Origin: a virus
IMG/VR virus record: IMGVR_UViG_3300027896_000052
Coordinates: 1 to 55,286 of that record
Length of the DNA stretch: 55,286 nucleotides
Reading direction: 5' to 3' (one strand)
Of the stretch, positions 1 to 55,286 are shown one piece after another. The translations under genes and the position numbers were made by a program. The notes under the pieces were generated by a model that was given only the letters and a program-made list of their open reading frames with translations, was not told where the DNA came from and did not search any database. Each line of letters opens with the position of its first letter. The stretch's first letter is position 1.

Positions 1-91
1 CTTGTCGGCCGAAACCCTCCGTAAGCGGAGCGAGGGCTCAAAGGCTATGTGGAAACGAAAGAAGGGGAGGGACTCCGATGGTCGCCCTTAA
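1..91 (+). CDS. 3' fragment of GIY-YIG homing endonuclease
   Basis: The last 29 codons and the stop of the endonuclease that is complete at 53133-53825, cut by the contig edge. The reading frame begins at base 2 and holds the last NUMOD3-like segment (LSAETLRKRSE) and the basic tail. It is the same gene met again at the wrap point, not a second copy. See the full-length entry for its function. Confidence 0.85.
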   Translation, partial: LSAETLRKRSEGSKAMWKRKKGRDSDGRP

Positions 92-100
92 AAAGCCCGT
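1..100. repeat. Exact repeat of 53735-53834 (contig start)
   Basis: The first 100 bases are identical to 53735-53834. Identity stops at base 101 (c here, t at 53835), after which the copies are clearly homologous but diverged. The repeat covers the 3' end of the GIY-YIG gene and the start of the small plus-strand gene. Together with the 127-bp repeat at the other end it shows that the contig wraps round a circular or permuted genome and meets a second allele of the locus. Because the copies diverge, this is not an ordinary direct terminal repeat. Confidence 0.95.
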
Positions 101-302
101 CCGGCGGATCATCCAAGTTCTCCACAGGCCGGCCGTGATCGTCCTCGACCCGGAGATCTCAAGCGTCCGGCTCCGGGCCAAAGGTTCCCGGACCGAGTAT
201 CTTCTCCATTTCGACGCCCTGTTCCGGCTGGCCATGGTGGCCACGGAGCGGTCCGAAAAGCCGATCCGCCGTAGGCGGCGGTCAACGGTTGTCTTCTCTT
301 GA
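78..302 (+). CDS. Small conserved basic protein, allele A
   Basis: 74 residues with a strong ribosome site (GGGGAGG), starting 14 bases before the endonuclease stop. It is the allele-A counterpart of the 72-residue protein at 53812-54030. Both begin MVALKKPVRRII, share the LHRPAVIVLDPEISS block and FRLAM.ATERSEKP, and differ mainly at the C terminus. Amino-acid conservation despite diverged DNA suggests selection on the protein. No family recognised; it is the last gene of the plus-strand block, just before the convergent terminator. Confidence 0.75.
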   Translation: MVALKKPVRRIIQVLHRPAVIVLDPEISSVRLRAKGSRTEYLLHFDALFRLAMVATERSEKPIRRRRRSTVVFS

Positions 303-656
303 TCCCCTCCCGCGCCTGCTAAAAACAGGAAAAAGCCCGTTTTCGGGGTCTGAAAAAGGCCCCGGAGCGGGCTTTTTTTATGCCTCAAAATCGCGTCCAC
401 GTCTGTTTACGGCCAATTTCCGGGTTTTGGCTAGGCGTGTTCGACCCCCTATTGAAAATCGCCCACAATTGATCCCTAGCGTTTTTTTAAATTTCGCTCT
501 AGGAAGCCCTAGGATCGACCGGCTTCCCCCTACCCTGTGGGGGTGGTCGACGCCGCCCGCGCCAGCCCCATGGCGGTGCCATCCCGCTTAACGGCTGGGG
601 GTAAAATCACCAGATCACGGACTAGCTGCCTGGGCCAGCTCAAAACCGGCCTGGCC
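303..656. other. Convergent intergenic region, allele A
   Basis: No convincing gene lies here. The region separates the plus-strand block (ends 302) from the minus-strand tail genes (end 657). It holds the bidirectional terminator at 330-379, followed by about 275 bases with scattered short matches to the equivalent allele-B stretch (for example CGCTCTAGGA against CGCGCTAGGA). The partial conservation could be a DNA-level site or simple common descent. Confidence 0.6.
330..379. terminator. Bidirectional intrinsic terminator, allele A
   Basis: The 10-bp arms AAAAAGCCCG (330-339) and CGGGCTTTTT (368-377) enclose a second inner stem, CGGGG (344-348) with CCCCG (360-364). A T-run follows on the plus strand (373-379) and an A-run precedes the stem, so it works in both directions. 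It sits between converging genes, as expected. The allele-B copy at 54156-54204 keeps the outer stem but has a different loop. Confidence 0.88.
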
Positions 657-830
657 TTAGCCGGGGCCGAGTTGGTTGACCGGGTTGATCGTGAAATATT
701 CCCATTGGGCCTGGACCAGCGGCGGGATCGGCGGCGGGTGCGGGCCCGGACATGAAGCCGCCGCAAAAATGAGGATGAGCGCCAGCGCGTACAGGGCGCC
801 GGTCAGGCGGATCCGGTGAGTGCTATTCAT
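657..830 (-). CDS. Small lipoprotein-like ORF fused to a tail-protein C-terminal remnant
   Basis: 57 residues; its ATG overlaps the stop of the tail gene above (TGATG). Residues 1-27 look like a signal peptide with a lipobox-like end: basic start, hydrophobic LYALALILIFAAA, then Cys27. A Pro-rich stretch (HPPPIPP) follows. The last 20 residues (LVQAQWEYFTINPVNQ and LGPG) nearly match the C terminus of the allele-B tail protein (54483-55121), and 46 bases of DNA are identical. I infer that recombination left the 3' end of a B-like tail gene behind a new signal sequence. Whether it is expressed is unknown. Confidence 0.6.
   Translation of the reverse strand: MNSTHRIRLTGALYALALILIFAAASCPGPHPPPIPPLVQAQWEYFTINPVNQLGPG
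661..706. repeat. 46-bp identity with 54487-54532 inside otherwise different alleles
   Basis: These 46 bases match 54487-54532 exactly. In allele B they encode the C terminus of the variable tail protein; in allele A they encode the C terminus of the 57-residue lipoprotein-like ORF. The flanks differ on both sides. This is the clearest recombination footprint in the variable locus. Confidence 0.9.
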
Positions 831-1507
831 CAGCCGGGCCCGAAAGATCGGATGATCTTGAAAAATTCGTAGGCGACATTACAAGCGGGACAGGCGGCGT
901 AGGTCTGAAGATAAAGGCCAGTAATCATGTTATATGGAGATCCACCGCTAAGGCCGCTATTCGTGAGAGTGGCCGCAACCGTCCAAGTCGTGCCATTGGT
1001 TGAATAAGAAAAGACGGCTTTGATCGTGTTGCTCGAATCCCACCCCAAAGAAATCTTTAACCAGATGGGAAGAGTCGCGACCGCCACCGAGCCGTTTATA
1101 CTCCCGCCTAAATTCTGCCAATAAAGGCTGTGAGCCGCGCCCGAGTATTGATGCCCAAACCTTATAGCGGAATCGCTCTGAGCATTGGTTATATATCGGC
1201 CTATAAAAAGCCCGCCGAAGCTCGGGTCCGCATTAGCGAACGTCGCAATTTTCGTGATGATTTCACACGGGAATCCAGGGACGCCGATGATCGCCCTGAG
1301 CGCGTTGTTCGTCCCGTTGCTCCACCAGTCCATATTCGTGCCGTTGTTCGAATCCATGGTCAGAAGGCCATTCGCTTCTGTGATCCGTCTTGCCGCATCC
1401 GTGTTCCAATCCCACCAGGCCCAATGTCGTGAAGCGTCGTTAAATTCATCAATAAATTGGACCTTGTCTTCGGTCACCGCCCCGCCGCCGCCCGGAATAT
1501 AAGTCAT
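830..1507 (-). CDS. Variable tail-tip protein, allele A (LamG/concanavalin-like beta protein)
   Basis: 225 residues, the last tail gene in this allele. The start at 1507 follows a GGGGGGAA ribosome site. It begins MTYIPGGGGAV and is rich in Trp, Ser, Thr, Asn and Gly in a pattern like concanavalin/LamG-type beta-sandwiches (FIDEFND..S..WAWWDW; SIRFGHQYSG; KISLGWDSSN). It ends YEFFKIIRSFGPG, like the allele-B protein (WEYFTINPVNQLGPG), so the two are probably alternative versions of one gene. Position after the tail-tip genes suggests a receptor- or glycan-binding role; that is inference. Confidence 0.75.
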   Translation of the reverse strand: MTYIPGGGGAVTEDKVQFIDEFNDASRHWAWWDWNTDAARRITEANGLLTMDSNNGTNMDWWSNGTNNALRAIIGVPGFPCEIITKIATFANADPSFGGLFIGRYITNAQSDSAIRFGHQYSGAAHSLYWQNLGGSINGSVAVATLPIWLKISLGWDSSNTIKAVFSYSTNGTTWTVAATLTNSGLSGGSPYNMITGLYLQTYAACPACNVAYEFFKIIRSFGPG

Positions 1508-1520
1508 GACGTTCCCCCCT

Positions 1521-2042
1521 TTAGAGGATGTACCAGGCACCGGCCGCGCCGTCCTGGATCGTTATATTGACCCATTGAGCTGCGATGATGTAGCTCGCAG
1601 CCCCGTCGATCGTTTCGGCCCCGTTCGGGGTCAGGGTGACCGTGAAGGCGGAGGCATCGATTTTCTTGACGTTCAAGATCCGCCCGGTCCCCGTCGCCGC
1701 CGGCAGGCTGACCACCATCGCCCCGCCGACCGCGTTGCAGAGAATTGTGTAATCCGTCGCCGCGGCTGCATAGGGCGAGTCGGCCACGGCCTTTGTCACG
1801 GCCTTCAGGGAAATCCCGGAAAACTTCGGGCTGACATCGCTCGAGCGCGTCGCCTGGAGGACTTCCTCCTCGACCGCGGCGCCTTGATGCATGAGTTTAT
1901 CCGTCCCGGTCCGGCTCATGAGTTCCCCGGCCACGACGTCGGCGGGCGCCGCTGCTCCCCGCCAATTATCTTTGATTTTATTTAAGGTGACATAATCGAC
2001 CCTTTCACCACTTATCGCATCGGCTCCGGTGCTGAGAGGCAT
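1521..2042 (-). CDS. Tail fibre or tail-tip accessory protein
   Basis: 173 residues with a good ribosome site (AGGAG), starting just after the large tail-tip gene. The N-terminal half is Ala- and Thr-rich and likely an attachment and coiled segment. The C-terminal half (YTILCNAVGGAMVVSLPAA, then TGRILNVKKIDASAFTVTL) has the repetitive hydrophobic pattern seen in phage tail-fibre beta domains. It ends WVNITIQDGAAGAWYIL. The allele breakpoint falls inside this gene: bases 1547-1673 are repeated exactly at the contig end, and the last codons differ there. Confidence 0.75.
   Translation of the reverse strand: MPLSTGADAISGERVDYVTLNKIKDNWRGAAAPADVVAGELMSRTGTDKLMHQGAAVEEEVLQATRSSDVSPKFSGISLKAVTKAVADSPYAAAATDYTILCNAVGGAMVVSLPAATGTGRILNVKKIDASAFTVTLTPNGAETIDGAASYIIAAQWVNITIQDGAAGAWYIL
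1547..1673. repeat. 127-bp exact repeat of the contig end (55160-55286)
   Basis: These 127 bases equal the last 127 bases of the window. 127 is a common maximum k-mer in short-read assembly graphs, so an exact 127-base end overlap suggests a contig closed or stopped at a shared graph node. The repeat lies in the 3' part of the 173-residue tail gene and marks the inner edge of the variable locus. Confidence 0.93.
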
Positions 2043-2051
2043 GGGAATCTC

Positions 2052-4772
2052 CTATAATTTTTTTCCGAGGGCTCCGTCCGCGAAAACGCCCGTTGTGTCG
2101 CAAAGATAAGCATATACCCGCTCCTCGGGCCCGGCTGTGCTCCAATTCGACGCCATCGTCGGATCACCCAAGATGAAAAGTCCGGTCAGAATCCAGGTCA
2201 GATCCGAGCAGACGACTGCGATTTCCATCTGTTCGAGGTCGACCGTCAGGCTTTCGATATACATCGGCCGGCCCGCTTCGCCGGCTCCGATCGGGCTGAC
2301 TCCAAAGGGGTCCTGCAGTTCGATGTTATCCAAAAGGTCCAGGGAGTCCAGCCAATCGATTGATAACGTGAATCTGAATTTGTTATCGCCGAAAGCATAG
2401 CGGTCTAGCTCCTCGGCTGCTCGGATGGCGATCCAAGCCGCGGAATCCGTCCAGGGGAATGTCGCCGGCGACGTCGGCTCGAGGACCGCGTCCAGGATCG
2501 ATTGCGAGGACAAGTTTTCGAAGGTATCCCCGCCCTGGCAGAGATTCGCCGTCGGTACGAAATCCCAGGCGGCCTTGATCCGGTTGAAAGCGACGTTGCT
2601 CACATATTCGCGCCCGGGGTGATCCTTGCAGTCGAGCTGGGCCCATACCGTCTTGAAATTTGAAAGGCTGGCGTAATCCTTCCGGGCGATTTTTATTTTC
2701 CCGATCGCGGTGAACGCGGCCAGGATCCCGAAGGTGTAGAGGAGCTGCCTGTAATACTCCTCGCATGCGGATTCTGTCGTTAGAGCCAGCTTCCCGATCG
2801 TCCCAAAGCCGGCCGCGGCGAAGGTTGCCGCCAGCGTGTCGAAACTCGCGGTTTCCAAATGGGAGACCGGGACCCCGACCAAAAATTCCAGGAAATATTC
2901 GAGGACCCGGGCAGGATTCTGGACGTAGCCGTTGACCGAATCCCAGGCCGGGAAAGAATAGCCCCGGCAGTTGAAGGTGACCTCATTGTCCCCCTGGCTT
3001 CCGGTGAAGGTGATCAGGGTCTGGCCCAGGCCGTCGTATGAAATGGAATAATCCGCTCCGGCAGCCTTTAAGATCCCGGCGGAATAAACCTCATCGACCG
3101 CATAGAGGCTTCCCCGGGCTGCCAGGTAGATGAAGTTCGCGGTATCGACGCAGGGAGCCTTTATCGCTCCGGGTTTGTCTCCGGCAGTCCAGGAAAAGGT
3201 CCCCAGAAGATTGGGCTTCGGGGCGTTGATATCTTTCTCATAGATGTTCGGAAATTCGGCCGCGGTGCAGCGGTATTCCGGAAGTTCCTTTTGAAAATAT
3301 TTCCAGCCGATATCTCGGAGTTTTGCAGAAAAGACCGGGCCGTCGAGGTTGTAATCATCCACGATGAATTTCGCTAGGGCGTGTTTCGATGCCTCCGTTT
3401 CATCGGACCATAAATAATAAGCCCCGACCCCCAAATTTTTCGCGTAATTGGAAAAGAGAAGACTCGAAAATTCCCGATCGACATTCGTCAACTTGATGTC
3501 GGCGTCGGAGCCCAGAAAGGTCCCGAGCCCGGATGAAACGCTCCGGGTGAAATTGCTGAGGCTCAAGATCCGGCCATCATAGAAAACCAGCGGGGCCCGC
3601 ATGTCGATCGGGGCATAATATTTTTTGATCGGCCATTCCCAATCCGTCCCCGGAATCAGAATCCTTTTCCCTCCTCCGCCGACCTTGAGTTGGAGCCGGT
3701 TTCCGATCGTCATGGCCCCGGTCCCGGCGTCGACTCGCCAATCGCCGGCGTAGGCCGAGGGCGTATTGGTAGAATTCAATTTTGTCGAAAGCCAGGCTTT
3801 TTTGAGATTGAGGACGTAGGTCCCGACCGGAAGAGCCGGCATCGAGGCGATCGTGATTTGGCTATTCGAATCGATTACGAAAGTCCCGACGGCTCCCGGG
3901 ACGACCCAGCTTCCGCCGGCTTCCTCGAGGGCAAAGGTCCCCTCGCCGGCGGTCCCTATAAAATTGATTTCCGTTACGTAATCCTTCCAGCCGCCGCCGC
4001 CTGGCGTCGAGCTAAAGGCATTGTTGGCTGCATTCGTGATTTCCGTGTCATCGTTATCGAATCCCAAGCCGGTCAGGACCAGGGCATCCCCGCCGGCTGG
4101 GGCGACTTTCAGCTTTGAAAGCGAATTGACGCAGGGGTTAAAAAATCGGACCTTAATTTCGGAGAAAATCGCCCGGACGATCAGTTTCGTTCCCGCTCCG
4201 ATGTCGCCGCCGTTCGGCTGGCTCATTCGGACGGTCAGGCCCATGTCGAAAAAATAGCCCTGAAGCATATTGTCCTGGGTCCCGAGCCCGGCTTTATTCG
4301 GGCAGCCGTAGAGGGTATAAACCTTCGGCATGTCGGCGAAAACAAAGAGCTTCCCGTCCTCCCATCCGCCGGTCCCGGCGAGGGGTGGGTAGGAGGTCCA
4401 ATCCTTCCCGGTGTCATAGACCTGGCCCGTAAGGACCGCCATGTTCGATTTGTCCCCCGGCGTGTACTTGGCCGTTGTCCGGACGGTCGAAATCGTGTTG
4501 AGTTTCCCCGAGGTGTTCGAGTCGACGGAATAAGCCGCCGTCCACCAGAAGTCGATTGCTTCATCGGCTCCGGCCAGGAGGGCGTAATCCGCCGCGGAAG
4601 GCTTGGCGATCCCGTATTCCCAAAAATCCCAGGCCGCGCTGATGTTCTTTTGAAAGCCGATATAAAATCCCGGGACCACATAGGCCGCCCAATCCGCCTT
4701 TGCGTTCCCGGGCGGATTCGTGACCAGGGCGGAGGCGTGATCGATGGCCGTGAAAGATCGGTACGGAATCAT
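2052..4772 (-). CDS. Large tail-tip / baseplate hub protein
   Basis: 906 residues, overlapping the previous gene by ATGA. In order after the tape measure it takes the place of the siphovirus tail-associated or hub protein. Residues about 215-330 resemble an IPT/TIG immunoglobulin-like domain (GGDALVLTGLGF, later PALPVGTYVLNL). The second half (YYAPIDMRAPLVFYDGRI, a DNVEL-like IELQDPFG stretch, YIESLTVDLEQMEIAVVC) resembles the ring-forming part of hub proteins. Probable structural protein at the tail tip that carries the fibre proteins encoded next. No lytic motif seen. Confidence 0.7.
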   Translation of the reverse strand: MIPYRSFTAIDHASALVTNPPGNAKADWAAYVVPGFYIGFQKNISAAWDFWEYGIAKPSAADYALLAGADEAIDFWWTAAYSVDSNTSGKLNTISTVRTTAKYTPGDKSNMAVLTGQVYDTGKDWTSYPPLAGTGGWEDGKLFVFADMPKVYTLYGCPNKAGLGTQDNMLQGYFFDMGLTVRMSQPNGGDIGAGTKLIVRAIFSEIKVRFFNPCVNSLSKLKVAPAGGDALVLTGLGFDNDDTEITNAANNAFSSTPGGGGWKDYVTEINFIGTAGEGTFALEEAGGSWVVPGAVGTFVIDSNSQITIASMPALPVGTYVLNLKKAWLSTKLNSTNTPSAYAGDWRVDAGTGAMTIGNRLQLKVGGGGKRILIPGTDWEWPIKKYYAPIDMRAPLVFYDGRILSLSNFTRSVSSGLGTFLGSDADIKLTNVDREFSSLLFSNYAKNLGVGAYYLWSDETEASKHALAKFIVDDYNLDGPVFSAKLRDIGWKYFQKELPEYRCTAAEFPNIYEKDINAPKPNLLGTFSWTAGDKPGAIKAPCVDTANFIYLAARGSLYAVDEVYSAGILKAAGADYSISYDGLGQTLITFTGSQGDNEVTFNCRGYSFPAWDSVNGYVQNPARVLEYFLEFLVGVPVSHLETASFDTLAATFAAAGFGTIGKLALTTESACEEYYRQLLYTFGILAAFTAIGKIKIARKDYASLSNFKTVWAQLDCKDHPGREYVSNVAFNRIKAAWDFVPTANLCQGGDTFENLSSQSILDAVLEPTSPATFPWTDSAAWIAIRAAEELDRYAFGDNKFRFTLSIDWLDSLDLLDNIELQDPFGVSPIGAGEAGRPMYIESLTVDLEQMEIAVVCSDLTWILTGLFILGDPTMASNWSTAGPEERVYAYLCDTTGVFADGALGKKL

Positions 4773-5539
4773 AAAAGCGTAATCCCGCGGGTCATGACCT
4801 TGAGTTTTATCGACCAGCTCCTAAGTTCGCCGCCGGGCCCGTAGACGACTCGTTTTGACGTTGGGCTTCCGACTACTTTTACCAGGTAGACATGGGGAAG
4901 TTTTTCGTCCGGGATGAAAACGAAGCGGCCGGCCGCTCCCTGAATTCCCTCCATGAAGGTCTGCAGCTCATCGATCGTCGCCGGGTCGATTTGGTTTGTC
5001 AAGGAAAGTTCGAAACTTTGGCCGATGCCCAGATAAGTGCTCCAATCCTGGCCATAGGTCGTTACCTGTTCGACCTGGAAAAATTCGGGTGAATCCGCCC
5101 GGCCCGGAGTGATCCGGACCTTGCTGAATTTCGCCCAGGTTCCGAGCCAGGCGACCCCGATCTCTGGCATGGCCAGATTGGTCGGGTCATTTATGAAAAA
5201 CCTCCACCAGCGTTCGTTCTGGCTGAAACGGAGAGCCTGGTCATGCTCTCGCCAAGGCATCTGCCAATTGTATACGAGACCGCCTCCCCAGGCATTCGAG
5301 CTGTTCGCCTGGACCCGGGCCGTCGCTGCGGCCGTGAGGTTGTGATTGAAGAGGGCGGCCAGGGTGACGCGCGTTGCCGCGGTGAGATCGACGACGATGC
5401 TCTGGTTTGTCTTCGCTTGGAATCGGAAGGGCCGGCTGGGCCGGTTATCGTACAAAAATTCCTTTACGTAGAGCGGATCCTCCGTCGAAACCGAAGAAAG
5501 CGTATAGATGTCGATCAGGTTCGTTGTGCTATAAATCAT
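4769..5539 (-). CDS. Distal tail protein-like
   Basis: 256 residues starting MIYSTTNLIDIYTLSS, placed directly after the tape measure; the upstream stop is 1 base before the start. Position and size fit a distal tail (Dit-like) or tail-tip connector protein. The sequence has many aromatic beta-type segments (RPFRFQAK, WWRFFINDPTNLAMPE, RSWSIKLKVMTRG). It overlaps the hub gene by ATGA. Assignment is mainly by gene order. Confidence 0.65.
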   Translation of the reverse strand: MIYSTTNLIDIYTLSSVSTEDPLYVKEFLYDNRPSRPFRFQAKTNQSIVVDLTAATRVTLAALFNHNLTAAATARVQANSSNAWGGGLVYNWQMPWREHDQALRFSQNERWWRFFINDPTNLAMPEIGVAWLGTWAKFSKVRITPGRADSPEFFQVEQVTTYGQDWSTYLGIGQSFELSLTNQIDPATIDELQTFMEGIQGAAGRFVFIPDEKLPHVYLVKVVGSPTSKRVVYGPGGELRSWSIKLKVMTRGITLL

Positions 5540-5540
5540 T

Positions 5541-8500
5541 TTAGATCCCCAGCGCCTCTCGGAGTTGATCCTTTCCGAAGTTCGTCTTAAGCCAGCCGAT
5601 GAGCTCTGGCCCGATCTTCTCCCGGACGACATTGCGAACGCTCGCGCCGTCGACGGCCGAGATTTCAAAAGTGGCCGCCATATTGAAATTGACGGTCCGC
5701 CCACCTTCCCCGCCTATTGATCCGCCGCCGCCTTTTTCGCTCGAACCACGGGTAGCGATCTCGGCCAACTGATCGAGAGATAGGACAGCTTCCGTCTTCT
5801 TCTCAGCGACCCAGGCCAGCGTAGGGGTTTCGAAGACGGCGCCCGTCGCAGCCTTCGGGACCGTCGAAAGGGCCGCGACGACCTTCGTCGTCTCTCCCCA
5901 GATATCATTGAGGAGCGAATTCGTTTCCTTGGCGAGGTCGATTTGATTGACCGCGAACCACCATTTTTCATCGCCCTGGGCCTGTTCGTAGACCATGATC
6001 CCGATCAAATCCCTGAACATGTCGTGCATTTCCTGGTCGAGATCTTTGATCATTTTCAACCAGTACGTGACATCGGTTTGTTTCTGCGGCCCCTTGAAGA
6101 GATCGAGAACCGAAGCCACAGCGGTCACGACATTGGCGATCGTGGAGATCACCCCGGTCGCTACTCCCCCGACCGCTTTTCCGGCTACGCCGGCAACATC
6201 GCCGATCGCTCCTGCCCCTTTTGAAGCCGTGTCAGCGATCCCTTTTCCGACCGTATCAATCATATTCGAAGCGGCGGTCGCAAGGGCTTCGGACGTTTTT
6301 TTGAGGATGATATTTTCCAAGAAATCGGTCAGCCATTTCTTCGCCAGGTCCCCGACCAGGGTGAAAAAAGTATCTTTGATATCCTTCCAGAGACCGCCGA
6401 CCAAAGATTTCAAGGCCTTCCCGTTGAAGATGTTATCCCATGAAAGGGTCTGGGCCCAAGAAGAGATCGTCGATGAGAAACTCGAGGAAATGCTCGAAAT
6501 AACCCCATTCCATATGCTCGCTTCCTGAGCTGCGAGCTCCTGCTCGAGAGCCAGCCCTTCTTGAAGAATCGCAATCTTATTGTCCTTCTGTTCTTTGGTT
6601 AGGCTGAGATTATTTCTGACTGCCTCTATGTTAAGTCTTGTTTCTTCCGCTATTGACCAGGCCGCATAATCGGAAGAGCTCATCGATAATTTCATCTTCA
6701 TCGATTCGAGCTTTGAGAATTCCTGGGCCTGGTTATTCCAACCCGCGATCGCAGCTTCCTCGCCGGCCCTTTCCGCGGCCATGATCTCAGCATCCAGGGC
6801 GAGAGAATCGTCTCGCTCGGACATATCGATCCCGTGGATCTTCACGGCCAGGGCTTGTCGGGCGAGGGCTTTCCAATCGTAGAAATCCTTTGTAGCCCCC
6901 AACTCTTTGAAAATAGTTTTCTCTTGTTCGGCCTCCTCTAGGGCTGCATCCGTCCTCGCTTTGGCATAGGCATCGGATCCGACCGTTACGAGCTGATTCG
7001 TCAGATCTTTCTTCAGGGAAATCAGGCGATCATTATAGGTCTGATCGATCCCGATGGCTGCGTCGTTTGCGACCTGAAGATCAGCCGTGGCCTTGACTCG
7101 GGCTGAAGTATAGGCCGATTGGGAAATTTTCCCGTTCGCAAAGGCCGTATCCAACCCGGCCAGGACGTCCTTCAGGCGTTCGATTTCATCCCGGTTCTGC
7201 TGGACCGTGTTGATCCCCGACGTTTTCATGAAATCGGACCAGGCCTTGGATCCTTGGGTCAGGCTTTCGATTTCCTCCCGGGCCGCCTTCATGGCCAGTT
7301 TATAATTTTCCCAGGATATCTGATGTTCCGCCAACTTTGTCCCGAGCGTCGTCATGATGTGCTGGAGTTCGGTTATACGATCGTTGGCATCAGAGATCGT
7401 GGGGATCGATTTCGATTTCAAGAAATCCTGCCAGCCGGTCGATTCGATCGTCAGCTTTTTCTGGGCCTCGGCCTCTTTCTCAAGCTGGGTAGCATGTACT
7501 TTTCCGACCTCAGCGAGGGCCTTTTGGAGCGGGATCCCTTCCTCTCCGTGTTTGATGGCCATGGCCATGGCTGCGATATTGCCGTGGTATTTCTTCGTCA
7601 GATCGTCCAGGTCTTCCTTCAGCAGGGTCCCGTTCTCGACCAACATATAGATCTTGTCGGAAAGACTGGCCTCGGCATCTTTGAGACGGGTCGCTGCCTC
7701 GGCTGCGTAATCCTCCGCGACCGCGACCTCATGGAGTTTGATGAGGTAAAAGGCGATCGCCGCGACGGCGATGCCCCAGAGCCCTACTGAGGCCGTCAAG
7801 GCGCCGGCCGTCGTCCCCAAGGCAGTAGCGACCATCTGAAGGCCGAGGACGATATTCGGCAGCATGAAAAGGACCGGTCCGAGGACGACCATGAAGGCCC
7901 CGATTCCCCCAACAGAAAGGGCGATGATCTTGACGAGCTCGCCGTGGCCTGAAATCCAAGTCGTGACCTTCCCGACGACCCCGGTGATCCCTTGAACGAC
8001 CGAGGTCAGAGTCGGGAGCAGTTGGGTCGAAATTTCTTTCCCGATCCCTCCCATCCCGGCTTTCAGGCCGATCAGGCTGTCCTTAAAATCGTTCGCCGCG
8101 GCGGCATCCTCTTCGGAATAAATAAGACCGAGCTTTCTTGCCTCCTCCCAATTGTCCTTGAGCCCTTGACGGCCCAAATTCAGGAACGGGATCAGGTCGG
8201 CGCCGGCCTTCCCGAATACTTTCATGGCCATGGCGCTCTTGTGCGGGCCATCTTCCATCTTCGAAAATCTATCGGCCATGTCCAGGAGGACGTCGTTCAT
8301 CGGTCGGAGGGCCCCATCCTGAGTCTCCCTTACATCGACCCCAAGTTCCTTGAAGGCGCCGCCTGTCCTCTTCCCGCCGTCGCCGGCGATCTCCATGTTT
8401 TTCCCTAGGAATTTAAATCCTGTCGCCAGGCCCGCTAGGGAAGTCCCATTTTGATCGGCTGCGAGCTTATAGCCGCTCAGGATTTCAGTTCCGACGCCGG

Positions 8501-8759
8501 TTTTAATACTGAGCTCGTGGATTTCATGGCCGGCTTCCGTCGTTTTCATGATCATCGACGAGAGGACTCCGGTTATCGCCCCGCCGGCGGCAGTCATGGC
8601 CGTACCGATCCCAGCGATTGTCTTGGAATGCCCTAGGATCCCCGCAGCGAGCCCGCTGGCGTCCTTGCCCGCCTCTTTGATCTTGGCTTCCCAGCCGCTC
8701 TTGTCGAGGAGGAGTTTACCAATGATCGACCCGGCTAAAAATCCGCCCATCGTACTCAT
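5541..8759 (-). CDS. Tail tape measure protein
   Basis: 1072 residues, the longest gene in the window, lying between the tail chaperones and the tail-tip genes. The N terminus has the Gly/Ala-rich phage TP901-type pattern (GIGTAMTAAGGAITGVLSSM). A hydrophobic cluster at about residues 270-345 (LSVGGIGAFMVVLGPVLFML and AVAAIAFYLI) and another at 830-900 are typical of tape measures. Long helical, Ala/Lys/Glu-rich stretches fill the middle. It sets tail length and probably enters the host membrane during injection. It overlaps the chaperone frame by ATGA. No muralytic domain seen. Confidence 0.93.
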   Translation of the reverse strand: MSTMGGFLAGSIIGKLLLDKSGWEAKIKEAGKDASGLAAGILGHSKTIAGIGTAMTAAGGAITGVLSSMIMKTTEAGHEIHELSIKTGVGTEILSGYKLAADQNGTSLAGLATGFKFLGKNMEIAGDGGKRTGGAFKELGVDVRETQDGALRPMNDVLLDMADRFSKMEDGPHKSAMAMKVFGKAGADLIPFLNLGRQGLKDNWEEARKLGLIYSEEDAAAANDFKDSLIGLKAGMGGIGKEISTQLLPTLTSVVQGITGVVGKVTTWISGHGELVKIIALSVGGIGAFMVVLGPVLFMLPNIVLGLQMVATALGTTAGALTASVGLWGIAVAAIAFYLIKLHEVAVAEDYAAEAATRLKDAEASLSDKIYMLVENGTLLKEDLDDLTKKYHGNIAAMAMAIKHGEEGIPLQKALAEVGKVHATQLEKEAEAQKKLTIESTGWQDFLKSKSIPTISDANDRITELQHIMTTLGTKLAEHQISWENYKLAMKAAREEIESLTQGSKAWSDFMKTSGINTVQQNRDEIERLKDVLAGLDTAFANGKISQSAYTSARVKATADLQVANDAAIGIDQTYNDRLISLKKDLTNQLVTVGSDAYAKARTDAALEEAEQEKTIFKELGATKDFYDWKALARQALAVKIHGIDMSERDDSLALDAEIMAAERAGEEAAIAGWNNQAQEFSKLESMKMKLSMSSSDYAAWSIAEETRLNIEAVRNNLSLTKEQKDNKIAILQEGLALEQELAAQEASIWNGVISSISSSFSSTISSWAQTLSWDNIFNGKALKSLVGGLWKDIKDTFFTLVGDLAKKWLTDFLENIILKKTSEALATAASNMIDTVGKGIADTASKGAGAIGDVAGVAGKAVGGVATGVISTIANVVTAVASVLDLFKGPQKQTDVTYWLKMIKDLDQEMHDMFRDLIGIMVYEQAQGDEKWWFAVNQIDLAKETNSLLNDIWGETTKVVAALSTVPKAATGAVFETPTLAWVAEKKTEAVLSLDQLAEIATRGSSEKGGGGSIGGEGGRTVNFNMAATFEISAVDGASVRNVVREKIGPELIGWLKTNFGKDQLREALGI

Positions 8760-9324
8760 TGGCTATCCTCCTCCTCGGCTTCGGCTATCTTGATCTGCCA
8801 GCTTAAAATCTCCAGGGCATCGCTCATGTCTTCCGCGCTGCCGTTCATGGCGATCCGGGTTGACGTCAGATTATCGATTTTTCTTTCCAGCACCTTGACT
8901 TTCGCCTTCCGGTGCCAAAAATTAAAATCCCTTATGTCCATCTCCTCCAGGCGATCGTAGGAAATAGAGCCATGGAAGGCGTCAGCAATTATGCCGCAGG
9001 CGTCCCCCCAGGCTTCGAGGCGTTTTTTTCCTCTCCCGTCGGCCCCTTAGCAAGCTGCTTCCGTATCTCGGCGAGGAGATTCCGGATGTCCTTGACGTCG
9101 AGTTCGTTGGCGACCTCGGCCGGGCAGTTGCTGATCAGCGGAAGCTGGCCATAGAGGCCCTCGACCTTGCCCTTGGCGATCTGGAGCTCGAGTTTTTGGG
9201 CCGCCTCGAAACGTGCCCGGTTGATCCTCCCGACCTGGTAGGTCTTGCCGTCGATCTCAAAGGTGAAAGGACTGTGCAAGGCCCCCTTGGTGACGAAACT
9301 CAGAGGTGTTTTTTCAGGGCTCAA
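8756..9324 (-). CDS. Tail assembly chaperone GT, -1 frameshift product
   Basis: Predicted 189-residue fusion of the 111-residue G protein (first 101 residues) with an 88-residue extension in the -1 frame. After slippage at 9022-9028 the -1 frame is open (KKRLEAWGDACGIIADAFH) and runs without a stop into the segment that starts MDIRDFNFWHRK at 8941 and ends at 8756. This is the lambda G/GT arrangement directly before a tape measure gene. The GT protein would bind the tape measure and recruit tail-tube subunits. The 61-residue segment from ATG 8941 could alternatively be made alone. Confidence 0.85.
8989..9324 (-). CDS. Tail assembly chaperone G
   Basis: 111 residues. The likely start is a TTG at 9324 that overlaps the tail-tube stop; no ATG fits. 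It has an alpha-helical, Lys/Glu-rich pattern (ARFEAAQKLELQIAKGKVEG; LAEIRKQLAKG) and contains the slippery heptamer near its 3' end. As in lambda G, it is the more abundant form, with a minority of ribosomes shifting to make GT. Confidence 0.82.
   Translation of the reverse strand: MSPEKTPLSFVTKGALHSPFTFEIDGKTYQVGRINRARFEAAQKLELQIAKGKVEGLYGQLPLISNCPAEVANELDVKDIRNLLAEIRKQLAKGPTGEEKNASKPGGTPAA
9022..9028 (-). promoter_or_regulatory. Programmed -1 frameshift site A AAA AAC
   Basis: Read on the minus strand, GAA AAA AAC is in frame in gene G, giving the canonical X XXY YYZ heptamer AAAAAAC. The zero frame stops at 8989, while the -1 frame is open for 88 codons to 8756. The G-rich stretch CTGGGGGG lies about 13 bases downstream. 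Slippery sequence, open shifted frame and gene order all agree. Confidence 0.88.
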
Positions 9325-9842
9325 GGGGCAACCCCGATAGTCCCGAATTCGCCGTTCATGCCGCTGGTCATATCCGGGAAGACCAGGCACTTGCAGGCGA
9401 GGACCCGCTGGCCGGACCGGTCAAAGCCGATCTCGAATTCCCGGTACGGGTGCACCTTGTAGAGGTGCGTCCATTCGGAATGGACCGTGCTCACGACCCC
9501 GTCCCTCATCGGCTTGATGACGACGGCCTTGGCGTTGACGTACATGTCCGATCCGCATTTATTGCGGAGAGTCAGTACGCTCCCGCTCAGGGCCGAGCCG
9601 GGCCAGACCGTGTTGAGCTGTGCCAGGGTGCTCCGGGTCATCGGGATCGTCAGCTCCATCACGGAGCCGGCGAAGACGCCGTCGACCGGGGCGTCCCCGT
9701 AACCTTCCTCGAAGACCTTGCTCACGCTGTCCTTCATGGAGAGCGCGACCTTGCCCAGGAACGGACTCAGTTTGATCGCCGTTCCGCCGTAGTCCCACAC
9801 GACTTCGCAGGGACCGATGTCGCCCATAGGAAGTTTCGGCAT
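9321..9842 (-). CDS. Major tail tube protein
   Basis: 173 residues with a strong ribosome site (GAGGAGG). Size and position between the tail terminator and the chaperones fit a tail-tube subunit. It has a compact beta-rich, Gly/Val-rich sequence (VFAGSVMELTIPMTRSTLAQ; YREFEIGFDRSGQRVLACKC). Expected to be among the most abundant virion proteins. No Ig-like extension seen. Confidence 0.8.
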   Translation of the reverse strand: MPKLPMGDIGPCEVVWDYGGTAIKLSPFLGKVALSMKDSVSKVFEEGYGDAPVDGVFAGSVMELTIPMTRSTLAQLNTVWPGSALSGSVLTLRNKCGSDMYVNAKAVVIKPMRDGVVSTVHSEWTHLYKVHPYREFEIGFDRSGQRVLACKCLVFPDMTSGMNGEFGTIGVAP

Positions 9843-9870
9843 ATTTGCCTCCTCTTAAAATTTCGGCTCC

Positions 9871-10299
9871 TCAGAGCCGGGTAATCCTAAAAATATAGTT
9901 CGCCGAAAAGGTGAACGTCTTTTGCTCATTCGGATTTTCGATCGGCGCCGGCGGGGCGACTCCGGAGATCGTGTTCGCCAAATAGGCCTCCCCGCTCGTG
10001 AGAACGGGAAGCCGCCAACCGGCCTGGCCATGCATTTTATCGTAGAAGATCCGGGCATCCGCGCGCGCCGTAAAATATGTTTTCGCCCGGGTCAGAATCT
10101 GAATCGGCTTTTGCTCATAATCGGGCCAGTCATCATCCGTCGCCGACGTCGCATTCTCGAGGATCAGCGAGTACCTGTCGGGAATCGGGATCACGGGCGC
10201 GCCGGGCTTTTGGATCGGGAGATGGCCGACAAAGAGGTCGACCCCGATCGTCTTCCCCGTCCGGTTCTCGATAAATTGGGCTATTTCCTGAAGCATCAC
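9871..10299 (-). CDS. Tail terminator-like minor protein
   Basis: 142 residues. Start is a GTG at 10299 or the adjacent ATG at 10296, overlapping the upstream stop. The opening (LQEIAQFIENRTG) and the alternating pattern resemble phage minor capsid or tail-terminator proteins (LYS... RYSLILENA; PIQILTRAKTYFTARADA; AYLANTISGVAPP). In siphoviruses this protein caps the finished tail and docks on the head connector. Identity rests on weak pattern plus gene order. Confidence 0.65.
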   Translation of the reverse strand: MMLQEIAQFIENRTGKTIGVDLFVGHLPIQKPGAPVIPIPDRYSLILENATSATDDDWPDYEQKPIQILTRAKTYFTARADARIFYDKMHGQAGWRLPVLTSGEAYLANTISGVAPPAPIENPNEQKTFTFSANYIFRITRL

Positions 10300-10727
10300 C
10301 TGCCCCCATTATCCAAAACGTAATCCGCGATATCTTTCATCAGCTCGTCTTTATGCGTCGCTAACTTCGTTTCGAGGTATTTCGGGCCGCTTCCGGGAAG
10401 GGTCCAATGCGTGACCTCTCCCCATTGCTCATTGTTTACGGACTCATGGAGTTTGGCCGCGTATTCGGTATTGAATCCCCCGTCCTGTTCAATCCGATCT
10501 TCCGTGATGACGCAGGTCCCGATCGTCTCGCTGGCCCATAGCCGGCCCTGTTTATGCGGGACCCGCGGCTCTTCCTTGATGGCATAAGCCAAGAGTTTCG
10601 CCCAAGCCTTGAAAAGCGCCTTGGGAATGAGCGTCAAGGTGATGAGCCGGGAAACCGCACCCAAGCCTTTCAAGAGATCGTCGATGCTCTCGATCTTGAA
10701 GGTTTCGTTTTCAGGTCCGTAGGCCAT
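10296..10727 (-). CDS. HK97 gp10-like head-tail / tail-completion protein
   Basis: 143 residues. The pattern fits gp10-like proteins: an N-terminal helix (IDDLLKGLGAVSRLITLTLI), then PHKQGRLWASETI, GFNTEYAAKLHESVN, GSGPKYLETKL, and a final amphipathic helix. YAAKLHE and G.KYLE are recurrent motifs in that family. Position between the connector and the tail terminator agrees. Probably a neck protein. Confidence 0.75.
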   Translation of the reverse strand: MAYGPENETFKIESIDDLLKGLGAVSRLITLTLIPKALFKAWAKLLAYAIKEEPRVPHKQGRLWASETIGTCVITEDRIEQDGGFNTEYAAKLHESVNNEQWGEVTHWTLPGSGPKYLETKLATHKDELMKDIADYVLDNGGR

Positions 10728-10736
10728 TGGCTTTCT

Positions 10737-11048
10737 CTACCCGACGAGGGCCTCGTAATGGTGAATTATTTTCCCATTTTGGCACGGTTCGATGCTCAGG
10801 ACAGGGTGATCGATCCCTCCGAAACGAAGGACGGACCGGATGTCGGCCACGGTCATCGGCTTTCGGGACAACATGACGAGGGCCGTCGCTATGAGTTCCT
10901 CGCCTTTCCCGACTCGGAGGACCCGATGTGTCGTTTCGATCCTGCATTTTTCCGGCGTCAACGTCGGGGCCCCGGAAGGTTCGCCCCATTTATCGAGCGC
11001 CTGCTTCACCACGACCAGGTTATTGATCAGCAGGCTTTCGTAGCTCAT
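10737..11048 (-). CDS. Head-tail stopper / adaptor-like protein
   Basis: 103 residues, overlapping the methyltransferase stop by ATGA. A small beta-rich protein (PEKCRIETTHRVLRVGKGEE; SVLRFGGIDHPVLSIEPC) that sits between the two connector regions. In related phages this slot holds the second connector (stopper). The glycan cassette separates it from the first connector at 16731-17363, so the cassette has been inserted within the neck gene set. Confidence 0.6.
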   Translation of the reverse strand: MSYESLLINNLVVVKQALDKWGEPSGAPTLTPEKCRIETTHRVLRVGKGEELIATALVMLSRKPMTVADIRSVLRFGGIDHPVLSIEPCQNGKIIHHYEALVG

Positions 11049-11866
11049 GGCCGCGGCCCCTTTCCGCCGACCGAGCCGGAAATCGCTCTAGGAAGCCCCA
11101 GGACGGGCTTTTGGCCTCCATCGGGGGTCCTTGCCTGGCCGGCCTGCCGTTCGCCCTGGCCAGCCCCGATTCCGCCACGGCATGGCCGCAAAGGCTTCGG
11201 ACCGCTGGCCCTGATGATGAAAGCCCAATACCAAATGAAATTTCCGAGCCCTGGAGCCGTCCGCGGCGTCCCATCCTGGTTGACTTCCTCCTCCGTCACG
11301 ATTTCCGCCTCGAGGCCGTTCGGCTTCATGGCGCCGTAAATATCGGAAAGCGTCCAATTCACCTGGGGCTCGTAGATCCGGCCCGGATCGACGTCGCGCT
11401 CGCCGCCTGTCCGGACTCGGCAAAATTGGATCAGCATCCCTCCGGCCGGCCTGAGTTTCCAGCCGAAAGTCTCTAGATAATCTTGGGCGACCGCCCGGCT
11501 CAGGTGCTGAAAGACGTTGAAGGAATAAACGAAATCGACATCCGGCATCTGGAGCCCCCAGCCCGGCTTGTATGCGATCGGGTGATAATTGAAGATCCGG
11601 AGACCTTCGAGATAGGTCTCGAGCTCGGGCATGGCCGCCTCGACATCTAGGCAATAAACTGCCTCGACCAGCGGGGCCAGCTTCGCCGCCTCTCGGCCAT
11701 AGCCGCTCCCGATGATGGCGATCCTATGCTCTGGCTTCAGACTAAAATACTCAGCGATCTTCTTGGCGTCCGGGAAGACCCGCGTCCCATGGCCCTGGTA
11801 GTACGGATGTTTGGCGAAATACCCGGCTCGATGCATGGCGTTCCAGGCTTCGGGATCTTTGCTCAT
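11045..11866 (-). CDS. SAM-dependent methyltransferase (class I)
   Basis: 273 residues; start at 11866 overlaps the previous stop by ATGA. SAM-binding motif I is IAIIGSGYGREAAKL, the acidic end of strand 2 is VYCLDVEA, and motif IV-like VDFVYSFNVFQHLS follows. The region after motif IV (GWKLRPAGGMLIQFCRV) is typical of Methyltransf_11/25 enzymes. The last 50 or so residues are low-complexity Gly/Pro/Arg. Last gene of the glycan cassette; a sugar or glycolipid methyltransferase is plausible by context, but the substrate is unknown. Confidence 0.8.
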   Translation of the reverse strand: MSKDPEAWNAMHRAGYFAKHPYYQGHGTRVFPDAKKIAEYFSLKPEHRIAIIGSGYGREAAKLAPLVEAVYCLDVEAAMPELETYLEGLRIFNYHPIAYKPGWGLQMPDVDFVYSFNVFQHLSRAVAQDYLETFGWKLRPAGGMLIQFCRVRTGGERDVDPGRIYEPQVNWTLSDIYGAMKPNGLEAEIVTEEEVNQDGTPRTAPGLGNFIWYWAFIIRASGPKPLRPCRGGIGAGQGERQAGQARTPDGGQKPVLGLPRAISGSVGGKGPRP

Positions 11867-12417
11867 TCGATCACCACCAGATGGCTGAATTTTGATCCCA
11901 GGTCGGTTACCCGGGGGAAAATCTTGAAGTCCGAGGCCTCCCATTGTGAAACGTGGCCAGCCGATCCGTAAAAAACCTGGGAATAGAAAACGACCGCCCG
12001 CGGCGTCGATATCAGAATCTTTGTCCGGTCCTTGGCTTGGGGCTCGGCCTTGATCTCCTGCAGGAATTTCAGCATCCGTTCCTTCGAGGTGTGTTCGACG
12101 ACATCGATCATCAGGATCAGATCATGCATAGCGAAAAAGGGAGGTGGTACTTGAAATAAATTGACATGCGTATGATGGTCATAAAGACTCTGATGCCAAG
12201 GGAGATCGGTAAAATATTCCGCCTCCTCAATGCAGTTGATTTTGAATTTCGGGCGGGGGCTCAGATCTCCGGCCTCCGCAGCTTCGGACAGGAGGAGTTC
12301 GCGGATCAGTAGCCCAAATTTCCCGAAGCCGGCGCCGACGTCGAGGATATTCGTCGGCTTGATCCTCTTGATCGCCAGCAGGATCGCCAAAAGGTTTTCG
12401 GGATATGAGGTCATCAT
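11863..12417 (-). CDS. SAM-dependent methyltransferase-like protein
   Basis: 184 residues, ATGA-coupled on both sides. Motif I is ILDVGAGFGKFGLLI, strand 2 reads INCIEEAEYF, and the post-motif LILMIDVVEHTSKE is typical of class I methyltransferases that act on small molecules or glycans. TKILISTPRAVVFYSQ follows. The fold seems complete though short. Together with the neighbouring methyltransferase it suggests two methylation steps on one glycan or cap. Confidence 0.8.
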   Translation of the reverse strand: MMTSYPENLLAILLAIKRIKPTNILDVGAGFGKFGLLIRELLLSEAAEAGDLSPRPKFKINCIEEAEYFTDLPWHQSLYDHHTHVNLFQVPPPFFAMHDLILMIDVVEHTSKERMLKFLQEIKAEPQAKDRTKILISTPRAVVFYSQVFYGSAGHVSQWEASDFKIFPRVTDLGSKFSHLVVIE

Positions 12418-13319
12418 CGGACGGCCTCCCTGGCCTCGCCGTAAAGGGCCGCGATCCTGGCCGTCACGTTCTCGATCGAGTAGATGGTCATGTCTTCGGG
12501 CGGCTCCGTCCATTCGACTGCCGTGACCTTCCCGGCCCCGTCGACGGTATAAATCCAGCCCGGTTTACCGCAGGCCCAGCCTTCGATCGTCGTCCGGCCC
12601 AGCATGACGCCCGAGGTTTCGTCGCAGGCATGGATATGGTTTTCGATCTCCCAGATCGGGGGATAAATCTTGGCGTTCGCCGGGACATTTTCCGGTTTGA
12701 GGTGATGATTTTGGCCGACTAGCCGGAATTCTCGCTCTGTCTTCCAGCAATATTCGCCCGTCTTTCTGATGGCCTCGAGACGGAGCCTGTCGAAGGTCCC
12801 GACGAAGAGGACCATGGGCCGGGCATCCGGGTCCTGTGGCTGTTCCCGGAGGTATTCATAGTTCCGGTTGAAGCGCGTGAAATCGATTCCGTTCGGAATG
12901 ACGTCGACCCGCTCTGCCGGGATCCCGTCCTTCGCCTCGAGCTTGTCCTTGATGTCCTGGCGGATGGCGATGTATTTGAAGATCCGGGGGCTCAGGATCG
13001 GGGCCTCGCATTCAAATTGAGAGTGGACCGTGCTCACGGCGGCTGCTTTCGGGAAAAGACCGAGGAGGGATTCGCTCGGCTTCCGTTCATTGAGGTGGAG
13101 GACGTCGAAGTCCATCCCGAGAAGCGGGAAGCCCTCGCAGGGCACGGCCGTCAGGCCTGCGGCTTGGGCCCTGGCCAGCATCTCTCCGCCCAGGTTGATG
13201 AGCGGCGCCGTGATGACCGGCTCATGGCCGATTCGCTTCAGCTCCCGGGCGAGTTCGTAGACATACATTTCCGCCCCGGTGAGATCCCGAAACTGTCGGA
13301 TCGAAATCAGGACGCGCAT
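12414..13319 (-). CDS. Glycosyltransferase, GT-B (family 4-like)
   Basis: 301 residues. The N-terminal half has GAEMYVYELARELKRIGHE, the usual donor-side loop and helix of GT4 enzymes. The linker has VDVIPNGIDFTRFN, a hallmark of the family, followed by VLFVGTFDRLR. The C-terminal domain has GRTTIEGWACGKPGWIY, equivalent to the E-x-G-x-P donor-binding loop. The length is near minimal. No membrane segment, so probably cytosolic. It overlaps the preceding GT2 gene by 13 bases. Acceptor and sugar cannot be told. Confidence 0.85.
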   Translation of the reverse strand: MRVLISIRQFRDLTGAEMYVYELARELKRIGHEPVITAPLINLGGEMLARAQAAGLTAVPCEGFPLLGMDFDVLHLNERKPSESLLGLFPKAAAVSTVHSQFECEAPILSPRIFKYIAIRQDIKDKLEAKDGIPAERVDVIPNGIDFTRFNRNYEYLREQPQDPDARPMVLFVGTFDRLRLEAIRKTGEYCWKTEREFRLVGQNHHLKPENVPANAKIYPPIWEIENHIHACDETSGVMLGRTTIEGWACGKPGWIYTVDGAGKVTAVEWTEPPEDMTIYSIENVTARIAALYGEAREAVR

Positions 13320-14050
13320 GCTCGCCGCTCTTCTTTCTTCCGGGCATAAAGGGCTGAGTTTCGCTTGGCGAGGCTCTGCCAGCCATCGATTTTCTGGACC
13401 GTCTGGCGATGCCTGTGGTAGATGAAAACATGGAGGGCGAGGGCGGTTTGCCAGCCGGCCTTCCGGGCCCGGTCGCAGTAGTCATCGTCCTCGCCAAGGC
13501 AAAGCCCGAATTCCTCATCTAGCTTCCCGACCGCCTCGAGGGTTGCTCTCCGGATGGCGACGCAGCAGAAGGGGACGCAGGAGACCATGATCTGCCGGAG
13601 CCGAGGCGGCTGGGCGTTGAAATAGGCCTCCGGATCTCCGGTCCGGTAGCCCGTGATCAGGGAAAATCGCTCCCATCTCTGGATGCCGCCCGTATCCGTC
13701 ACGACTCCAAGGATCCCGAGCCGCGGATGTTCCTCGAGGGCTGCCAGCATCTTGTCCGTCCAGCCGGCCGTGACGACCGTGTCATTGTTGAGCAGGAAAA
13801 TCGGGTCCGATTCCGCCATGGCGAATCCCCGGTTGACCGCCTTTGAAAACCCCTCATTTTCCGGGAGCATCTGGCCGATCCATGGAAGTCCGAGTTGAGT
13901 AAGGACGAGCCTCACGACGGCCCGCTCCGCCTCGATCGATCCATTGTCGATCCAAATGATCCGGGCATCCGGTGTGTGCTTCCGGATAGAACGGAGGCAG
14001 TCGATCGTGAGATCACAGTTATTCCAGGTCGGGATGATGATATCGATCAT
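13307..14050 (-). CDS. Glycosyltransferase family 2
   Basis: 247 residues; the start at 14050 overlaps the previous stop by ATGA. The nucleotide-binding start is IDIIIPTWNNCDLTIDCLRS, a DXD-like metal site appears in FLLNNDTVVT, and the acceptor-side motif is LGEDDDYCDRARKAGW. This is the rhamnosyltransferase/WsaE-type GT2 pattern (ENEGFSKAVNRGFAMA). No transmembrane helices. Adds one sugar from a nucleotide donor. Confidence 0.9.
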   Translation of the reverse strand: MIDIIIPTWNNCDLTIDCLRSIRKHTPDARIIWIDNGSIEAERAVVRLVLTQLGLPWIGQMLPENEGFSKAVNRGFAMAESDPIFLLNNDTVVTAGWTDKMLAALEEHPRLGILGVVTDTGGIQRWERFSLITGYRTGDPEAYFNAQPPRLRQIMVSCVPFCCVAIRRATLEAVGKLDEEFGLCLGEDDDYCDRARKAGWQTALALHVFIYHRHRQTVQKIDGWQSLAKRNSALYARKKEERRACAS

Positions 14051-14727
14051 CGGCTGGGATCCTTTTGATCCGTGAGGCCCCATACGAGGCCCGCGGCTTT
14101 CCTGGCCATGCTCAGGGCCCGGTCTTGCTCCCTGAGTTTCCGGGCGTCGACATGCGTTTGATCCATTTCATGGCCATTATTCATCGGGTGGAAATGGATG
14201 AGCTCGGCGCGCGGTTCGAGCCAAAGCCGTCCGACGGTCAAGGCGTGGTTTTCGACTTCCTGGCAGGAAAAATGGAAATAGCCGGGATAGAACAGTTTTC
14301 TTCCCGGGTACCGGCGAAGGAAAGGTTGGCCGACCAGGGCGCACCCAGCCGGGCTGAAGACGCCGCATCCGATTTGGCTGAAACCGATGATCCCATCCTC
14401 ATCCGGGAAGTGTTCGGCCATGGCCTTGACCGCCGCTTCGATCGCTCCGGGCTGGAAAGCGATATCATCGGTCCCGTAAATCAGGGCGTCCTCCGCCCCC
14501 TGGGTGATAAGGTTCCGGCAAAAGACCGACCCGGAATGTTCCCGGATGAAAAGGACCCGGGAGATCCGGGGGTCCTCGAGGATGGCCTTCGACGTCTGGA
14601 CGTCACCATCGCAGACGACCGTGGTGAATATCGGGATCCCGCCGGCAGATGCCGGGATCGTCCCCAAGGTCCGCTTGAGCTTCTCCGGCCGGTTCCGCGT
14701 CGGGATGATCAGGTCGAGGCGCTTCAT
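14047..14727 (-). CDS. Glycosyltransferase family 2-like
   Basis: 226 residues. The N terminus LDLIIPTRNRPEKLKRTL and the central ALIYGTDDIAFQPGA (DD at the expected metal site) mark a GT2/GT-A fold. The C-terminal region HFSCQEVENHALTVGRLWLE and ELIHFHPMNNGHEMD replaces the usual EDxD loop and is His-rich. ATGA-coupled at both ends. It is diverged relative to its GT2 neighbour, so the two probably add different sugars. Confidence 0.82.
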   Translation of the reverse strand: MKRLDLIIPTRNRPEKLKRTLGTIPASAGGIPIFTTVVCDGDVQTSKAILEDPRISRVLFIREHSGSVFCRNLITQGAEDALIYGTDDIAFQPGAIEAAVKAMAEHFPDEDGIIGFSQIGCGVFSPAGCALVGQPFLRRYPGRKLFYPGYFHFSCQEVENHALTVGRLWLEPRAELIHFHPMNNGHEMDQTHVDARKLREQDRALSMARKAAGLVWGLTDQKDPSR

Positions 14728-15599
14728 GCGAGGGCCTCTTTATAGGCCGCGACGTATTCCTTGACGCCGTCTATCGCATGCCATTCACTTTCGACCCAGC
14801 TTCGGGCCAACTCCTGATGGAGTTTCAAAACCCCGGGATTATCGATGAGCTCCAGGAGCCGCTCCTCGAGGCTTTTCAAATCTGCCCGGACCCAGGGCAC
14901 GGCGTTGTTTTTATTGATGACCGCGCAGCCGAAGCAAGCCCCCTCGAGAGAGGTCCGGTGGAAGTTCCCCGTCACAACGTCGTCGATCAGGATATCGCTG
15001 ATACTTTTCATCTCGAGGTTCCTCTCGTAAGGTACCCCTTCGATCCAGATGATCTCGACATCCCGCTTGCCGGCGACTTCCTTCAGGATCCTCTTGACCT
15101 CGGCATAACCTTTCGTTCCCGGGAAGCCGAGAGGCATCCGGGTGCTTGGGGCGAAGGCGATCCGGACCTTGGTCCCTTTCCGACTCGGGCGGTATTCGTC
15201 CGGGTCGATCAGGTTCGGCAGGGCCGGCAGGCCATATTCCCGCTCCTGCAGAGGCTGGCGGATCGTGTACCGGATGGGCGTAAAATCCCACAGTTCTTTC
15301 CAATTCCCGAGCCGTGGGAGGCTATGAAATTGGGCAACGACGGGTTGGCCGGACCGTAAATCCGGAAGTTCCCGATGCATGTAATTGTGAACGTGCCATA
15401 GATCAGCGGCTGCCAAAATCGCCCTGCTTCCGTCATCCTTGCAGTTCAATTTGAGATCGATCGGGAAGATCCTGCCGTCTGGATAACCGATGTACTCGTT
15501 AATGAGGCGGACTTGGATATCCGTATATTTCCGCAGGGCCTTGAGTAGCTCCCAGGGCGCCGCGGCGAGCGGCGTTTTGCTGAAGATGGCGAGTTTCAT
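14724..15599 (-). CDS. Glycosyltransferase, GT-B (family 1/4-like)
   Basis: 291 residues. The N-terminal domain has DLWHVHNYMH, the middle has LPNLIDPDEYRPSRKG, and the C-terminal domain has IAFAPSTRMP with GTKGYAEVKRIL and a donor loop HRTSLEGACFGCAVINK. This is the order of a GT4 enzyme with a shortened C-terminal domain. Start and stop overlap neighbours by 4 bases. Cytosolic, with unknown sugar and acceptor. Confidence 0.83.
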   Translation of the reverse strand: MKLAIFSKTPLAAAPWELLKALRKYTDIQVRLINEYIGYPDGRIFPIDLKLNCKDDGSRAILAAADLWHVHNYMHRELPDLRSGQPVVAQFHSLPRLGNWKELWDFTPIRYTIRQPLQEREYGLPALPNLIDPDEYRPSRKGTKVRIAFAPSTRMPLGFPGTKGYAEVKRILKEVAGKRDVEIIWIEGVPYERNLEMKSISDILIDDVVTGNFHRTSLEGACFGCAVINKNNAVPWVRADLKSLEERLLELIDNPGVLKLHQELARSWVESEWHAIDGVKEYVAAYKEALA

Positions 15600-16003
15600 T
15601 CGCTTTCCCTCGCCATCGCCTTGAGCTCGGCGATCGTCTTCATGCCGCCGCGGGTCCGGCGCTCGATATCCGGCTCCAGGAGTTCGGACGTATAGATCTC
15701 GATGACCTCGCTGTCTTCAATGGCCTGGAATTGATGCCATATCCCGGGCGCACAGACGAATTCCACGCCCGCTCGAAGCCTGGTCTGGTCGATCATGCTT
15801 TTCCGATGGTCGCGGGGGTTTTCGGAATCTCGCCAGGTCAGGATGATGAGCTCGCCTCTCAGGACCGTGATGTGGTTCGTTTTGATCCAATGGCGATGCT
15901 CGCTCGAGAAGCCCCCCTTCTTGATCTCCAGGCAATGAACGGCGACCATTTTGTTCTGGAAAACGAGGGAAGTCTCACCCCACACCTTTCCTTCCGTCAT
16001 CAT
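15596..16003 (-). CDS. Cupin-fold sugar epimerase/isomerase-like protein
   Basis: 135 residues with a single cupin domain: SSEHRHWIKTNHITVLRGEL gives cupin motif 1 (His residues and the G.L end), and GVEFVCAPGIWHQFQAIED gives motif 2. WxHxF..EDSEVIEIYT resembles the mannose-6-phosphate isomerase type II or WxcM-like families. In a glycosyltransferase cluster a nucleotide-sugar or sugar-phosphate modifying role is the natural guess. ATGA-coupled to both neighbours. Confidence 0.75.
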   Translation of the reverse strand: MMTEGKVWGETSLVFQNKMVAVHCLEIKKGGFSSEHRHWIKTNHITVLRGELIILTWRDSENPRDHRKSMIDQTRLRAGVEFVCAPGIWHQFQAIEDSEVIEIYTSELLEPDIERRTRGGMKTIAELKAMARESE

Positions 16004-16734
16004 GCTAGTGCCTCCTCCATCCTTTGAAATTCAAAGCATCGAAGCCCGCTGTCGGGGTTGAGATTGATGACTCGTACCCCGCGACGCGCGAGCTCCGGAG
16101 CGATCTTCTCGAAAGCGGCCCGGAAGCCAATGACCTTGGCCTCATCCTGGGGGATCGGATGCCCGGCGTGGTAATGGCTTTTCCCGTCCTTGTGCTTCAT
16201 GTCGAAGCCCAGTAGGTAGATCGGGTTGGCCCCGAGGAGTACGGCCAGGTTGAAAGCCGCGAAGCCGCTATTATTTCCATGGCCGATGCCTTCCGAATAG
16301 TTCCAGCTAAATTCCCGGAGGCCATAGTCATAATTCTTGAGGACCCGGACGACGAAAATATCATCCGGGAGTTGAGCCGTATAGGTCAGGAGCCAGGCTT
16401 TATAGGCGGTCGTTTTATTGAACCGCGCCTGCAGACCAGGGAATTTATGTTCGTAGGTCCCGCCGAGGATCCAATTCAGGCAGCGGGTATCCATGGAGAA
16501 GATGACTGTCGGTTCGAAATCCTTGAAGGCGATATTGACGGCGATCGTCCGCCGGCCGCGGAGCCGGCGCCAATCGAAGCCTTCGAGGCTGGGCCCGCCG
16601 CCGATCAGGTATGCCGGCTTCTCGAGCCAGCTTCCCGCCGGCAGGACCTCGATCAGTTCCCGGTTCAGACAAATCGGAGAGCGGAAAAGCACGGGCGGCC
16701 GGCTTGCGAGGCTGGGGGCGGGCTGGATGTTCAT
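16000..16734 (-). CDS. DUF115-like / MptE-type protein, possible glycosyltransferase
   Basis: 244 residues. The nucleotide-binding part is AYLIGGGPSLEGFDWRRL and TIAVNIAFKDFEPTVIFSMD; the second half has NNSGFAAFNLAVLLGANPIY and LLGFDMKHKDGKSHYH. This is the pattern of DUF115 proteins (related to motility-accessory and some sialyltransferase-like enzymes). First gene of the cassette, ATGA-coupled to the connector gene before it. I take it as a sugar-transfer or sugar-activation protein with modest confidence. Confidence 0.7.
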   Translation of the reverse strand: MNIQPAPSLASRPPVLFRSPICLNRELIEVLPAGSWLEKPAYLIGGGPSLEGFDWRRLRGRRTIAVNIAFKDFEPTVIFSMDTRCLNWILGGTYEHKFPGLQARFNKTTAYKAWLLTYTAQLPDDIFVVRVLKNYDYGLREFSWNYSEGIGHGNNSGFAAFNLAVLLGANPIYLLGFDMKHKDGKSHYHAGHPIPQDEAKVIGFRAAFEKIAPELARRGVRVINLNPDSGLRCFEFQRMEEALA

Positions 16735-17363
16735 GGGGCCAGAATGATGGCCTTCCGCCCGCAGAAGGGCCGGATCAGTTCATCGACCTCCCGGATCCCG
16801 GTCTTGTAAAGAGCCGCCGGGCCGCTGAAGGTGTAACTGTATTTCGAGATCGATTCCGAGCCCAGAAGATAATTCGTGTAGAGGGTCGGATCGTTCATGT
16901 ACTCGACCAGCATCCGGGCGGCTTTCTTTGCCCAGGCCGGTACGGGACTTCCGCAGGTCCCATCGATCCAGATGTTGTTATAACCCCGCGGGAAGATGAC
17001 CTCGCCATCCTGTATTTCGGAGAGTAGGTATTCAAGTTCGGGGCTGAAAGGCCCGGCGCCGCTCGTGCTCAGGTCAATGAAGATGCTCGAGGAATCGAAC
17101 GTGTACCAACTCGTATCGAGTACGATGCCGGAAACCCGGACGCGCGAGATCCCGGTGATCTTCTCCCGGATCGGGAGGAAGAGCCGGTTTTTTCCGTTTC
17201 CATTGATCTTGAGGAGAAAGGGTTTCGGATAATAGGACCGCTTCAGGGCCGCTTCGAGCCGGGCCTCGGCGACTTCGATGGCTTCCTGCTTTTCGGCATC
17301 CGTTGTCCCTGACGGCCAGTTCCCGATGTCGCTATCGCTTATGTAATTCCCGGAATAAGGCAT
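16731..17363 (-). CDS. Head-tail connector protein (gp6-like)
   Basis: 210 residues with ribosome site CGGAGGA. The N-terminal helices (AEKQEAIEVAEARLEAALKR), the central beta part and the C-terminal helix (PAWAKKAARMLVEYMNDP) match the gp6/gp15 connector pattern. It follows the capsid genes and a strong terminator. It probably forms the ring below the portal. Its stop overlaps the first gene of the glycan cassette by ATGA. Confidence 0.75.
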   Translation of the reverse strand: MPYSGNYISDSDIGNWPSGTTDAEKQEAIEVAEARLEAALKRSYYPKPFLLKINGNGKNRLFLPIREKITGISRVRVSGIVLDTSWYTFDSSSIFIDLSTSGAGPFSPELEYLLSEIQDGEVIFPRGYNNIWIDGTCGSPVPAWAKKAARMLVEYMNDPTLYTNYLLGSESISKYSYTFSGPAALYKTGIREVDELIRPFCGRKAIILAP

Positions 17364-17381
17364 CGTCGCGTCCTCCGTTCA

Positions 17382-17427
17382 TAAAAACAGCGGCGGGGGG
17401 TTTGTTCCCCGCCCCGCCCCCCGCCGC
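17382..17427 (-). terminator. GC-rich intrinsic terminator after capsid gene set
   Basis: On the minus strand an 11-bp perfect stem GCGGCGGGGGG/CCCCCCGCCGC (arms 17417-17427 and 17390-17400) has a 16-nt loop and is followed by TGTTTTTAT. It sits between the 248-residue capsid-associated gene and the connector gene. It should reduce transcription from the capsid promoter into connector, glycan and tail genes, separating high-level capsid expression from the rest. Confidence 0.85.
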
Positions 17428-17465
17428 CTCAGTCAAAAAAGGATAAGGAGGTTCTGACCCCCAGG

Positions 17466-18212
17466 TCAGACGATCCGGGCCATGACGGCCTTGACGTAGT
17501 CGACCGAGAGGTTCTTGGCGACCGCCTCTCCGTTCATGAGGCCGAATCCGGCCGAGAGCGGGACCCCGACAGGGAAACCCGTAGCGACTTCGCCCTGGGC
17601 CAAGACGATCCCGGCGTCCGTGAAGATGAACCAGCGGACCGTCCCGGCGCCGTCGTAATGGATGCCGAAGATCGCGTAGGTCGCGTTGACCGCGTCGATC
17701 AGGGTGTCCACATCGATGACGACCGTCGAGTCCTCGACGCCGAAGAAGATGCTGGCCGCGCCGTCATCCTTGTGGAAATAGACGCCGTGAGCCGTGCTGC
17801 CGCCCAGGTATTCCAGGTCGACCAGGCCGAAGAAGAAGTCCGACTGGACGACGTCGTTGATCTTGAACCGGCCCTCCAGGTAGACCGGAAATCCGGCCTG
17901 AAGGATGAAGCTCAGGGGCGACAGATACTGCGTCTTGTCGTTGTCGGCCGCGGCGTTCGTGATCAGGAGGATCCCATTCGCTCCGCTCGTGACGACGTTC
18001 GTCCCGGCGCCGGTCTTCGAGACCGTCCAGACCCCGGAGGCCGCTTCCAGGAAGTGGTCCTCGAGGCGGACCGCGCTTCGCAGGTCGACATAGTTCTTGA
18101 TGACGTCCCACTTGTCGTGGTTGATGTGCGTGTTCAGGGGGTAGAGGTCCATGAGATAAAGCTCCGGGACCGTCCCTCCCAACCCGTAATGCGGGAAGTG
18201 TTCGTTATCCAT
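17466..18212 (-). CDS. Capsid-associated (decoration-type) protein, beta-rich
   Basis: 248 residues; the start at 18212 has GGAGGG upstream and overlaps the previous gene by 8 bases. It lies two genes after the major capsid protein. The body looks like a jelly-roll or concanavalin-like domain (LEDHFLEAASGVWTVSKTG; GILLITNAAADNDKTQYLS; YLEGRFKINDVVQSDFFFGL). The N-terminal 45 residues (NEHFPHYGLGGTVPELYL) may anchor it. This resembles, in style, the variable tail-tip proteins, which raises a surface-binding role. No family named. Confidence 0.65.
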   Translation of the reverse strand: MDNEHFPHYGLGGTVPELYLMDLYPLNTHINHDKWDVIKNYVDLRSAVRLEDHFLEAASGVWTVSKTGAGTNVVTSGANGILLITNAAADNDKTQYLSPLSFILQAGFPVYLEGRFKINDVVQSDFFFGLVDLEYLGGSTAHGVYFHKDDGAASIFFGVEDSTVVIDVDTLIDAVNATYAIFGIHYDGAGTVRWFIFTDAGIVLAQGEVATGFPVGVPLSAGFGLMNGEAVAKNLSVDYVKAVMARIV

Positions 18213-18519
18213 TGGCTCCCTCCAGAAGCGAAACAAGATCGGCTTTCTTCATATGCATGAAGTTGGCCTTGGCTTTCCGCCGTGCCGCGAGGGTCCGAAG
18301 TTCATTGATTTTGAGCTTCCGATAATCCGACAATTTGAGTCGAGGCCGTTCACCTCCGAGCGGTTCCTGGACTTCGACTGTCAATAGCGGGAATTTCGAA
18401 AGCTCGATCAAAGCGAGATCTCCGGTCACCTCCCGGGTTTCGCGGGCGGCGATGTGGACGTTTCCGATGCAGGTGGGAAACTCCCGGGTCGGTCCCCAAT
18501 TCGTGACAAGGGCGCGCAT
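18205..18519 (-). CDS. Small capsid-region protein with SAP/Rho-N-like end
   Basis: 104 residues, 17 bases after the capsid gene. The C terminus (RLKLSDYRKLKINELRTLAA, then KADLVSLLEG) resembles the short helix-extended-helix of Rho-N or SAP domains that bind nucleic acid and are often present in head-completion proteins. The N-terminal half (FPTCIGNVHIAARETREVTG) is beta-like. Function unknown; a head-completion protein is likely by position. Confidence 0.65.
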   Translation of the reverse strand: MRALVTNWGPTREFPTCIGNVHIAARETREVTGDLALIELSKFPLLTVEVQEPLGGERPRLKLSDYRKLKINELRTLAARRKAKANFMHMKKADLVSLLEGANG

Positions 18520-18536
18520 CGGCTATTCAGTCCGGA

Positions 18537-19652
18537 TTAGCAGTTGTGCTCGAGGCAGCGGATCAGAACGACGGCGTTCGGATTCTCGAGGGCCAGATCG
18601 ACCCGCATCGAGTAGAAGATGTAGGTCGCCTCGTCCTCGGGCGCGCGCTTGCTCTCGAGTTTGATGTCCCGCTGGATCCCGACGATCAGGTTCCCCTTCG
18701 GGGTGAGCAGGACGTCCGTATAGTTCCCGGCGCCGAGGATTCCGTCGGTCGAAGGCGTGGCCGTCGGATCGCCGAGAGTCGTCGGCATGAGCGGGCAGTC
18801 CAGGATCGGGACCCGTCCGTACTGGGGAGTCATCTCCCCCTTGAACACGGCGTCCCCGATGGCCGTCGACCGCGCGCTTAGGGCTCCAAGATAATCCTGG
18901 GTCACGAGGTCGCTGTTGAGGAAGCTCATGTTCTTGAGCCCGTTTTGGGTTTTGTACTTGGAGGGCATGTTCTTGAGGGCCTGGTGGTACTTGAATTCCC
19001 AATTGTAGGGCTGGGTCGTGGCCTGTTCCGCGATCAGGCCGTCCATCGAAAAGTCGGAGCCCGACGTCCCGCCTTCGCAGGCGTTCAGGATGTGGGGCTC
19101 GCCGGCGACCGCGTTGTAATAGGCCCCGCCGATCGAGGAGTGGGTGATGCGGTACCGCCAGCCGTCCCACATGCCGCGGATGTCGTCGACCGGGAAGCCG
19201 TTGAGGCCGTGGGTCTCGGAGATCCAAAAGGCTTCCTCCAGCTCGTTGGCGATCTTCGCCGTGATGATCTTCATGAGCTGGTTCTTGTAGGCGTCGGCCG
19301 TGATCCCGACCGGCAGGTCCTCGAGGTCGTCGTCGAAGACGGTGATCGCCCCTCGGACCTTCTGGGTCGTCAGGGTGATCTTCGAGGAGACCCATTGCTT
19401 CTTGTACTTGGTCTCGTTGAATTGGGCTCCGGGATAGAGGAAGTGCCCGCTGCCGAAGCCGATCGCCCGGATCAGCTTCTGGGGCTTGCCCATGCGTTCG
19501 ATGCGGGCGTAGTCCTTCATGACCGACTCGTCGACCATGTAGTCGATGAAGCGGTCCGCCTCCTCCTCCGTGAGCGTGATCGTCGGGAGGGAGATGAGGT
19601 TGTACCCCTTCTCCATCTTGAACCGCTCGAGCAGTTTCTTGGTCGTATTCAT
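18537..19652 (-). CDS. Major capsid protein (HK97 fold, PBSX XkdG-type)
   Basis: 371 residues, after the scaffold gene and an AGGAG ribosome site. Expected features are present: an N-terminal helical arm, a spine helix with ITADAYKNQLMKIITAKIANEL, a TPQYGRVPILDCPLMP stretch, and the end LLTPKGNLIVGIQRDIKLES with MRVDLALENPNAVVLIRCLE, which is typical of HK97-fold capsids. Scaffold and protease genes precede it. Should be the most abundant virion protein. Confidence 0.88.
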   Translation of the reverse strand: MNTTKKLLERFKMEKGYNLISLPTITLTEEEADRFIDYMVDESVMKDYARIERMGKPQKLIRAIGFGSGHFLYPGAQFNETKYKKQWVSSKITLTTQKVRGAITVFDDDLEDLPVGITADAYKNQLMKIITAKIANELEEAFWISETHGLNGFPVDDIRGMWDGWRYRITHSSIGGAYYNAVAGEPHILNACEGGTSGSDFSMDGLIAEQATTQPYNWEFKYHQALKNMPSKYKTQNGLKNMSFLNSDLVTQDYLGALSARSTAIGDAVFKGEMTPQYGRVPILDCPLMPTTLGDPTATPSTDGILGAGNYTDVLLTPKGNLIVGIQRDIKLESKRAPEDEATYIFYSMRVDLALENPNAVVLIRCLEHNC

Positions 19653-19710
19653 GGTTTCGATACTCCTGTTGAGTTTGCTGGGTTAGCCGCCGTAAAGACT
19701 TTTTCCGCCC

Positions 19711-20508
19711 TTAGTCGGCGTCGTCCTCGGGCCCGCCGAGGGAAGGCCACAAAGGCCCTTCGACCTTCTTGATCGGCTTGCCGTCCTTGTCGAGTTCGGG
19801 CTCGTCGCTCTTGTCGCCATCCTGGCCCTTGATGCTCTTGGAGATCCCCCGGCTCTTTTTCAGGGCCGCGTTTTCGTCCTCGAGCTTCTTGAGCCGCGCC
19901 TCGATGGCGTCGTCCTTGTCCTTGGCGGCCTTCTCGAGCGCCGCCTTGGCGTCGACCTGGGCCTTCTCGCCGGCCTTGATGACGGCGATCAGCGCCTCGG
20001 GCTTGCCCTCGTACTTCTGCAGGGCCGGGTCCGCCCCATCGCCCGCGATCATCGCGTCCAGGATGTCCTGGGCCTTGGTCATCCCGTCCTCGATCATGGT
20101 CTTGAGCTTCACCAGCTCGGCCTTCGTGGCCTTGCTCAGGCGAGCTCCGACTTTTTCGAGGGTGACGTCTTCGCCCCCGCCATCGGACTTGTGAGCCGCG
20201 ACCGGAGCCGCGGCGGTTGTGGCGCCCCGGGCCAGGGTCTGGATGGCCGCGAGGACATCCTTGGGCATTTCGTCCGCATACTTCCCGAGCAGGCCGACCG
20301 CCATTTTGAGGGCCTTTTGGGCTTCCTCGGACATAGCGCCCGCCTTCTCGAGCTCCTCGGCCGTCAGCTCGAGGCCGATCGACTTCAGGATTTCGATGAG
20401 TTTGTCCATGGTGTGCTTCCTTTTGATGATAGAGAATTTTTTACGGTTCGCGGCGGCATCGACCAGGCTGATCTCTTCCACCTCGATGTCCGTTAGCTTT
20501 CGAGCCAT
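19711..20508 (-). CDS. Scaffold protein with XkdF-like N terminus
   Basis: 265 residues; the start at 20508 has an AGGAG ribosome site. The N terminus (KLTDIEVEEISLVDAAANRK) is the signature opening of prohead protease/XkdF proteins, but the protein then becomes a long Ala/Lys/Glu-rich coiled coil (KAQVDAKAALEKAAKDKDDA, DAIEARLKKLEDENAALKKS) typical of scaffolds. The C-terminal 45 residues are acidic and Pro-rich. Likely the internal scaffold cleaved by the upstream protease. It is the first gene after an internal promoter. Confidence 0.78.
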   Translation of the reverse strand: MARKLTDIEVEEISLVDAAANRKKFSIIKRKHTMDKLIEILKSIGLELTAEELEKAGAMSEEAQKALKMAVGLLGKYADEMPKDVLAAIQTLARGATTAAAPVAAHKSDGGGEDVTLEKVGARLSKATKAELVKLKTMIEDGMTKAQDILDAMIAGDGADPALQKYEGKPEALIAVIKAGEKAQVDAKAALEKAAKDKDDAIEARLKKLEDENAALKKSRGISKSIKGQDGDKSDEPELDKDGKPIKKVEGPLWPSLGGPEDDAD

Positions 20509-20660
20509 GCAGGGGCTCCTCTCTCGTCGTTTCGGGATTCCCCCTGCAGGTTGCCGGCGGGTGATCCGGCTGCGTCCTCGAAGGCTCAACGTCGCGGCGC
20601 CGCGTCATTGCGACCGGCCCGCATCTTGACCGTCAGGTCCAGCGGTCCTTGTTCGGCTCC

Positions 20661-20689
20661 AAAATAGGGCCGATCTATACCGATGTCAA
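20661..20689 (-). promoter_or_regulatory. Internal promoter before scaffold and capsid genes
   Basis: Minus-strand TTGACA (20689-20684), a 17-base spacer, and TATTTT (20666-20661). It lies in the 206-base gap between the protease-domain gene and the scaffold gene, one of the few gaps in the operon. It matches the consensus of the other promoters here. It would lift scaffold and capsid expression, ending at the terminator near 17.4 kb. Confidence 0.8.
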
Positions 20690-20714
20690 GGAATATTTTT
20701 TTGGGAGGCCGACG

Positions 20715-23111
20715 TCAGTCTGCTTTTTTGGTCCAAACCGCCGCGGCCTTCCGCGCGGTCCCGCCCATGGAGAAGCCCGTGAGCTTTCCGCTCTGGACTT
20801 CCCCCCAAATCTCGGGATCCGTGACCTTGATCATCATCCACCACGAGCCGGCTTTAATGATCTCTGTCCCTTTTTTCATGTCGGCTTCGGGTTGGAAGCT
20901 CTCCAGGATCGGGAAATAATGGGCCGTCCCTTTGTGCATGACCTTGATCCGATTCGGATTTTTGGCGTAGCGTTCCATGAAGGAATACATCGCCGCGGTG
21001 ATCTCGGCGGCCGTGGTCATGTCGCCCTGGGTATCGACGGCGTTCGGTTCGTAGATGATCCCCCCGCAGATCTGCTGGGCGGCATCGACTTTCCGGATCT
21101 GGAAGACGAGGCGCTTCGAGAACCAGGCCCGCTTCTCCGTGCCCTCTGCCTTTTTGAATTCGGGCGGCTCCTTCTCAAATTCCGCATAATGGGATTTCAG
21201 GTGGTCATAGATCCCGGATCTGTCGGCGACCGGGACGGAGATCTGGGTGCGTCCGCCCTGAAGGGCCGCCATCGCAGCCGCGACGCCCCGCCAGACCGCC
21301 TTCAGACCGTCGGCGTGGTGATGGGGCAGCTTGTAACTCCCTTTGTTGTCCGGAGCTGCAGGATCGACCCATGCACAGATCTTCGCCAGCGTCTCGACGT
21401 CGGCAGCCGCGACCTCGGCGCCAGCGTCCCAGGCCTCAGCCTCCGGAGCCGTCCCATAATCGTGATAGGGGATGACGCCGGCCGCGGCTTTCCCAAAAGG
21501 CTTGGGGGCATGAGCCTCGGCCCAGGTCTTCGCCTTCTCCTCCGTCCATTTGTTCTTGTCGAAGAGGTAGGCCTGGATGTGGGTCGTCCCGCTATTGTCG
21601 GCGGTAAGGTTCCCGATGACGGCTTTGATCCCAAGATCTGCCGAGAGATCGATTATCCGAAACGAATCTTGGGCGAAATCGGCGGGATCCGTGATGCGGA
21701 CCCGGACGTATGCATCGGTCGTCCGGGCCTCGAATTTGTGCATTTTCACCATCTTACGGGCTTCGATTGCTCCATCTGCCCAGGCCGCCTCCTCCTCGAT
21801 CAGATCGAGAACATGTTGAGATGATGGCAGGGTCCGCTTTTTGATATGGCTATCGACCCAGGCTTGGGCGGCTTCCATCGTCCATTTCGTTTTGTCGAAA
21901 AGGTAGGTTGCGATCTGGTGATCGGTCACATCCTCGAGGGCTTTGATCCCCTGGGCCTCGCTCAGGATGATCGTCCGGATTTCATGACCCGCCGGGATGG
22001 CCCGGACCGGGATCCGGCGCAGGGTCATGGTCGTTTCGGGTTTGGCGATGACTTCCTGAGCCGCCTTGTCCGCGCGGAGCCGGTCTCGGAATGTCGTCTC
22101 TTTCATCAGTTCGATATTTTCTTTCGTGTCCATGGATGCCTCCCGTTTTTCGGTTTGAATATCATCTTGCGGGATGTTCTCACCAGACCCGCCAGGATTT
22201 CCTTCATCGATCGCCAAGGCCGAGGGATCGATCTTTTCGATCGGATCCTCATCCTTGCCCTTGCCCAACTCGACCGCCGGATCCGGACCGCCGCCGGGTG
22301 AGTTCGGCTTATTGCAGATGCCGCCGACCGGCTCCTCGTCGCCGCAGATAATACATCGGGGATGGCCATTCGGATGCGTCCACTTCGCGGGCTCGAATTT
22401 GTGTACGCCTTTGGCTTTCGCGCTCTTTGCGCTCTCTCGGATGACGGCGCTCTCGGCTTCGAAGCTCGCTTTTTCCGCCGGCGTCAGGGCTTTCCCGATC
22501 TCGAATTCAGCGTTCCCGTCGCCTCCGTTGCCGGGTACGATTTTATTCGTCGGTTTGGGCCGGAGGACTAGGTCGAAGACCGGCATATGGCTTCTGCCAC
22601 AGCCGGCGTGTTCGTAGGCAACCTGGATATCCTTCCCCGTTTCCTGCAGGGCCTTGGCCAGGCAGGCTTCGAGGGTCGCCGAGCTGTAGAAGATCCCGCG
22701 GTCTGTCCTTCCCGCCTTGATGACCACCTGGACGGCCGAGGCCTCCCGGGGATTTTTAATGAAGTCCCCGGTGATCGCCACGTAATCGTTCGCCAGCACG
22801 ATGTCGCCGAGCCCGGGAACATCCAGGCTCCAGAGCCCCTTCCGGACGACCCGGTCTTTCACCAGGCGATCGATCTCGCGTTCGCCCGAAATCGGAAGTC
22901 CGCGGCGAGTCATCTCAACCCGGAGCTCGACGTACCGGCTCAAGAAATCGCATTTCGCCATTCCGCGGATTTGATCTGTCGCCGGGTCATGGAAGAATCG
23001 ATCGAAAAGCTGGACGAAGCGGAAACGAAAATCTCGCAGCTCTCCATCATCCATGGCCTTGAAGGTCTCGGCCTTCGCTTCTTCGATGAGGTGTTTAAAT
23101 TTGGCCGGCAT
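20715..23111 (-). CDS. Multidomain prohead protein with C-terminal XkdF-type protease
   Basis: 798 residues. The C-terminal 120 residues match putative phage protease XkdF: GGIIYEPNAVDTQGD, a His in RIKVMHKGTAHYFPI, GSWWMMIKVTDPEIWGEV and the serine in LTGFSMGGTARK. The His and Ser are the likely catalytic pair. The N-terminal part (about 1-230) has a separate fold, then a zinc-knuckle-like CIICGDEEPVGGICNKP. Two copies of a repeat (YLFDKTKWTMEAAQAWVDSH and YLFDKNKWTEEKAKTWAEAH) lie in the middle. Probably cleaves scaffold and capsid arms during maturation. Unusually long for XkdF. Confidence 0.78.
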   Translation of the reverse strand: MPAKFKHLIEEAKAETFKAMDDGELRDFRFRFVQLFDRFFHDPATDQIRGMAKCDFLSRYVELRVEMTRRGLPISGEREIDRLVKDRVVRKGLWSLDVPGLGDIVLANDYVAITGDFIKNPREASAVQVVIKAGRTDRGIFYSSATLEACLAKALQETGKDIQVAYEHAGCGRSHMPVFDLVLRPKPTNKIVPGNGGDGNAEFEIGKALTPAEKASFEAESAVIRESAKSAKAKGVHKFEPAKWTHPNGHPRCIICGDEEPVGGICNKPNSPGGGPDPAVELGKGKDEDPIEKIDPSALAIDEGNPGGSGENIPQDDIQTEKREASMDTKENIELMKETTFRDRLRADKAAQEVIAKPETTMTLRRIPVRAIPAGHEIRTIILSEAQGIKALEDVTDHQIATYLFDKTKWTMEAAQAWVDSHIKKRTLPSSQHVLDLIEEEAAWADGAIEARKMVKMHKFEARTTDAYVRVRITDPADFAQDSFRIIDLSADLGIKAVIGNLTADNSGTTHIQAYLFDKNKWTEEKAKTWAEAHAPKPFGKAAAGVIPYHDYGTAPEAEAWDAGAEVAAADVETLAKICAWVDPAAPDNKGSYKLPHHHADGLKAVWRGVAAAMAALQGGRTQISVPVADRSGIYDHLKSHYAEFEKEPPEFKKAEGTEKRAWFSKRLVFQIRKVDAAQQICGGIIYEPNAVDTQGDMTTAAEITAAMYSFMERYAKNPNRIKVMHKGTAHYFPILESFQPEADMKKGTEIIKAGSWWMMIKVTDPEIWGEVQSGKLTGFSMGGTARKAAAVWTKKAD

Positions 23112-24210
23112 CCCCTCCCCCTTCCCCTCGAGGGATCTCTTCTCCCATTTTCAGACCTTCCATGAAATCGCAGGTCGAGACCGCCGAGCATCGGAGGATT
23201 GTCAACCAGCCGTGCTTCTTCCACCAGCAGCAAGCCTGCTTTTCAAAAAGCGGGGATCCACATTCCGGACATTTTCGATTTGGATCGGCCGGCCCGATCC
23301 GTCCCTGGAGTTCGATATGCTCCCGGGCGAGTTTCAGGATATAGGCGGCGATGGCTTCCGGCTTCAGGTGGTGCTCATAATAATCTCGGCCAGCCTCCTC
23401 GACTGTCTTGCGATCGGCCGGCCGCTCGAGCCATTCCTGCATGATCGCCGTCGCGTTCGAGAAGTCCGGGGCGACCTCGATGAAGGCGCCGGTCAGGGGA
23501 AAAGCCACGGCGACCGTGAGAGGCGGGGCGATGAGGGCCGTGCCGATGCCGAAGGTTTCGGTATGCCGCCAGGTCCAGGGCCCGATCCCAGGCGCCGTGA
23601 CGTTCAGGTCGGCCCTGGCGATCGCCTGGCAATACTGGACAGCCGTGAGTTTCGGGCCCCAAAGGGCTTGGGGGACCTCCGGGCGGTTCGACCTGCCCGA
23701 TACCCCGGCTAAGATCGTCTTCCCCTTGGGCGCCTTGACAGCCTTCGTCGCCGCGACCGCCTTGCATCGGACCTCGTAGGCCGTAGACCGCAGCAGGGCG
23801 ATGGCGGCGTAGAGGCGAATGCCGCTGGCCCGGATGGCCCGATATTCCGCGAGGCCGTCCATGAGATGCGGCCCGCAGGCGATCCCTATCGGGTAGAAAT
23901 CGGGTCGCCCGGCATCCTCGTGGGTCAGGTTCATCTTGAGATAGATATCATCCTTCGCCATGACCTCCGGGTGGATTACGTGAGGAAAATCGGCGAAGTC
24001 GTACCAGGCCCTCATCATCCTGTCTTCGTCCTCGACCTGGATCGGGATGACGCCCTTACCCTCGAATCCCAGGGCTCCATGGACCATCGCCAGGAGGGCC
24101 TTGTCTTCCTTGAAGTCGATCCCTTTGGTCTGGTAGAAACCGCTGCGTAGAAAATGGGCGTAAAATTCTGCTCCATGGCCACAGGTCGGAGGCATCCGGA
24201 CTTTAAGCAT
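23095..24210 (-). CDS. Glycosyltransferase-like protein with C-terminal zinc ribbon
   Basis: 371 residues. The region near 220-315 resembles the C-terminal half of spore-coat/GT1-2 type glycosyltransferases: ETFGIGTALIAPPLTVAVAF, GAFIEVAPDFSNATAIMQEW, then ADRKTVEEAGRDYYEHHLKP. The end carries CPECGSPLFEKQACCWWKK, a zinc-ribbon-like Cys set. The N terminus (PPTCGHGAEFYAHFLRSGF) is also Cys/His-bearing. It sits between the MuF-like and protease genes, an odd place for a glycosyltransferase. The link is a weak pattern match. Confidence 0.5.
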   Translation of the reverse strand: MLKVRMPPTCGHGAEFYAHFLRSGFYQTKGIDFKEDKALLAMVHGALGFEGKGVIPIQVEDEDRMMRAWYDFADFPHVIHPEVMAKDDIYLKMNLTHEDAGRPDFYPIGIACGPHLMDGLAEYRAIRASGIRLYAAIALLRSTAYEVRCKAVAATKAVKAPKGKTILAGVSGRSNRPEVPQALWGPKLTAVQYCQAIARADLNVTAPGIGPWTWRHTETFGIGTALIAPPLTVAVAFPLTGAFIEVAPDFSNATAIMQEWLERPADRKTVEEAGRDYYEHHLKPEAIAAYILKLAREHIELQGRIGPADPNRKCPECGSPLFEKQACCWWKKHGWLTILRCSAVSTCDFMEGLKMGEEIPRGEGGGDAGQI

Positions 24211-25279
24211 GGCGAGTCCTCCTCGAGCGGGTGAGTCTCTGCGGTCGAGATCGTTTTACCAATCGCTTCCTGACCCGGCCTGAAAACTGCGAAACGGTCT
24301 TTTTGTCAAACTGAGCTTTTTGCTTGGCCATCATCTGGACTTCCTCGGCTGGGATCTGGGTATCTCCCTCGTCTGGGCCCTCGGCATAAACCCAGGTCCC
24401 CTCACAATTTGGATGAGCGGGCAGGACGCCCTCGGCATCATCGACTGAATAGATCGACCCATTATCTTCCCGGCATTCATCAGGATCCCCAACTGGATCT
24501 TCGACGCGCTCGAGGTACTTGATGTCGTTTTCTTTATAGGCCGAGCGGATCCCCTCATTTAGGGCATAGGAGGTTTCCGTCCGGGCGATCGTGTCCGTCC
24601 GGTAGGCCAGGAGCCGATCCGCGTACCGGCCGGCCCGCTCATCAGCCGTCTCTTCGTCCATCCCGCCATCGACGAGCTTCGACCAATAATTCCCGACGGC
24701 TGCCGTTTGCTTTTCTGTGAGTCCGACTACATTGTTCGTTCGCAGATCCCGAGCGATCGCCTGGTTCGATTTGCCGTTGACGATCCGCGGGGCGATGAAG
24801 CCGATGATGCCCTGGCGGGTCCGCTCCGTGATCTCCGTGATGAGTTCGCCCGTGTGTTCGAGGCTCCACTTGTAGGCCGCCTCCGGCTGCGGGCCCTTGA
24901 GCGGAATGTATGGCCCGGGGCTACTTCCGCCGACGTCCTTGGCCATTCGGGAGGCCTTGAATTTGGCTACCTTGGGCATGGCCAGCTCCCAGCCGGTACC
25001 GTGCCCCAGGTCAATCGATGAAAGAAAGATCCGACGGCCTTGATCCTCGACCCATTTCCAGTCGATCAGGTTGTCCGCGATTTCCGTAGCCGTCTTTCCC
25101 TTGAGGCCCGCCTTGATCTTGGTATTCAGTACCTTCCGAATCATCATCATCCAGGCAGCCGACGCCAGCGTCATCCGCCGGCGTATGGACCTGGCCGCCT
25201 GCTTTTTCTGACGGATGATCTCATGCCGGCGAGCATTCGTCAGTTTCTTCCGGATCGAAATGAGCTCGGTCAGGTCCAT
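24203..25279 (-). CDS. MuF-like head morphogenesis protein
   Basis: 358 residues; the start at 25279 overlaps the previous stop (TAATG). The SPP1 gp7/MuF pattern is clear: a helical N-terminal part, then ADRLLAYRTDTIARTETSYA with NEGIRSAYKEN, followed by RVEDPVGDPDECREDNGSIY and PAHPNCEGTWVY (the conserved Asp-Cys/His-Pro-Cys of the family). It binds the portal inside the head. Near the C terminus is the octapeptide QFDKKTVS, which the terminase tail also contains, encoded by the same 24-base sequence. Confidence 0.85.
   Translation of the reverse strand: MDLTELISIRKKLTNARRHEIIRQKKQAARSIRRRMTLASAAWMMMIRKVLNTKIKAGLKGKTATEIADNLIDWKWVEDQGRRIFLSSIDLGHGTGWELAMPKVAKFKASRMAKDVGGSSPGPYIPLKGPQPEAAYKWSLEHTGELITEITERTRQGIIGFIAPRIVNGKSNQAIARDLRTNNVVGLTEKQTAAVGNYWSKLVDGGMDEETADERAGRYADRLLAYRTDTIARTETSYALNEGIRSAYKENDIKYLERVEDPVGDPDECREDNGSIYSVDDAEGVLPAHPNCEGTWVYAEGPDEGDTQIPAEEVQMMAKQKAQFDKKTVSQFSGRVRKRLVKRSRPQRLTRSRRTRHA
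24291..24314. repeat. 24-bp exact repeat, copy in the MuF-like gene
   Basis: The same 24 bases occur at 29192-29215 in the terminase gene, in the same strand and reading frame, encoding QFDKKTVS in both. Flanks are unrelated on both sides. A 24-base match is far beyond chance in 55 kb. Confidence 0.9.
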
Positions 25280-25521
25280 TATCTTTTCTTCCGTTTCGGG
25301 TAGATTCTGATCGTCCGCCCGTCTTCCAATTCGATCTCTCCCCAAATCTTCCCATGGCCGCAGCAGGAACCGCGCATATTGATCCCGGCTTCTTGGAAGG
25401 CTCGAACGATCGGGGCGATGCACTTATCGATCTTCATTCTTTTCCACTTGGCCCGACCCGAGCAGGACAGGTCAGCCGGGATCCTGATGCGTACCAATTC
25501 GTGAGTCCCCCATTTACACAT
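25279..25521 (-). CDS. Small Cys-rich protein
   Basis: 80 residues, overlapping its neighbours by 3-8 bases. Cysteines occur in MCKWGTHE, DLSCSGRAKWKR, KIDKCIAPIVRAFQ and MRGSCCGHGKIWGEIELEDG, suggesting a zinc or metal site. The last segment (GEIELEDGRTIRIYPKRKKR) is beta then basic. Similar small proteins recur in phage genomes but I cannot name a function. Confidence 0.75.
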   Translation of the reverse strand: MCKWGTHELVRIRIPADLSCSGRAKWKRMKIDKCIAPIVRAFQEAGINMRGSCCGHGKIWGEIELEDGRTIRIYPKRKKR

Positions 25522-25693
25522 TCTTCCGGCTCCGTTTCTTGATCAGGCCCTCTCTCATGAAGTCGGCCTGGAATTTGCGATACAGGGCATGGTGGGCCTG
25601 CTCATCGAGATAGACGTCGCCCATCCGAGATTCCGTCTTTGCCGCGCAGAGAGCCACGGTTTTGCTCCGTATCGTTCTTATCCGGATCGACAT
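25514..25693 (-). CDS. Small basic protein of unknown function
   Basis: 59 residues between the phosphatase and the Cys-rich protein; its start codon is 5 bases after the phosphatase stop region and its stop overlaps the next start. Sequence features: a basic opening (SIRIRTIRSKTVALCAAK), a helical middle (DEQAHHALYRKFQADFMREG) and a basic tail. Not recognised. Confidence 0.65.
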   Translation of the reverse strand: MSIRIRTIRSKTVALCAAKTESRMGDVYLDEQAHHALYRKFQADFMREGLIKKRSRKNV

Positions 25694-25699
25694 TCTGCC

Positions 25700-26284
25700 T
25701 CAGAGCCCGACCGCTTTTTTCAGCTTCGGGATGTCGGCGCCTCGGATCCAACCCGCGAGGTTTCCCCACAGCCAATGAAATCCGAATCCGCCATGAAGCA
25801 TCTCGTCGACGGCCTGCTCCTTCGTCCAGTTTTCGAAGACGATCCTGAACAGGGCGACCGACCAGCCCGTCCGGTCCGAGCCGTGCTGGCAATGGATGAG
25901 AACCGGGCCCGGGGCTATCTTGATTGCTTTCAGTACTGCGACGGCGTCCTCGAATTCGGGGTGCCAGGTGTGGGCGGGGATGTATGTCTCTTCGATCCCC
26001 TTGGGCAATAGGGCTTTATCGGGGTGCCCGGCATAGAGGTTGATATCCGTCGTTATGCCCAACTCCACGAGGCCCTTGGAGAAGCCCTCCGCCAGCGGTA
26101 GTGCCGATCGATAGACGGTCCATCGCGCGGGCGGCGCCGAAACCCGAAAAAGGTTCGGCAGGCCGGCGACCGTCATCGACTGTGCCCAGGTGCCCGGGCG
26201 ATCGACGATCGGTACGGGGACCGCGATCGCACAGGAAGAAAATAATAGGCCGACCAAGACGATCCAAAGAATCTTTTTGATCAT
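25700..26284 (-). CDS. Exported lipoprotein dual-specificity (tyrosine) phosphatase
   Basis: 194 residues with a strong AGGAGG site. Residues 1-17 form a signal peptide (KKILWIVLVGLLF) ending in a lipobox-like FSSC with Cys18. The catalytic P-loop HCQHGSDRTG gives Cys132 and Arg138 (CX5R), preceded by APGPVLI, as in cysteine phosphatases of the DSP/PTP class; WTVYRSALP is a typical N-terminal motif. The domain looks complete. It lies in the head operon between MuF and portal-side genes, unusual for a phage. Export suggests action in the periplasm or at the cell surface after expression in the host. Substrate unknown. Confidence 0.85.
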   Translation of the reverse strand: MIKKILWIVLVGLLFSSCAIAVPVPIVDRPGTWAQSMTVAGLPNLFRVSAPPARWTVYRSALPLAEGFSKGLVELGITTDINLYAGHPDKALLPKGIEETYIPAHTWHPEFEDAVAVLKAIKIAPGPVLIHCQHGSDRTGWSVALFRIVFENWTKEQAVDEMLHGGFGFHWLWGNLAGWIRGADIPKLKKAVGL

Positions 26285-26310
26285 ATCAGCCCTCCTCTTG
26301 GGTGATTTAT

Positions 26311-26451
26311 TTAATCCCGGCCGAAGGTCACGATTCTGATGATACTCCGACCGCGGAGAAGAAATGCGCTCTCCGGTGCCATCCCGGTCGTCTTCAGCAA
26401 GGTCAACATGCCGATCCGCGATGGCCGCTGCGGTCCCTGGGCGATCGCCAT
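26311..26451 (-). CDS. Short ORF, possibly the frameshifted end of the upstream gene
   Basis: 46 residues from ATG 26451 (AIAQGPQRPSRIGMLTLLKT) to TAA. Its frame is the -1 frame of the gene at 26403-26762 and is open from just upstream (NHLIFDEAM), with codons like those of neighbouring genes. The zero frame meanwhile turns into Arg/Ser-rich sequence before stopping. Either this is a separate small gene with a weak ribosome site (GAGG), or the two form one gene split by a frameshift near the C5 run at 26489-26493. Confidence 0.5.
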   Translation of the reverse strand: MAIAQGPQRPSRIGMLTLLKTTGMAPESAFLLRGRSIIRIVTFGRD

Positions 26452-26762
26452 CGCCTCGTCGAAAATGAGGTGATTGTCGGACCGCCTATGGGGGCCTCAT
26501 TGAGTACCCGGTCGATCATCTCCAGGACCTCGTGAGCCATGGCCATCCGACCTTCCGGCGTCTTCAGGTCCTGTTCCTGGAGGCCATCTGTGATCTTGAC
26601 GATCTTCCCATCGATGGCGGCGAGCGAAGATGATCCGGATTTCCGCGCCAGTTCTTCTTTCCAGCCAGTCCTGTCGAGGGTCGGAGCTGGCGGCTGGCCG
26701 ATCCCTAGGGGATCGCGGCGATGGCCTTCTTCGTCGACCGTGACGTTCAGGTCTTTGGGCAT
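26403..26762 (-). CDS. Unknown small protein, C terminus possibly out of frame
   Basis: 119 residues; the start overlaps the previous stop (TGATG). The body is helical and acidic (WKEELARKSGSSSLAAIDGK; DLKTPEGRMAMAHEVLEMID). After APIGG the sequence becomes Ser/Arg-rich (FSTRRWRSPRDRSGHRGSAC), which looks like out-of-frame translation. See the overlapping short ORF. Function unknown. Confidence 0.6.
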   Translation of the reverse strand: MPKDLNVTVDEEGHRRDPLGIGQPPAPTLDRTGWKEELARKSGSSSLAAIDGKIVKITDGLQEQDLKTPEGRMAMAHEVLEMIDRVLNEAPIGGPTITSFSTRRWRSPRDRSGHRGSAC

Positions 26763-27088
26763 CAGCCTCTCCCCCGGCCGCCAGGCACGATCAAGGCTGG
26801 GGCCGGCTTGAATTCCGGCTGCCGTCCTGGATTCGGATTCCGCTTCCGGGCCTCCTCCTCCGCCTTTTTGCTTTCGACGAGGATCTCCTCGAGCTTCTCA
26901 GCGGTGATTTCCTTCACCAGGATGATATTGCTCGCGCGCGTTTTGTAACGCGCTCCCGTCGCCGTCACGATCCCGATCATCGCCGAGGGCTTCTTTCGCA
27001 GGGCCTTGTCGAAGCTCGGGTTGTCGTAGGGCTGGTTAATCACCAGCGTCAACGGCGGCTGCTGTGTGTAGATCAAGATTGGCACCAT
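26762..27088 (-). CDS. Unknown protein after portal
   Basis: 108 residues with AGGAGG before the ATG, overlapping the portal 3' end by 53 bases. N-terminal beta-like part (VPILIYTQQPPLTLVINQPY), central MIGIVTATGARYKTRASNII, then an acidic helix (LEEILVESKKAEEEARKRNP) and a Pro/Gly-rich tail. Not recognised. Confidence 0.7.
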   Translation of the reverse strand: MVPILIYTQQPPLTLVINQPYDNPSFDKALRKKPSAMIGIVTATGARYKTRASNIILVKEITAEKLEEILVESKKAEEEARKRNPNPGRQPEFKPAPALIVPGGRGRG

Positions 27089-28775
27089 GGCCTCCTATTT
27101 TGGATTTCTCGTCGGCCAGGATCCCATCGACCCGGGCCGCGAGTTCGTCGATCCGCGTTTCCTTCCCGACCGCTGCGGCGTTCGTCCCGGCATCCGCGAT
27201 CGGCACATAGGTGCTCAGGATATAATATTTGTCCCCTTCCTCCTCCGGCGGGAGCTTCTCGAGTCCGATCTCGACGGCGATGTTGTTCCTGTTCATGACC
27301 CCGATCCCGAAAAGCTTGACGCAGCGGTCGACGATGGCCGTCATGTCCCGGGTATCGACCTCGCCCCACCAGAATTCGTAGGTATCATTCTCGAGGCCGG
27401 CCTGGATGATCTTCTTCGTGATGATCTTGGCCGTCAGGAGCTTGATCGGGTTGACCGTGCTATCGATATAGATCCGGGTCGACTCGGAAGCCGTGCTCCC
27501 GCCAAGACTTCCCTGCTCGGCAATCCCGATCCGGTAGGGCGGCATGCAATAGCAGACCAGGATTTCGTCCCGCAGGTTCTTCGTGTAGAGCTTGAAATGC
27601 CCCTCCTTGATCTCGACGACGAGCGGCTCCCAGACCACGGTCCCGCCCTCCGGAGGGTTGAGCACGACCGTCTTGTGGGAGTTGTTCGAGCCCTTGATCT
27701 CGGCATCGATGAAGTTCGAGATGGCCGTGACCGAGTCGTCTTCCCATTCTCCGGTGATCGTGACCAGGGCGGCCGGGATCCCGTAGTTCTCGAAGAAGGC
27801 CAGGTTGTAATCCCGGATCCCGATCAGGCCCTTCACGGCGCCGACGGCGGAAAGGATCGGGGGCGCGCCGTACCAGCTTGACCGCGGGTAATAGATGCGC
27901 TTGAAGATCAGCTCATTTGCCTTATGGACTTCGTCGCCGGGCTTCAGCGCCTGGCCTGTCCGTTCATCGATATCGCCTTCGACCCCGAATTTCTTGAACC
28001 AGATCCGGTCCGTCCCCCGAATCTGGCAATACTTCTGGCCCTGGCGATGGACGCGGATCGTGTGGGCCGGGATATGGCTGACCATATCGATCCTGCCATC
28101 GGTATCGCGTCCGATCTCGAGAGTCAGCCAGCCGATCGCGTTGTAATCGATGACCGCGGCTTCGAAGATCTCCTCCAGGGTTTCGTCCTCCTCGTTCGGG
28201 TCCTCGAGGAATTCCAAAATGCGCTTCCGCTCGGGATCTACAGCCGGCTCGGCAGGCGGGGTAGGGGCATCCGCCGGCAGGCCATCCTTCCCAGGCGAGG
28301 GCTGGGTATCCTGTTCGGTCTGGTCCGCTTCGTCTTTGAGGTCGAGATCGAATCCCTGGCCGACGACGTCGCGCGCGATCTGCCTGACCGCCTTGTCGAA
28401 GAACGCGCAGTTCTCCATGATCGTCAAGAGCCCGGCGACTTCGAAGGGCAGCGGGACCAGGTCGTATTCCATCATGTACCGGGTGTCTTCCTTGAGCTGC
28501 TTCGATTCCGCCCGCCCGGCCTTCGTCGCCGCCTTCTGGATCGCACTTCGCTGCAGGGTCCCGATCGGGAAAAGACCACGGTCGGTTTTGATGAACGTGT
28601 AGGCCTTCCCCTTCCTGGGGCCTGGGGCCGGCTCGGCTCCCGCGGCTAGATCTCGAGGGGCGGCTATGTCCGCCTCGGCGGCTTCCTCTGCCAGGTCCTT
28701 CAGCGTTTTCGTTGGACCGCCAGCGATCCGCCCGGTTTCATTTCGGGATGAAAACCCGACCTTTCCTTTTCCCAT
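27036..28775 (-). CDS. Portal protein
   Basis: 579 residues with GGAGG 5 bases before the ATG. The portal pattern is plain: GLLTIMENCAFFDKAVRQIA, AVIDYNAIGWLTLEIGRD, DMVSHIPAHTIRVHRQG, NELIFKRIYYPRSSWYGAPP, and the stem/crown part with YGIPAALVTITGEW and CMPPYRIGIAEQGSLGGSTA. This is the PBSX/SPP1-like phage portal type. An insert at 160-185 is Pro/Asp-rich and probably a surface loop. It follows the terminase with a 38-base overlap. Confidence 0.9.
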   Translation of the reverse strand: MGKGKVGFSSRNETGRIAGGPTKTLKDLAEEAAEADIAAPRDLAAGAEPAPGPRKGKAYTFIKTDRGLFPIGTLQRSAIQKAATKAGRAESKQLKEDTRYMMEYDLVPLPFEVAGLLTIMENCAFFDKAVRQIARDVVGQGFDLDLKDEADQTEQDTQPSPGKDGLPADAPTPPAEPAVDPERKRILEFLEDPNEEDETLEEIFEAAVIDYNAIGWLTLEIGRDTDGRIDMVSHIPAHTIRVHRQGQKYCQIRGTDRIWFKKFGVEGDIDERTGQALKPGDEVHKANELIFKRIYYPRSSWYGAPPILSAVGAVKGLIGIRDYNLAFFENYGIPAALVTITGEWEDDSVTAISNFIDAEIKGSNNSHKTVVLNPPEGGTVVWEPLVVEIKEGHFKLYTKNLRDEILVCYCMPPYRIGIAEQGSLGGSTASESTRIYIDSTVNPIKLLTAKIITKKIIQAGLENDTYEFWWGEVDTRDMTAIVDRCVKLFGIGVMNRNNIAVEIGLEKLPPEEEGDKYYILSTYVPIADAGTNAAAVGKETRIDELAARVDGILADEKSKIGGHGANLDLHTAAAVDAGD

Positions 28776-30816
28776 ATTGTCCTCCGTTCGGGCCGGCTAC
28801 CGATCCGGTCCCGGAATTCGCGTCTACAGGCCCTACAACGGGCTTTTGACCGTCGGGGGGGCCTGGTACCCGGGGGGCCTGGGCTTCCCCTTGGCTTGCC
28901 CCGGTTCCCGGCGGCGGCGGCCGTAAAGGTTCGCCGTCTGTGACCCCCTCGGGGGGGGGCTGGGGTCCCTGACCCGGCTTAGGGGGCCAGATCTCGTTTA
29001 CCTGGGGGTCCGGCGGCTTCCCGGGCCCCTCATCGTTGCCATCAGCTCCCGGAGCTCGCCTGGCTTCGGCTGCCGCCCTTTGGATTGTGTGTTTCTCCGC
29101 GCTGGGGGCCTCGATCGCCGGGGGGCTGATAGGGGGGGCCGCCAGCTGGGATGTCGGGCTCAAATCCGATGCCGGATTGCTTGAAATCGGAGAAACGGTC
29201 TTTTTGTCAAACTGAACAGATGCTTGACCTCCCCCAATGATGGGCAGACCGCCCGTCGCCGCTATGATCCTTGCCGCCGTGGCCACGGGCTGCCCGGCGA
29301 GTCCTGCGATCGCCGCCATGACCGCCGGGTCGATACGGGCGTCGCCTCTCGAGGTGGCCGCCATGGCCTTCGTCGTTACGAAGACCTTGCCTTTCCGCGG
29401 CGCCGGCTTCATTTGCCACATCGCAAAATACCGGGTTTCGTCCATCGCATGGTCCCGCTCCTTGACCGGCTTGCCGTGGCGTTGGATGTAGCCCGCTTCC
29501 TCGGAGATCCAATGCCGGTTGACCTGGTTGATCCACATCGTCGGCGGCCCGATGACCGGACGCAGGGCTTTCCGGACCGCCTCGAGCCCGATGTCGACGT
29601 CGTTATCAGCTTCGGTCATGGGGATGAAGGCCCGCCATTCCGACATCAAGTCCGGCCGGCTGGGATCTCCGACCCCGCCTCGAATGTTCGGCCACCAGGC
29701 CTTCCCCTGAGCCGTTTTGATCAGATGGGGATTGTCGCCGGCTTGCTGGATCTCATCGACCCGGACCCAGCCGATATTGAAGAGCTGCCAGCAGCCAAGG
29801 CTGAAAGGATGGGTCCCGCCCCAGTCGATCGAGACCAGGGCATAGCGTCCGGGATCGAAGCCCGGGAGATCCCCGCGGCTATGAATCTTCGGGTCATATT
29901 GATCGCCGTAAACGAGGTTGCCTGGCCCGATCTTGCGACAGAGCCATTCGACCTGCAGGGCGCTTTCGCTCAGGTACTCGAGCTTGTCGATGAAGTCCTG
30001 GACGCGGTAGAAGCCATCCGCTTGCTTCATGTGCTTTCCCGGGCACCAGCTCGAGAGCTTGCAAGTCGAGCACGAATAATCGAGGCAGGGCTCGAGGCAT
30101 TCCCAAATACACCAGCGGTAGATCGAAGTCTGATGGATCCTGGCCTGCTCCAAGGCCTCATCCATCATGCCGCCCGAGCGGTGGTTCGTCGAATACTGAC
30201 CCAGGCGGGCGAAGATCCCATGCTTCGATTGCGGCTGCGAAAGGGCCGCCCTATATACTTCAGCCGGCATCTCGTCAATTTCGTCCATGATGAGGTGCTG
30301 AGGATGCGGGCCGCGCGTCGATCGCGTGGAGGCCGTCAGGACGGCGACCGTGCTGCCGTTCCGCCAACTCGAGAGGCGCCGCGTCGGCTCCATCTTCAGG
30401 TATTCGTCCTGCAGGGTCGTCAGGGTCCAGATGTCTTCCATGGCCTTGTAGACTTTCTCCGATTGGTCGAGGGATCCGCCGAGGATCGTCGTTTCGAGTC
30501 GATGATTGAAACTCGAAAGGACCCAGGCGATCAGCCCGGCGAGGTAGCTCTTGCTGCCGCTACGATTTGCCCACACGAGGTAATTCAGAATCCTGCCGAT
30601 CAGGACGTCGACCAGGAAATCGAAGGGGGCGCTGTGGTCCGCCTCGAGGCAGTTGTGTCTGGTTCCGACCCGCGGCTCCCGGAGCCAGCCGAGCAGGTTC
30701 TGGACGTCAGCCTTGGTTCTCAGACCCGTCTGTCTTAGGTTCTCGAGGGCTGCCCGCTGGATCGACGGGGCAAACTGGGACGACCAGAATTTCTGGATTT
30801 CTTCCGCCGTCGCCAT
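28738..30816 (-). CDS. Terminase large subunit
   Basis: 692 residues from ATG 30816 (two upstream ATGs at 30948 and 30924 are possible but would overlap the small subunit more). The ATPase has an atypical Walker A ANRSGSKS (83-90) and Walker B LIMDE (175-179). The nuclease has Asp331 (VSIDWGG) and Asp384 (GVGDPSRPDL). A Cys cluster lies at 240-258. After residue 520 comes an unusual tail of about 170 residues, rich in Pro, Ala and Gly, that includes QFDKKTVS. Motor and headful or cos cutting; it docks on the portal. Confidence 0.9.
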   Translation of the reverse strand: MATAEEIQKFWSSQFAPSIQRAALENLRQTGLRTKADVQNLLGWLREPRVGTRHNCLEADHSAPFDFLVDVLIGRILNYLVWANRSGSKSYLAGLIAWVLSSFNHRLETTILGGSLDQSEKVYKAMEDIWTLTTLQDEYLKMEPTRRLSSWRNGSTVAVLTASTRSTRGPHPQHLIMDEIDEMPAEVYRAALSQPQSKHGIFARLGQYSTNHRSGGMMDEALEQARIHQTSIYRWCIWECLEPCLDYSCSTCKLSSWCPGKHMKQADGFYRVQDFIDKLEYLSESALQVEWLCRKIGPGNLVYGDQYDPKIHSRGDLPGFDPGRYALVSIDWGGTHPFSLGCWQLFNIGWVRVDEIQQAGDNPHLIKTAQGKAWWPNIRGGVGDPSRPDLMSEWRAFIPMTEADNDVDIGLEAVRKALRPVIGPPTMWINQVNRHWISEEAGYIQRHGKPVKERDHAMDETRYFAMWQMKPAPRKGKVFVTTKAMAATSRGDARIDPAVMAAIAGLAGQPVATAARIIAATGGLPIIGGGQASVQFDKKTVSPISSNPASDLSPTSQLAAPPISPPAIEAPSAEKHTIQRAAAEARRAPGADGNDEGPGKPPDPQVNEIWPPKPGQGPQPPPEGVTDGEPLRPPPPGTGASQGEAQAPRVPGPPDGQKPVVGPVDANSGTGSVAGPNGGQYGKRKGRVFIPK
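29192..29215. repeat. 24-bp exact repeat, copy in the terminase gene
   Basis: Identical to 24291-24314 and in the same frame, encoding QFDKKTVS in the Pro-rich C-terminal tail of the large terminase. See the copy in the MuF-like gene. Confidence 0.9.
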
Positions 30817-31840
30817 TGCCGTTGCCGTTCCCTGGGGCTGCGGTCGAAGGGGCTCCGCCGGCGGCCGGCAAGAATCCCCGAAGACGGGCGATGAGTTCCC
30901 TTGGGTTTGGGGTACCGAATTCATGCATAAACTCCGCCATCTGTTCATTCAGGGTCATCCGAAGATCCCGGATTTCGACCCGCTTTGGGATCTGTTCTAT
31001 GAATCCCAAATTGACCAGCTCCTCCCTGTATTCGCGCTCGATGTCCCAATAGGCTTCGTAGTCCTTCTCGGCCAGGGCCATCTCCTGGGCGGTCTGTTTT
31101 ACGAAAACGAGATCCGCGAAAACATTCTGGGTATTCAAGTCCGGGATCAGGACCGCGGCATCCTCCCGGATCAGTCGCTGCCTCTTTGATCGAATTTCCT
31201 TCGGGGTCCGTTCAAGAAGATCCGCAATCGCTCCTACCGTGATATCCGGCTGCCTGGCCGTGAAGTAGACGATGATGGCGTCGACCTGGTGACGGGTCAG
31301 GACTCGGGGATCGATCCCGGCCGGCCGCTGGGGCTGCTTCGTCTCCCGGGCTTCCCGTTCGGCCGCCTTGAATGCCTGGACCTTGGAGATCAAGGTCCGG
31401 ATGCGATCGAGGCTTGACTTCGGGGGGGTTTGACCGACGGCGAGCCGTGCCTCCCCCCGCTCCCGGCGAGCCCGACGCATCCTTCGGAGCTGGAGGGCCC
31501 GCTTAAAGGCCTCGGGTCCTCCTTTGAAATTCTCTATGCCAACCGTACTGGGGCCGCCTTCCAGGGTTAATCTTCCCAGGGTTTGGATTCGGGAGAGCGT
31601 CGATGCCGAAAACTCCGGGAGAAGAAGGGGTAGGGGGTCGCTACTCACGACGCCGAGGGTGCTTTTGGCACCTGCTTCTGTCGAAGCGATTTCAGCCGTG
31701 GCTTTCGCGGCCCCCTCCACAAGGGGTTTCGAATTTATGGGGTGGAGAAGGGAACCGGCTGGAACATCGTTGCCGCCTAGGACGGCAGCCCCCATGGAAG
31801 CCCGAGAGGTACCGGCCCCTTCCCCTTCTTTAATGGTCAT
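30707..31840 (-). CDS. Terminase small subunit-like protein
   Basis: 377 residues directly before the large terminase, overlapping it by about 110 bases. Residues about 150-220 hold a helix-turn-helix-like region (LTRHQVDAIIVYFTARQPDI, then VGAIADLLERTPKEIRSKRQ), and a long helical region follows (EKDYEAYWDIEREYREELVN). The first 100 residues and the last 50 are low complexity. Larger than the usual 150-200 residues. DNA recognition for packaging is inferred from order plus the HTH pattern. Confidence 0.68.
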   Translation of the reverse strand: MTIKEGEGAGTSRASMGAAVLGGNDVPAGSLLHPINSKPLVEGAAKATAEIASTEAGAKSTLGVVSSDPLPLLLPEFSASTLSRIQTLGRLTLEGGPSTVGIENFKGGPEAFKRALQLRRMRRARRERGEARLAVGQTPPKSSLDRIRTLISKVQAFKAAEREARETKQPQRPAGIDPRVLTRHQVDAIIVYFTARQPDITVGAIADLLERTPKEIRSKRQRLIREDAAVLIPDLNTQNVFADLVFVKQTAQEMALAEKDYEAYWDIEREYREELVNLGFIEQIPKRVEIRDLRMTLNEQMAEFMHEFGTPNPRELIARLRGFLPAAGGAPSTAAPGNGNGNGDGGRNPEILVVPVCPVDPAGSPREPKTDGSENQG

Positions 31841-32160
31841 GACTTATATGCTATCTCGAAAAGCCCGAGCTGGCCTTTGACCGCGAAGGGTTTGACCAGC
31901 CGGATGTTCCGAAGGACCCAGGCTTTCGCTCTGGGGTAAACAGGACATCCTGCCGCCATTTGGTCGCTGGCCAGCATGGGTCGACAATCTACGAGATCCG
32001 CTATGCATAATGCCTGGCCGGCCTCTGGGCTGGCTGGTCTCTTCGCGCAAACGAAAAGGATCGGTCCTCGATATCTCGTAGACCATTTTCGCGTCTCGAT
32101 CGTTTTCTCGCCGTCCCGGATCATCTGTCCCCAGGGCGGTGTCATCGAAAGAGCCTTCAT
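31837..32160 (-). CDS. ASCH-domain protein
   Basis: 107 residues, ATGA-coupled at both ends. KALSMTPPWGQMIRDGEKTI and ETRKWSTRYRGPILFVCAKR are the ASCH signature, with IADLVDCRPM and the terminal GQLGLFEIAY strand. ASCH domains resemble PUA domains and are thought to bind RNA or modified bases. The domain fills the protein. A second ASCH-like protein lies at 38895-39488. Confidence 0.88.
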   Translation of the reverse strand: MKALSMTPPWGQMIRDGEKTIETRKWSTRYRGPILFVCAKRPASPEAGQALCIADLVDCRPMLASDQMAAGCPVYPRAKAWVLRNIRLVKPFAVKGQLGLFEIAYKS

Positions 32161-32774
32161 CTCTGCCCAGCCTTCCAGGCGTACTGGCCTGGGAATCCGC
32201 CGGCTACGGGTACGGCTGTCGCAGGGAAATCTCCTGCTTCAGGCGACGGGTTGGCGTCCCGCTTCGCGGCCACGATCTCCTTGGACGGGCATGTCTGTGT
32301 CTCGCGCGCGGCTATGACGACGGCCCTATTTTTCGAATCATAGACATAGTGTTTCACGCTGACGCCCGGACCATGGCCATCGAGCCGACGAAGAGCGGAG
32401 ACGAGGAGACCCATTTCTGCCCTATGATCCTTGGGGACGTACTTGGCTTCGGAGATTTTATAAATCCTTTCACCATGGAGCTCCAGCAATCCCCATCCGG
32501 CTGGGAGTTCTTCCCGGCGGATAAGTCCCGGGGGCGTGAAATAATACCTGGCGTCTCCCATCCCGGATTCGGGAGAGCGGCGGAAGTACTTTTTTAGATC
32601 TGCCAGGAAATCGGATCGCGTGGTCTTGCATTCGATGAGCGTCGAGTACCTCGAGAAACCGATGGCGTCCGCCTGTTCTCCGATCGAGGCCATCTCGGAA
32701 ATCACGACGCCGTGTTCCCGGAGGAGCCAGGCTCGGGCCTTCTTGACCAGCTTTTCGTGAGTAATCTGGATCAT
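32157..32774 (-). CDS. PD-(D/E)XK nuclease-like protein (MmcB/VRR-like)
   Basis: 205 residues, start at 32774 by ATGA overlap. The core SEMASIGEQADAIGFSRYST then LIECKTTRSDFLADLKKYFR gives Asp and the ExK pair of a PD-(D/E)XK fold, followed by MGDARYYFTPPGLIRREELP and GWGLLEL, as in proteins annotated as MmcB-like or VRR-type nucleases. A likely role is DNA processing or repair. The final 40 residues are low complexity. Confidence 0.7.
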   Translation of the reverse strand: MIQITHEKLVKKARAWLLREHGVVISEMASIGEQADAIGFSRYSTLIECKTTRSDFLADLKKYFRRSPESGMGDARYYFTPPGLIRREELPAGWGLLELHGERIYKISEAKYVPKDHRAEMGLLVSALRRLDGHGPGVSVKHYVYDSKNRAVVIAARETQTCPSKEIVAAKRDANPSPEAGDFPATAVPVAGGFPGQYAWKAGQR

Positions 32775-33082
32775 GCGGGCGCCTCGAATGCGAAGCCGCA
32801 GTCTTTGAAGACAAGATCCTGGGGGAAAATGGGGAACCGCTGGCAGATCTCGCCTTTTGTCTCCTGAATGGTACAGACGGCGAGCCCGGTCTCGGGATCC
32901 CAAGCGAGGCGGGGGCAGGGCCCCTCCCCTTCTTTCTTTTCCCGCGCCTTCGGATCCTCCGGAATCTGGAGGCTTTCCATGTCCGGGACGTCCGGGAGGA
33001 TCATCTTCGCCTCGTATGCGAATCGCCAGGGCTCGACACAGCACATCCCGCAGCGGTTGCAGGCTCCCGTCCTCTGACTCAT
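32771..33082 (-). CDS. YkgJ-type cysteine-cluster protein
   Basis: 103 residues. The N-terminal CNRCGMCCVEPWRF, with later CPRLAWDPETGLAVCTI and GEICQRFP, matches the CxxCxxCC pattern of the YkgJ (UPF0153) family, which is predicted to bind zinc or an iron-sulfur cluster. Function in phages is unknown. ATGA-coupled to both neighbours. Confidence 0.82.
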   Translation of the reverse strand: MSQRTGACNRCGMCCVEPWRFAYEAKMILPDVPDMESLQIPEDPKAREKKEGEGPCPRLAWDPETGLAVCTIQETKGEICQRFPIFPQDLVFKDCGFAFEAPA

Positions 33083-33282
33083 CGTCCCCTTCCTCTCCCG
33101 GGCCCGGTCAAGTTTCGAGCTCGCATGAGGCCCGGCGGCGTCTTCGCCAGGGGCTTGCCCCCTGCCTTCCGTCTGTCCCATGGCTTGTCGAAGGGTTTAT
33201 CCGGAAGGGATTCCAAGGCGTCCGCCATTTCGTCGACGGCTGCCGCAGCGAGGGCCGCGATGGCGACGGCCTGGGTGTTCAT
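33079..33282 (-). CDS. Small Ala-rich protein
   Basis: 67 residues, ATGA-coupled on both sides. The N-terminal helix is Ala-rich (NTQAVAIAALAAAAVDEMAD), the rest is basic and Gly/Pro-rich. Not recognised; gene status rests on the coupled overlaps. Confidence 0.6.
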   Translation of the reverse strand: MNTQAVAIAALAAAAVDEMADALESLPDKPFDKPWDRRKAGGKPLAKTPPGLMRARNLTGPGRGRGR

Positions 33283-33536
33283 CTGGTCCCCGGCTTCTTC
33301 CAGGGAGATTCGGCCTCGATGCAGACGGGGGGCTGGGTAAAATTCCGGCTCAATACCCTGAGCCAGATCCGGCGGGTGAAAATGACCGCCAGAACATCCC
33401 TCCACGTCAGCCGCCAGCAGGATATGCATTGCCCCCTTTGGGTCCGATAAACCGGGAGCGGGACGCATTCGTCATCCGTCATGCCCTGAGGCTTCTGCAG
33501 CGTCGCATTCGATTCCGAGAAGGCCACGGGCTTCAT
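33279..33536 (-). CDS. Small Trp/Cys-containing protein
   Basis: 85 residues, ATGA-coupled on both sides. Contains a QCISCWRLTWRDVLAVIFTR segment and Cys near both ends. Possible metal site (C..C) but no family recognised. Confidence 0.6.
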   Translation of the reverse strand: MKPVAFSESNATLQKPQGMTDDECVPLPVYRTQRGQCISCWRLTWRDVLAVIFTRRIWLRVLSRNFTQPPVCIEAESPWKKPGTR

Positions 33537-33682
33537 GTCTTCACCTCGAATCCCTGAGCCTTGAGAAAATCGATTATGGCCAATTCAAGGCTCCATCCTG
33601 CCTGGTTGGCTGCCAGCCGGACGGTTCGAGGTAGGGTACTTATGAATTCCGCGATCTTCGCCCGCTCGATTGTCGGTTTCAT
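33533..33682 (-). CDS. Small helical protein
   Basis: 49 residues beginning MKPTIERAKIAEFISTLPRT and ending FLKAQGFEVKT. Too short for most gene finders, but start and stop each overlap neighbours by ATGA, which supports it. Not recognised. Confidence 0.62.
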   Translation of the reverse strand: MKPTIERAKIAEFISTLPRTVRLAANQAGWSLELAIIDFLKAQGFEVKT

Positions 33683-33846
33683 CTCCGTCCTCGTTTCTTG
33701 GGGATCGTGAGCTTCGGCTTGGGAAAGTGGAGCGTCAGCTTTTTGGTATTCGGGTCGCTCGCCAATGCGACGGCCGCCAACATCATGGTGGTCGCGCTGT
33801 CGAATTCCCGCCGCTCCTTTGTGCCATCAAATCGTTCGATATCCAT
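33679..33846 (-). CDS. Small basic-tailed protein
   Basis: 55 residues with an AAGGAGG site. Middle FDSATTMMLAAVALASDPN is helical; the end is basic (KPKLTIPKKRGRR). Not recognised. Confidence 0.62.
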   Translation of the reverse strand: MDIERFDGTKERREFDSATTMMLAAVALASDPNTKKLTLHFPKPKLTIPKKRGRR

Positions 33847-33890
33847 GGGGGCCTCCTTATTTCCTGGAATAGGCCATAAGCCAGGAAAAT

Positions 33891-34160
33891 TCAGATATCG
33901 ATCCTTTCGGTCAGGTTCCGGATGGCGATCCTCTGACCTTTGATGATCCCCGCGATCTTGAAAAGCTCTGAGGCGACGGCCGAGCATCCGGGAGGGACCT
34001 CATCCAGGGCCCTTGCCTTGGTAGATTCCTCGGGACCGGACAGCGGGCCGAGTTTCACTTTTAAGGCCTCGATCGCTTCCTCGTTGTGCTTCAGGCTCTC
34101 TTGGATGGCCGAGAGGCCGTTCCCGATTTCCTTGGGTCCGTCCGCTTTTTTTGATCCCAT
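33891..34160 (-). CDS. Small helical protein
   Basis: 89 residues. Two helical parts (NGLSAIQESLKHNEEAIEAL and CSAVASELFKIAGIIKGQRI) are joined by a Pro/Gly stretch. An AAAGGAG site lies about 16 bases upstream, with a two-codon ATG GAA TAA in between. Not recognised. Confidence 0.6.
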   Translation of the reverse strand: MGSKKADGPKEIGNGLSAIQESLKHNEEAIEALKVKLGPLSGPEESTKARALDEVPPGCSAVASELFKIAGIIKGQRIAIRNLTERIDI

Positions 34161-34210
34161 TTATTCCATCGGTTTTCTCCTTTATCCTTTTTCTCTGGCT
34201 TATGGCCTAT

Positions 34211-34768
34211 TCAGAATTCCCATCCGCATTTGGGACATTTGTGCGGCTTTTTCCGGGCTTTGAATTCCACGTTTTCCTCTTCCTGACCATCCGCGGGCGG
34301 CCCGAAATGTCCAAGGACGTCTTTAAGCGTAATGGGTTTGGCGAGCTCGATCGTGAAATTCTCCAAAACGATTTGATCCCTTATGGGATAAACGAGCTCG
34401 GCTAACTTTTCCTCGATATAGATGCCTGATCGCTGGTTATCGAGCAGGGCGAGCTCGAGGCGCTCGGCTTCGCTATGAGGAAAATTCAGCGAGATCCAAA
34501 CGGGGACTTCCGGTCCGTATTGGAGGATCGATTTCATGGCATGCCAGCGCATATTTCCGCCGCCAGTCACGTACCGCCCGGTGTCCTCTTGCGGGTAGTC
34601 CTCGTAGCTGGCGCCGGCCGGCCAGCAGGTCAGGACCTGAAACTGCCCTTTCTTGGATATGCTGTCGGCTAAGAGCTCGAGCTCCTCGTTTTCAATATTT
34701 CGGGGATTTTTCTGCCACGGCTCGATGACGCCAAAAACTACTTTTTTGAATTCAGGCTGCTTGAGCAT
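34211..34768 (-). CDS. ParB/Srx-like protein with zinc-ribbon end
   Basis: 185 residues. The N-terminal VIEPWQKNPRNIENEELELL with ADSISKKGQFQVLT is the ParB/Srx fold start; GRYVTGGGNMRWHAMKSI is the (C/T)GxxR-like nucleotide site, here GGGNMR; LALLDNQRSGIYIEEKLAEL follows. The end KCPKCGWEF is half of a zinc ribbon. In phages such proteins usually sit before DNA methylases and terminases; here the terminase is downstream but no DNA methylase is adjacent. DNA modification or packaging control is possible. Confidence 0.82.
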   Translation of the reverse strand: MLKQPEFKKVVFGVIEPWQKNPRNIENEELELLADSISKKGQFQVLTCWPAGASYEDYPQEDTGRYVTGGGNMRWHAMKSILQYGPEVPVWISLNFPHSEAERLELALLDNQRSGIYIEEKLAELVYPIRDQIVLENFTIELAKPITLKDVLGHFGPPADGQEEENVEFKARKKPHKCPKCGWEF

Positions 34769-34783
34769 GGGGCATTGTTTCGA

Positions 34784-35164
34784 TCATCGCGGAAACTTCC
34801 GCCTTTCCATCGTTTCGGCGATTTCTTTCACGGAGGCTTGGGCCGACGTCGCTTTTTCCCGGGTTACTGCAGCATCGACTTTGACCGCTTCAAGGCCTTG
34901 GAAGATCCTGTTGAAACAGTCCCGATCCTCCTGATGGGCGGTCGACATGTCCGTCCAGAGCCGCTCCGATGCTCCCTCGATCTTGCCGACCCGCTCGACC
35001 AGATCTGTATGAAGCGGGCAAGGCAGCCGACCGTTCCCGTTTCCCGGCTTCGTTTGGGACAGGTCATTGGCTACCTTTTTTTGATCATGGAATAGTTTTG
35101 CCCAGGCTACCATATTTCCCGCGACCGCGACGACCGCCGTGACTTCCCCCGCTGAAAGGGCCAT
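34784..35164 (-). CDS. Membrane-anchored coiled-coil protein (lysis region)
   Basis: 126 residues. The N-terminal 20 residues (LSAGEVTAVVAVAGNMVAWA) form a short hydrophobic helix, then a soluble part with HTDLVERVGKIEGASERLWT and RIFQGLEAVKVDAAVTREKA, a predicted coiled coil. The arrangement resembles small phage holin-associated or XhlA-like proteins. Located just after the lysis genes. Function inferred only. Confidence 0.55.
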   Translation of the reverse strand: MALSAGEVTAVVAVAGNMVAWAKLFHDQKKVANDLSQTKPGNGNGRLPCPLHTDLVERVGKIEGASERLWTDMSTAHQEDRDCFNRIFQGLEAVKVDAAVTREKATSAQASVKEIAETMERRKFPR

Positions 35165-35179
35165 TGCTTGTCCGTCCCT

Positions 35180-35932
35180 TCAGATGCTGAGGGAGAAGGA
35201 AAGGCTCAGGCCCGTCCTCTGCTTCTCAGCTCCGGTTTTGGCCGCGGATGCCGCTGGGGTTTTCTTGAAAAATAGCTCATAACCGGCCAGGGCCGCGAGC
35301 CCGACGACCACGACCGTTTTAATCCCGCCGCCGATCTTCAGGCTCGTTATCTGTTTTCCCTCTTTGGCGGCCAGGGCCTCGGCGATCGTCCGCCGCTGGA
35401 CCTCCTTGTCGTAATCGGCTTTGAGGCCGGCGTTGATCACATCCTTGTTTTTATCGATGATCACCTGGGCATCGAATTTTTCGTGCCAGGCGTCGCGTTG
35501 CTTCTGGTCTTCTGCCCGGCCGGCCTGTTCCAGGCTCAGGCTGATATGGAGGGCGGCGATCGTCGCGTCCTGGTTTTTGATAATCGCATCCTTGTCCGTC
35601 AAGTTCTTCCGCTCCGCCTCGAGGTCCGCCGTCGCCTTGTTTTTTGCGGCGATCGCGGCATCGATTTTCCCTTCAGCTCCGGTGGAGGCGGCGATGATCT
35701 TATCCTGGGCCGCGAGCTTCTTCGCCTGTTCGGCGATCGTCTTGGCCGCAGCTTCATCGGCCGCTTTGTGGGCATCCTTCTCGGCCTTCTGATCGATCTT
35801 GATCTGGGCGAGTTGGCCCTTCAGGTTATCGATCTGTGAGCTCCGGCAGCTCCGCTGAAGCAAAAAAAAGGCCGCGAGCAGGATAGCCGCGGCGATGCCG
35901 ATCCATTTCCATTCTTTGCTACTTATGGTCAT
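35180..35932 (-). CDS. Bitopic coiled-coil membrane protein (lysis region)
   Basis: 250 residues. Transmembrane helix at 9-25 (WIGIAAAILLAAFFLLQ), then a long Ala/Lys/Asp coiled coil (30-200), then a second hydrophobic helix (TVVVVGLAALAGYELFF) and a beta-like end (GLSLSFSLSI). It overlaps the holin candidate by 14 bases. An inner-membrane spanin would have only the first helix, so this is not a simple Rz. It may link the membrane to the periplasm or form part of lysis control. Confidence 0.55.
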   Translation of the reverse strand: MTISSKEWKWIGIAAAILLAAFFLLQRSCRSSQIDNLKGQLAQIKIDQKAEKDAHKAADEAAAKTIAEQAKKLAAQDKIIAASTGAEGKIDAAIAAKNKATADLEAERKNLTDKDAIIKNQDATIAALHISLSLEQAGRAEDQKQRDAWHEKFDAQVIIDKNKDVINAGLKADYDKEVQRRTIAEALAAKEGKQITSLKIGGGIKTVVVVGLAALAGYELFFKKTPAASAAKTGAEKQRTGLSLSFSLSI

Positions 35933-36209
35933 CTTGCGTCTCCTCCCCGCTTTTCTTCGGTTGGAATATCCCGGTGATCCCCTGGACGCCGCGGACGGCC
36001 AGCAGGGCGATAGCCATGTCCCGGACCGCCTTGATGGCGTTGATCACGACGTCGGGAGTCAGGGCCTGGGCCGCCCGGGCCGCCGCGATCAGGATGAAGA
36101 TTGCCCCCGCTGCGAAGACGAAGGCGACGAGCTTCTGGCTCGTCATCTTGTAGAGCAGACGGATCGAGCAGTCCTTCGGCCCCCATTTGATTTCTTTTTT
36201 TTCTGGCAT
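35919..36209 (-). CDS. Holin candidate
   Basis: 96 residues with GAGGAGG. Two hydrophobic segments: about 29-49 (LVAFVFAAGAIFILIAAARA) and 56-75 (VINAIKAVRDMAIALLAVRG, weaker), with charged ends. Next to the amidase and under its promoter, so a holin is the natural assignment, though the second helix is only moderately hydrophobic. Confidence 0.6.
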   Translation of the reverse strand: MPEKKEIKWGPKDCSIRLLYKMTSQKLVAFVFAAGAIFILIAAARAAQALTPDVVINAIKAVRDMAIALLAVRGVQGITGIFQPKKSGEETQDDHK

Positions 36210-36227
36210 GGTTGCCTCCTCGCCTTT

Positions 36228-36794
36228 TTAGTCGGCGAGGCTGGGGACCGCATTGAGAACGGCGCGCGCGAGGGCCTCTTGGTTCACGGGATCCGCGAGG
36301 AAGGCGGCCCGCTCGTCGTTCGTTATGAATTCGAATTCGATGAGGACTGCGGGCATCGAGGTGTTCCGCAGGACGTAAAAATTCGATTCCTTGTCCGGAT
36401 CTCCATCATCGTAATCGACCCGCGCCGGCGTATCGGGCATGACATGCCGGAGCTCGCCCCAGATCGTTGTGGCGATGTCATCGGCCGCGGTTTGCCCAAT
36501 CGATGTCCAGACCTCGAAACCCAGGGCCTTTGGATTTTCGGCGGCGTTGATGTGAAAGCTCAGGAAGAGATCGGCGCCCCATTTCTCGGCCAGCGCGACG
36601 CGGGCCTCGAGGCTGACGTAGTCGTCGCCTCGGCGGGCGAGGGCGACCGCATATCCGACGGCGATCGCGCGGGCCTCAAAGGCCTTGGAGATGGCGAGGG
36701 TGAGCTCCGATTCTTTCCGCCCGGTGTGGGCGTTGACCGCTCCGGGGTCGCTGCCGCCATGGCCCGGGTCCACAAAGATTTTTTTAATTTTCAT
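36228..36794 (-). CDS. Endolysin: N-acetylmuramoyl-L-alanine amidase (Amidase_3)
   Basis: 188 residues; start at 36794, 13 bases after GGGAGG. Amidase_3 zinc ligands are visible: His12 in VDPGHGG, Glu30 in RKESEL, His81 in LFLSFHINA, and the catalytic Glu153 in AVLIEFEFITN. The domain fills the protein; no cell-wall-binding or signal sequence. It cuts the amide bond between muramic acid and the stem peptide. Located just after a terminator and its own promoter, so lysis genes can be turned on separately. Confidence 0.93.
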   Translation of the reverse strand: MKIKKIFVDPGHGGSDPGAVNAHTGRKESELTLAISKAFEARAIAVGYAVALARRGDDYVSLEARVALAEKWGADLFLSFHINAAENPKALGFEVWTSIGQTAADDIATTIWGELRHVMPDTPARVDYDDGDPDKESNFYVLRNTSMPAVLIEFEFITNDERAAFLADPVNQEALARAVLNAVPSLAD

Positions 36795-36822
36795 TCCCTG
36801 CGGCCTCCCTTCCGTCGGCCTA

Positions 36823-36851
36823 AAGATACACGCGTCTTTGAGTACAGTCAA
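36823..36851 (-). promoter_or_regulatory. Promoter of the lysis gene set
   Basis: Minus-strand TTGACT (36851-36846), 17-base spacer, TATCTT (36828-36823), about 28 bases before the amidase start. It directly follows the long hairpin terminator. One mismatch in each box to the strongest promoters here. Confidence 0.75.
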
Positions 36852-36942
36852 TAAAAATAAATTCGGCCCCCTCGCCGTCCTCCCGTTCTGTCGGACAAAA
36901 ATAGGGAAGAAGAAAAAAATCGGGAGGTGAGTCCGGGGGCCG
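36852..36942 (-). terminator. Two-tier hairpin terminator before lysis promoter
   Basis: Arms CGGCCCCC/GGGGGCCG (36864-36871 with 36935-36942) enclose a symmetric 7x7 internal loop and a second perfect stem CCTCCCG/CGGGAGG (36879-36885 with 36921-36927). On the minus strand the outer arm is followed by AATTTATTTTTAT. It separates the accessory genes from the lysis promoter. The 35-base apical loop is long for an intrinsic terminator, so efficiency is uncertain. Confidence 0.65.
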
Positions 36943-36947
36943 TTAAG

Positions 36948-37439
36948 CTAAGGCTTTTCGGGAAAGGGGACTATCTTTTCATCGAGCTCTTTTTCGGCCT
37001 TCGTCCTTAGCCATGCCGGCCAGAGCGTCGGGGAAATCTTGTCCCGGAGTCCGCTGCCGACGATGAGCTCGGCCAGGGCTTCGATGTCTGCTTCCGTGAA
37101 TCCCTTGAAGGCCAAGTCTTCGGCCGTGAGGAACGCGACGTCGATCAACTGCTCGATCTTGGCCGCCGAAATCTTATCGTAGAGCTCCTGGGGGATATCG
37201 ATTTGGACCGGCGCCCCGTCTCCTTGGAGGATGATCGGTGGGGGCGGATCCGCCGGCTCCTGGCCTTCGGTCATCGAAATGCCCGGAGCGATGGCGAGTT
37301 CAAATCCGATCGTTCGCAGCCAGATCTGGAGCGTCGTCTTCTCGAGATCGAAAGTCGGAGAGATCCGGAGTGCTTTGAAAAAGTCCTGCAGTTGGCCGTC
37401 CGTCTGTACGATGATTAGCGGCTTGGGCATGTTCTTCAT
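36948..37439 (-). CDS. Unknown protein
   Basis: 163 residues, ATGA-coupled to the MazG-like gene. N-terminal beta/alpha part (KPLIIVQTDGQLQDFFKALR), a Pro-rich linker near 65 (ADPPPPIILQGDG), then a helical half (IEQLIDVAFLTAEDLAFKGF, then TEADIEALAELIVGSGL). The second half resembles a helix-hairpin-helix style small fold but no family is certain. Last gene before the terminator. Confidence 0.65.
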   Translation of the reverse strand: MKNMPKPLIIVQTDGQLQDFFKALRISPTFDLEKTTLQIWLRTIGFELAIAPGISMTEGQEPADPPPPIILQGDGAPVQIDIPQELYDKISAAKIEQLIDVAFLTAEDLAFKGFTEADIEALAELIVGSGLRDKISPTLWPAWLRTKAEKELDEKIVPFPEKP

Positions 37440-37699
37440 TTCAGTTTCCTTCCTTTTTCGAGTTTACGCCTCTCGCAGTCTATGGCCGCCACGGCCACGG
37501 CCGCGACTTCGGTGAGCTCCTTGATATATCCGCTTCTGTCGTCTTCAAGAGCGGCCTTTGCGGCCTCTCCGGCTTCCTCCAGGAGGATCGATAACCATTT
37601 GAAAGGCCCGTGGTTTTGCTCCCCCCATTTCGCATCCTGCCTTTTCCGCTCGCGGATGATGGCTTCGATTTCGGATGTGCAGGCTTCGCAGACGATCAC
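37436..37699 (-). CDS. MazG-like nucleotide pyrophosphohydrolase
   Basis: 87 residues, starting with GTG at 37699 (GTGA overlap). Helix pattern ERKRQDAKWGEQNHGPFKWL, then LLEEAGEAAKAALE (EExxE motif), then ELTEVAAVAVAAIDC, as in phage MazG-like dNTP pyrophosphohydrolases. The second metal motif (ExxD) is poorly matched, so activity is uncertain. An N-terminal C-x2-C (CEACTSE) is extra. Confidence 0.78.
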   Translation of the reverse strand: MIVCEACTSEIEAIIRERKRQDAKWGEQNHGPFKWLSILLEEAGEAAKAALEDDRSGYIKELTEVAAVAVAAIDCERRKLEKGRKLK

Positions 37700-37878
37700 G
37701 GTTTCTCCAGCTCTGGAGTCTTGGTATTTTTGATTCGCTCGAGCAGGGCGGTCCCTTCATAATGGGCAAGGCCGACCGCAGCCTCGATCTTGATCCGGAC
37801 GATATCGGATGGCTCCGCTGCCTTCGCAGTCGCCGGGATCCCTGCCAGCGGGAAAATCAAGAATGCTCGTCTTTTCAT
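37696..37878 (-). CDS. Small secreted protein
   Basis: 60 residues from ATG 37878. Residues 1-20 form a signal peptide (KRRAFLIFPLAGIPATAKA) with an AKA-AEP cleavage site; the mature part (SDIVRIKIEAAVGLAHYEG) is helical. Outside the lysis operon, so not an obvious spanin. Unknown. Confidence 0.6.
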   Translation of the reverse strand: MKRRAFLIFPLAGIPATAKAAEPSDIVRIKIEAAVGLAHYEGTALLERIKNTKTPELEKP

Positions 37879-37880
37879 GG

Positions 37881-38090
37881 CTACTCCAGTTGGCAGTTGC
37901 AGTTTGGATGCTTGGGCGGAGCCGTCCAGACGGAAAATATTTTCCCGCATCGCCTGCACTTCTCCGTCACGATCGAAAGCGGCCAATAGCCGTTATACTT
38001 GACCCCCGGGAAATCCGGGTCATCCCGGATTTCCGTGATCCTTTTGTGGAGCCCGATCCTGCAGAGGAATTTTCCTATCTTTTTTAGCAT
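37881..38090 (-). CDS. Small zinc-ribbon-like protein
   Basis: 69 residues with CAGGAGA. C-terminal EKCRRCGKIFSVWTAPPKHP and NCNC give a CxxC...CxC set. The N-terminal part begins LKKIGKFLCRIGLHKR, a pattern seen in short phage zinc-finger proteins. Unknown role. Confidence 0.7.
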   Translation of the reverse strand: MLKKIGKFLCRIGLHKRITEIRDDPDFPGVKYNGYWPLSIVTEKCRRCGKIFSVWTAPPKHPNCNCQLE

Positions 38091-38111
38091 GAGGTCTCCT
38101 GTCCCGCCCTT

Positions 38112-38345
38112 TTATATCGCCCTTCTCGCTTCTTCGCCGGTCGCATTGCGGAGGCGATAAACATATTTGGCCTTGGTCCTCCAGAATTGACCACAGCGGA
38201 GACATCGGACCCCGCTATAATCGCTGGCCTGATATTTGTAGCCATTAAAGGCTGAAAAATTGCAAAACCGCTGGACGACGACCCATTTAGCCATACGAAG
38301 GCAATGAGGGCCGTGGCACTTACATCCGTTCCCTCCGGCGCTCAT
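38112..38345 (-). CDS. Small zinc-ribbon-like protein
   Basis: 77 residues from ATG 38345 (ATGA overlap). Cysteines and His in NGCKCHGPHC and a ribbon-like VRCLRCGQFWRTKAKYVYRL. Likely zinc-binding. Unknown role. Confidence 0.68.
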   Translation of the reverse strand: MSAGGNGCKCHGPHCLRMAKWVVVQRFCNFSAFNGYKYQASDYSGVRCLRCGQFWRTKAKYVYRLRNATGEEARRAI

Positions 38346-38518
38346 GGCTTTTCTCGGTCTCGGTTCCTCCGAAATTCGATATTCAGGATCAAGCCGGCTA
38401 CGGCAAAACTCCCAGCTATAGCCGTGTCTTTTAAAAGCCAATTGATGATCGTGAAGTCCCCGATAAAATAAATCCCGTCTAAGATGAATCGCCAGGTGCT
38501 TCTCCTCATGGTACTCAT
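38342..38518 (-). CDS. Small membrane protein
   Basis: 58 residues from ATG 38518, ATGA-coupled to both neighbours. Two hydrophobic stretches (WRFILDGIYFIGDFTIINWL and TAIAGSFAVAGLILNI) then a basic end. Unknown. Confidence 0.62.
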   Translation of the reverse strand: MSTMRRSTWRFILDGIYFIGDFTIINWLLKDTAIAGSFAVAGLILNIEFRRNRDREKP

Positions 38519-38865
38519 CCTCCTTTGATTTCGACTTCGATCCCGGCTTGTCGAAGCCCCTTGTAGAGCCTGGAAGCGACGACCTTGGGGAGCATGATCT
38601 GTTCGCGTCCGAAGGTGAAAAGTGCGGCCTCAAAATCCCGGGCCTCCATCGTCACTTTGGGACAGCCCGGCGGATCTGCCTCCCATCGAACGATCGTCCG
38701 GAGCGTCCCTTCATGCCGTCTGGCCTCTTTGATCACGCCGTCCGCATCGATATAAAACTCACCTTCTGTCGGGCAGCAGATTGTGTTCACGATGATCCAC
38801 TTGCCCGCTCCCTTCTCTCTTGCCGGGCCTCCCTTTTCGAGATTGATAATCCCGTTTGTCTTCAT
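38515..38865 (-). CDS. Unknown small protein
   Basis: 116 residues from ATG 38865 with GAGG upstream (an in-frame ATG at 38946 would overlap the previous gene). Segments include GKWIIVNTICCPTEGEFYID, LRTIVRWEADPPGCPKVTME and FGREQIMLPKVVASRLYKGL. Beta-rich with paired Cys. Not recognised. Confidence 0.65.
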   Translation of the reverse strand: MKTNGIINLEKGGPAREKGAGKWIIVNTICCPTEGEFYIDADGVIKEARRHEGTLRTIVRWEADPPGCPKVTMEARDFEAALFTFGREQIMLPKVVASRLYKGLRQAGIEVEIKGG

Positions 38866-38894
38866 GTGATCCTCTTGAATTCCAGGACCCATAC

Positions 38895-39488
38895 TCAGGG
38901 GTTTTCCGTCCAGCCATAACCCCGCCCAGCATTGATGGAGTCCCATATTTTCCTAAATTCATAAATAACCGTATCCTGGTGGTGATCTTCCGATCCGCTC
39001 GGATATCCAATAGCTCCTTCAGCCTCAGCGTCTTGATCGCTGATGTCTTGGATGTTCTGGATGCGGACCGCCGTGATTTCGAGCAGGATCCGGCTGGCGG
39101 TCCTGGGCATATGAATCGACGGGCGCCATCTCATGGGTTGGCCGTTCCCGTTCAAAACCAGCGGCAGGGCCTCTCGGTAGACGATCTGCTTTTGACCTCC
39201 CCATTCCCCTTCGGCGAATCCCTCCCTAACCCACAGGCGGTCGCCGGGCTGGCCGTAAGGGCAAGGGGCCGCAATCTTAGGCGTATATTCATCCGGTTCT
39301 GGTCCCCTCCCGACTCGGCGAGTCTGCGTCTTTCGTCCCTCGAGGATCGCCCGGACCATCGGTCCGGAGAAAATAATCGGCCGTTCTTTCATGACGTATT
39401 TTCTTTCCAAATACCGGGCGTCTTTCTTCAGTTTTCCCCGCTGAGTCCGCCGGCGGCCCTGGTTATTGTGGTGCCGGCGGGTCTTCAT
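38895..39488 (-). CDS. ASCH-like domain protein
   Basis: 197 residues (ATGA start) or 165 from the internal Met33. KERPIIFSGPMVRAILEGRK and TQTRRV, CPYGQPGDRLWVREGFAEGE and RILLEITAVRIQNIQDISD are the classic signature of phage ASCH-like proteins. The first 32 residues are strongly basic (Arg/His/Gln). Predicted RNA- or modified-base-binding. It is the second ASCH protein in this genome. Confidence 0.88.
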   Translation of the reverse strand: MKTRRHHNNQGRRRTQRGKLKKDARYLERKYVMKERPIIFSGPMVRAILEGRKTQTRRVGRGPEPDEYTPKIAAPCPYGQPGDRLWVREGFAEGEWGGQKQIVYREALPLVLNGNGQPMRWRPSIHMPRTASRILLEITAVRIQNIQDISDQDAEAEGAIGYPSGSEDHHQDTVIYEFRKIWDSINAGRGYGWTENP

Positions 39489-39868
39489 CGGATAGGCTTA
39501 ATTTCCAGAATCTTCTTCGGAATGAACCAGTTTGTTATGGGATTCTGGCGCCAATATTGGGTCTGAGCCAACCAGTCGTTATTCTCGATCGCTTTGGATT
39601 GGATCGCAGCTAATTCAAGCGGAGAAATCGATTTGTTTTCCCTTGCTGAAATGAGCGTAAGCCGGGAAGCCTCGAATCCCGCTATTTTTGCTTTTATATC
39701 TGCCTGTGAGATCGGCAATATAATTAAAACAATTAACAAAATCAGGCCGCTTATAAAAGCCGTAAATCCGAGGCCGCCCATATCATAATTTGCTTTTTCG
39801 CCGATGAAATAGCCCAATATGGAGGCAACACAAATAAAAGCCAGTCCTAAGATGATAATCATCCTCAT
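39485..39868 (-). CDS. Two-helix membrane protein
   Basis: 127 residues, ATGA-coupled on both sides. Transmembrane helices at about 3-20 (MIIILGLAFICVASILGYFI) and 37-54 (AFISGLILLIVLIILPIS), then a soluble helical part. This gene is noticeably AT-richer than its neighbours, hinting at separate origin. Function unknown; a superinfection or membrane role is possible but not shown. Confidence 0.7.
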   Translation of the reverse strand: MRMIIILGLAFICVASILGYFIGEKANYDMGGLGFTAFISGLILLIVLIILPISQADIKAKIAGFEASRLTLISARENKSISPLELAAIQSKAIENNDWLAQTQYWRQNPITNWFIPKKILEIKPIR

Positions 39869-40221
39869 CCTCCTTCCGGATCTTCATCCCGGCAGTCGCC
39901 GTCCTCGAGCTCGGCCTTGATCTTGTCCAGGGCCCGGTCCAGTCGCCGAGTATCTAGATTCGACTCGATCGGGATCCTGCAGGCGGCTTCGGCCTTCGTC
40001 CGGATCGGGTCATGCGGCCATGGCCCCTCCTCCGGGAAGGTCCGCCTCATGTCTTCCAGGTTCTGCGGGTCGTAGGTGATCTTGCCGCCCGGGGCGGGTG
40101 CGACCGGCTGGGGCCGCGGCTGGAGCCGCTTGATGTGGGCCTGGCAGATCTGCCTCATGATCCCGCTTGGGAGGGCCTGGACGCAGCCGCAGGGCAGGGT
40201 CCGGCTGGTTTGAGGTCTCAT
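39865..40221 (-). CDS. Unknown small protein
   Basis: 118 residues from ATG 40221 (ATGA). Begins RPQTSRTLPCGCVQALPSGI; C-terminal helix is acidic (LDRALDKIKAELEDGDCRDE). CxC near the start could bind metal. Not recognised. Confidence 0.62.
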   Translation of the reverse strand: MRPQTSRTLPCGCVQALPSGIMRQICQAHIKRLQPRPQPVAPAPGGKITYDPQNLEDMRRTFPEEGPWPHDPIRTKAEAACRIPIESNLDTRRLDRALDKIKAELEDGDCRDEDPEGG

Positions 40222-40454
40222 GCGTCGACTCTGACTTCGGCCGTGAAGGTTTCCAGCCCCTTGCCGTCGATCGGCTCGACCGTCTCCCACAGGAAGCCGT
40301 ACTTCGCCCCAAGGATCGCCCAGGCCCGGTTCGCGCGTTCCTGGGGGCTTGAGGGGAGGCCGCAGTTCAGGGCTATCATCGGGACCGGCCGGGCCGCCTC
40401 GTAGAGCCGCTCGAGGTCCTCGTTCGAAAGCCGGAATTCCCGCCGCTCAGGCAT
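40218..40454 (-). CDS. Small conserved phage-type protein
   Basis: 78 residues from ATG 40454, overlapping the previous stop by 8 bases. Contains LSNEDLERLYEAARPVPMIA and SSPQERANRAWAILGAKYGF, a pattern I associate with short conserved phage proteins of unknown function. No catalytic motif. Confidence 0.68.
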   Translation of the reverse strand: MPERREFRLSNEDLERLYEAARPVPMIALNCGLPSSPQERANRAWAILGAKYGFLWETVEPIDGKGLETFTAEVRVDA

Positions 40455-40884
40455 GAGGGAGTTCCGGCTGAGAGGCCGTGATCCCCATCCTGGCCATCTC
40501 CCGCTTGGCGATTTCGATTTGGATCGCCGCAAGTTCGAGGGCATCGACGACGATCTGGCACCAGCTCGCCTTCGTTTCCGGCATCGAAATGGGGGCCAGG
40601 TCAAAGCGATAGCCGCCCTTCGTCTTGCCCTTCCCGTCCGGCTTCGGTTTCCCGTCGACCGCGATGAGGGTCCCGCCGTGAACGGTCGGCTGCGGGTCGT
40701 TCCTCATCATCCTCAGTTGGGGATTGATCTCCGCCAAGACCGATGGGGCGATGCCCTTCGCATCGGCCTCGGCGAGGACGAGCTTCCGGATCGTCTTGTT
40801 CGTCATGAAGACGCCGGCCTTCCGCTTCAAGACCGTGAGGATCAGGCCCTGTGTCATCTTTCCCGTTTCCGTTTTTGCTCCCAT
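40447..40884 (-). CDS. Unknown protein in recombination gene set
   Basis: 145 residues with AAGGAG. N-terminal TQGLILTVLKRKAGVFMTNK suggests a helix-turn-helix-like part; a Gly/Lys linker follows, then a helix-rich C-terminal half (SWCQIVVDALELAAIQIEIA). Next to the RuvC-like gene. Not recognised. Confidence 0.65.
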   Translation of the reverse strand: MGAKTETGKMTQGLILTVLKRKAGVFMTNKTIRKLVLAEADAKGIAPSVLAEINPQLRMMRNDPQPTVHGGTLIAVDGKPKPDGKGKTKGGYRFDLAPISMPETKASWCQIVVDALELAAIQIEIAKREMARMGITASQPELPHA

Positions 40885-40906
40885 GGTGTGCTCTCCTTAT
40901 CCTTCG

Positions 40907-41380
40907 TTATTTCGGGGCTCGCTCGGCTCCGTAGATCTCGACCGCATAAAGCATCAGGAGATAGGCATCCGCTTCGTCCTCCGAATCGAAGCGACGGCCG
41001 GCCCGCCGCTCGGCTTCCGCCTGCATAGCCGGCTTCTTTGACTTCCCGGTTCCGGTCGCCCATTTCTTGATCGTCATCGTATGGCCCATGGCGTATTCGA
41101 TCCCGCGCTCCGCACAATATTCCTGGACCCGCGTCCCCATCCCAACCAGGACGTCCGTCGCGGGCCCGCCGCGGGCATGCGGCTGCTCATAGACAACGAG
41201 TTCAGGTTTCGTCATGTCGAGCATCTCCCGGAGCCAGGACCCCCAGCGGATGAACCGCATCCCTCGGCTTTCTCCCCGGGGGCTCGGGACTTCGAAGGTT
41301 CCCGACTCCGGCGATCGCCCTTGACCGTGGTGGATTGAGAATCCGGTTTTGAGGCCGAGATCCAGGGCCAGAATCTTCAT
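40907..41380 (-). CDS. RuvC-like Holliday junction resolvase
   Basis: 157 residues, the usual size. RNase H-fold acidic residues: Asp7 in ILALDLGLKTGFS, Glu65 in ELVVYEQPHARGG, and the C-terminal pair in FDSEDEADAYLLMLYA (Asp135, Asp138). Helix KPAMQAEAERRAGRRF precedes. Resolves branched DNA before packaging. ATGA-coupled to the preceding gene. Confidence 0.88.
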   Translation of the reverse strand: MKILALDLGLKTGFSIHHGQGRSPESGTFEVPSPRGESRGMRFIRWGSWLREMLDMTKPELVVYEQPHARGGPATDVLVGMGTRVQEYCAERGIEYAMGHTMTIKKWATGTGKSKKPAMQAEAERRAGRRFDSEDEADAYLLMLYAVEIYGAERAPK

Positions 41381-41643
41381 CGGGTTGCCTCCGTTCCTTT
41401 ATGGAGCCGCGTCATTGTTTCCACGATGAAGTCCCAGCGATATCCGGCTTTCCACATTTTCGCGGAATCGCAAAAAATCGCCATGGTCTTCGCGTCGAAA
41501 AGTCGGCGGCCCGGGACCCCTCCGATCGGGCTGAACGGTCCGCCTTTTTTCGATAAATAATAAAATCGGTTCCTATCCAGGCCGGAGGCTTCCATAATTT
41601 CCTGGGTCGCATAAAGCCGAGCGTCGGCCTTGACTTCGATCAT
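41377..41643 (-). CDS. MerR-like HTH protein
   Basis: 88 residues. The start at 41643 overlaps the stop of the small membrane gene by ATGA, which settles it over an upstream start. LYATQEIMEASGLDRNRFYY with LSKKGGPFSPIGGVPGRRLF resembles the winged helix of excisionase/MerR-type proteins; AKMWKAGYRWDFIVETMTRL follows. Possible DNA-binding regulator. Confidence 0.7.
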   Translation of the reverse strand: MIEVKADARLYATQEIMEASGLDRNRFYYLSKKGGPFSPIGGVPGRRLFDAKTMAIFCDSAKMWKAGYRWDFIVETMTRLHKGTEATR

Positions 41644-41768
41644 GGCCTCCTCCAGGTCCTCCGGCCCCACCATCTGCCGGCCAGAAATCCCACGATAAAA
41701 GCTGGCGCTGCGATGATCAAGATCTCGTAGAGGTGAATCCCGCCGATCAGCAAGGGCAGTTTTGTCAT
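41640..41768 (-). CDS. Short membrane protein
   Basis: 42 residues: one hydrophobic helix (IHLYEILIIAAPAFIVGFLA) followed by a basic tail (GRWWGRRTWRRP). Stop and next start overlap by ATGA, supporting translation. Unknown. Confidence 0.58.
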   Translation of the reverse strand: MTKLPLLIGGIHLYEILIIAAPAFIVGFLAGRWWGRRTWRRP

Positions 41769-41783
41769 TGTCTCCTCATTTTT

Positions 41784-41999
41784 TTATCCGTACCACTTTC
41801 GTAGGGCCAATTTCCCCTTGACCCGGGTAAACGATTTCTTCATTAAATATCCCCGGATCAGATAGGTCACTTCGCCCGTAAACTGGCCGACGGTCGATGT
41901 ATAGATCTTCACATCCCTGATATCGAGATCCTCAATCGCAGCCAAGATCAGGCGCCGGGCGGACGCCGAGCATTTCTTGAAGTAAATAGTATCGATCAT
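41784..41999 (-). CDS. Unknown small protein
   Basis: 71 residues, 11 bases after the radical SAM gene. Basic beta-rich sequence (IYTSTVGQFTGEVTYLIRGY). Not recognised. Confidence 0.6.
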   Translation of the reverse strand: MIDTIYFKKCSASARRLILAAIEDLDIRDVKIYTSTVGQFTGEVTYLIRGYLMKKSFTRVKGKLALRKWYG

Positions 42000-42010
42000 G
42001 CTTCGCGGAC

Positions 42011-42700
42011 CTATCCCTCGAGCAGGCGCCCGAGATTCGTTTTGCGGCGGATCTCTATCTTCATGTTCTGGAGCCGGCTCACGAAATCCCGGACCTTATC
42101 CGCCGTCGGTTCCTTCAGACCACATGCCTTCGAGTCCGCCCCGATCGCCACGAATTCCGGCCCGATCGCGCGGATCCATTCCGCGAGGATAGCGGGATCG
42201 AAATCCATGATGGGCTCGATCGTCACGAAGCGAGGAATCCTTCTGGTCTTCATCGCCATTATCCCCTCATATCTACTGGACGGCTGGGGGGCCTTCCCTT
42301 CTTCGATATCGCGGTTCGTTTCGATCGTCGTCCCGAATAAAACATCTTCAGGGAAAAATCCTAGATACTCCGCGGCCCGCTCCGGATTTTTGCTCTGCAG
42401 GACGTACTTGTTTCCCGGGAATTCGAGAAGATGTTTCAAAATCTTGAGGATGAAATTTTCCGGGACGTCGGCCGCGAAGAGGTCGTTCATGTGCTCGACG
42501 AAAATTGTATTCCCGGTCCCATAATTGACCCGGAATTCATTTTCGAGAAGCCGGACCGGCCCGGTATACTTTTTCGGCCGGCCCCAGCGAGCCTTCCCGA
42601 CATAACAATAGGGGCAGGCATGAGAGCAGGCGCCGCCGAGGTGGGCGTGGGTGTGCGAAACCCAATCATACATGTTCCCGCGCGATGGATTTAAGGGCAT
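42011..42700 (-). CDS. Radical SAM protein, phage Gp37/Gp68 (DUF5131) family
   Basis: 229 residues. The 4Fe-4S motif is CSHACPYCYVGKA (CxxxCxxC), followed by IFVEHMNDLFAADVPENFIL, KILKHLLEFPGNKYVLQSKN, GTTIETNRDI and RFVTIEPIMDFDP, the recognised run of DUF5131 proteins. IGADSKACGL lies near the C terminus. Complete domain. Radical chemistry on an unknown substrate, perhaps nucleic acid; unusual to keep in a 54-kb genome. Confidence 0.9.
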   Translation of the reverse strand: MPLNPSRGNMYDWVSHTHAHLGGACSHACPYCYVGKARWGRPKKYTGPVRLLENEFRVNYGTGNTIFVEHMNDLFAADVPENFILKILKHLLEFPGNKYVLQSKNPERAAEYLGFFPEDVLFGTTIETNRDIEEGKAPQPSSRYEGIMAMKTRRIPRFVTIEPIMDFDPAILAEWIRAIGPEFVAIGADSKACGLKEPTADKVRDFVSRLQNMKIEIRRKTNLGRLLEG

Positions 42701-43149
42701 TTCGCATCGCCTTCTTTCGTATCTTCTTCGGCTTGCTCATCTAGCGGGGCGACGGATCTGATAAGCGCGCGGAGCTTGCTTATTTTTCCATCCAGATAAT
42801 CCCCGAAAAGAAATTTCTGATCGGGGTTGGGGTTATCCAGCACGATTCCCCGATATTTGGATGCAAGATGGACAATATAATTAAACTGCGCCAGCAGTTC
42901 TTTCTGTTCATCTAGCTGGATCCACCAGGCCGGAATTTTGAATTTATGCCGAGCGAATTCCGCTAGAAATTTCAGGGCCGAGATCTCCTTCAGTTGCTTC
43001 TCAATGATCTCGAGATGGGCCTCCCTTTCTTTCAAGAATCGGCCCTTCAGGCGGTCCATCTTGCCGACGGCGAAGACCGCCGTGATCACGACTCCGACGA
43101 TCGCTCCGATTAGGAGCAGGATCCACCAGGCCGGGTTTTGGGCGATCAT
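42691..43149 (-). CDS. Membrane-anchored coiled-coil protein
   Basis: 152 residues. N-terminal helix WWILLLIGAIVGVVITAVFA anchors it; then KGRFLKEREAHLEIIEKQLK is a coiled coil, with a soluble helical domain to the end. Overlaps both neighbours. Unknown. Confidence 0.65.
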   Translation of the reverse strand: MIAQNPAWWILLLIGAIVGVVITAVFAVGKMDRLKGRFLKEREAHLEIIEKQLKEISALKFLAEFARHKFKIPAWWIQLDEQKELLAQFNYIVHLASKYRGIVLDNPNPDQKFLFGDYLDGKISKLRALIRSVAPLDEQAEEDTKEGDAKCP

Positions 43150-44180
43150 TTCGGGGGATCCTCGGCCGGCGGCAGGGGGAGGGCCTGCGGCGCTTCGGCT
43201 ACCTTGAGGACATCGGCCATGGTAGAGTCCCCGAGCTTCATGAACGTGTCGATGATCTCCGCCTTCTTGAGCCTCCGGAGGCCCTGGGAGAATCCCCCGA
43301 CTTCCTTGGCGAGATCAATCAGGTTCTTCTTCGTTTTGCTCTGGAAGAATTCCCGCCAGATCTCATGGGCCGATTCCGGGGTCCCGGGAGCCGGCTGCTC
43401 GCACAGCCTCTTGACCGAGGCATCGAGGTCCGTATCGGCTTCCAGGTCCTTCGCGGCCTGATCTTCCTTTCCGAGTTTCTTCGCCAGGGCATTGGCCAGG
43501 TGGACGGTCTCGAGCCGTTCCGTAAGGTCATCGATTTCCTCCTGGATCTTCCTGGCACGATCGTAGAGGTGATCGATTTCCTTCTGCGTATTTTTCTCGG
43601 TCAGCTCGAGCTCATTGACGATGATGTCATAGTCCCCGAAGAGGGTCTTCTGGATCGGCTCGTCGACGTCAAGACCGGCCGCGGTCCCGGTCTTAAAAGT
43701 TCCAGGCTCCGGACCGGCCTCTTTTTTCTCCTCCGCCCCCTCGGCCAGCCGCTTTTCCTCCGCCGTCGGCTCCGGCCCGGTCGCGGATCCGCCGCCCCCC
43801 ATCTCTTTCTCCGGCTTCAGGCCCGGATCCGGACCTTCGTCGCCTTCCTCCCGGGCCTTCCGCTCGGCCTCCTCCGCTCCCGCGATTTCGTCCATGAAGT
43901 GCGGCAGCTTCTTTTTCTTCCCGGGAACGACCTTTTTCGCCGAAGGAGTCCGATTTTCTTCCTCCTCCATCTCGAAGGCCTTGGAGACGAGACCAAGTCC
44001 CCTTTGAATCGAGGCGCGCGCTCTCGGCTTCGTCGGATCGAGAGGATCGCCGGCAGGACAGATGCAGCCACGGCGAAATCCCGAGGAGGGCTTCTCCGCC
44101 TTCGGTTTTTTCTCCAGGTCCTCCTCGGCCTTCCTGATTCGACCGATGATCCCGCGGACTTTCTTCGCTTTCTTTGCCAT
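43146..44180 (-). CDS. Unknown charged protein with coiled coil
   Basis: 344 residues. Basic N terminus with GCICPAG; low-complexity Glu/Gly/Pro middle (100-160); coiled coil at about 190-235 (VNELELTEKNTQKEIDHLYD, KIQEEIDDLTERLETVHLAN); a globular C-terminal part with HEIWREFFQSKTKKNLIDLA and LRRLKKAEIIDTFMKLGDST, possibly SAP/Rho-N-like. Could be a DNA-associated or scaffold-type protein; unclassified. Confidence 0.65.
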   Translation of the reverse strand: MAKKAKKVRGIIGRIRKAEEDLEKKPKAEKPSSGFRRGCICPAGDPLDPTKPRARASIQRGLGLVSKAFEMEEEENRTPSAKKVVPGKKKKLPHFMDEIAGAEEAERKAREEGDEGPDPGLKPEKEMGGGGSATGPEPTAEEKRLAEGAEEKKEAGPEPGTFKTGTAAGLDVDEPIQKTLFGDYDIIVNELELTEKNTQKEIDHLYDRARKIQEEIDDLTERLETVHLANALAKKLGKEDQAAKDLEADTDLDASVKRLCEQPAPGTPESAHEIWREFFQSKTKKNLIDLAKEVGGFSQGLRRLKKAEIIDTFMKLGDSTMADVLKVAEAPQALPLPPAEDPPK

Positions 44181-44216
44181 GATATCCTCCTATCCTTTTT
44201 TCAGGGCGGTTACAGA

Positions 44217-44390
44217 TCAGGCTTTAGGGCCTGGCCATTCTGTGCCTTTGGGGAATGCCTTTTTTAACATCTCGGCGAATTCCGGGGGGAGTTTCCTCCG
44301 CCTTTCCGCTCTCCCGATCAAGACCCCCATGATCAAGGCGGCCAGGATGTTCAGGCAGACGCTGATGAAAAGCAGGGCGTTGATCATCAT
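44217..44390 (-). CDS. Short membrane protein
   Basis: 57 residues starting MMINALLFISVCLNILAALI, one transmembrane helix then a basic segment (GRAERRRKLPPEFAEMLKKA). ATGA-coupled to the preceding 60-residue gene. Unknown. Confidence 0.62.
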   Translation of the reverse strand: MMINALLFISVCLNILAALIMGVLIGRAERRRKLPPEFAEMLKKAFPKGTEWPGPKA

Positions 44391-44569
44391 GTCCCCGCTT
44401 GAGCCGAAAGAACGATGATCTCCGATATCGTCGCCGGCTCGCCTTTGCCCTTGGCGATTTCCAGGATCCTGATGTCCTCAATCCCGGTCGTCAGGGAAAG
44501 AATCCGATAGAGATCGGGCCTGGATTTCGCCTTCGCCAAAAGAGCCTTCCGGAGGGCTTCGATTTCCAT
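44387..44569 (-). CDS. Unknown small protein
   Basis: 60 residues from ATG 44569, which overlaps the stop of the hydrolase-like gene (TGATG). Helical start (EIEALRKALLAKAKSRPDLY), then ILEIAKGKGEPATISEIIVL. Not recognised. Confidence 0.62.
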   Translation of the reverse strand: MEIEALRKALLAKAKSRPDLYRILSLTTGIEDIRILEIAKGKGEPATISEIIVLSAQAGT

Positions 44570-45942
44570 CACTTGGGCCCCCCGGCGTCCGGATACTTCC
44601 TCCGGATCTCGGCTCCCCAGAGAGTCGTAGCGATCAGGGCGTAGACGTCGAGGCTTTCGGGGAGAATCTGGTCCGGGGCCTCGCCATCGGAGATCTCGCC
44701 GGGCAGGAATTCGATGTGATCCAGCCGGCGCTGGGAATACTGCGGCGTCCCGTACTTCGCCCACCAGGCCGTGATCAGCTTGAGGCGTTCCGCGGGCGTT
44801 GCCTGGCACCTGGGGTATTTCGTGCAGTAGCCCTTCTTGCCTTCGACCCGGACCGTGGCGCCGTCATCGGAATAGCCATAGGCCCGGATGTCGCTCCCGA
44901 AGGCCGGATCGAATTCCTCGACGAGGGCCTGCCAATGGACCTGCATGACGGCGTCCCGGATCCCGAAGATCTTGGAGACATCGGGCGAAAGCCCACCATG
45001 GATCCAATGCCCGGTATTCGGGGCCGCGGAGAACGGCGTCGGGAGGTAGCTGGCCAGATGGAGCTTTTCTCCCAGAGGAATGACGACTCCTCGGACCCAG
45101 GCTTCCATGTTCGGACCCATGGCGTCGTTCGGATACATGAGTTCGTTTCCGATCCCGATCCGATGCCCGCCGGAAGCGGGGAGGAGCTTCATGATCCGGT
45201 CCGCCCATTGGAAGAAATATCCCCTCGCCCGGTCGCTCGAGTCGTAAATGCCGTTCACGCTGTTCACGTTCTTGGCCCAGGGCGAGTTCGCGGCGTCGCA
45301 GTTGTCGAAGAGGTCGAAATGGATCCGGACATGGTAGGGCATCAAGACGTCTCTGAGCCGCTCGATGGCCAGGTCGAAGGCCGGATTCGGAACGTCCAAG
45401 TTGAAGGACGAGGGGTCCCTGGTGTACGGCGCCGTCGTCGTGAGGATGGCCTGATAGGCGGGGTCGTCCCAGCACATCATGATCCGGACGTAATCGATGC
45501 CGGCCAGGGAGATCTTCTGGGCGAAGTTCTCGAGTTGCTTATCCGAATAATGGTGGAGGAGAACGTGGCCCGAAAGCCAGGCGACCGTCATTCGGGGCAT
45601 CCAGTCGGGCTTCGGCGTGTCGGCCGGATAGGTCTTCGCGCAGGTAGTGCATTGAGTCGTCGGCTCCTCCCCGACCTTGAAAGTTCCCATGATCTTCTGC
45701 AGACAGAAGGGGCCTGGGAGTAGACCGCTGACCCGGCAGACCTCGACTTCGACGACCTGGCCGGGATCCGTCTTGTGAAGCTCGCAGAGCGGCGGGTCGA
45801 CCCAGACGTAATACTGGCGGGTGATCTTGGTCGGGCACCAGGGCCGGGCGGCCTGACCGCTATCGGCGCAGACCGTGACCTTGTGCGTCTGGCAGCAGAT
45901 CCCGAGTTTTTCGCAGAGCCATTTCTTCGTGCTGTTTTTCAT
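44569..45942 (-). CDS. Cys-rich TIM-barrel glycoside hydrolase-like protein
   Basis: 457 residues; the start at 45942 is chosen for its AAGGAG site (an in-frame ATG lies 39 bases upstream). Residues 1-110 hold two Cys repeats, VCADSGQAARPWCP and VCRVSGLLPGPFCL, each followed by P..x..C..H/C, resembling the C-terminal Cys motif of class A penicillin-binding proteins. From about 120 a clan GH-A-like (alpha/beta)8 barrel follows: IDYVRIMMCWDDPAY, HVRIHFDLFDNCD, HRIGIGNELMYPND (Asn-Glu acid/base) and RRLDHIEFLPGEIS (candidate nucleophile). No signal peptide. Polysaccharide or peptidoglycan cleavage is plausible. Confidence 0.68.
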   Translation of the reverse strand: MKNSTKKWLCEKLGICCQTHKVTVCADSGQAARPWCPTKITRQYYVWVDPPLCELHKTDPGQVVEVEVCRVSGLLPGPFCLQKIMGTFKVGEEPTTQCTTCAKTYPADTPKPDWMPRMTVAWLSGHVLLHHYSDKQLENFAQKISLAGIDYVRIMMCWDDPAYQAILTTTAPYTRDPSSFNLDVPNPAFDLAIERLRDVLMPYHVRIHFDLFDNCDAANSPWAKNVNSVNGIYDSSDRARGYFFQWADRIMKLLPASGGHRIGIGNELMYPNDAMGPNMEAWVRGVVIPLGEKLHLASYLPTPFSAAPNTGHWIHGGLSPDVSKIFGIRDAVMQVHWQALVEEFDPAFGSDIRAYGYSDDGATVRVEGKKGYCTKYPRCQATPAERLKLITAWWAKYGTPQYSQRRLDHIEFLPGEISDGEAPDQILPESLDVYALIATTLWGAEIRRKYPDAGGPK

Positions 45943-45952
45943 GATATTCTCC

Positions 45953-46135
45953 TTATTTTCCTCGGTCCTCTTTCCCGTCATAAAAAAGGCTGATTCCTAA
46001 TTCTCCTTCGACCCGATGTTTGTACTTTTTGGCGTGAATCTTTGCTATTGCCTGGGCGTTTTTATAACTATATGTTTCCCATCCGCAATCTTGGCACCTC
46101 ATGATCGCGTGAACGACCCCATAGCCGTATTTCAT
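45953..46135 (-). CDS. Small zinc-finger-like protein
   Basis: 60 residues from ATG 46135 (TGATG overlap; a TTG one codon earlier is possible). CQDCGWETYSYKNAQAIAKI with HAKKYKH gives a C-x2-C plus His pattern like C2H2-type single fingers found in phages. Unknown role. Confidence 0.65.
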   Translation of the reverse strand: MKYGYGVVHAIMRCQDCGWETYSYKNAQAIAKIHAKKYKHRVEGELGISLFYDGKEDRGK

Positions 46136-46479
46136 CAAATCTTGGGCTCTTCTTCCGGCTCCGATTGAGGTTCCTGAGCCGCCTCCATCTCTTGGCGATA
46201 CCGCTCCTGGGCTTCCTCCTCCTGGGCTTCTTCTTGCCGGCGGGCTTCGAGCCGCCGCTCCTCGAGTCGCCGTTCCTCCCGGGCTTCGGCTTCCCGCTCC
46301 TCCTCCCTCCTCTCCTCGGCCCGACGGGCTTCGATCTCGGCCTCCCGGAAGCCGTCGAAGTAGTCCCGGTCTCTCTCGCCGAGGCCGGCCATGCTATTCC
46401 GCTCCATGTCGGGCCGGCCCCGCCGCTCGAAGTCCCGGCGGCCTTCCTGGAAATCGGAATCGTATCCGTAGCGGCTCAT
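46135..46479 (-). CDS. Charged Glu/Arg repeat protein
   Basis: 114 residues. After a Tyr/Gly-rich start (RYGYDSDFQEGRRDFERRGR) it becomes nearly pure Glu/Arg/Ala (REAEIEARRAEE-type repeats), a single long charged helix. Low complexity prevents classification. Overlapping starts and stops support it. Confidence 0.62.
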   Translation of the reverse strand: MSRYGYDSDFQEGRRDFERRGRPDMERNSMAGLGERDRDYFDGFREAEIEARRAEERREEEREAEAREERRLEERRLEARRQEEAQEEEAQERYRQEMEAAQEPQSEPEEEPKI

Positions 46480-46715
46480 ATCCCTGTCTCCCCGTCCGGG
46501 AAAGAGGGTCGGCCGCCGATTTTCTCGATGGTGTCCAAAATATCGACCGTCCGCTGATAATCGGCGATCAACTCATCGATCCTGGCGGCTTCTTTTTTTT
46601 CTATCGCTAGACAGTCCTCTGTTCTCTTGATAGCGGCCATCTTGGATATTTTATCTGCCTTGGCGGACTGCAGGCATGCGTAGAGGGTTTCCCTCGTATA
46701 CTTTGAGGCGCTCAT
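46476..46715 (-). CDS. Unknown helical protein
   Basis: 79 residues, ATGA-coupled. Two helices (YACLQSAKADKISKMAAIKR and KKEAARIDELIADYQRTVDI) suggest a helical hairpin. Not recognised. Confidence 0.65.
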   Translation of the reverse strand: MSASKYTRETLYACLQSAKADKISKMAAIKRTEDCLAIEKKEAARIDELIADYQRTVDILDTIEKIGGRPSFPDGETGI

Positions 46716-47590
46716 CGTCCAGTCCTTTGCGTCCCCGGGTCGATGAAGCTCCAGACCGCCCCGTTCAGGACCAGCCCCTCGGTCTTCGTCTTCCGGACGT
46801 ACTCCCCGATCTTCGTTTCGTCGGGCATCCAGAATTCATGGGGTAGGAGCTCGGCGTTGATCATGTTCCATTTGAAGTTCCGCCGGGCCGCCAGACCGGT
46901 CCCGAGCCCCGGATCATAGGCCGCCGGCTTCTCCTCGACGATCTTCGTCTCGGCCGTGGCTGCGGCTGCCAGGATCCGGTCCGCCTCTGCTTTCGCCTCT
47001 GCCTCGGCCTTCGCCTTCGCTTCCTTGATCCGGGCTTCCTCTTCGGCGATCCGCATCTGCTTGAATTTTTCTGCCTGGCCTTGAGCAGCAGCGGCTGCTT
47101 CCCTTGCCCTGGCTTCCCGTTCGGCGGCCTGGCGCTTGGCTTCCGCCTCCTCCCGGGCCCGCTGTTCGGCCTCCTGGGCGAGGCGTAAAGCCTTTTCTTC
47201 GGCCGCCCGCTTTTCCGCCTCGATCCGGTCGCGCTCGGCAGCCGCCCGGCGTTCCTTTTCCTTTTCGGCGAGGATATATTGCCCTTGGATCCGGCCCAGC
47301 CGGGCTTCGCCGGCCTCGAGGGGCTTGTCGTACTTGTCCCTTTTGGCGATCGCCGCCTTGTGCCCGCCGTGAAACCAGGCGATGAGGCCGTTGAAGGTTT
47401 GGGCGATCAGCGTCCGCTCCGCCCGGATGGCATCCCCCAGGTCCCGGCTTTTCTTGAAATCCTCCAGGCTCTGGATCGGCTGCAACTCCATGGCCAGCGT
47501 CGCCAGATTCTGGCTCCGGAGTTCGATCTTGTCCGTTTCGACCGAGGGCGGCTGGAATCCCGCCAGGGCTTCCGCGTTCAGGCCGCTCAT
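46712..47590 (-). CDS. Long coiled-coil protein of replication region
   Basis: 292 residues. N-terminal part (LATLAMELQPIQSLEDFKKS; TFNGLIAWFHGGHKAAIAKR) followed by an Ala/Glu/Arg coiled coil (110-215) and a small globular end (RRNFKWNMINAELLPHEFWM then GAVWSFID). This order (domain, coiled coil, short C-terminal domain) is common in phage proteins near recombination genes. Possibly DNA-associated. Unnamed. Confidence 0.68.
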   Translation of the reverse strand: MSGLNAEALAGFQPPSVETDKIELRSQNLATLAMELQPIQSLEDFKKSRDLGDAIRAERTLIAQTFNGLIAWFHGGHKAAIAKRDKYDKPLEAGEARLGRIQGQYILAEKEKERRAAAERDRIEAEKRAAEEKALRLAQEAEQRAREEAEAKRQAAEREARAREAAAAAQGQAEKFKQMRIAEEEARIKEAKAKAEAEAKAEADRILAAAATAETKIVEEKPAAYDPGLGTGLAARRNFKWNMINAELLPHEFWMPDETKIGEYVRKTKTEGLVLNGAVWSFIDPGTQRTGR

Positions 47591-47892
47591 TTGGCCGGCT
47601 TCCCGTTCCGAGCCTTGCCCGCGAGGCTGCCAATGACATCCGCGGCGTCGACCGGGGCCGCCGTGTCTTCGCCGGCCGGCTGGGGGCCCGCGGCGGGCGG
47701 GGTCCCCGGCGTCGCGTCGCTCAATTTGAACGTCGGCTCCCCGCCCGTCAGCTTTTCTTTCTCGAGCCGGAGCTCGAGGTCGTCGAGGCGCTCGATTTCC
47801 TTCTTGAAGCCGCGCTCGATTTGGTCGATCACGGCGGCCTTCAGCTCCCGGAGCGCGATCCGCTCCCGCGTGATGTGTTCTTGTAGATCCAT
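47587..47892 (-). CDS. Unknown small protein with coiled coil
   Basis: 101 residues with AAGGAGG. N-terminal helix QEHITRERIALRELKAAVID and ERLDDLELRLEKEKLTG, then a Pro/Ala/Gly tail. ATGA-coupled to the next gene. Not recognised. Confidence 0.65.
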   Translation of the reverse strand: MDLQEHITRERIALRELKAAVIDQIERGFKKEIERLDDLELRLEKEKLTGGEPTFKLSDATPGTPPAAGPQPAGEDTAAPVDAADVIGSLAGKARNGKPAK

Positions 47893-47905
47893 AATATCCT
47901 CCTTT

Positions 47906-48910
47906 TTAACCGAAAATTTCGGTCAGCTTTTTGACTCGATACTCGTTCCTATCCTGCATTGTAGCTGGCGTGTCGCCTTTATATTCGGCTTCAAAGGCTG
48001 CATCGATTTCTGGCAGCATGATCAGGGCCGGACCCGCCAGGTCATCCTCAAATTTCCGCGTCCGGCCGACCATTCGGTCCCGGACCATGGCTTCCTCTTT
48101 GTTCGCCGATCGGCTGGGGTCCCGGCTGTCCGCCTCGAGCCTCCCGAATTTTGATCTGAAAGTCGCCGCGCTGAGAATGTTTTTCGCCCAGAAAGGGTCG
48201 CGCTGGCTCCATTCCAAAATCTTCATGATAGTCTTGAAGGGAATCCCCTTTCCCTCGATCCCCTTCCCTTCCATGATCCTGAATTCGTGAGCCCAGGCTT
48301 CGAGTCGGTTAGCTCCGGTGAGAACATGGTACGGAACATTTTCTTTTACCGCTGCCTCGAGGTATTTCGATAGGGCAAGGTGCCGTTTCTCATATTTGAA
48401 TTTTCCAATTGGCTGAGGATCAGGATCCGAAGGTGGGAGCTTATTTCCTATCCTCTCCTCTTCTCTATTCTTCTCTAATCTTATGTCCTCTTTCCCGGGT
48501 GTCGTGTCCGATTTTCCGGACATGGGGTCCGGGATTTCAGCCATCCTTCTCCGATGCCTATCGGAAAGGGAATAAGTTTCTGTACTGATAACGTAATAAA
48601 CTCCAGGTGCCGTCTCCCTTATTTTATTTACCTTTTCGCTCAGGCAGATGTCGATTACCATCCGGAGTTTATCCTCCGGGACGCAAAACATTCCGGCGAG
48701 TTGAGAGATCGGGTAGGGGGTCGTCTCATTTGCCCGGATGTACCCCCCGTCTTTTTTGGAGAGGGTCAGGAGGTCTGCGAAAATTCCCCGGAGATCTTCG
48801 ATGAAATTACCTTTTTCGTCCCGGATGATCAATTCGTGGCGGGTCGATCCAAAGAGCCATTTATCAATATAAAATGGGTACCAGGTATCGATTTGCTTAC
48901 CGCGCTTCAT
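47906..48910 (-). CDS. Replication initiator / replisome organiser-like protein
   Basis: 334 residues. The N-terminal 100 residues (WYPFYIDKWLFGSTRHEL; DLLTLSKKDGGYIRANETTP; LAGMFCVPEDKLRMVIDICL) match the winged-helix replisome organiser domain of phage O/DnaD-type proteins. A linker rich in Pro/Asp follows, then a DnaD/DnaB2-like part (FKTIMKILEWSQRDPFWAKN with AATFRSKFGRLE). No helicase or primase is encoded, so it should recruit host replication proteins. Expression is probably controlled by the structured leader just upstream. Confidence 0.78.
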   Translation of the reverse strand: MKRGKQIDTWYPFYIDKWLFGSTRHELIIRDEKGNFIEDLRGIFADLLTLSKKDGGYIRANETTPYPISQLAGMFCVPEDKLRMVIDICLSEKVNKIRETAPGVYYVISTETYSLSDRHRRRMAEIPDPMSGKSDTTPGKEDIRLEKNREEERIGNKLPPSDPDPQPIGKFKYEKRHLALSKYLEAAVKENVPYHVLTGANRLEAWAHEFRIMEGKGIEGKGIPFKTIMKILEWSQRDPFWAKNILSAATFRSKFGRLEADSRDPSRSANKEEAMVRDRMVGRTRKFEDDLAGPALIMLPEIDAAFEAEYKGDTPATMQDRNEYRVKKLTEIFG

Positions 48911-48924
48911 GCTTCCCTTTCTTC

Positions 48925-49038
48925 AAATAAAAATTCCCGGGCCGCCCCCCTTTCGCTTCCTGTGAGAGAACGCGGCTTTGTAGGCAGAGGGCGACGCCGG
49001 GAATTATTTTCTTTGGGCATTTTTGCGTTCTCTCACAG
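48925..49038 (-). promoter_or_regulatory. Structured leader with interleaved inverted repeats (attenuator-like)
   Basis: Minus-strand RNA. Stem 1: CTGTGAGAGAACGC (49038-49025) pairs perfectly with GCGTTCTCTCACAG (48973-48960), 14 bp. Stem 2: AATTCCCGG plus GTCGCCC (49005-48989, one bulged C) pairs with GGGCGGC plus CCGGGAATT (48947-48932), 16 bp including one G-U pair, followed by TTTTTATTT as in an intrinsic terminator. The arms alternate (1-2-1'-2'), so they form a pseudoknot or exclude each other. It lies between a promoter and the replication gene. Confidence 0.8.
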
Positions 49039-49042
49039 TCCC

Positions 49043-49071
49043 ATCATCTTCTTGCGAAGAGCGGATGTCAA
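49043..49071 (-). promoter_or_regulatory. Promoter of the replication gene leader
   Basis: Minus-strand TTGACA (49071-49066), 17-base spacer, GATGAT (49048-49043; 4 of 6 consensus). The expected start site is near 49036, exactly where the first arm of the leader begins. The -35 box lies in the last codons of the 65-residue gene. Confidence 0.65.
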
Positions 49072-49265
49072 GCCCTATTTTTATGACGATCTCCGGGTTT
49101 TTCGATCCAGATCTGAAGGAGCAAGGCCAGGAGTTTTCCCTCGAGCTGGACCGCTTCCTTGACTGTCAGATGGACGCCGATCGTCTTCCCAAAGCCCAGG
49201 AAGATCCGTCGACGTTTCTTGTCTCGGGTCCGGATTTCGTGCTTGGTGAGCTCGACTTTGATCAC
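49068..49265 (-). CDS. Small protein after exonuclease
   Basis: 65 residues from a GTG at 49265 overlapping the exonuclease stop (GTGA). Sequence IKVELTKHEIRTRDKKRRRI then FLGFGKTIGVHLTVKEAVQL: basic and compact, ending in a helix. Not recognised; possibly a nuclease partner given the translational coupling. Confidence 0.65.
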   Translation of the reverse strand: MIKVELTKHEIRTRDKKRRRIFLGFGKTIGVHLTVKEAVQLEGKLLALLLQIWIEKPGDRHKNRA

Positions 49266-50317
49266 TTCCCGGCCCGCTCGATCGAGGTCATGGTGATCTC
49301 GTACTTCCGCATGTACTTCTGCTTTTCCTCTTTCGGGACGTCGTAGGCCGTCATGTTCCTGGGGTTGCTGTTGATCTCGATCCCGGCCGCCAGGGCGTTC
49401 AGGCCGAAGTACCGGCCCGGCTTTTTGTTGTCCCCGACCAGCTCCTTGTGCAGGGCATCGAAGGCCCGGCTGGCATCCTTCAGATCGAGGTACCGCTCGA
49501 GCGTCGGGATATCTTCCTTCGGGACCTCCCGCCAACTGGGATTGAGAGCCTTCAGCGGGGCGCAGAGGTGGAGGAAATCGCACATCCCGCAGATCTGGTT
49601 GTGGTAGGGGATCGGCTCCGGCAAGGTCCCGGCTTTGAAATGTTTGTTCACAGTCCGGGCCTTGGCCGTGTCCAAGTCCGCCAGATCATAATCCGGGACC
49701 ATGGGCAGGATCCGGGGCCGCTTCCCGAAGGTCGTTATTCCCAGGAAACCGCCGGGCTCGCCCATCATGAAGAGGTAGAGGTTAAGCTGGGAGACCATCT
49801 TCTGGATCCACCACGACCGGCTGGCCTTGATCTCCTCGATCGTTTCGTGGCTGTCCCAGTACTGCGGATTCATCGATTTGATCTCGAGCGGGTATCGCTT
49901 CGATCCGACCCGGACCATTCCGTCGATCTTGCCGCTGATCTGGAATTCGTCCCAGGTGAACCGCTGCTGGGCGAGCTCGATATCGTAGCCCGCTTTCGAA
50001 AGCATCATCTTGAAGCGGCGCTCTTCCTCCGTTCCAGCCTCGACCCGGTACTTGCCGTCGAGGCTGATGGGCTTCCGGTCCTTCCAGTTTCGACGGATGT
50101 ACGTCAGGTTCCGGACGCAGGGGTGGTGGATTTCCGAGGCCCAATTGTTCGACTCATGGTTCGAAGGCGGCCAGGGCTTGTGATCGTCATCGATCTTGGC
50201 GCCGATCTCCCCGGCGATCAGGGTGAGCTCGGCCAGGAGCTTTTCGTCCGACGTCGCCATCCCGGCCGGCGGCATCAGTTTCGCCTCGGGAACGAGGGGG
50301 GCTTGTTCTTCCATCAC
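49262..50317 (-). CDS. PD-(D/E)XK exonuclease (Cas4/RecB-like)
   Basis: 351 residues, overlapping the upstream gene by ATGA. Core FTWDEFQISGKIDGMVRVGS and KRYPLEIKSMNP gives the Asp and ExK of the nuclease. A Cys cluster is visible: HHPCVRNLTYIRR upstream, and NQICGMCDFLHLCAPLK downstream, the 4Fe-4S layout of Cas4/AddB-like nucleases. Recombination exonuclease acting with the neighbouring gene, as in phage SSAP-exonuclease pairs. Confidence 0.85.
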   Translation of the reverse strand: MMEEQAPLVPEAKLMPPAGMATSDEKLLAELTLIAGEIGAKIDDDHKPWPPSNHESNNWASEIHHPCVRNLTYIRRNWKDRKPISLDGKYRVEAGTEEERRFKMMLSKAGYDIELAQQRFTWDEFQISGKIDGMVRVGSKRYPLEIKSMNPQYWDSHETIEEIKASRSWWIQKMVSQLNLYLFMMGEPGGFLGITTFGKRPRILPMVPDYDLADLDTAKARTVNKHFKAGTLPEPIPYHNQICGMCDFLHLCAPLKALNPSWREVPKEDIPTLERYLDLKDASRAFDALHKELVGDNKKPGRYFGLNALAAGIEINSNPRNMTAYDVPKEEKQKYMRKYEITMTSIERAGK

Positions 50318-51492
50318 TTCCCCCTGGTACCGCGGAATTTTTGTTGGGCTTCGCCAGCAGGATCCGGGCCGCCCTTGAAAAGGCCGGCGGCGGGATCGCC
50401 CTTCGGGGCGTCGGCCTTATCCGGCTTCTCGTCTTCGGGGCCGATTTCCTCATCCGCATCGGACCACTCGGCTTCCGCCGTTTCTCCGATCTCCGCCCGC
50501 TCCTCCTCCGGCTCGGCCTCGCGGATGACCTCCGCCTTGACGATGAGCTGATCGCTGCCTCGCGCAGCCTGGCGCATGACCTGATTCAGGTCCGGGTAGC
50601 CCATGTCTGTCCGATAGCCGTAGACCTCGACGTAGGCGACCTGGCCCTGGGCTTCCGTGGCGCCGGCCTTGGCGAAGACAAGCCCGACGCCGATCGCCGG
50701 GTGATCCTTCAGGATGTTCCGCTCGACGATCTTCTGGGCGATCCGGTCCCCGAATCTCTGCCGCTGCGTGTGTTCCTCGAGGCAATCGAGGATGACCGGA
50801 TCCTCGTAATTCGCCCAGATTCCCAGGGGATCCTCGATCGGGAAGAAGACCCAGCTTCCTTTTTTTGCCGGCTTGTCCTCGGCAATTCCGACGACCGCCG
50901 CGTTCGGGTTGGCTGACTGTCCGGTATCGACCCGCTTCCCGCTTTCGTCTTCCTCCCACTTCGTCTTCTTGAGCTTGGCCTGGATGCTCTGGATGAAGTA
51001 GGTATAGGGATTGTAGAAGAGCGTCTTGTCGATGGCGACGACGTTCCCGGCGGGCGAATATCCGAGCCCGATCTTCCGGACGATGACGCTCTCGATCGAC
51101 CGGGTCCGCTTGTTGCGCTCGACGTAGGGATTCGGCTGCTCATGGCCGTCGACGATGACCGCCGGCGGCGTCATGATCGAGATCGAAGCGACCTTGTTGA
51201 GCTGGGTATAGCCGACCGAGGTGATCGGATACTTCTTTTCGGTCTTGTGCGTCTTCGGATCGTACTTCCCGGGCATCGAATAGAAATGCCCGAGCTTCTC
51301 GAAGAGCGTGATCGTCGCCTTGATCGGGCGCATGATCTGCCCGCGATTGACCTTGACGTAGACCGTCCCGAAGTCCGCGCTGAGGGCGAGTTTCTGTCCC
51401 GACGTCTGGCCGATCTCCTGGGCCGCCGGCGGCGGGGTGCCGGGCTGGGAACCAGGCTTCGGATCCGTTCCGTTTTTCTTTTCTTCTGTCAT
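50314..51492 (-). CDS. Unknown protein, possible ssDNA-annealing partner
   Basis: 392 residues with AAGGAGG. Segments FGTVYVKVNRGQIMRPIKAT, YTQLNKVASISIMTPPAVIV, SIESVIVRKIGLGYSPAGNV and LFYNPYTYFIQSIQAKLKK suggest a beta/alpha core of about 250 residues; the ends are Pro/Glu/Asp-rich. It directly precedes and overlaps the exonuclease, the place of RecT/Erf-type annealing proteins, but I see no clear family motif, so this is context only. Confidence 0.6.
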   Translation of the reverse strand: MTEEKKNGTDPKPGSQPGTPPPAAQEIGQTSGQKLALSADFGTVYVKVNRGQIMRPIKATITLFEKLGHFYSMPGKYDPKTHKTEKKYPITSVGYTQLNKVASISIMTPPAVIVDGHEQPNPYVERNKRTRSIESVIVRKIGLGYSPAGNVVAIDKTLFYNPYTYFIQSIQAKLKKTKWEEDESGKRVDTGQSANPNAAVVGIAEDKPAKKGSWVFFPIEDPLGIWANYEDPVILDCLEEHTQRQRFGDRIAQKIVERNILKDHPAIGVGLVFAKAGATEAQGQVAYVEVYGYRTDMGYPDLNQVMRQAARGSDQLIVKAEVIREAEPEEERAEIGETAEAEWSDADEEIGPEDEKPDKADAPKGDPAAGLFKGGPDPAGEAQQKFRGTRGK

Positions 51493-51530
51493 CAGGACCT
51501 CCTTATTGATCTAAAAATTGGGATTGAGAA

Positions 51531-51740
51531 TTAGCGGGAGAGTCTGCGCTCCCTCTCTATGGCCTTGGCCGCCGATTTGAATGCGGCCTGGACATGGAGT
51601 TGGAGGACCCGGCGGGCATAGGACGAGACCTCCCGCCCGTCTTTCTCCGCCAAGATTTTGATGCGGGAATGGAGCGCCTCGTCGACGCGGACGGCGATCG
51701 AGATCATCGGCGGCTTTTTCTTTTTGCCTTCGTTTTCCAT
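51531..51740 (-). CDS. Ribbon-helix-helix DNA-binding protein
   Basis: 69 residues with GAGAGGAG. PPMISIAVRVDEALHSRIKI gives the ribbon and first helix, LAEKDGREVSSYARRVLQLH the second helix, as in Arc/MetJ/CopG proteins. First gene under the leftward promoter, so likely an autoregulator binding the palindromes between the divergent promoters. Confidence 0.82.
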   Translation of the reverse strand: MENEGKKKKPPMISIAVRVDEALHSRIKILAEKDGREVSSYARRVLQLHVQAAFKSAAKAIERERRLSR

Positions 51741-51765
51741 CTTTTCTCCTCTCGTTTGAAATGTT

Positions 51766-51830
51766 GGCCCGGGGTCCCGGTTCTTTTAAAGGGGGGGTTA
51801 ATGGGAACCATATTCCGGAAACCCCGGGCC
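51766..51830 (-). other. Leader hairpin of the leftward operon
   Basis: A perfect 10-bp inverted repeat GGCCCGGGGT/ACCCCGGGCC (51766-51775 with 51821-51830) encloses an inner GGTTC/GAACC pair (51779-51783 with 51805-51809). It lies between the promoter and the ribosome site. No T-run follows, so it is not a terminator; RNA stability or protein binding is more likely. Confidence 0.7.
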
Positions 51831-51858
51831 TGGGCGTCATTATCGCCCTTGCTCTCCT

Positions 51859-51887
51859 ATAATAATGAGGCCGTATCCATTTGTCAA
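51859..51887 (-). promoter_or_regulatory. Leftward early promoter
   Basis: Minus-strand TTGACA (51887-51882), exactly 17 bases, TATTAT (51864-51859). Near-perfect sigma70 consensus, about 120 bases before the regulator gene. Should drive the recombination gene set. Confidence 0.88.
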
Positions 51888-51932
51888 GCATTTGTTTTAT
51901 TTGTCCCTTTTCGTCATCTTTTTGGGTAGTAG

Positions 51933-52011
51933 AAATAAAAGATTTATTTGTACCACCTAAGCCCCTATTTCTACGTAGTTTATAGGTATACCCCGTATCC
52001 GTCAAGTTGAC
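51933..52011. promoter_or_regulatory. Operator-like palindromes between divergent promoters
   Basis: Two palindromes: AAATAAA-AGA-TTTATTT at 51933-51949, and GTCAAGTTGAC at 52001-52011, the second overlapping the -35 box of the rightward promoter. A related GTCAAG occurs at the leftward -35 box. Good candidates for binding by the ribbon-helix-helix protein. Confidence 0.55.
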
Positions 52012-52035
52012 AAACGATTACGGATGCTGTATCAT
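52007..52035 (+). promoter_or_regulatory. Rightward early promoter
   Basis: TTGACA (52007-52012), exactly 17 bases, TATCAT (52030-52035), then GAGGAG and the ATG at 52062. Drives the plus-strand block. Confidence 0.88.
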
Positions 52036-52061
52036 ATAGCCGAGATAGAGGAGAAAACGAA

Positions 52062-52334
52062 ATGTCAACCCCAGCGAACATCATTATGAAGGAAGCCGAA
52101 GTCGAGCAGACTGCCGCCGAGGCGATGGGCCTGACCAAGTCCCTCACGGTCAAGGAATTCTTGGCCGGTTCAGCTTCGAAGACCCCGGTCTTCATCTTCG
52201 CGCGCGGCCGGATGAGCCGGGTCGGTCACATCCGCTGGCCGGAAACCGATCCGTGGGTCGTCTGTCCCGACGAGAATGGAGGCTTCGGGATTTCCTATTG
52301 CGTCCACTACGGTACTCGCCTTTGGACGAGATGA
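52062..52334 (+). CDS. Unknown small protein, first plus-strand gene
   Basis: 90 residues with GAGGAGAAAACGAA before the ATG. Acidic N-terminal helix (IIMKEAEVEQTAAEAMGLTK), then SKTPVFIFARGRMSRVGHIR and DPWVVCPDENGGFGISYCVH. Probably early-expressed. Not recognised; takeover or anti-defence functions are common for such genes, but nothing here shows it. Confidence 0.72.
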   Translation: MSTPANIIMKEAEVEQTAAEAMGLTKSLTVKEFLAGSASKTPVFIFARGRMSRVGHIRWPETDPWVVCPDENGGFGISYCVHYGTRLWTR

Positions 52335-52340
52335 GCCGAA

Positions 52341-52395
52341 AAGGGCTGGGAGGCCCTTCGTCCGGGTTGACCGCCCGGACCTGATGAGGCAGGTC
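52341..52395 (+). other. Tandem hairpins between two plus-strand genes
   Basis: Three stems in 55 bases: AAGGGC/GCCCTT (52341-52346 with 52353-52358), GTCCGGG/CCCGGAC (52360-52366 with 52374-52380) and GACCTG/CAGGTC (52378-52383 with 52390-52395). The last two share bases and cannot both be complete. Possibly RNA processing or translational control of the next gene. Confidence 0.6.
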
Positions 52396-52416
52396 AAATC
52401 TTGAAAAGGAGAAAAC

Positions 52417-52650
52417 ATGGACAAGATGAAGGCTGAACGAATCGCGCGGTTCCTCTTGGCGGAGGGGATCAAGGCGAAGGTCCAGGGAGTGGGCGCAGGA
52501 GTCTGGGAGGTAATGATTCTTGGGGATTGCCGCGGGGCGAATGGTGCCGAGCCGGGAAGATACGAATTGATGATCGGGGCCGGTTCCTTCTCTTTCGGGA
52601 ACGTCCTGCATGGCGATCCCGCCGTCTTCGATTATGTCGAGGTCCTCTGA
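52417..52650 (+). CDS. Unknown small protein
   Basis: 77 residues with AAAGGAG. Starts DKMKAERIARFLLAEGIKAK and continues with a beta-rich part (VWEVMILGDCRGANGAEPGR, YELMIGAGSFSFG). Overlaps the next gene by TGATG. Not recognised. Confidence 0.7.
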   Translation: MDKMKAERIARFLLAEGIKAKVQGVGAGVWEVMILGDCRGANGAEPGRYELMIGAGSFSFGNVLHGDPAVFDYVEVL

Positions 52651-52925
52651 TGCGTATTCCGAAAATCAAAACCCCGACCGTAGAAGATCCCGGCCATCTC
52701 CCTGACATTGATGGGATTGTCAAGATCGAGGGCCAGGAATATGCATACCAAATCAAAGCCGATCCGTCCTTCGGCATCCGCTGGCGCCAACTTGGGAGGA
52801 ACAGGAAGGTTGAGAGCCGCGTGAAATTCTTTAATTCGGTGAAGGCCCGAGACCGTTTCGTCGATCGCCTCTTCGGAAATCCCACCTTTCTCTTGATCGA
52901 TTCCCAGTTTGAAGGAGACCGTTAA
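52650..52925 (+). CDS. Unknown small protein
   Basis: 91 residues, start at 52650 by TGATG overlap. RIPKIKTPTVEDPGHLPDID, then IVKIEGQEYAYQIKADPSFG and FFNSVKARDRFVDRLFGNPT. Looks like a compact alpha/beta protein. Not recognised. Confidence 0.7.
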   Translation: MRIPKIKTPTVEDPGHLPDIDGIVKIEGQEYAYQIKADPSFGIRWRQLGRNRKVESRVKFFNSVKARDRFVDRLFGNPTFLLIDSQFEGDR

Positions 52926-53125
52926 TGAGCCCCGATGTTTCCCTGTCCATCCTGTCCCGGCCGAATCGGATTTCCGTCCGGGACCGTTCCTTCGAGCGGG
53001 GCGATGCGAAGCGGGCCCGGCTCCTCCGGGAGCTCCAGGCCGCCGGCGACAGCGTCTGGCCGCGGATCCTGGCCGAGCTCGAGCGGGGCTTCCGGGCCTC
53101 CTACCGGCTCCGGATGAAATCGTGA
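52925..53125 (+). CDS. Small basic helical protein
   Basis: 66 residues, TAATG overlap with the previous gene. Strongly basic helix (RGDAKRARLLRELQAAGDSV) and FRASYRLRMKS at the end. Possibly nucleic-acid-binding. Not recognised. Confidence 0.65.
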   Translation: MSPDVSLSILSRPNRISVRDRSFERGDAKRARLLRELQAAGDSVWPRILAELERGFRASYRLRMKS

Positions 53126-53132
53126 TCCGTTT

Positions 53133-53825
53133 ATGGTATACTCATCCCAGATGAAAAGCATCAGCGTCTATGGTCTTTATTCCACAGAACAGGGGACGTC
53201 TGTCGTCCGCTATGTCGGGCAGACGAAATATCCCTTAAACCAGCGGCGGAATGCTCATGTCAAACGGTCCCTGGGAAAAGCGGCCATTACTCATCTGCAT
53301 CGCTGGGTCCGGGATGTCTATTCGCGAGGCTTCGAGGTCAAGGCGATCCTCTTGAAATCCGGGGCTCATTGGAATTCGGATGAAATTGAATTTATTAGAA
53401 AATTCCGAGCGATGGGGATGGCCCTCACGAATTCCACGGACGGAGGGGAGGGGTGCTTGAATCCATGCCCGGAAATGAGGTCCAAAATCAGCGGATCATT
53501 AAAGGGAAAGCCCCTCCCCTTGAAGACCCGGCAGAAGATGAGTGAGGCTCACAAGGGGAAGGCCCGGTCCCGTGCGATATGCCGAAAAATTAGCAAGGGT
53601 TTGAAGGGCAATAAAAATGCCCTTGGCCGGGTATGCTCCCAGGAAACGATCCGAAAATTGAGCGAGGCCCACAAGCGGGAAAACCTGTCGGCCGAAACCC
53701 GCCGCAAGAATAGCGAATCACATAGAAGGGAAAACTTGTCGGCCGAAACCCTCCGTAAGCGGAGCGAGGGCTCAAAGGCTATGTGGAAACGAAAGAAGGG
53801 GAGGGACTCCGATGGTCGCCCTTAA
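53133..53825 (+). CDS. GIY-YIG homing endonuclease with NUMOD3 repeats
   Basis: 230 residues from ATG 53133 (or Met7 at 53151). The catalytic domain has VYGLYSTEQGTSVVRYVGQT (GIY-YIG variant, YG-L ... YVG), NQRRNAHVKR and HWNSDEIEFIRKF with the catalytic Glu. From residue 110 come about five NUMOD3-type DNA-binding repeats (SGSLKGKPL, MSEAHKGKA, LSEAHKREN, NSESHRREN). The last two repeats are nearly identical (RRENLSAET). It lies free-standing directly beside the variable tail locus, whose divergence begins 10 bases after its stop. Likely a mobile selfish gene. Confidence 0.9.
   Translation: MVYSSQMKSISVYGLYSTEQGTSVVRYVGQTKYPLNQRRNAHVKRSLGKAAITHLHRWVRDVYSRGFEVKAILLKSGAHWNSDEIEFIRKFRAMGMALTNSTDGGEGCLNPCPEMRSKISGSLKGKPLPLKTRQKMSEAHKGKARSRAICRKISKGLKGNKNALGRVCSQETIRKLSEAHKRENLSAETRRKNSESHRRENLSAETLRKRSEGSKAMWKRKKGRDSDGRP
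53134..53142 (+). promoter_or_regulatory. Possible extended -10 promoter of the endonuclease
   Basis: TGGTATACT fits the extended -10 form (TGnTATACT) but there is no convincing -35. Transcription would begin near Met7 (53151), giving an almost leaderless message. Freestanding homing endonuclease genes often have such internal promoters. Weak evidence. Confidence 0.35.
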
Positions 53826-53834
53826 AAAGCCCGT
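53735..53834. repeat. Exact repeat of the contig start (1-100)
   Basis: Second occurrence of bases 1-100; marks where the contig wraps. Sequence after it belongs to allele B of the variable locus. Confidence 0.95.
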
Positions 53835-54030
53835 TCGGCGGATCATCCGAGTTCTCCATCGGCCGGCTGTCATCGTCCTCGACCCCGAAATTTCGAGCAT
53901 CCGTATCCGGTCGAAAGGTTCCCGGCGCGAGTACCGCCTCCATTTCGACCTCGTTTTCCGGCTGGCCATGGAGGCTACGGAGCGGTCCGAAAAGCCGGCC
54001 CGGAAGCTGAGGCGGTCCGTCCTCAAATGA
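53812..54030 (+). CDS. Small conserved basic protein, allele B
   Basis: 72 residues, overlapping the endonuclease stop by 14 bases, with GGGGAGG upstream. Same gene as 78-302 in the other allele; most changes are conservative (SVRLRAKGSRTEYLL against SIRIRSKGSRREYRL) and the C-terminal basic tail differs. Conserved region LHRPAVIVLDPEISS. Function unknown. Confidence 0.75.
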   Translation: MVALKKPVRRIIRVLHRPAVIVLDPEISSIRIRSKGSRREYRLHFDLVFRLAMEATERSEKPARKLRRSVLK

Positions 54031-54482
54031 TCCCTTCCCCGGGGCTGGGGCCGATGGCGGTTCCCGGCCCCGGCCGGCCGTAAACGGCCGCGGCCGATGT
54101 CTTCCCTGCCCTGCAGGGGGCCTCCCCCCATTCACAACGAAAATCAAAAGTCAAGAAAAAGCCCGTTTTTTGGGTAAAATAAACCTCAAAACCGGGCTTT
54201 TTTTATGCCTCTAAATCCGCACACAATCGCCTACGTTCGATTTTTCGGGCTGCGGCTAGGGTCGGTTGTGGGCGGTCCGGATCGTCCGCCACGATCGTTC
54301 CCCTGCGTTTTCCTAAAAATCGCGCTAGGAGCCCCTACAATCGATCGGAGGCTGGATCAGCGTATCCCTGGTCTAGCCCCCGCCGACCGGCTCAAACGCG
54401 GGGGCAGCCCTTGCTAGGGCTGGGTTGAAAATAGGGGGGTCCGTGAATAGCCGCCCGGGTCAGATCAAAACCGGGCTTTTCG
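54031..54482. other. Convergent intergenic region, allele B
   Basis: 452 bases with no supported gene. Holds the allele-B terminator (54156-54204) and a stretch partly similar to allele A after it. Short reading frames here lack ribosome sites and are not conserved in allele A. Confidence 0.6.
54156..54204. terminator. Bidirectional intrinsic terminator, allele B
   Basis: AAAAAGCCCG (54156-54165) pairs with CGGGCTTTTT (54193-54202), with TTTT/AAAA extending the stem inward and a T-run after. Equivalent to 330-379 with a different loop. Confidence 0.87.
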
Positions 54483-55121
54483 TCATCCGGGGCCGAGTTG
54501 GTTGACCGGGTTGATCGTGAAATATTCCCATTCCGCTTGAACCACGGGCTGATTATACCAATTTGCGATGAAGAGTCCGACGCAGAGAGGCCCGATCGCA
54601 GTTGCCAGCGTCCTGGTATAAAACGAGGTCCAGCTCGTTCCATTCGTCGAATAATAGAAAATCCAGAGAGCCCCGAGATGGCTTCCCATGCAGCGAATTT
54701 TGAACCATTTCGGAACCGTTGCCTGGATCGTCGGCCCGGCGTAGAGCCCGCCATTCCCTTCGGTCCGGATTACGTCATCGGAGGCGTCATTGACCTGGTC
54801 GAAGAAGACGTCGTGGACCGAGGCTCCGCCGGCCTGGCCATCCGGGCCAATATAAAGCCCGCTCATGGTCCGGGGCCCTTTATTGAACGAATAGAGCTTG
54901 GCTTCGATGTCGCAGGGCATGAAGGGCAAGGGCATCGTTACCCGCGGCCGGTAATCTGAGCAGTCCTGACCGGCCTTCCCTTCGAAGACGAGTCGGCCGC
55001 CGGCCGGCGCCGCTGTCTTGTCCGAGCCGGATGTCCCCAAGGTCAGCCAGGGGTCCACCAGGGCCGCATTGAAATTATCGGTGAAAACCGGGAAGCCGCT
55101 TGCTCCGGGAATAAATGTCAT
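54483..55121 (-). CDS. Variable tail-tip protein, allele B (LamG/concanavalin-like)
   Basis: 212 residues with a GGAGGG site. Begins TFIPGASGFPVFTDNFNAAL, has VFEGKAGQDCSDYRPRVTMP, MSGLYIGPDGQAGGASVHDV and WFKIRCMGSHLGALWIFYYS, an LamG/laminarin-binding-like beta pattern, and ends WEYFTINPVNQLGPG. It occupies the same place as the allele-A protein (830-1507), with which it shares the opening (MT[Y/F]IPG) and the GPG end but little between. Probable receptor or glycan binder. Confidence 0.75.
   Translation of the reverse strand: MTFIPGASGFPVFTDNFNAALVDPWLTLGTSGSDKTAAPAGGRLVFEGKAGQDCSDYRPRVTMPLPFMPCDIEAKLYSFNKGPRTMSGLYIGPDGQAGGASVHDVFFDQVNDASDDVIRTEGNGGLYAGPTIQATVPKWFKIRCMGSHLGALWIFYYSTNGTSWTSFYTRTLATAIGPLCVGLFIANWYNQPVVQAEWEYFTINPVNQLGPG
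54487..54532. repeat. 46-bp identity with 661-706
   Basis: Encodes the C terminus of the allele-B tail protein here; the same DNA is the 3' end of the 57-residue ORF in allele A. See the finding on recombination. Confidence 0.9.
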
Positions 55122-55133
55122 GGTGCCCTCCGC

Positions 55134-55286
55134 TCAGATGATATACCAGGTCCCGGCGCCGCCGTCCTGGATCGTTATATTGACCCATTGAGCTGCGATG
55201 ATGTAGCTCGCAGCCCCGTCGATCGTTTCGGCCCCGTTCGGGGTCAGGGTGACCGTGAAGGCGGAGGCATCGATTTTCTTGACGTT
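55134..55286 (-). CDS. Tail fibre accessory protein, 3' part (wrap copy, allele B end)
   Basis: The last 50 codons and stop of the gene complete at 1521-2042, cut by the contig edge. Identical in its first 127 bases to 1547-1673, then differing in the final codons (GTWYII here, GAWYIL there) up to the stop. Shows that the breakpoint lies inside this gene. Confidence 0.85.
   Translation of the reverse strand, partial: NVKKIDASAFTVTLTPNGAETIDGAASYIIAAQWVNITIQDGGAGTWYII
55160..55286. repeat. 127-bp exact repeat of 1547-1673 (contig end)
   Basis: Second occurrence of bases 1547-1673. Just outside it (55159 against 1546) the copies differ. Confidence 0.93.

Follow-up and report, generated by a model that had tools for sequence, protein, structure and literature searches.

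The two ends of a viral contig (the window, a stretch of 55,286 bases analysed at full length) carry related sets of features. From left to right, each allele comprises the rest of a small plus-strand gene, a hairpin and a minus-strand tail-end gene. The features at the right end are:

53133 to 53825, plus strand: GIY-YIG/NUMOD3 homing-endonuclease-like gene, with its 3' end in the left anchor.
53735 to 53834: left anchor, allele B copy.
53812 to 54030, plus strand: small gene of allele B, 72 aa.
53835 to 55159: allele B, 1325 bp.
54148 to 54206: probable terminator hairpin of allele B (-22.2 kcal/mol and z -5.0 on the plus strand; z -4.6 on the minus strand).
54483 to 55121, minus strand: tail-end gene of allele B, 212 aa.
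55160 to 55286: right anchor, allele B copy, the final bases of the contig.

Those at the left end are:

1 to 100: left anchor, allele A copy, holding the last 29 endonuclease codons and the start of the small gene; identical to 53735-53834.
78 to 302, plus strand: small gene of allele A, 74 aa, an open frame.
101 to 1546: allele A, 1446 bp.
326 to 384: probable bidirectional terminator hairpin of allele A (-36.7 kcal/mol and z -5.6 on the plus strand; z -2.9 on the minus strand).
657 to 830, minus strand: lipoprotein-like frame of allele A, 57 residues, the lipobox being judged by eye.
830 to 1507, minus strand: tail-end gene of allele A, 225 aa, the protein 26% identical to that of allele B.
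1521 to 2042, minus strand: probable tail-appendage gene, 173 aa, directly upstream of the tail-end gene, with its 3' end in the variable block and the remainder shared.
1547 to 1673: right anchor, allele A copy, identical to 55160-55286; a second contig, L005, starts at 1547.

The exact 100-base match of the left anchor was bounded by the contig start and by the first mismatch at 101/53835, and the exact match of the last 127 bases by a mismatch just before 1547/55160 and by the contig end. These anchors were the two longest exact repeats of the window, followed by a repeat of 46 bases within the same pair of copies and then one of 24 bases elsewhere. Alignment of the interiors, comprising the whole of allele A and the first 1225 of the 1325 bases of allele B, gave a score of 388, compared with -96.5 to -133.5 for five shuffles. 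BLASTN of 1-1673 revealed DNA similarity between the alleles at 1-263 (90%), 326-718 (68%, E 1.8e-26) and 1491-1673 (91%). None was found at 719-1490, the tail-end gene, where kinship was visible in the proteins only (26% identity, E 2e-15), both of which have an IPG start and a GPG end. Gapped global alignment gave 84% for the small gene, 69% at 341-660, 93% at 661-718 and 72% for the tail-end gene, percentages which are inflated, as shuffled sequence scores 68-72% under the same scoring. Neither exact 16-mers nor BLASTN with 1-1673 turned up any other copy in the window. The coordinates given in the sequence-only reading were therefore exact to the base, with 100- and 127-base matches and diverged relatives between them. 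Its description of the interiors as homologous but diverged holds for the DNA of 1-263, 326-718 and 1491-1673, whereas 719-1490 is related at the level of protein only. Its statement that the ends are not a normal terminal repeat was upheld, since the ends share only 100 and 127 identical bases around a diverged interior, unlike the identical ends of a direct terminal repeat.

The endonuclease gene at the left edge matched the profiles PHROG 314 (E 1.4e-9) and PHROG 7168. Among Pfam profiles, NUMOD3 scored 21.2 bits, over the cut-off of 20.4, and GIY-YIG scored 14.6 bits, under the cut-off of 22.6; the profile matches place the gene in the GIY-YIG/NUMOD3 homing endonuclease family. Two imperfect repeats of 51 nt were observed at the end of the gene (53663-53767, 41/54 matches at that offset), although unlisted by a repeat finder, and the base equal to the first base of the contig falls within the second of them. 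The last 14 bases of the endonuclease gene also belong to the small gene, the 3' part of which is taken in by the variable block. Comparison of 63 codons between the alleles revealed 12 silent and 10 amino-acid-changing codons (dN 0.10, dS 0.38), results which suggest, on the evidence of codon changes, that both copies are maintained under selection. The hairpin that follows showed strong RNA folding on both strands and in both alleles (z -2.9 to -5.6). Folding on two strands is as expected for a bidirectional terminator between convergent genes, which the hairpin probably is. A consensus terminator scan flagged the hairpin of allele A and missed that of allele B; the sites found were not in excess over shuffles (2 versus 2.3 for allele A, 1 versus 3.7 for the right stretch).

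The tail-end protein had no match of useful score in PHROGs, Pfam or PDB sequences. AlphaFold2 modelling of the allele A protein from a two-sequence alignment yielded a model of low confidence (pLDDT 55.8, pTM 0.62), and the allele B protein modelled alone yielded no usable structure (pLDDT 30.6). Comparison of the low-confidence allele A model by Foldseek and VIA-align returned beta-sandwiches of a fold which we take to be concanavalin-like. The matches to this low-confidence model included 5jox_A, the C-terminal domain of a GH43 xylosidase (Z 16.5, rmsd 6.7, 195 aligned); 3mep_B (Z 16.1, rmsd 3.1, 166 aligned); 4azz_A, a CBM66 (Z 14.1, rmsd 2.8, 145 aligned); and two entries of mycobacteriophage Douge, 8zdq_v of the baseplate (Z 13.7, rmsd 6.2, 185 aligned) and 8zdp_v of the central fibre (Z 13.6). 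The predicted fold resembles the concanavalin-like carbohydrate-binding domains of the GH43 xylosidase C-terminus, 3mep, CBM66 and the Douge central fibre, from which the tail-end protein differs in that it has no sequence-family match and a model of low confidence.

The gene directly upstream encodes the 173-aa tail-appendage protein, for which relatives were found in L007 (55% identity over residues 83-170) and the L013 record (45% over residues 1-83), as well as a weak PHROG tail match (E 0.0035). A tape measure gene was located by PHROG search at 5541-8759, near the variable block. Because of the predicted fold and the place after the tail genes, a receptor-binding role is likely, and the model is consistent with the allele A tail-end protein being a probable receptor-binding protein with a concanavalin-like beta-sandwich. 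The evidence for a host-recognition gene comprises the nearby tape measure gene and the low-confidence predicted fold, with no family match. In the same way, the earlier designation of the region as a tail locus agrees with the position and with the low-confidence predicted fold but finds no counterpart in a family match.

The contig start interrupts the endonuclease gene and the contig end the tail gene; the missing part of each lies at the opposite end, and the frames seen across the joins stay open. When 40 bases of the right anchor were used as an exact query, one other IMG/VR contig was recovered, L005 (IMGVR_UViG_3300003852_000780, 11,644 bases), which is 100% identical to window 1547-13190 without a break and has as its first base 1547, where the alleles rejoin. 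L005 is a separate IMG/VR contig that may derive from the same reads as the window or from another sample. It ends at window 13190 for no visible reason, and a second fork at that position is possible; a pattern from the bases just past this end was found in no other viral contig.

De Bruijn graphs were built from the two local haplotypes with k = 55, 77, 99, 100 and 127. The simulated backbone unitig started at 1547 at all five values; the unitig of allele B ended, with k=127, at the base equal to 1673, or 55286, the last base of the window. At the left end, k=127 predicted a start at 53708; the observed 53735 is the prediction for k=100. Both ends were therefore fitted by no single k among the five tried, the overlap being 100 at the left and 127 at the right. 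The sequence-only reading had taken the 127-base overlap as the sign of a k-mer, an argument which stands for the right end at k=127 but fails for the left, where 100 bases fit k=100. A change of repeat number in the 51-nt repeat of the endonuclease gene was considered for the 27 missing left bases and rejected, since the deletion, worked by hand from the sequence, predicts a fork at 53728 and not at 53735.

The results are best explained, with a probability of roughly 0.88, by the contig ends being two alleles from an assembly-graph bubble of two near-identical phage lineages. This reading, already proposed from the sequence, is supported by the start of L005 at the rejoining point 1547 and by the right end obtained in the k=127 simulation. 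The contig would then run exactly once round a complete phage genome that is circular, or circularly permuted, in the graph of the assembly, along a path that enters at one allele and exits at the other. Two near-identical lineages would have coexisted in the source sample with a common backbone from 1547 to 53834, differing in a block of 1.3-1.4 kb at the end of the tail module. Within this block would lie the 3' part of the small gene, the terminator and the gene for a tail-end protein whose probable role is attachment to the cell surface. The assembler would have met a fork on either side of the block and ended the contig there. Homologous recombination between the identical flanking sequences may exchange the block in the population, and both versions are probably maintained through selection by receptor diversity.

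The fork at 1547 alone fails to separate a bubble from a repeat. A true duplication, in which one linear molecule carries diverged copies near both ends with paralogous tail-end genes as an imperfect long terminal repeat, would likewise create that fork, and is compatible with the presence of both copies on one contig and with both tail-end genes being open frames. The edges of such a repeat, however, must fall within the endonuclease gene on one side and the upstream tail gene on the other, leaving the genes cut at the contig ends to coincidence. Moreover, with a repeat, a halt or fork of L005 would be expected at the right edge, yet L005 continues for 11.6 kb. Terminal repeats are copied together and normally remain identical, contrary to the divergence of these copies. 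Since L005 runs past the repeat and the end-cut genes are completed by the opposite end, the bubble is favoured, and the duplication is improbable. An assembly chimera, with a piece of another phage misjoined at one end and no second lineage, could account for the misfit of the left contig end to the simple k=127 graph prediction. It is still less probable, as the same anchors flank both copies on the expected sides, related genes occur in the same order with the frames kept across the joins, and the fork recurs in L005.

Programmed variation within one lineage, by a diversity-generating retroelement, an invertible segment or a silent cassette, would suit variation in a probable receptor-binding gene that closes the tail module, but is the least probable of all, as no silent copy was found in the window, the RVT_1 (PF00078), Phage_integrase and Resolvase profiles, the only recombinase and reverse transcriptase families sought, had no match in the record, and the differences between alleles include insertions, deletions and silent codon changes and are not adenine-only. 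The same searches matched control genomes in 3/14 (RVT_1), 14/14 (Phage_integrase) and 10/14 (Resolvase) cases. A diversity-generating retroelement in particular is at odds with the lack of a reverse transcriptase match to this profile and with the indels and many types of change.

Within the two-allele bubble, allele A appears to be of mixed composition. Bases 661-706 are identical to 54487-54532 (46/46), where the allele B tail-end gene ends, and in allele A this block sits past the stop of the allele's own tail-end gene. On the same ungapped diagonal, matches fell to 3-7/10 leftward and soon to 1-3/10 rightward; in the gapped BLASTN alignment the left flank was still related DNA. Except for two changes, the 57-residue frame has the same last 20 residues as the tail-end protein of allele B. 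Because a lipoprotein-like start is joined to nearly the last 20 codons of B type, allele A looks like a mosaic that may have arisen by replacement of most of a B-type gene, a reading drawn from the sequence. In the L013 record (58,183 bases), a distant relative, the two upstream tail genes have counterparts of 37% and 45% identity, and different genes follow these, among them a lipoprotein-like frame of 464 residues, as judged by eye, with no Pfam match. A profile of the two alleles gave no match in the L013 record, and none in the five records reached through loci, as run without a positive control.

Closing the ends gives one full genome per allele, of 53,734 bp with allele A or 53,613 bp with allele B as calculated from the coordinates; the genome is therefore probably complete although its ends differ. 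Terminase-like, portal, head-morphogenesis, protease, tape-measure, endolysin and replication genes were found, the PHROG scan covering 29 of the 79 frames and the small gene. A tRNA search of the genome and a PDB profile search yielded no matches, and Pfam searches with nine further proteins returned only matches below cut-off. Neither allele was found in other IMG/VR contigs with queries P0002 and P0003, in a search that may omit the near records of the window, and no other viral contig contained a DNA pattern from the left anchor; these searches thus supplied neither a third allele nor a genome with a single allele. Relatives of allele B were found in 0 of 15 stretches. Among four stretches, L008 gave the one match to allele A and was rejected as a relative, the match being short and on the strand opposite to the long frames of L008. 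Host contigs searched with the 906-aa gene and the portal contained no relatives. Phage records gave no match to the DNA of 1-4800; by protein, 34 were found via the tape measure and 5 via the terminase, every one with identity below 60% and coverage of the query below 80%.

The variation is that of a metaviromic island at a probable receptor-binding locus, a kind already known in phages. Two papers, PMC3909814 and PMC7468147, describe near-identical phages that carry variable islands with genes for host recognition; according to the second, assembly breaks off at such a region, and several versions occur together in one metagenome. The present locus agrees with the islands as outlined there in that a short variable stretch, here with a probable host-recognition gene, lies in an otherwise near-identical genome, and in that homologous but very diverged versions of genes would coexist. 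Here the block is diverged and the backbone in L005 is 100% identical, as compared over 11.6 kb of one contig. Unlike the islands in those accounts, both versions lie in one contig whose path circles the whole genome, and the variation is known from contigs rather than from read recruitment. Bubbles in phage assembly graphs are treated as variant genomes by Phables (PMC10563150), and the locus would likewise present two paths between shared vertices as two variant genomes. It was, however, seen from one finished contig without the graph, and its block is far more diverged than the variants of more than 99% identity stressed in the Phables abstract.

Strain variation can thus hide complete phage genomes, as this genome would be missed by a test for identical ends. 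Contigs with short shared anchors at their ends around a diverged, related block are searchable across viral collections, and such a search would yield complete genomes and variants of receptor genes together. The locus would also be a further natural example in which a probable receptor-binding block varies while the backbone stays constant.

The endonuclease gene offers a possible, though doubtful, driver of exchange: the enzyme may cut the block in co-infecting relatives, with repair copying the whole receptor-binding block. Nuclease genes at boundaries of genetic exchange between phages are described as HEG-islands in PMC10448857. The resemblance lies in a GIY-YIG-type endonuclease gene directly at the edge of a variable block; unlike the islands described there, the endonuclease here is in the shared part, and cleavage of an allele is putative. 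If this reading were true, a selfish gene would be the engine of host-range shuffling, and the mosaic end of allele A (approximately the last 20 B codons) would be a scar of partial copying.

Minor observations were made on the head and packaging genes. An exact direct repeat of 24 bases occurs at 24291-24314 in the head-morphogenesis-like gene and at 29192-29215 in the terminase-like gene. In the protein of 798 residues encoded at 20715-23111, an XkdF-like head maturation protease domain occupies only the last ~150 residues, and the first 650 residues have no listed match. A relative, L010 (17,435 bases of a 17,848-base contig), was searched for P0001 and the 906-aa gene, neither of which was found in it. 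Its terminase protein is 80% identical to that of the window, and where it matches the head and packaging genes at greatest length, DNA identity is ~80-86%, with rows assigned by output order.
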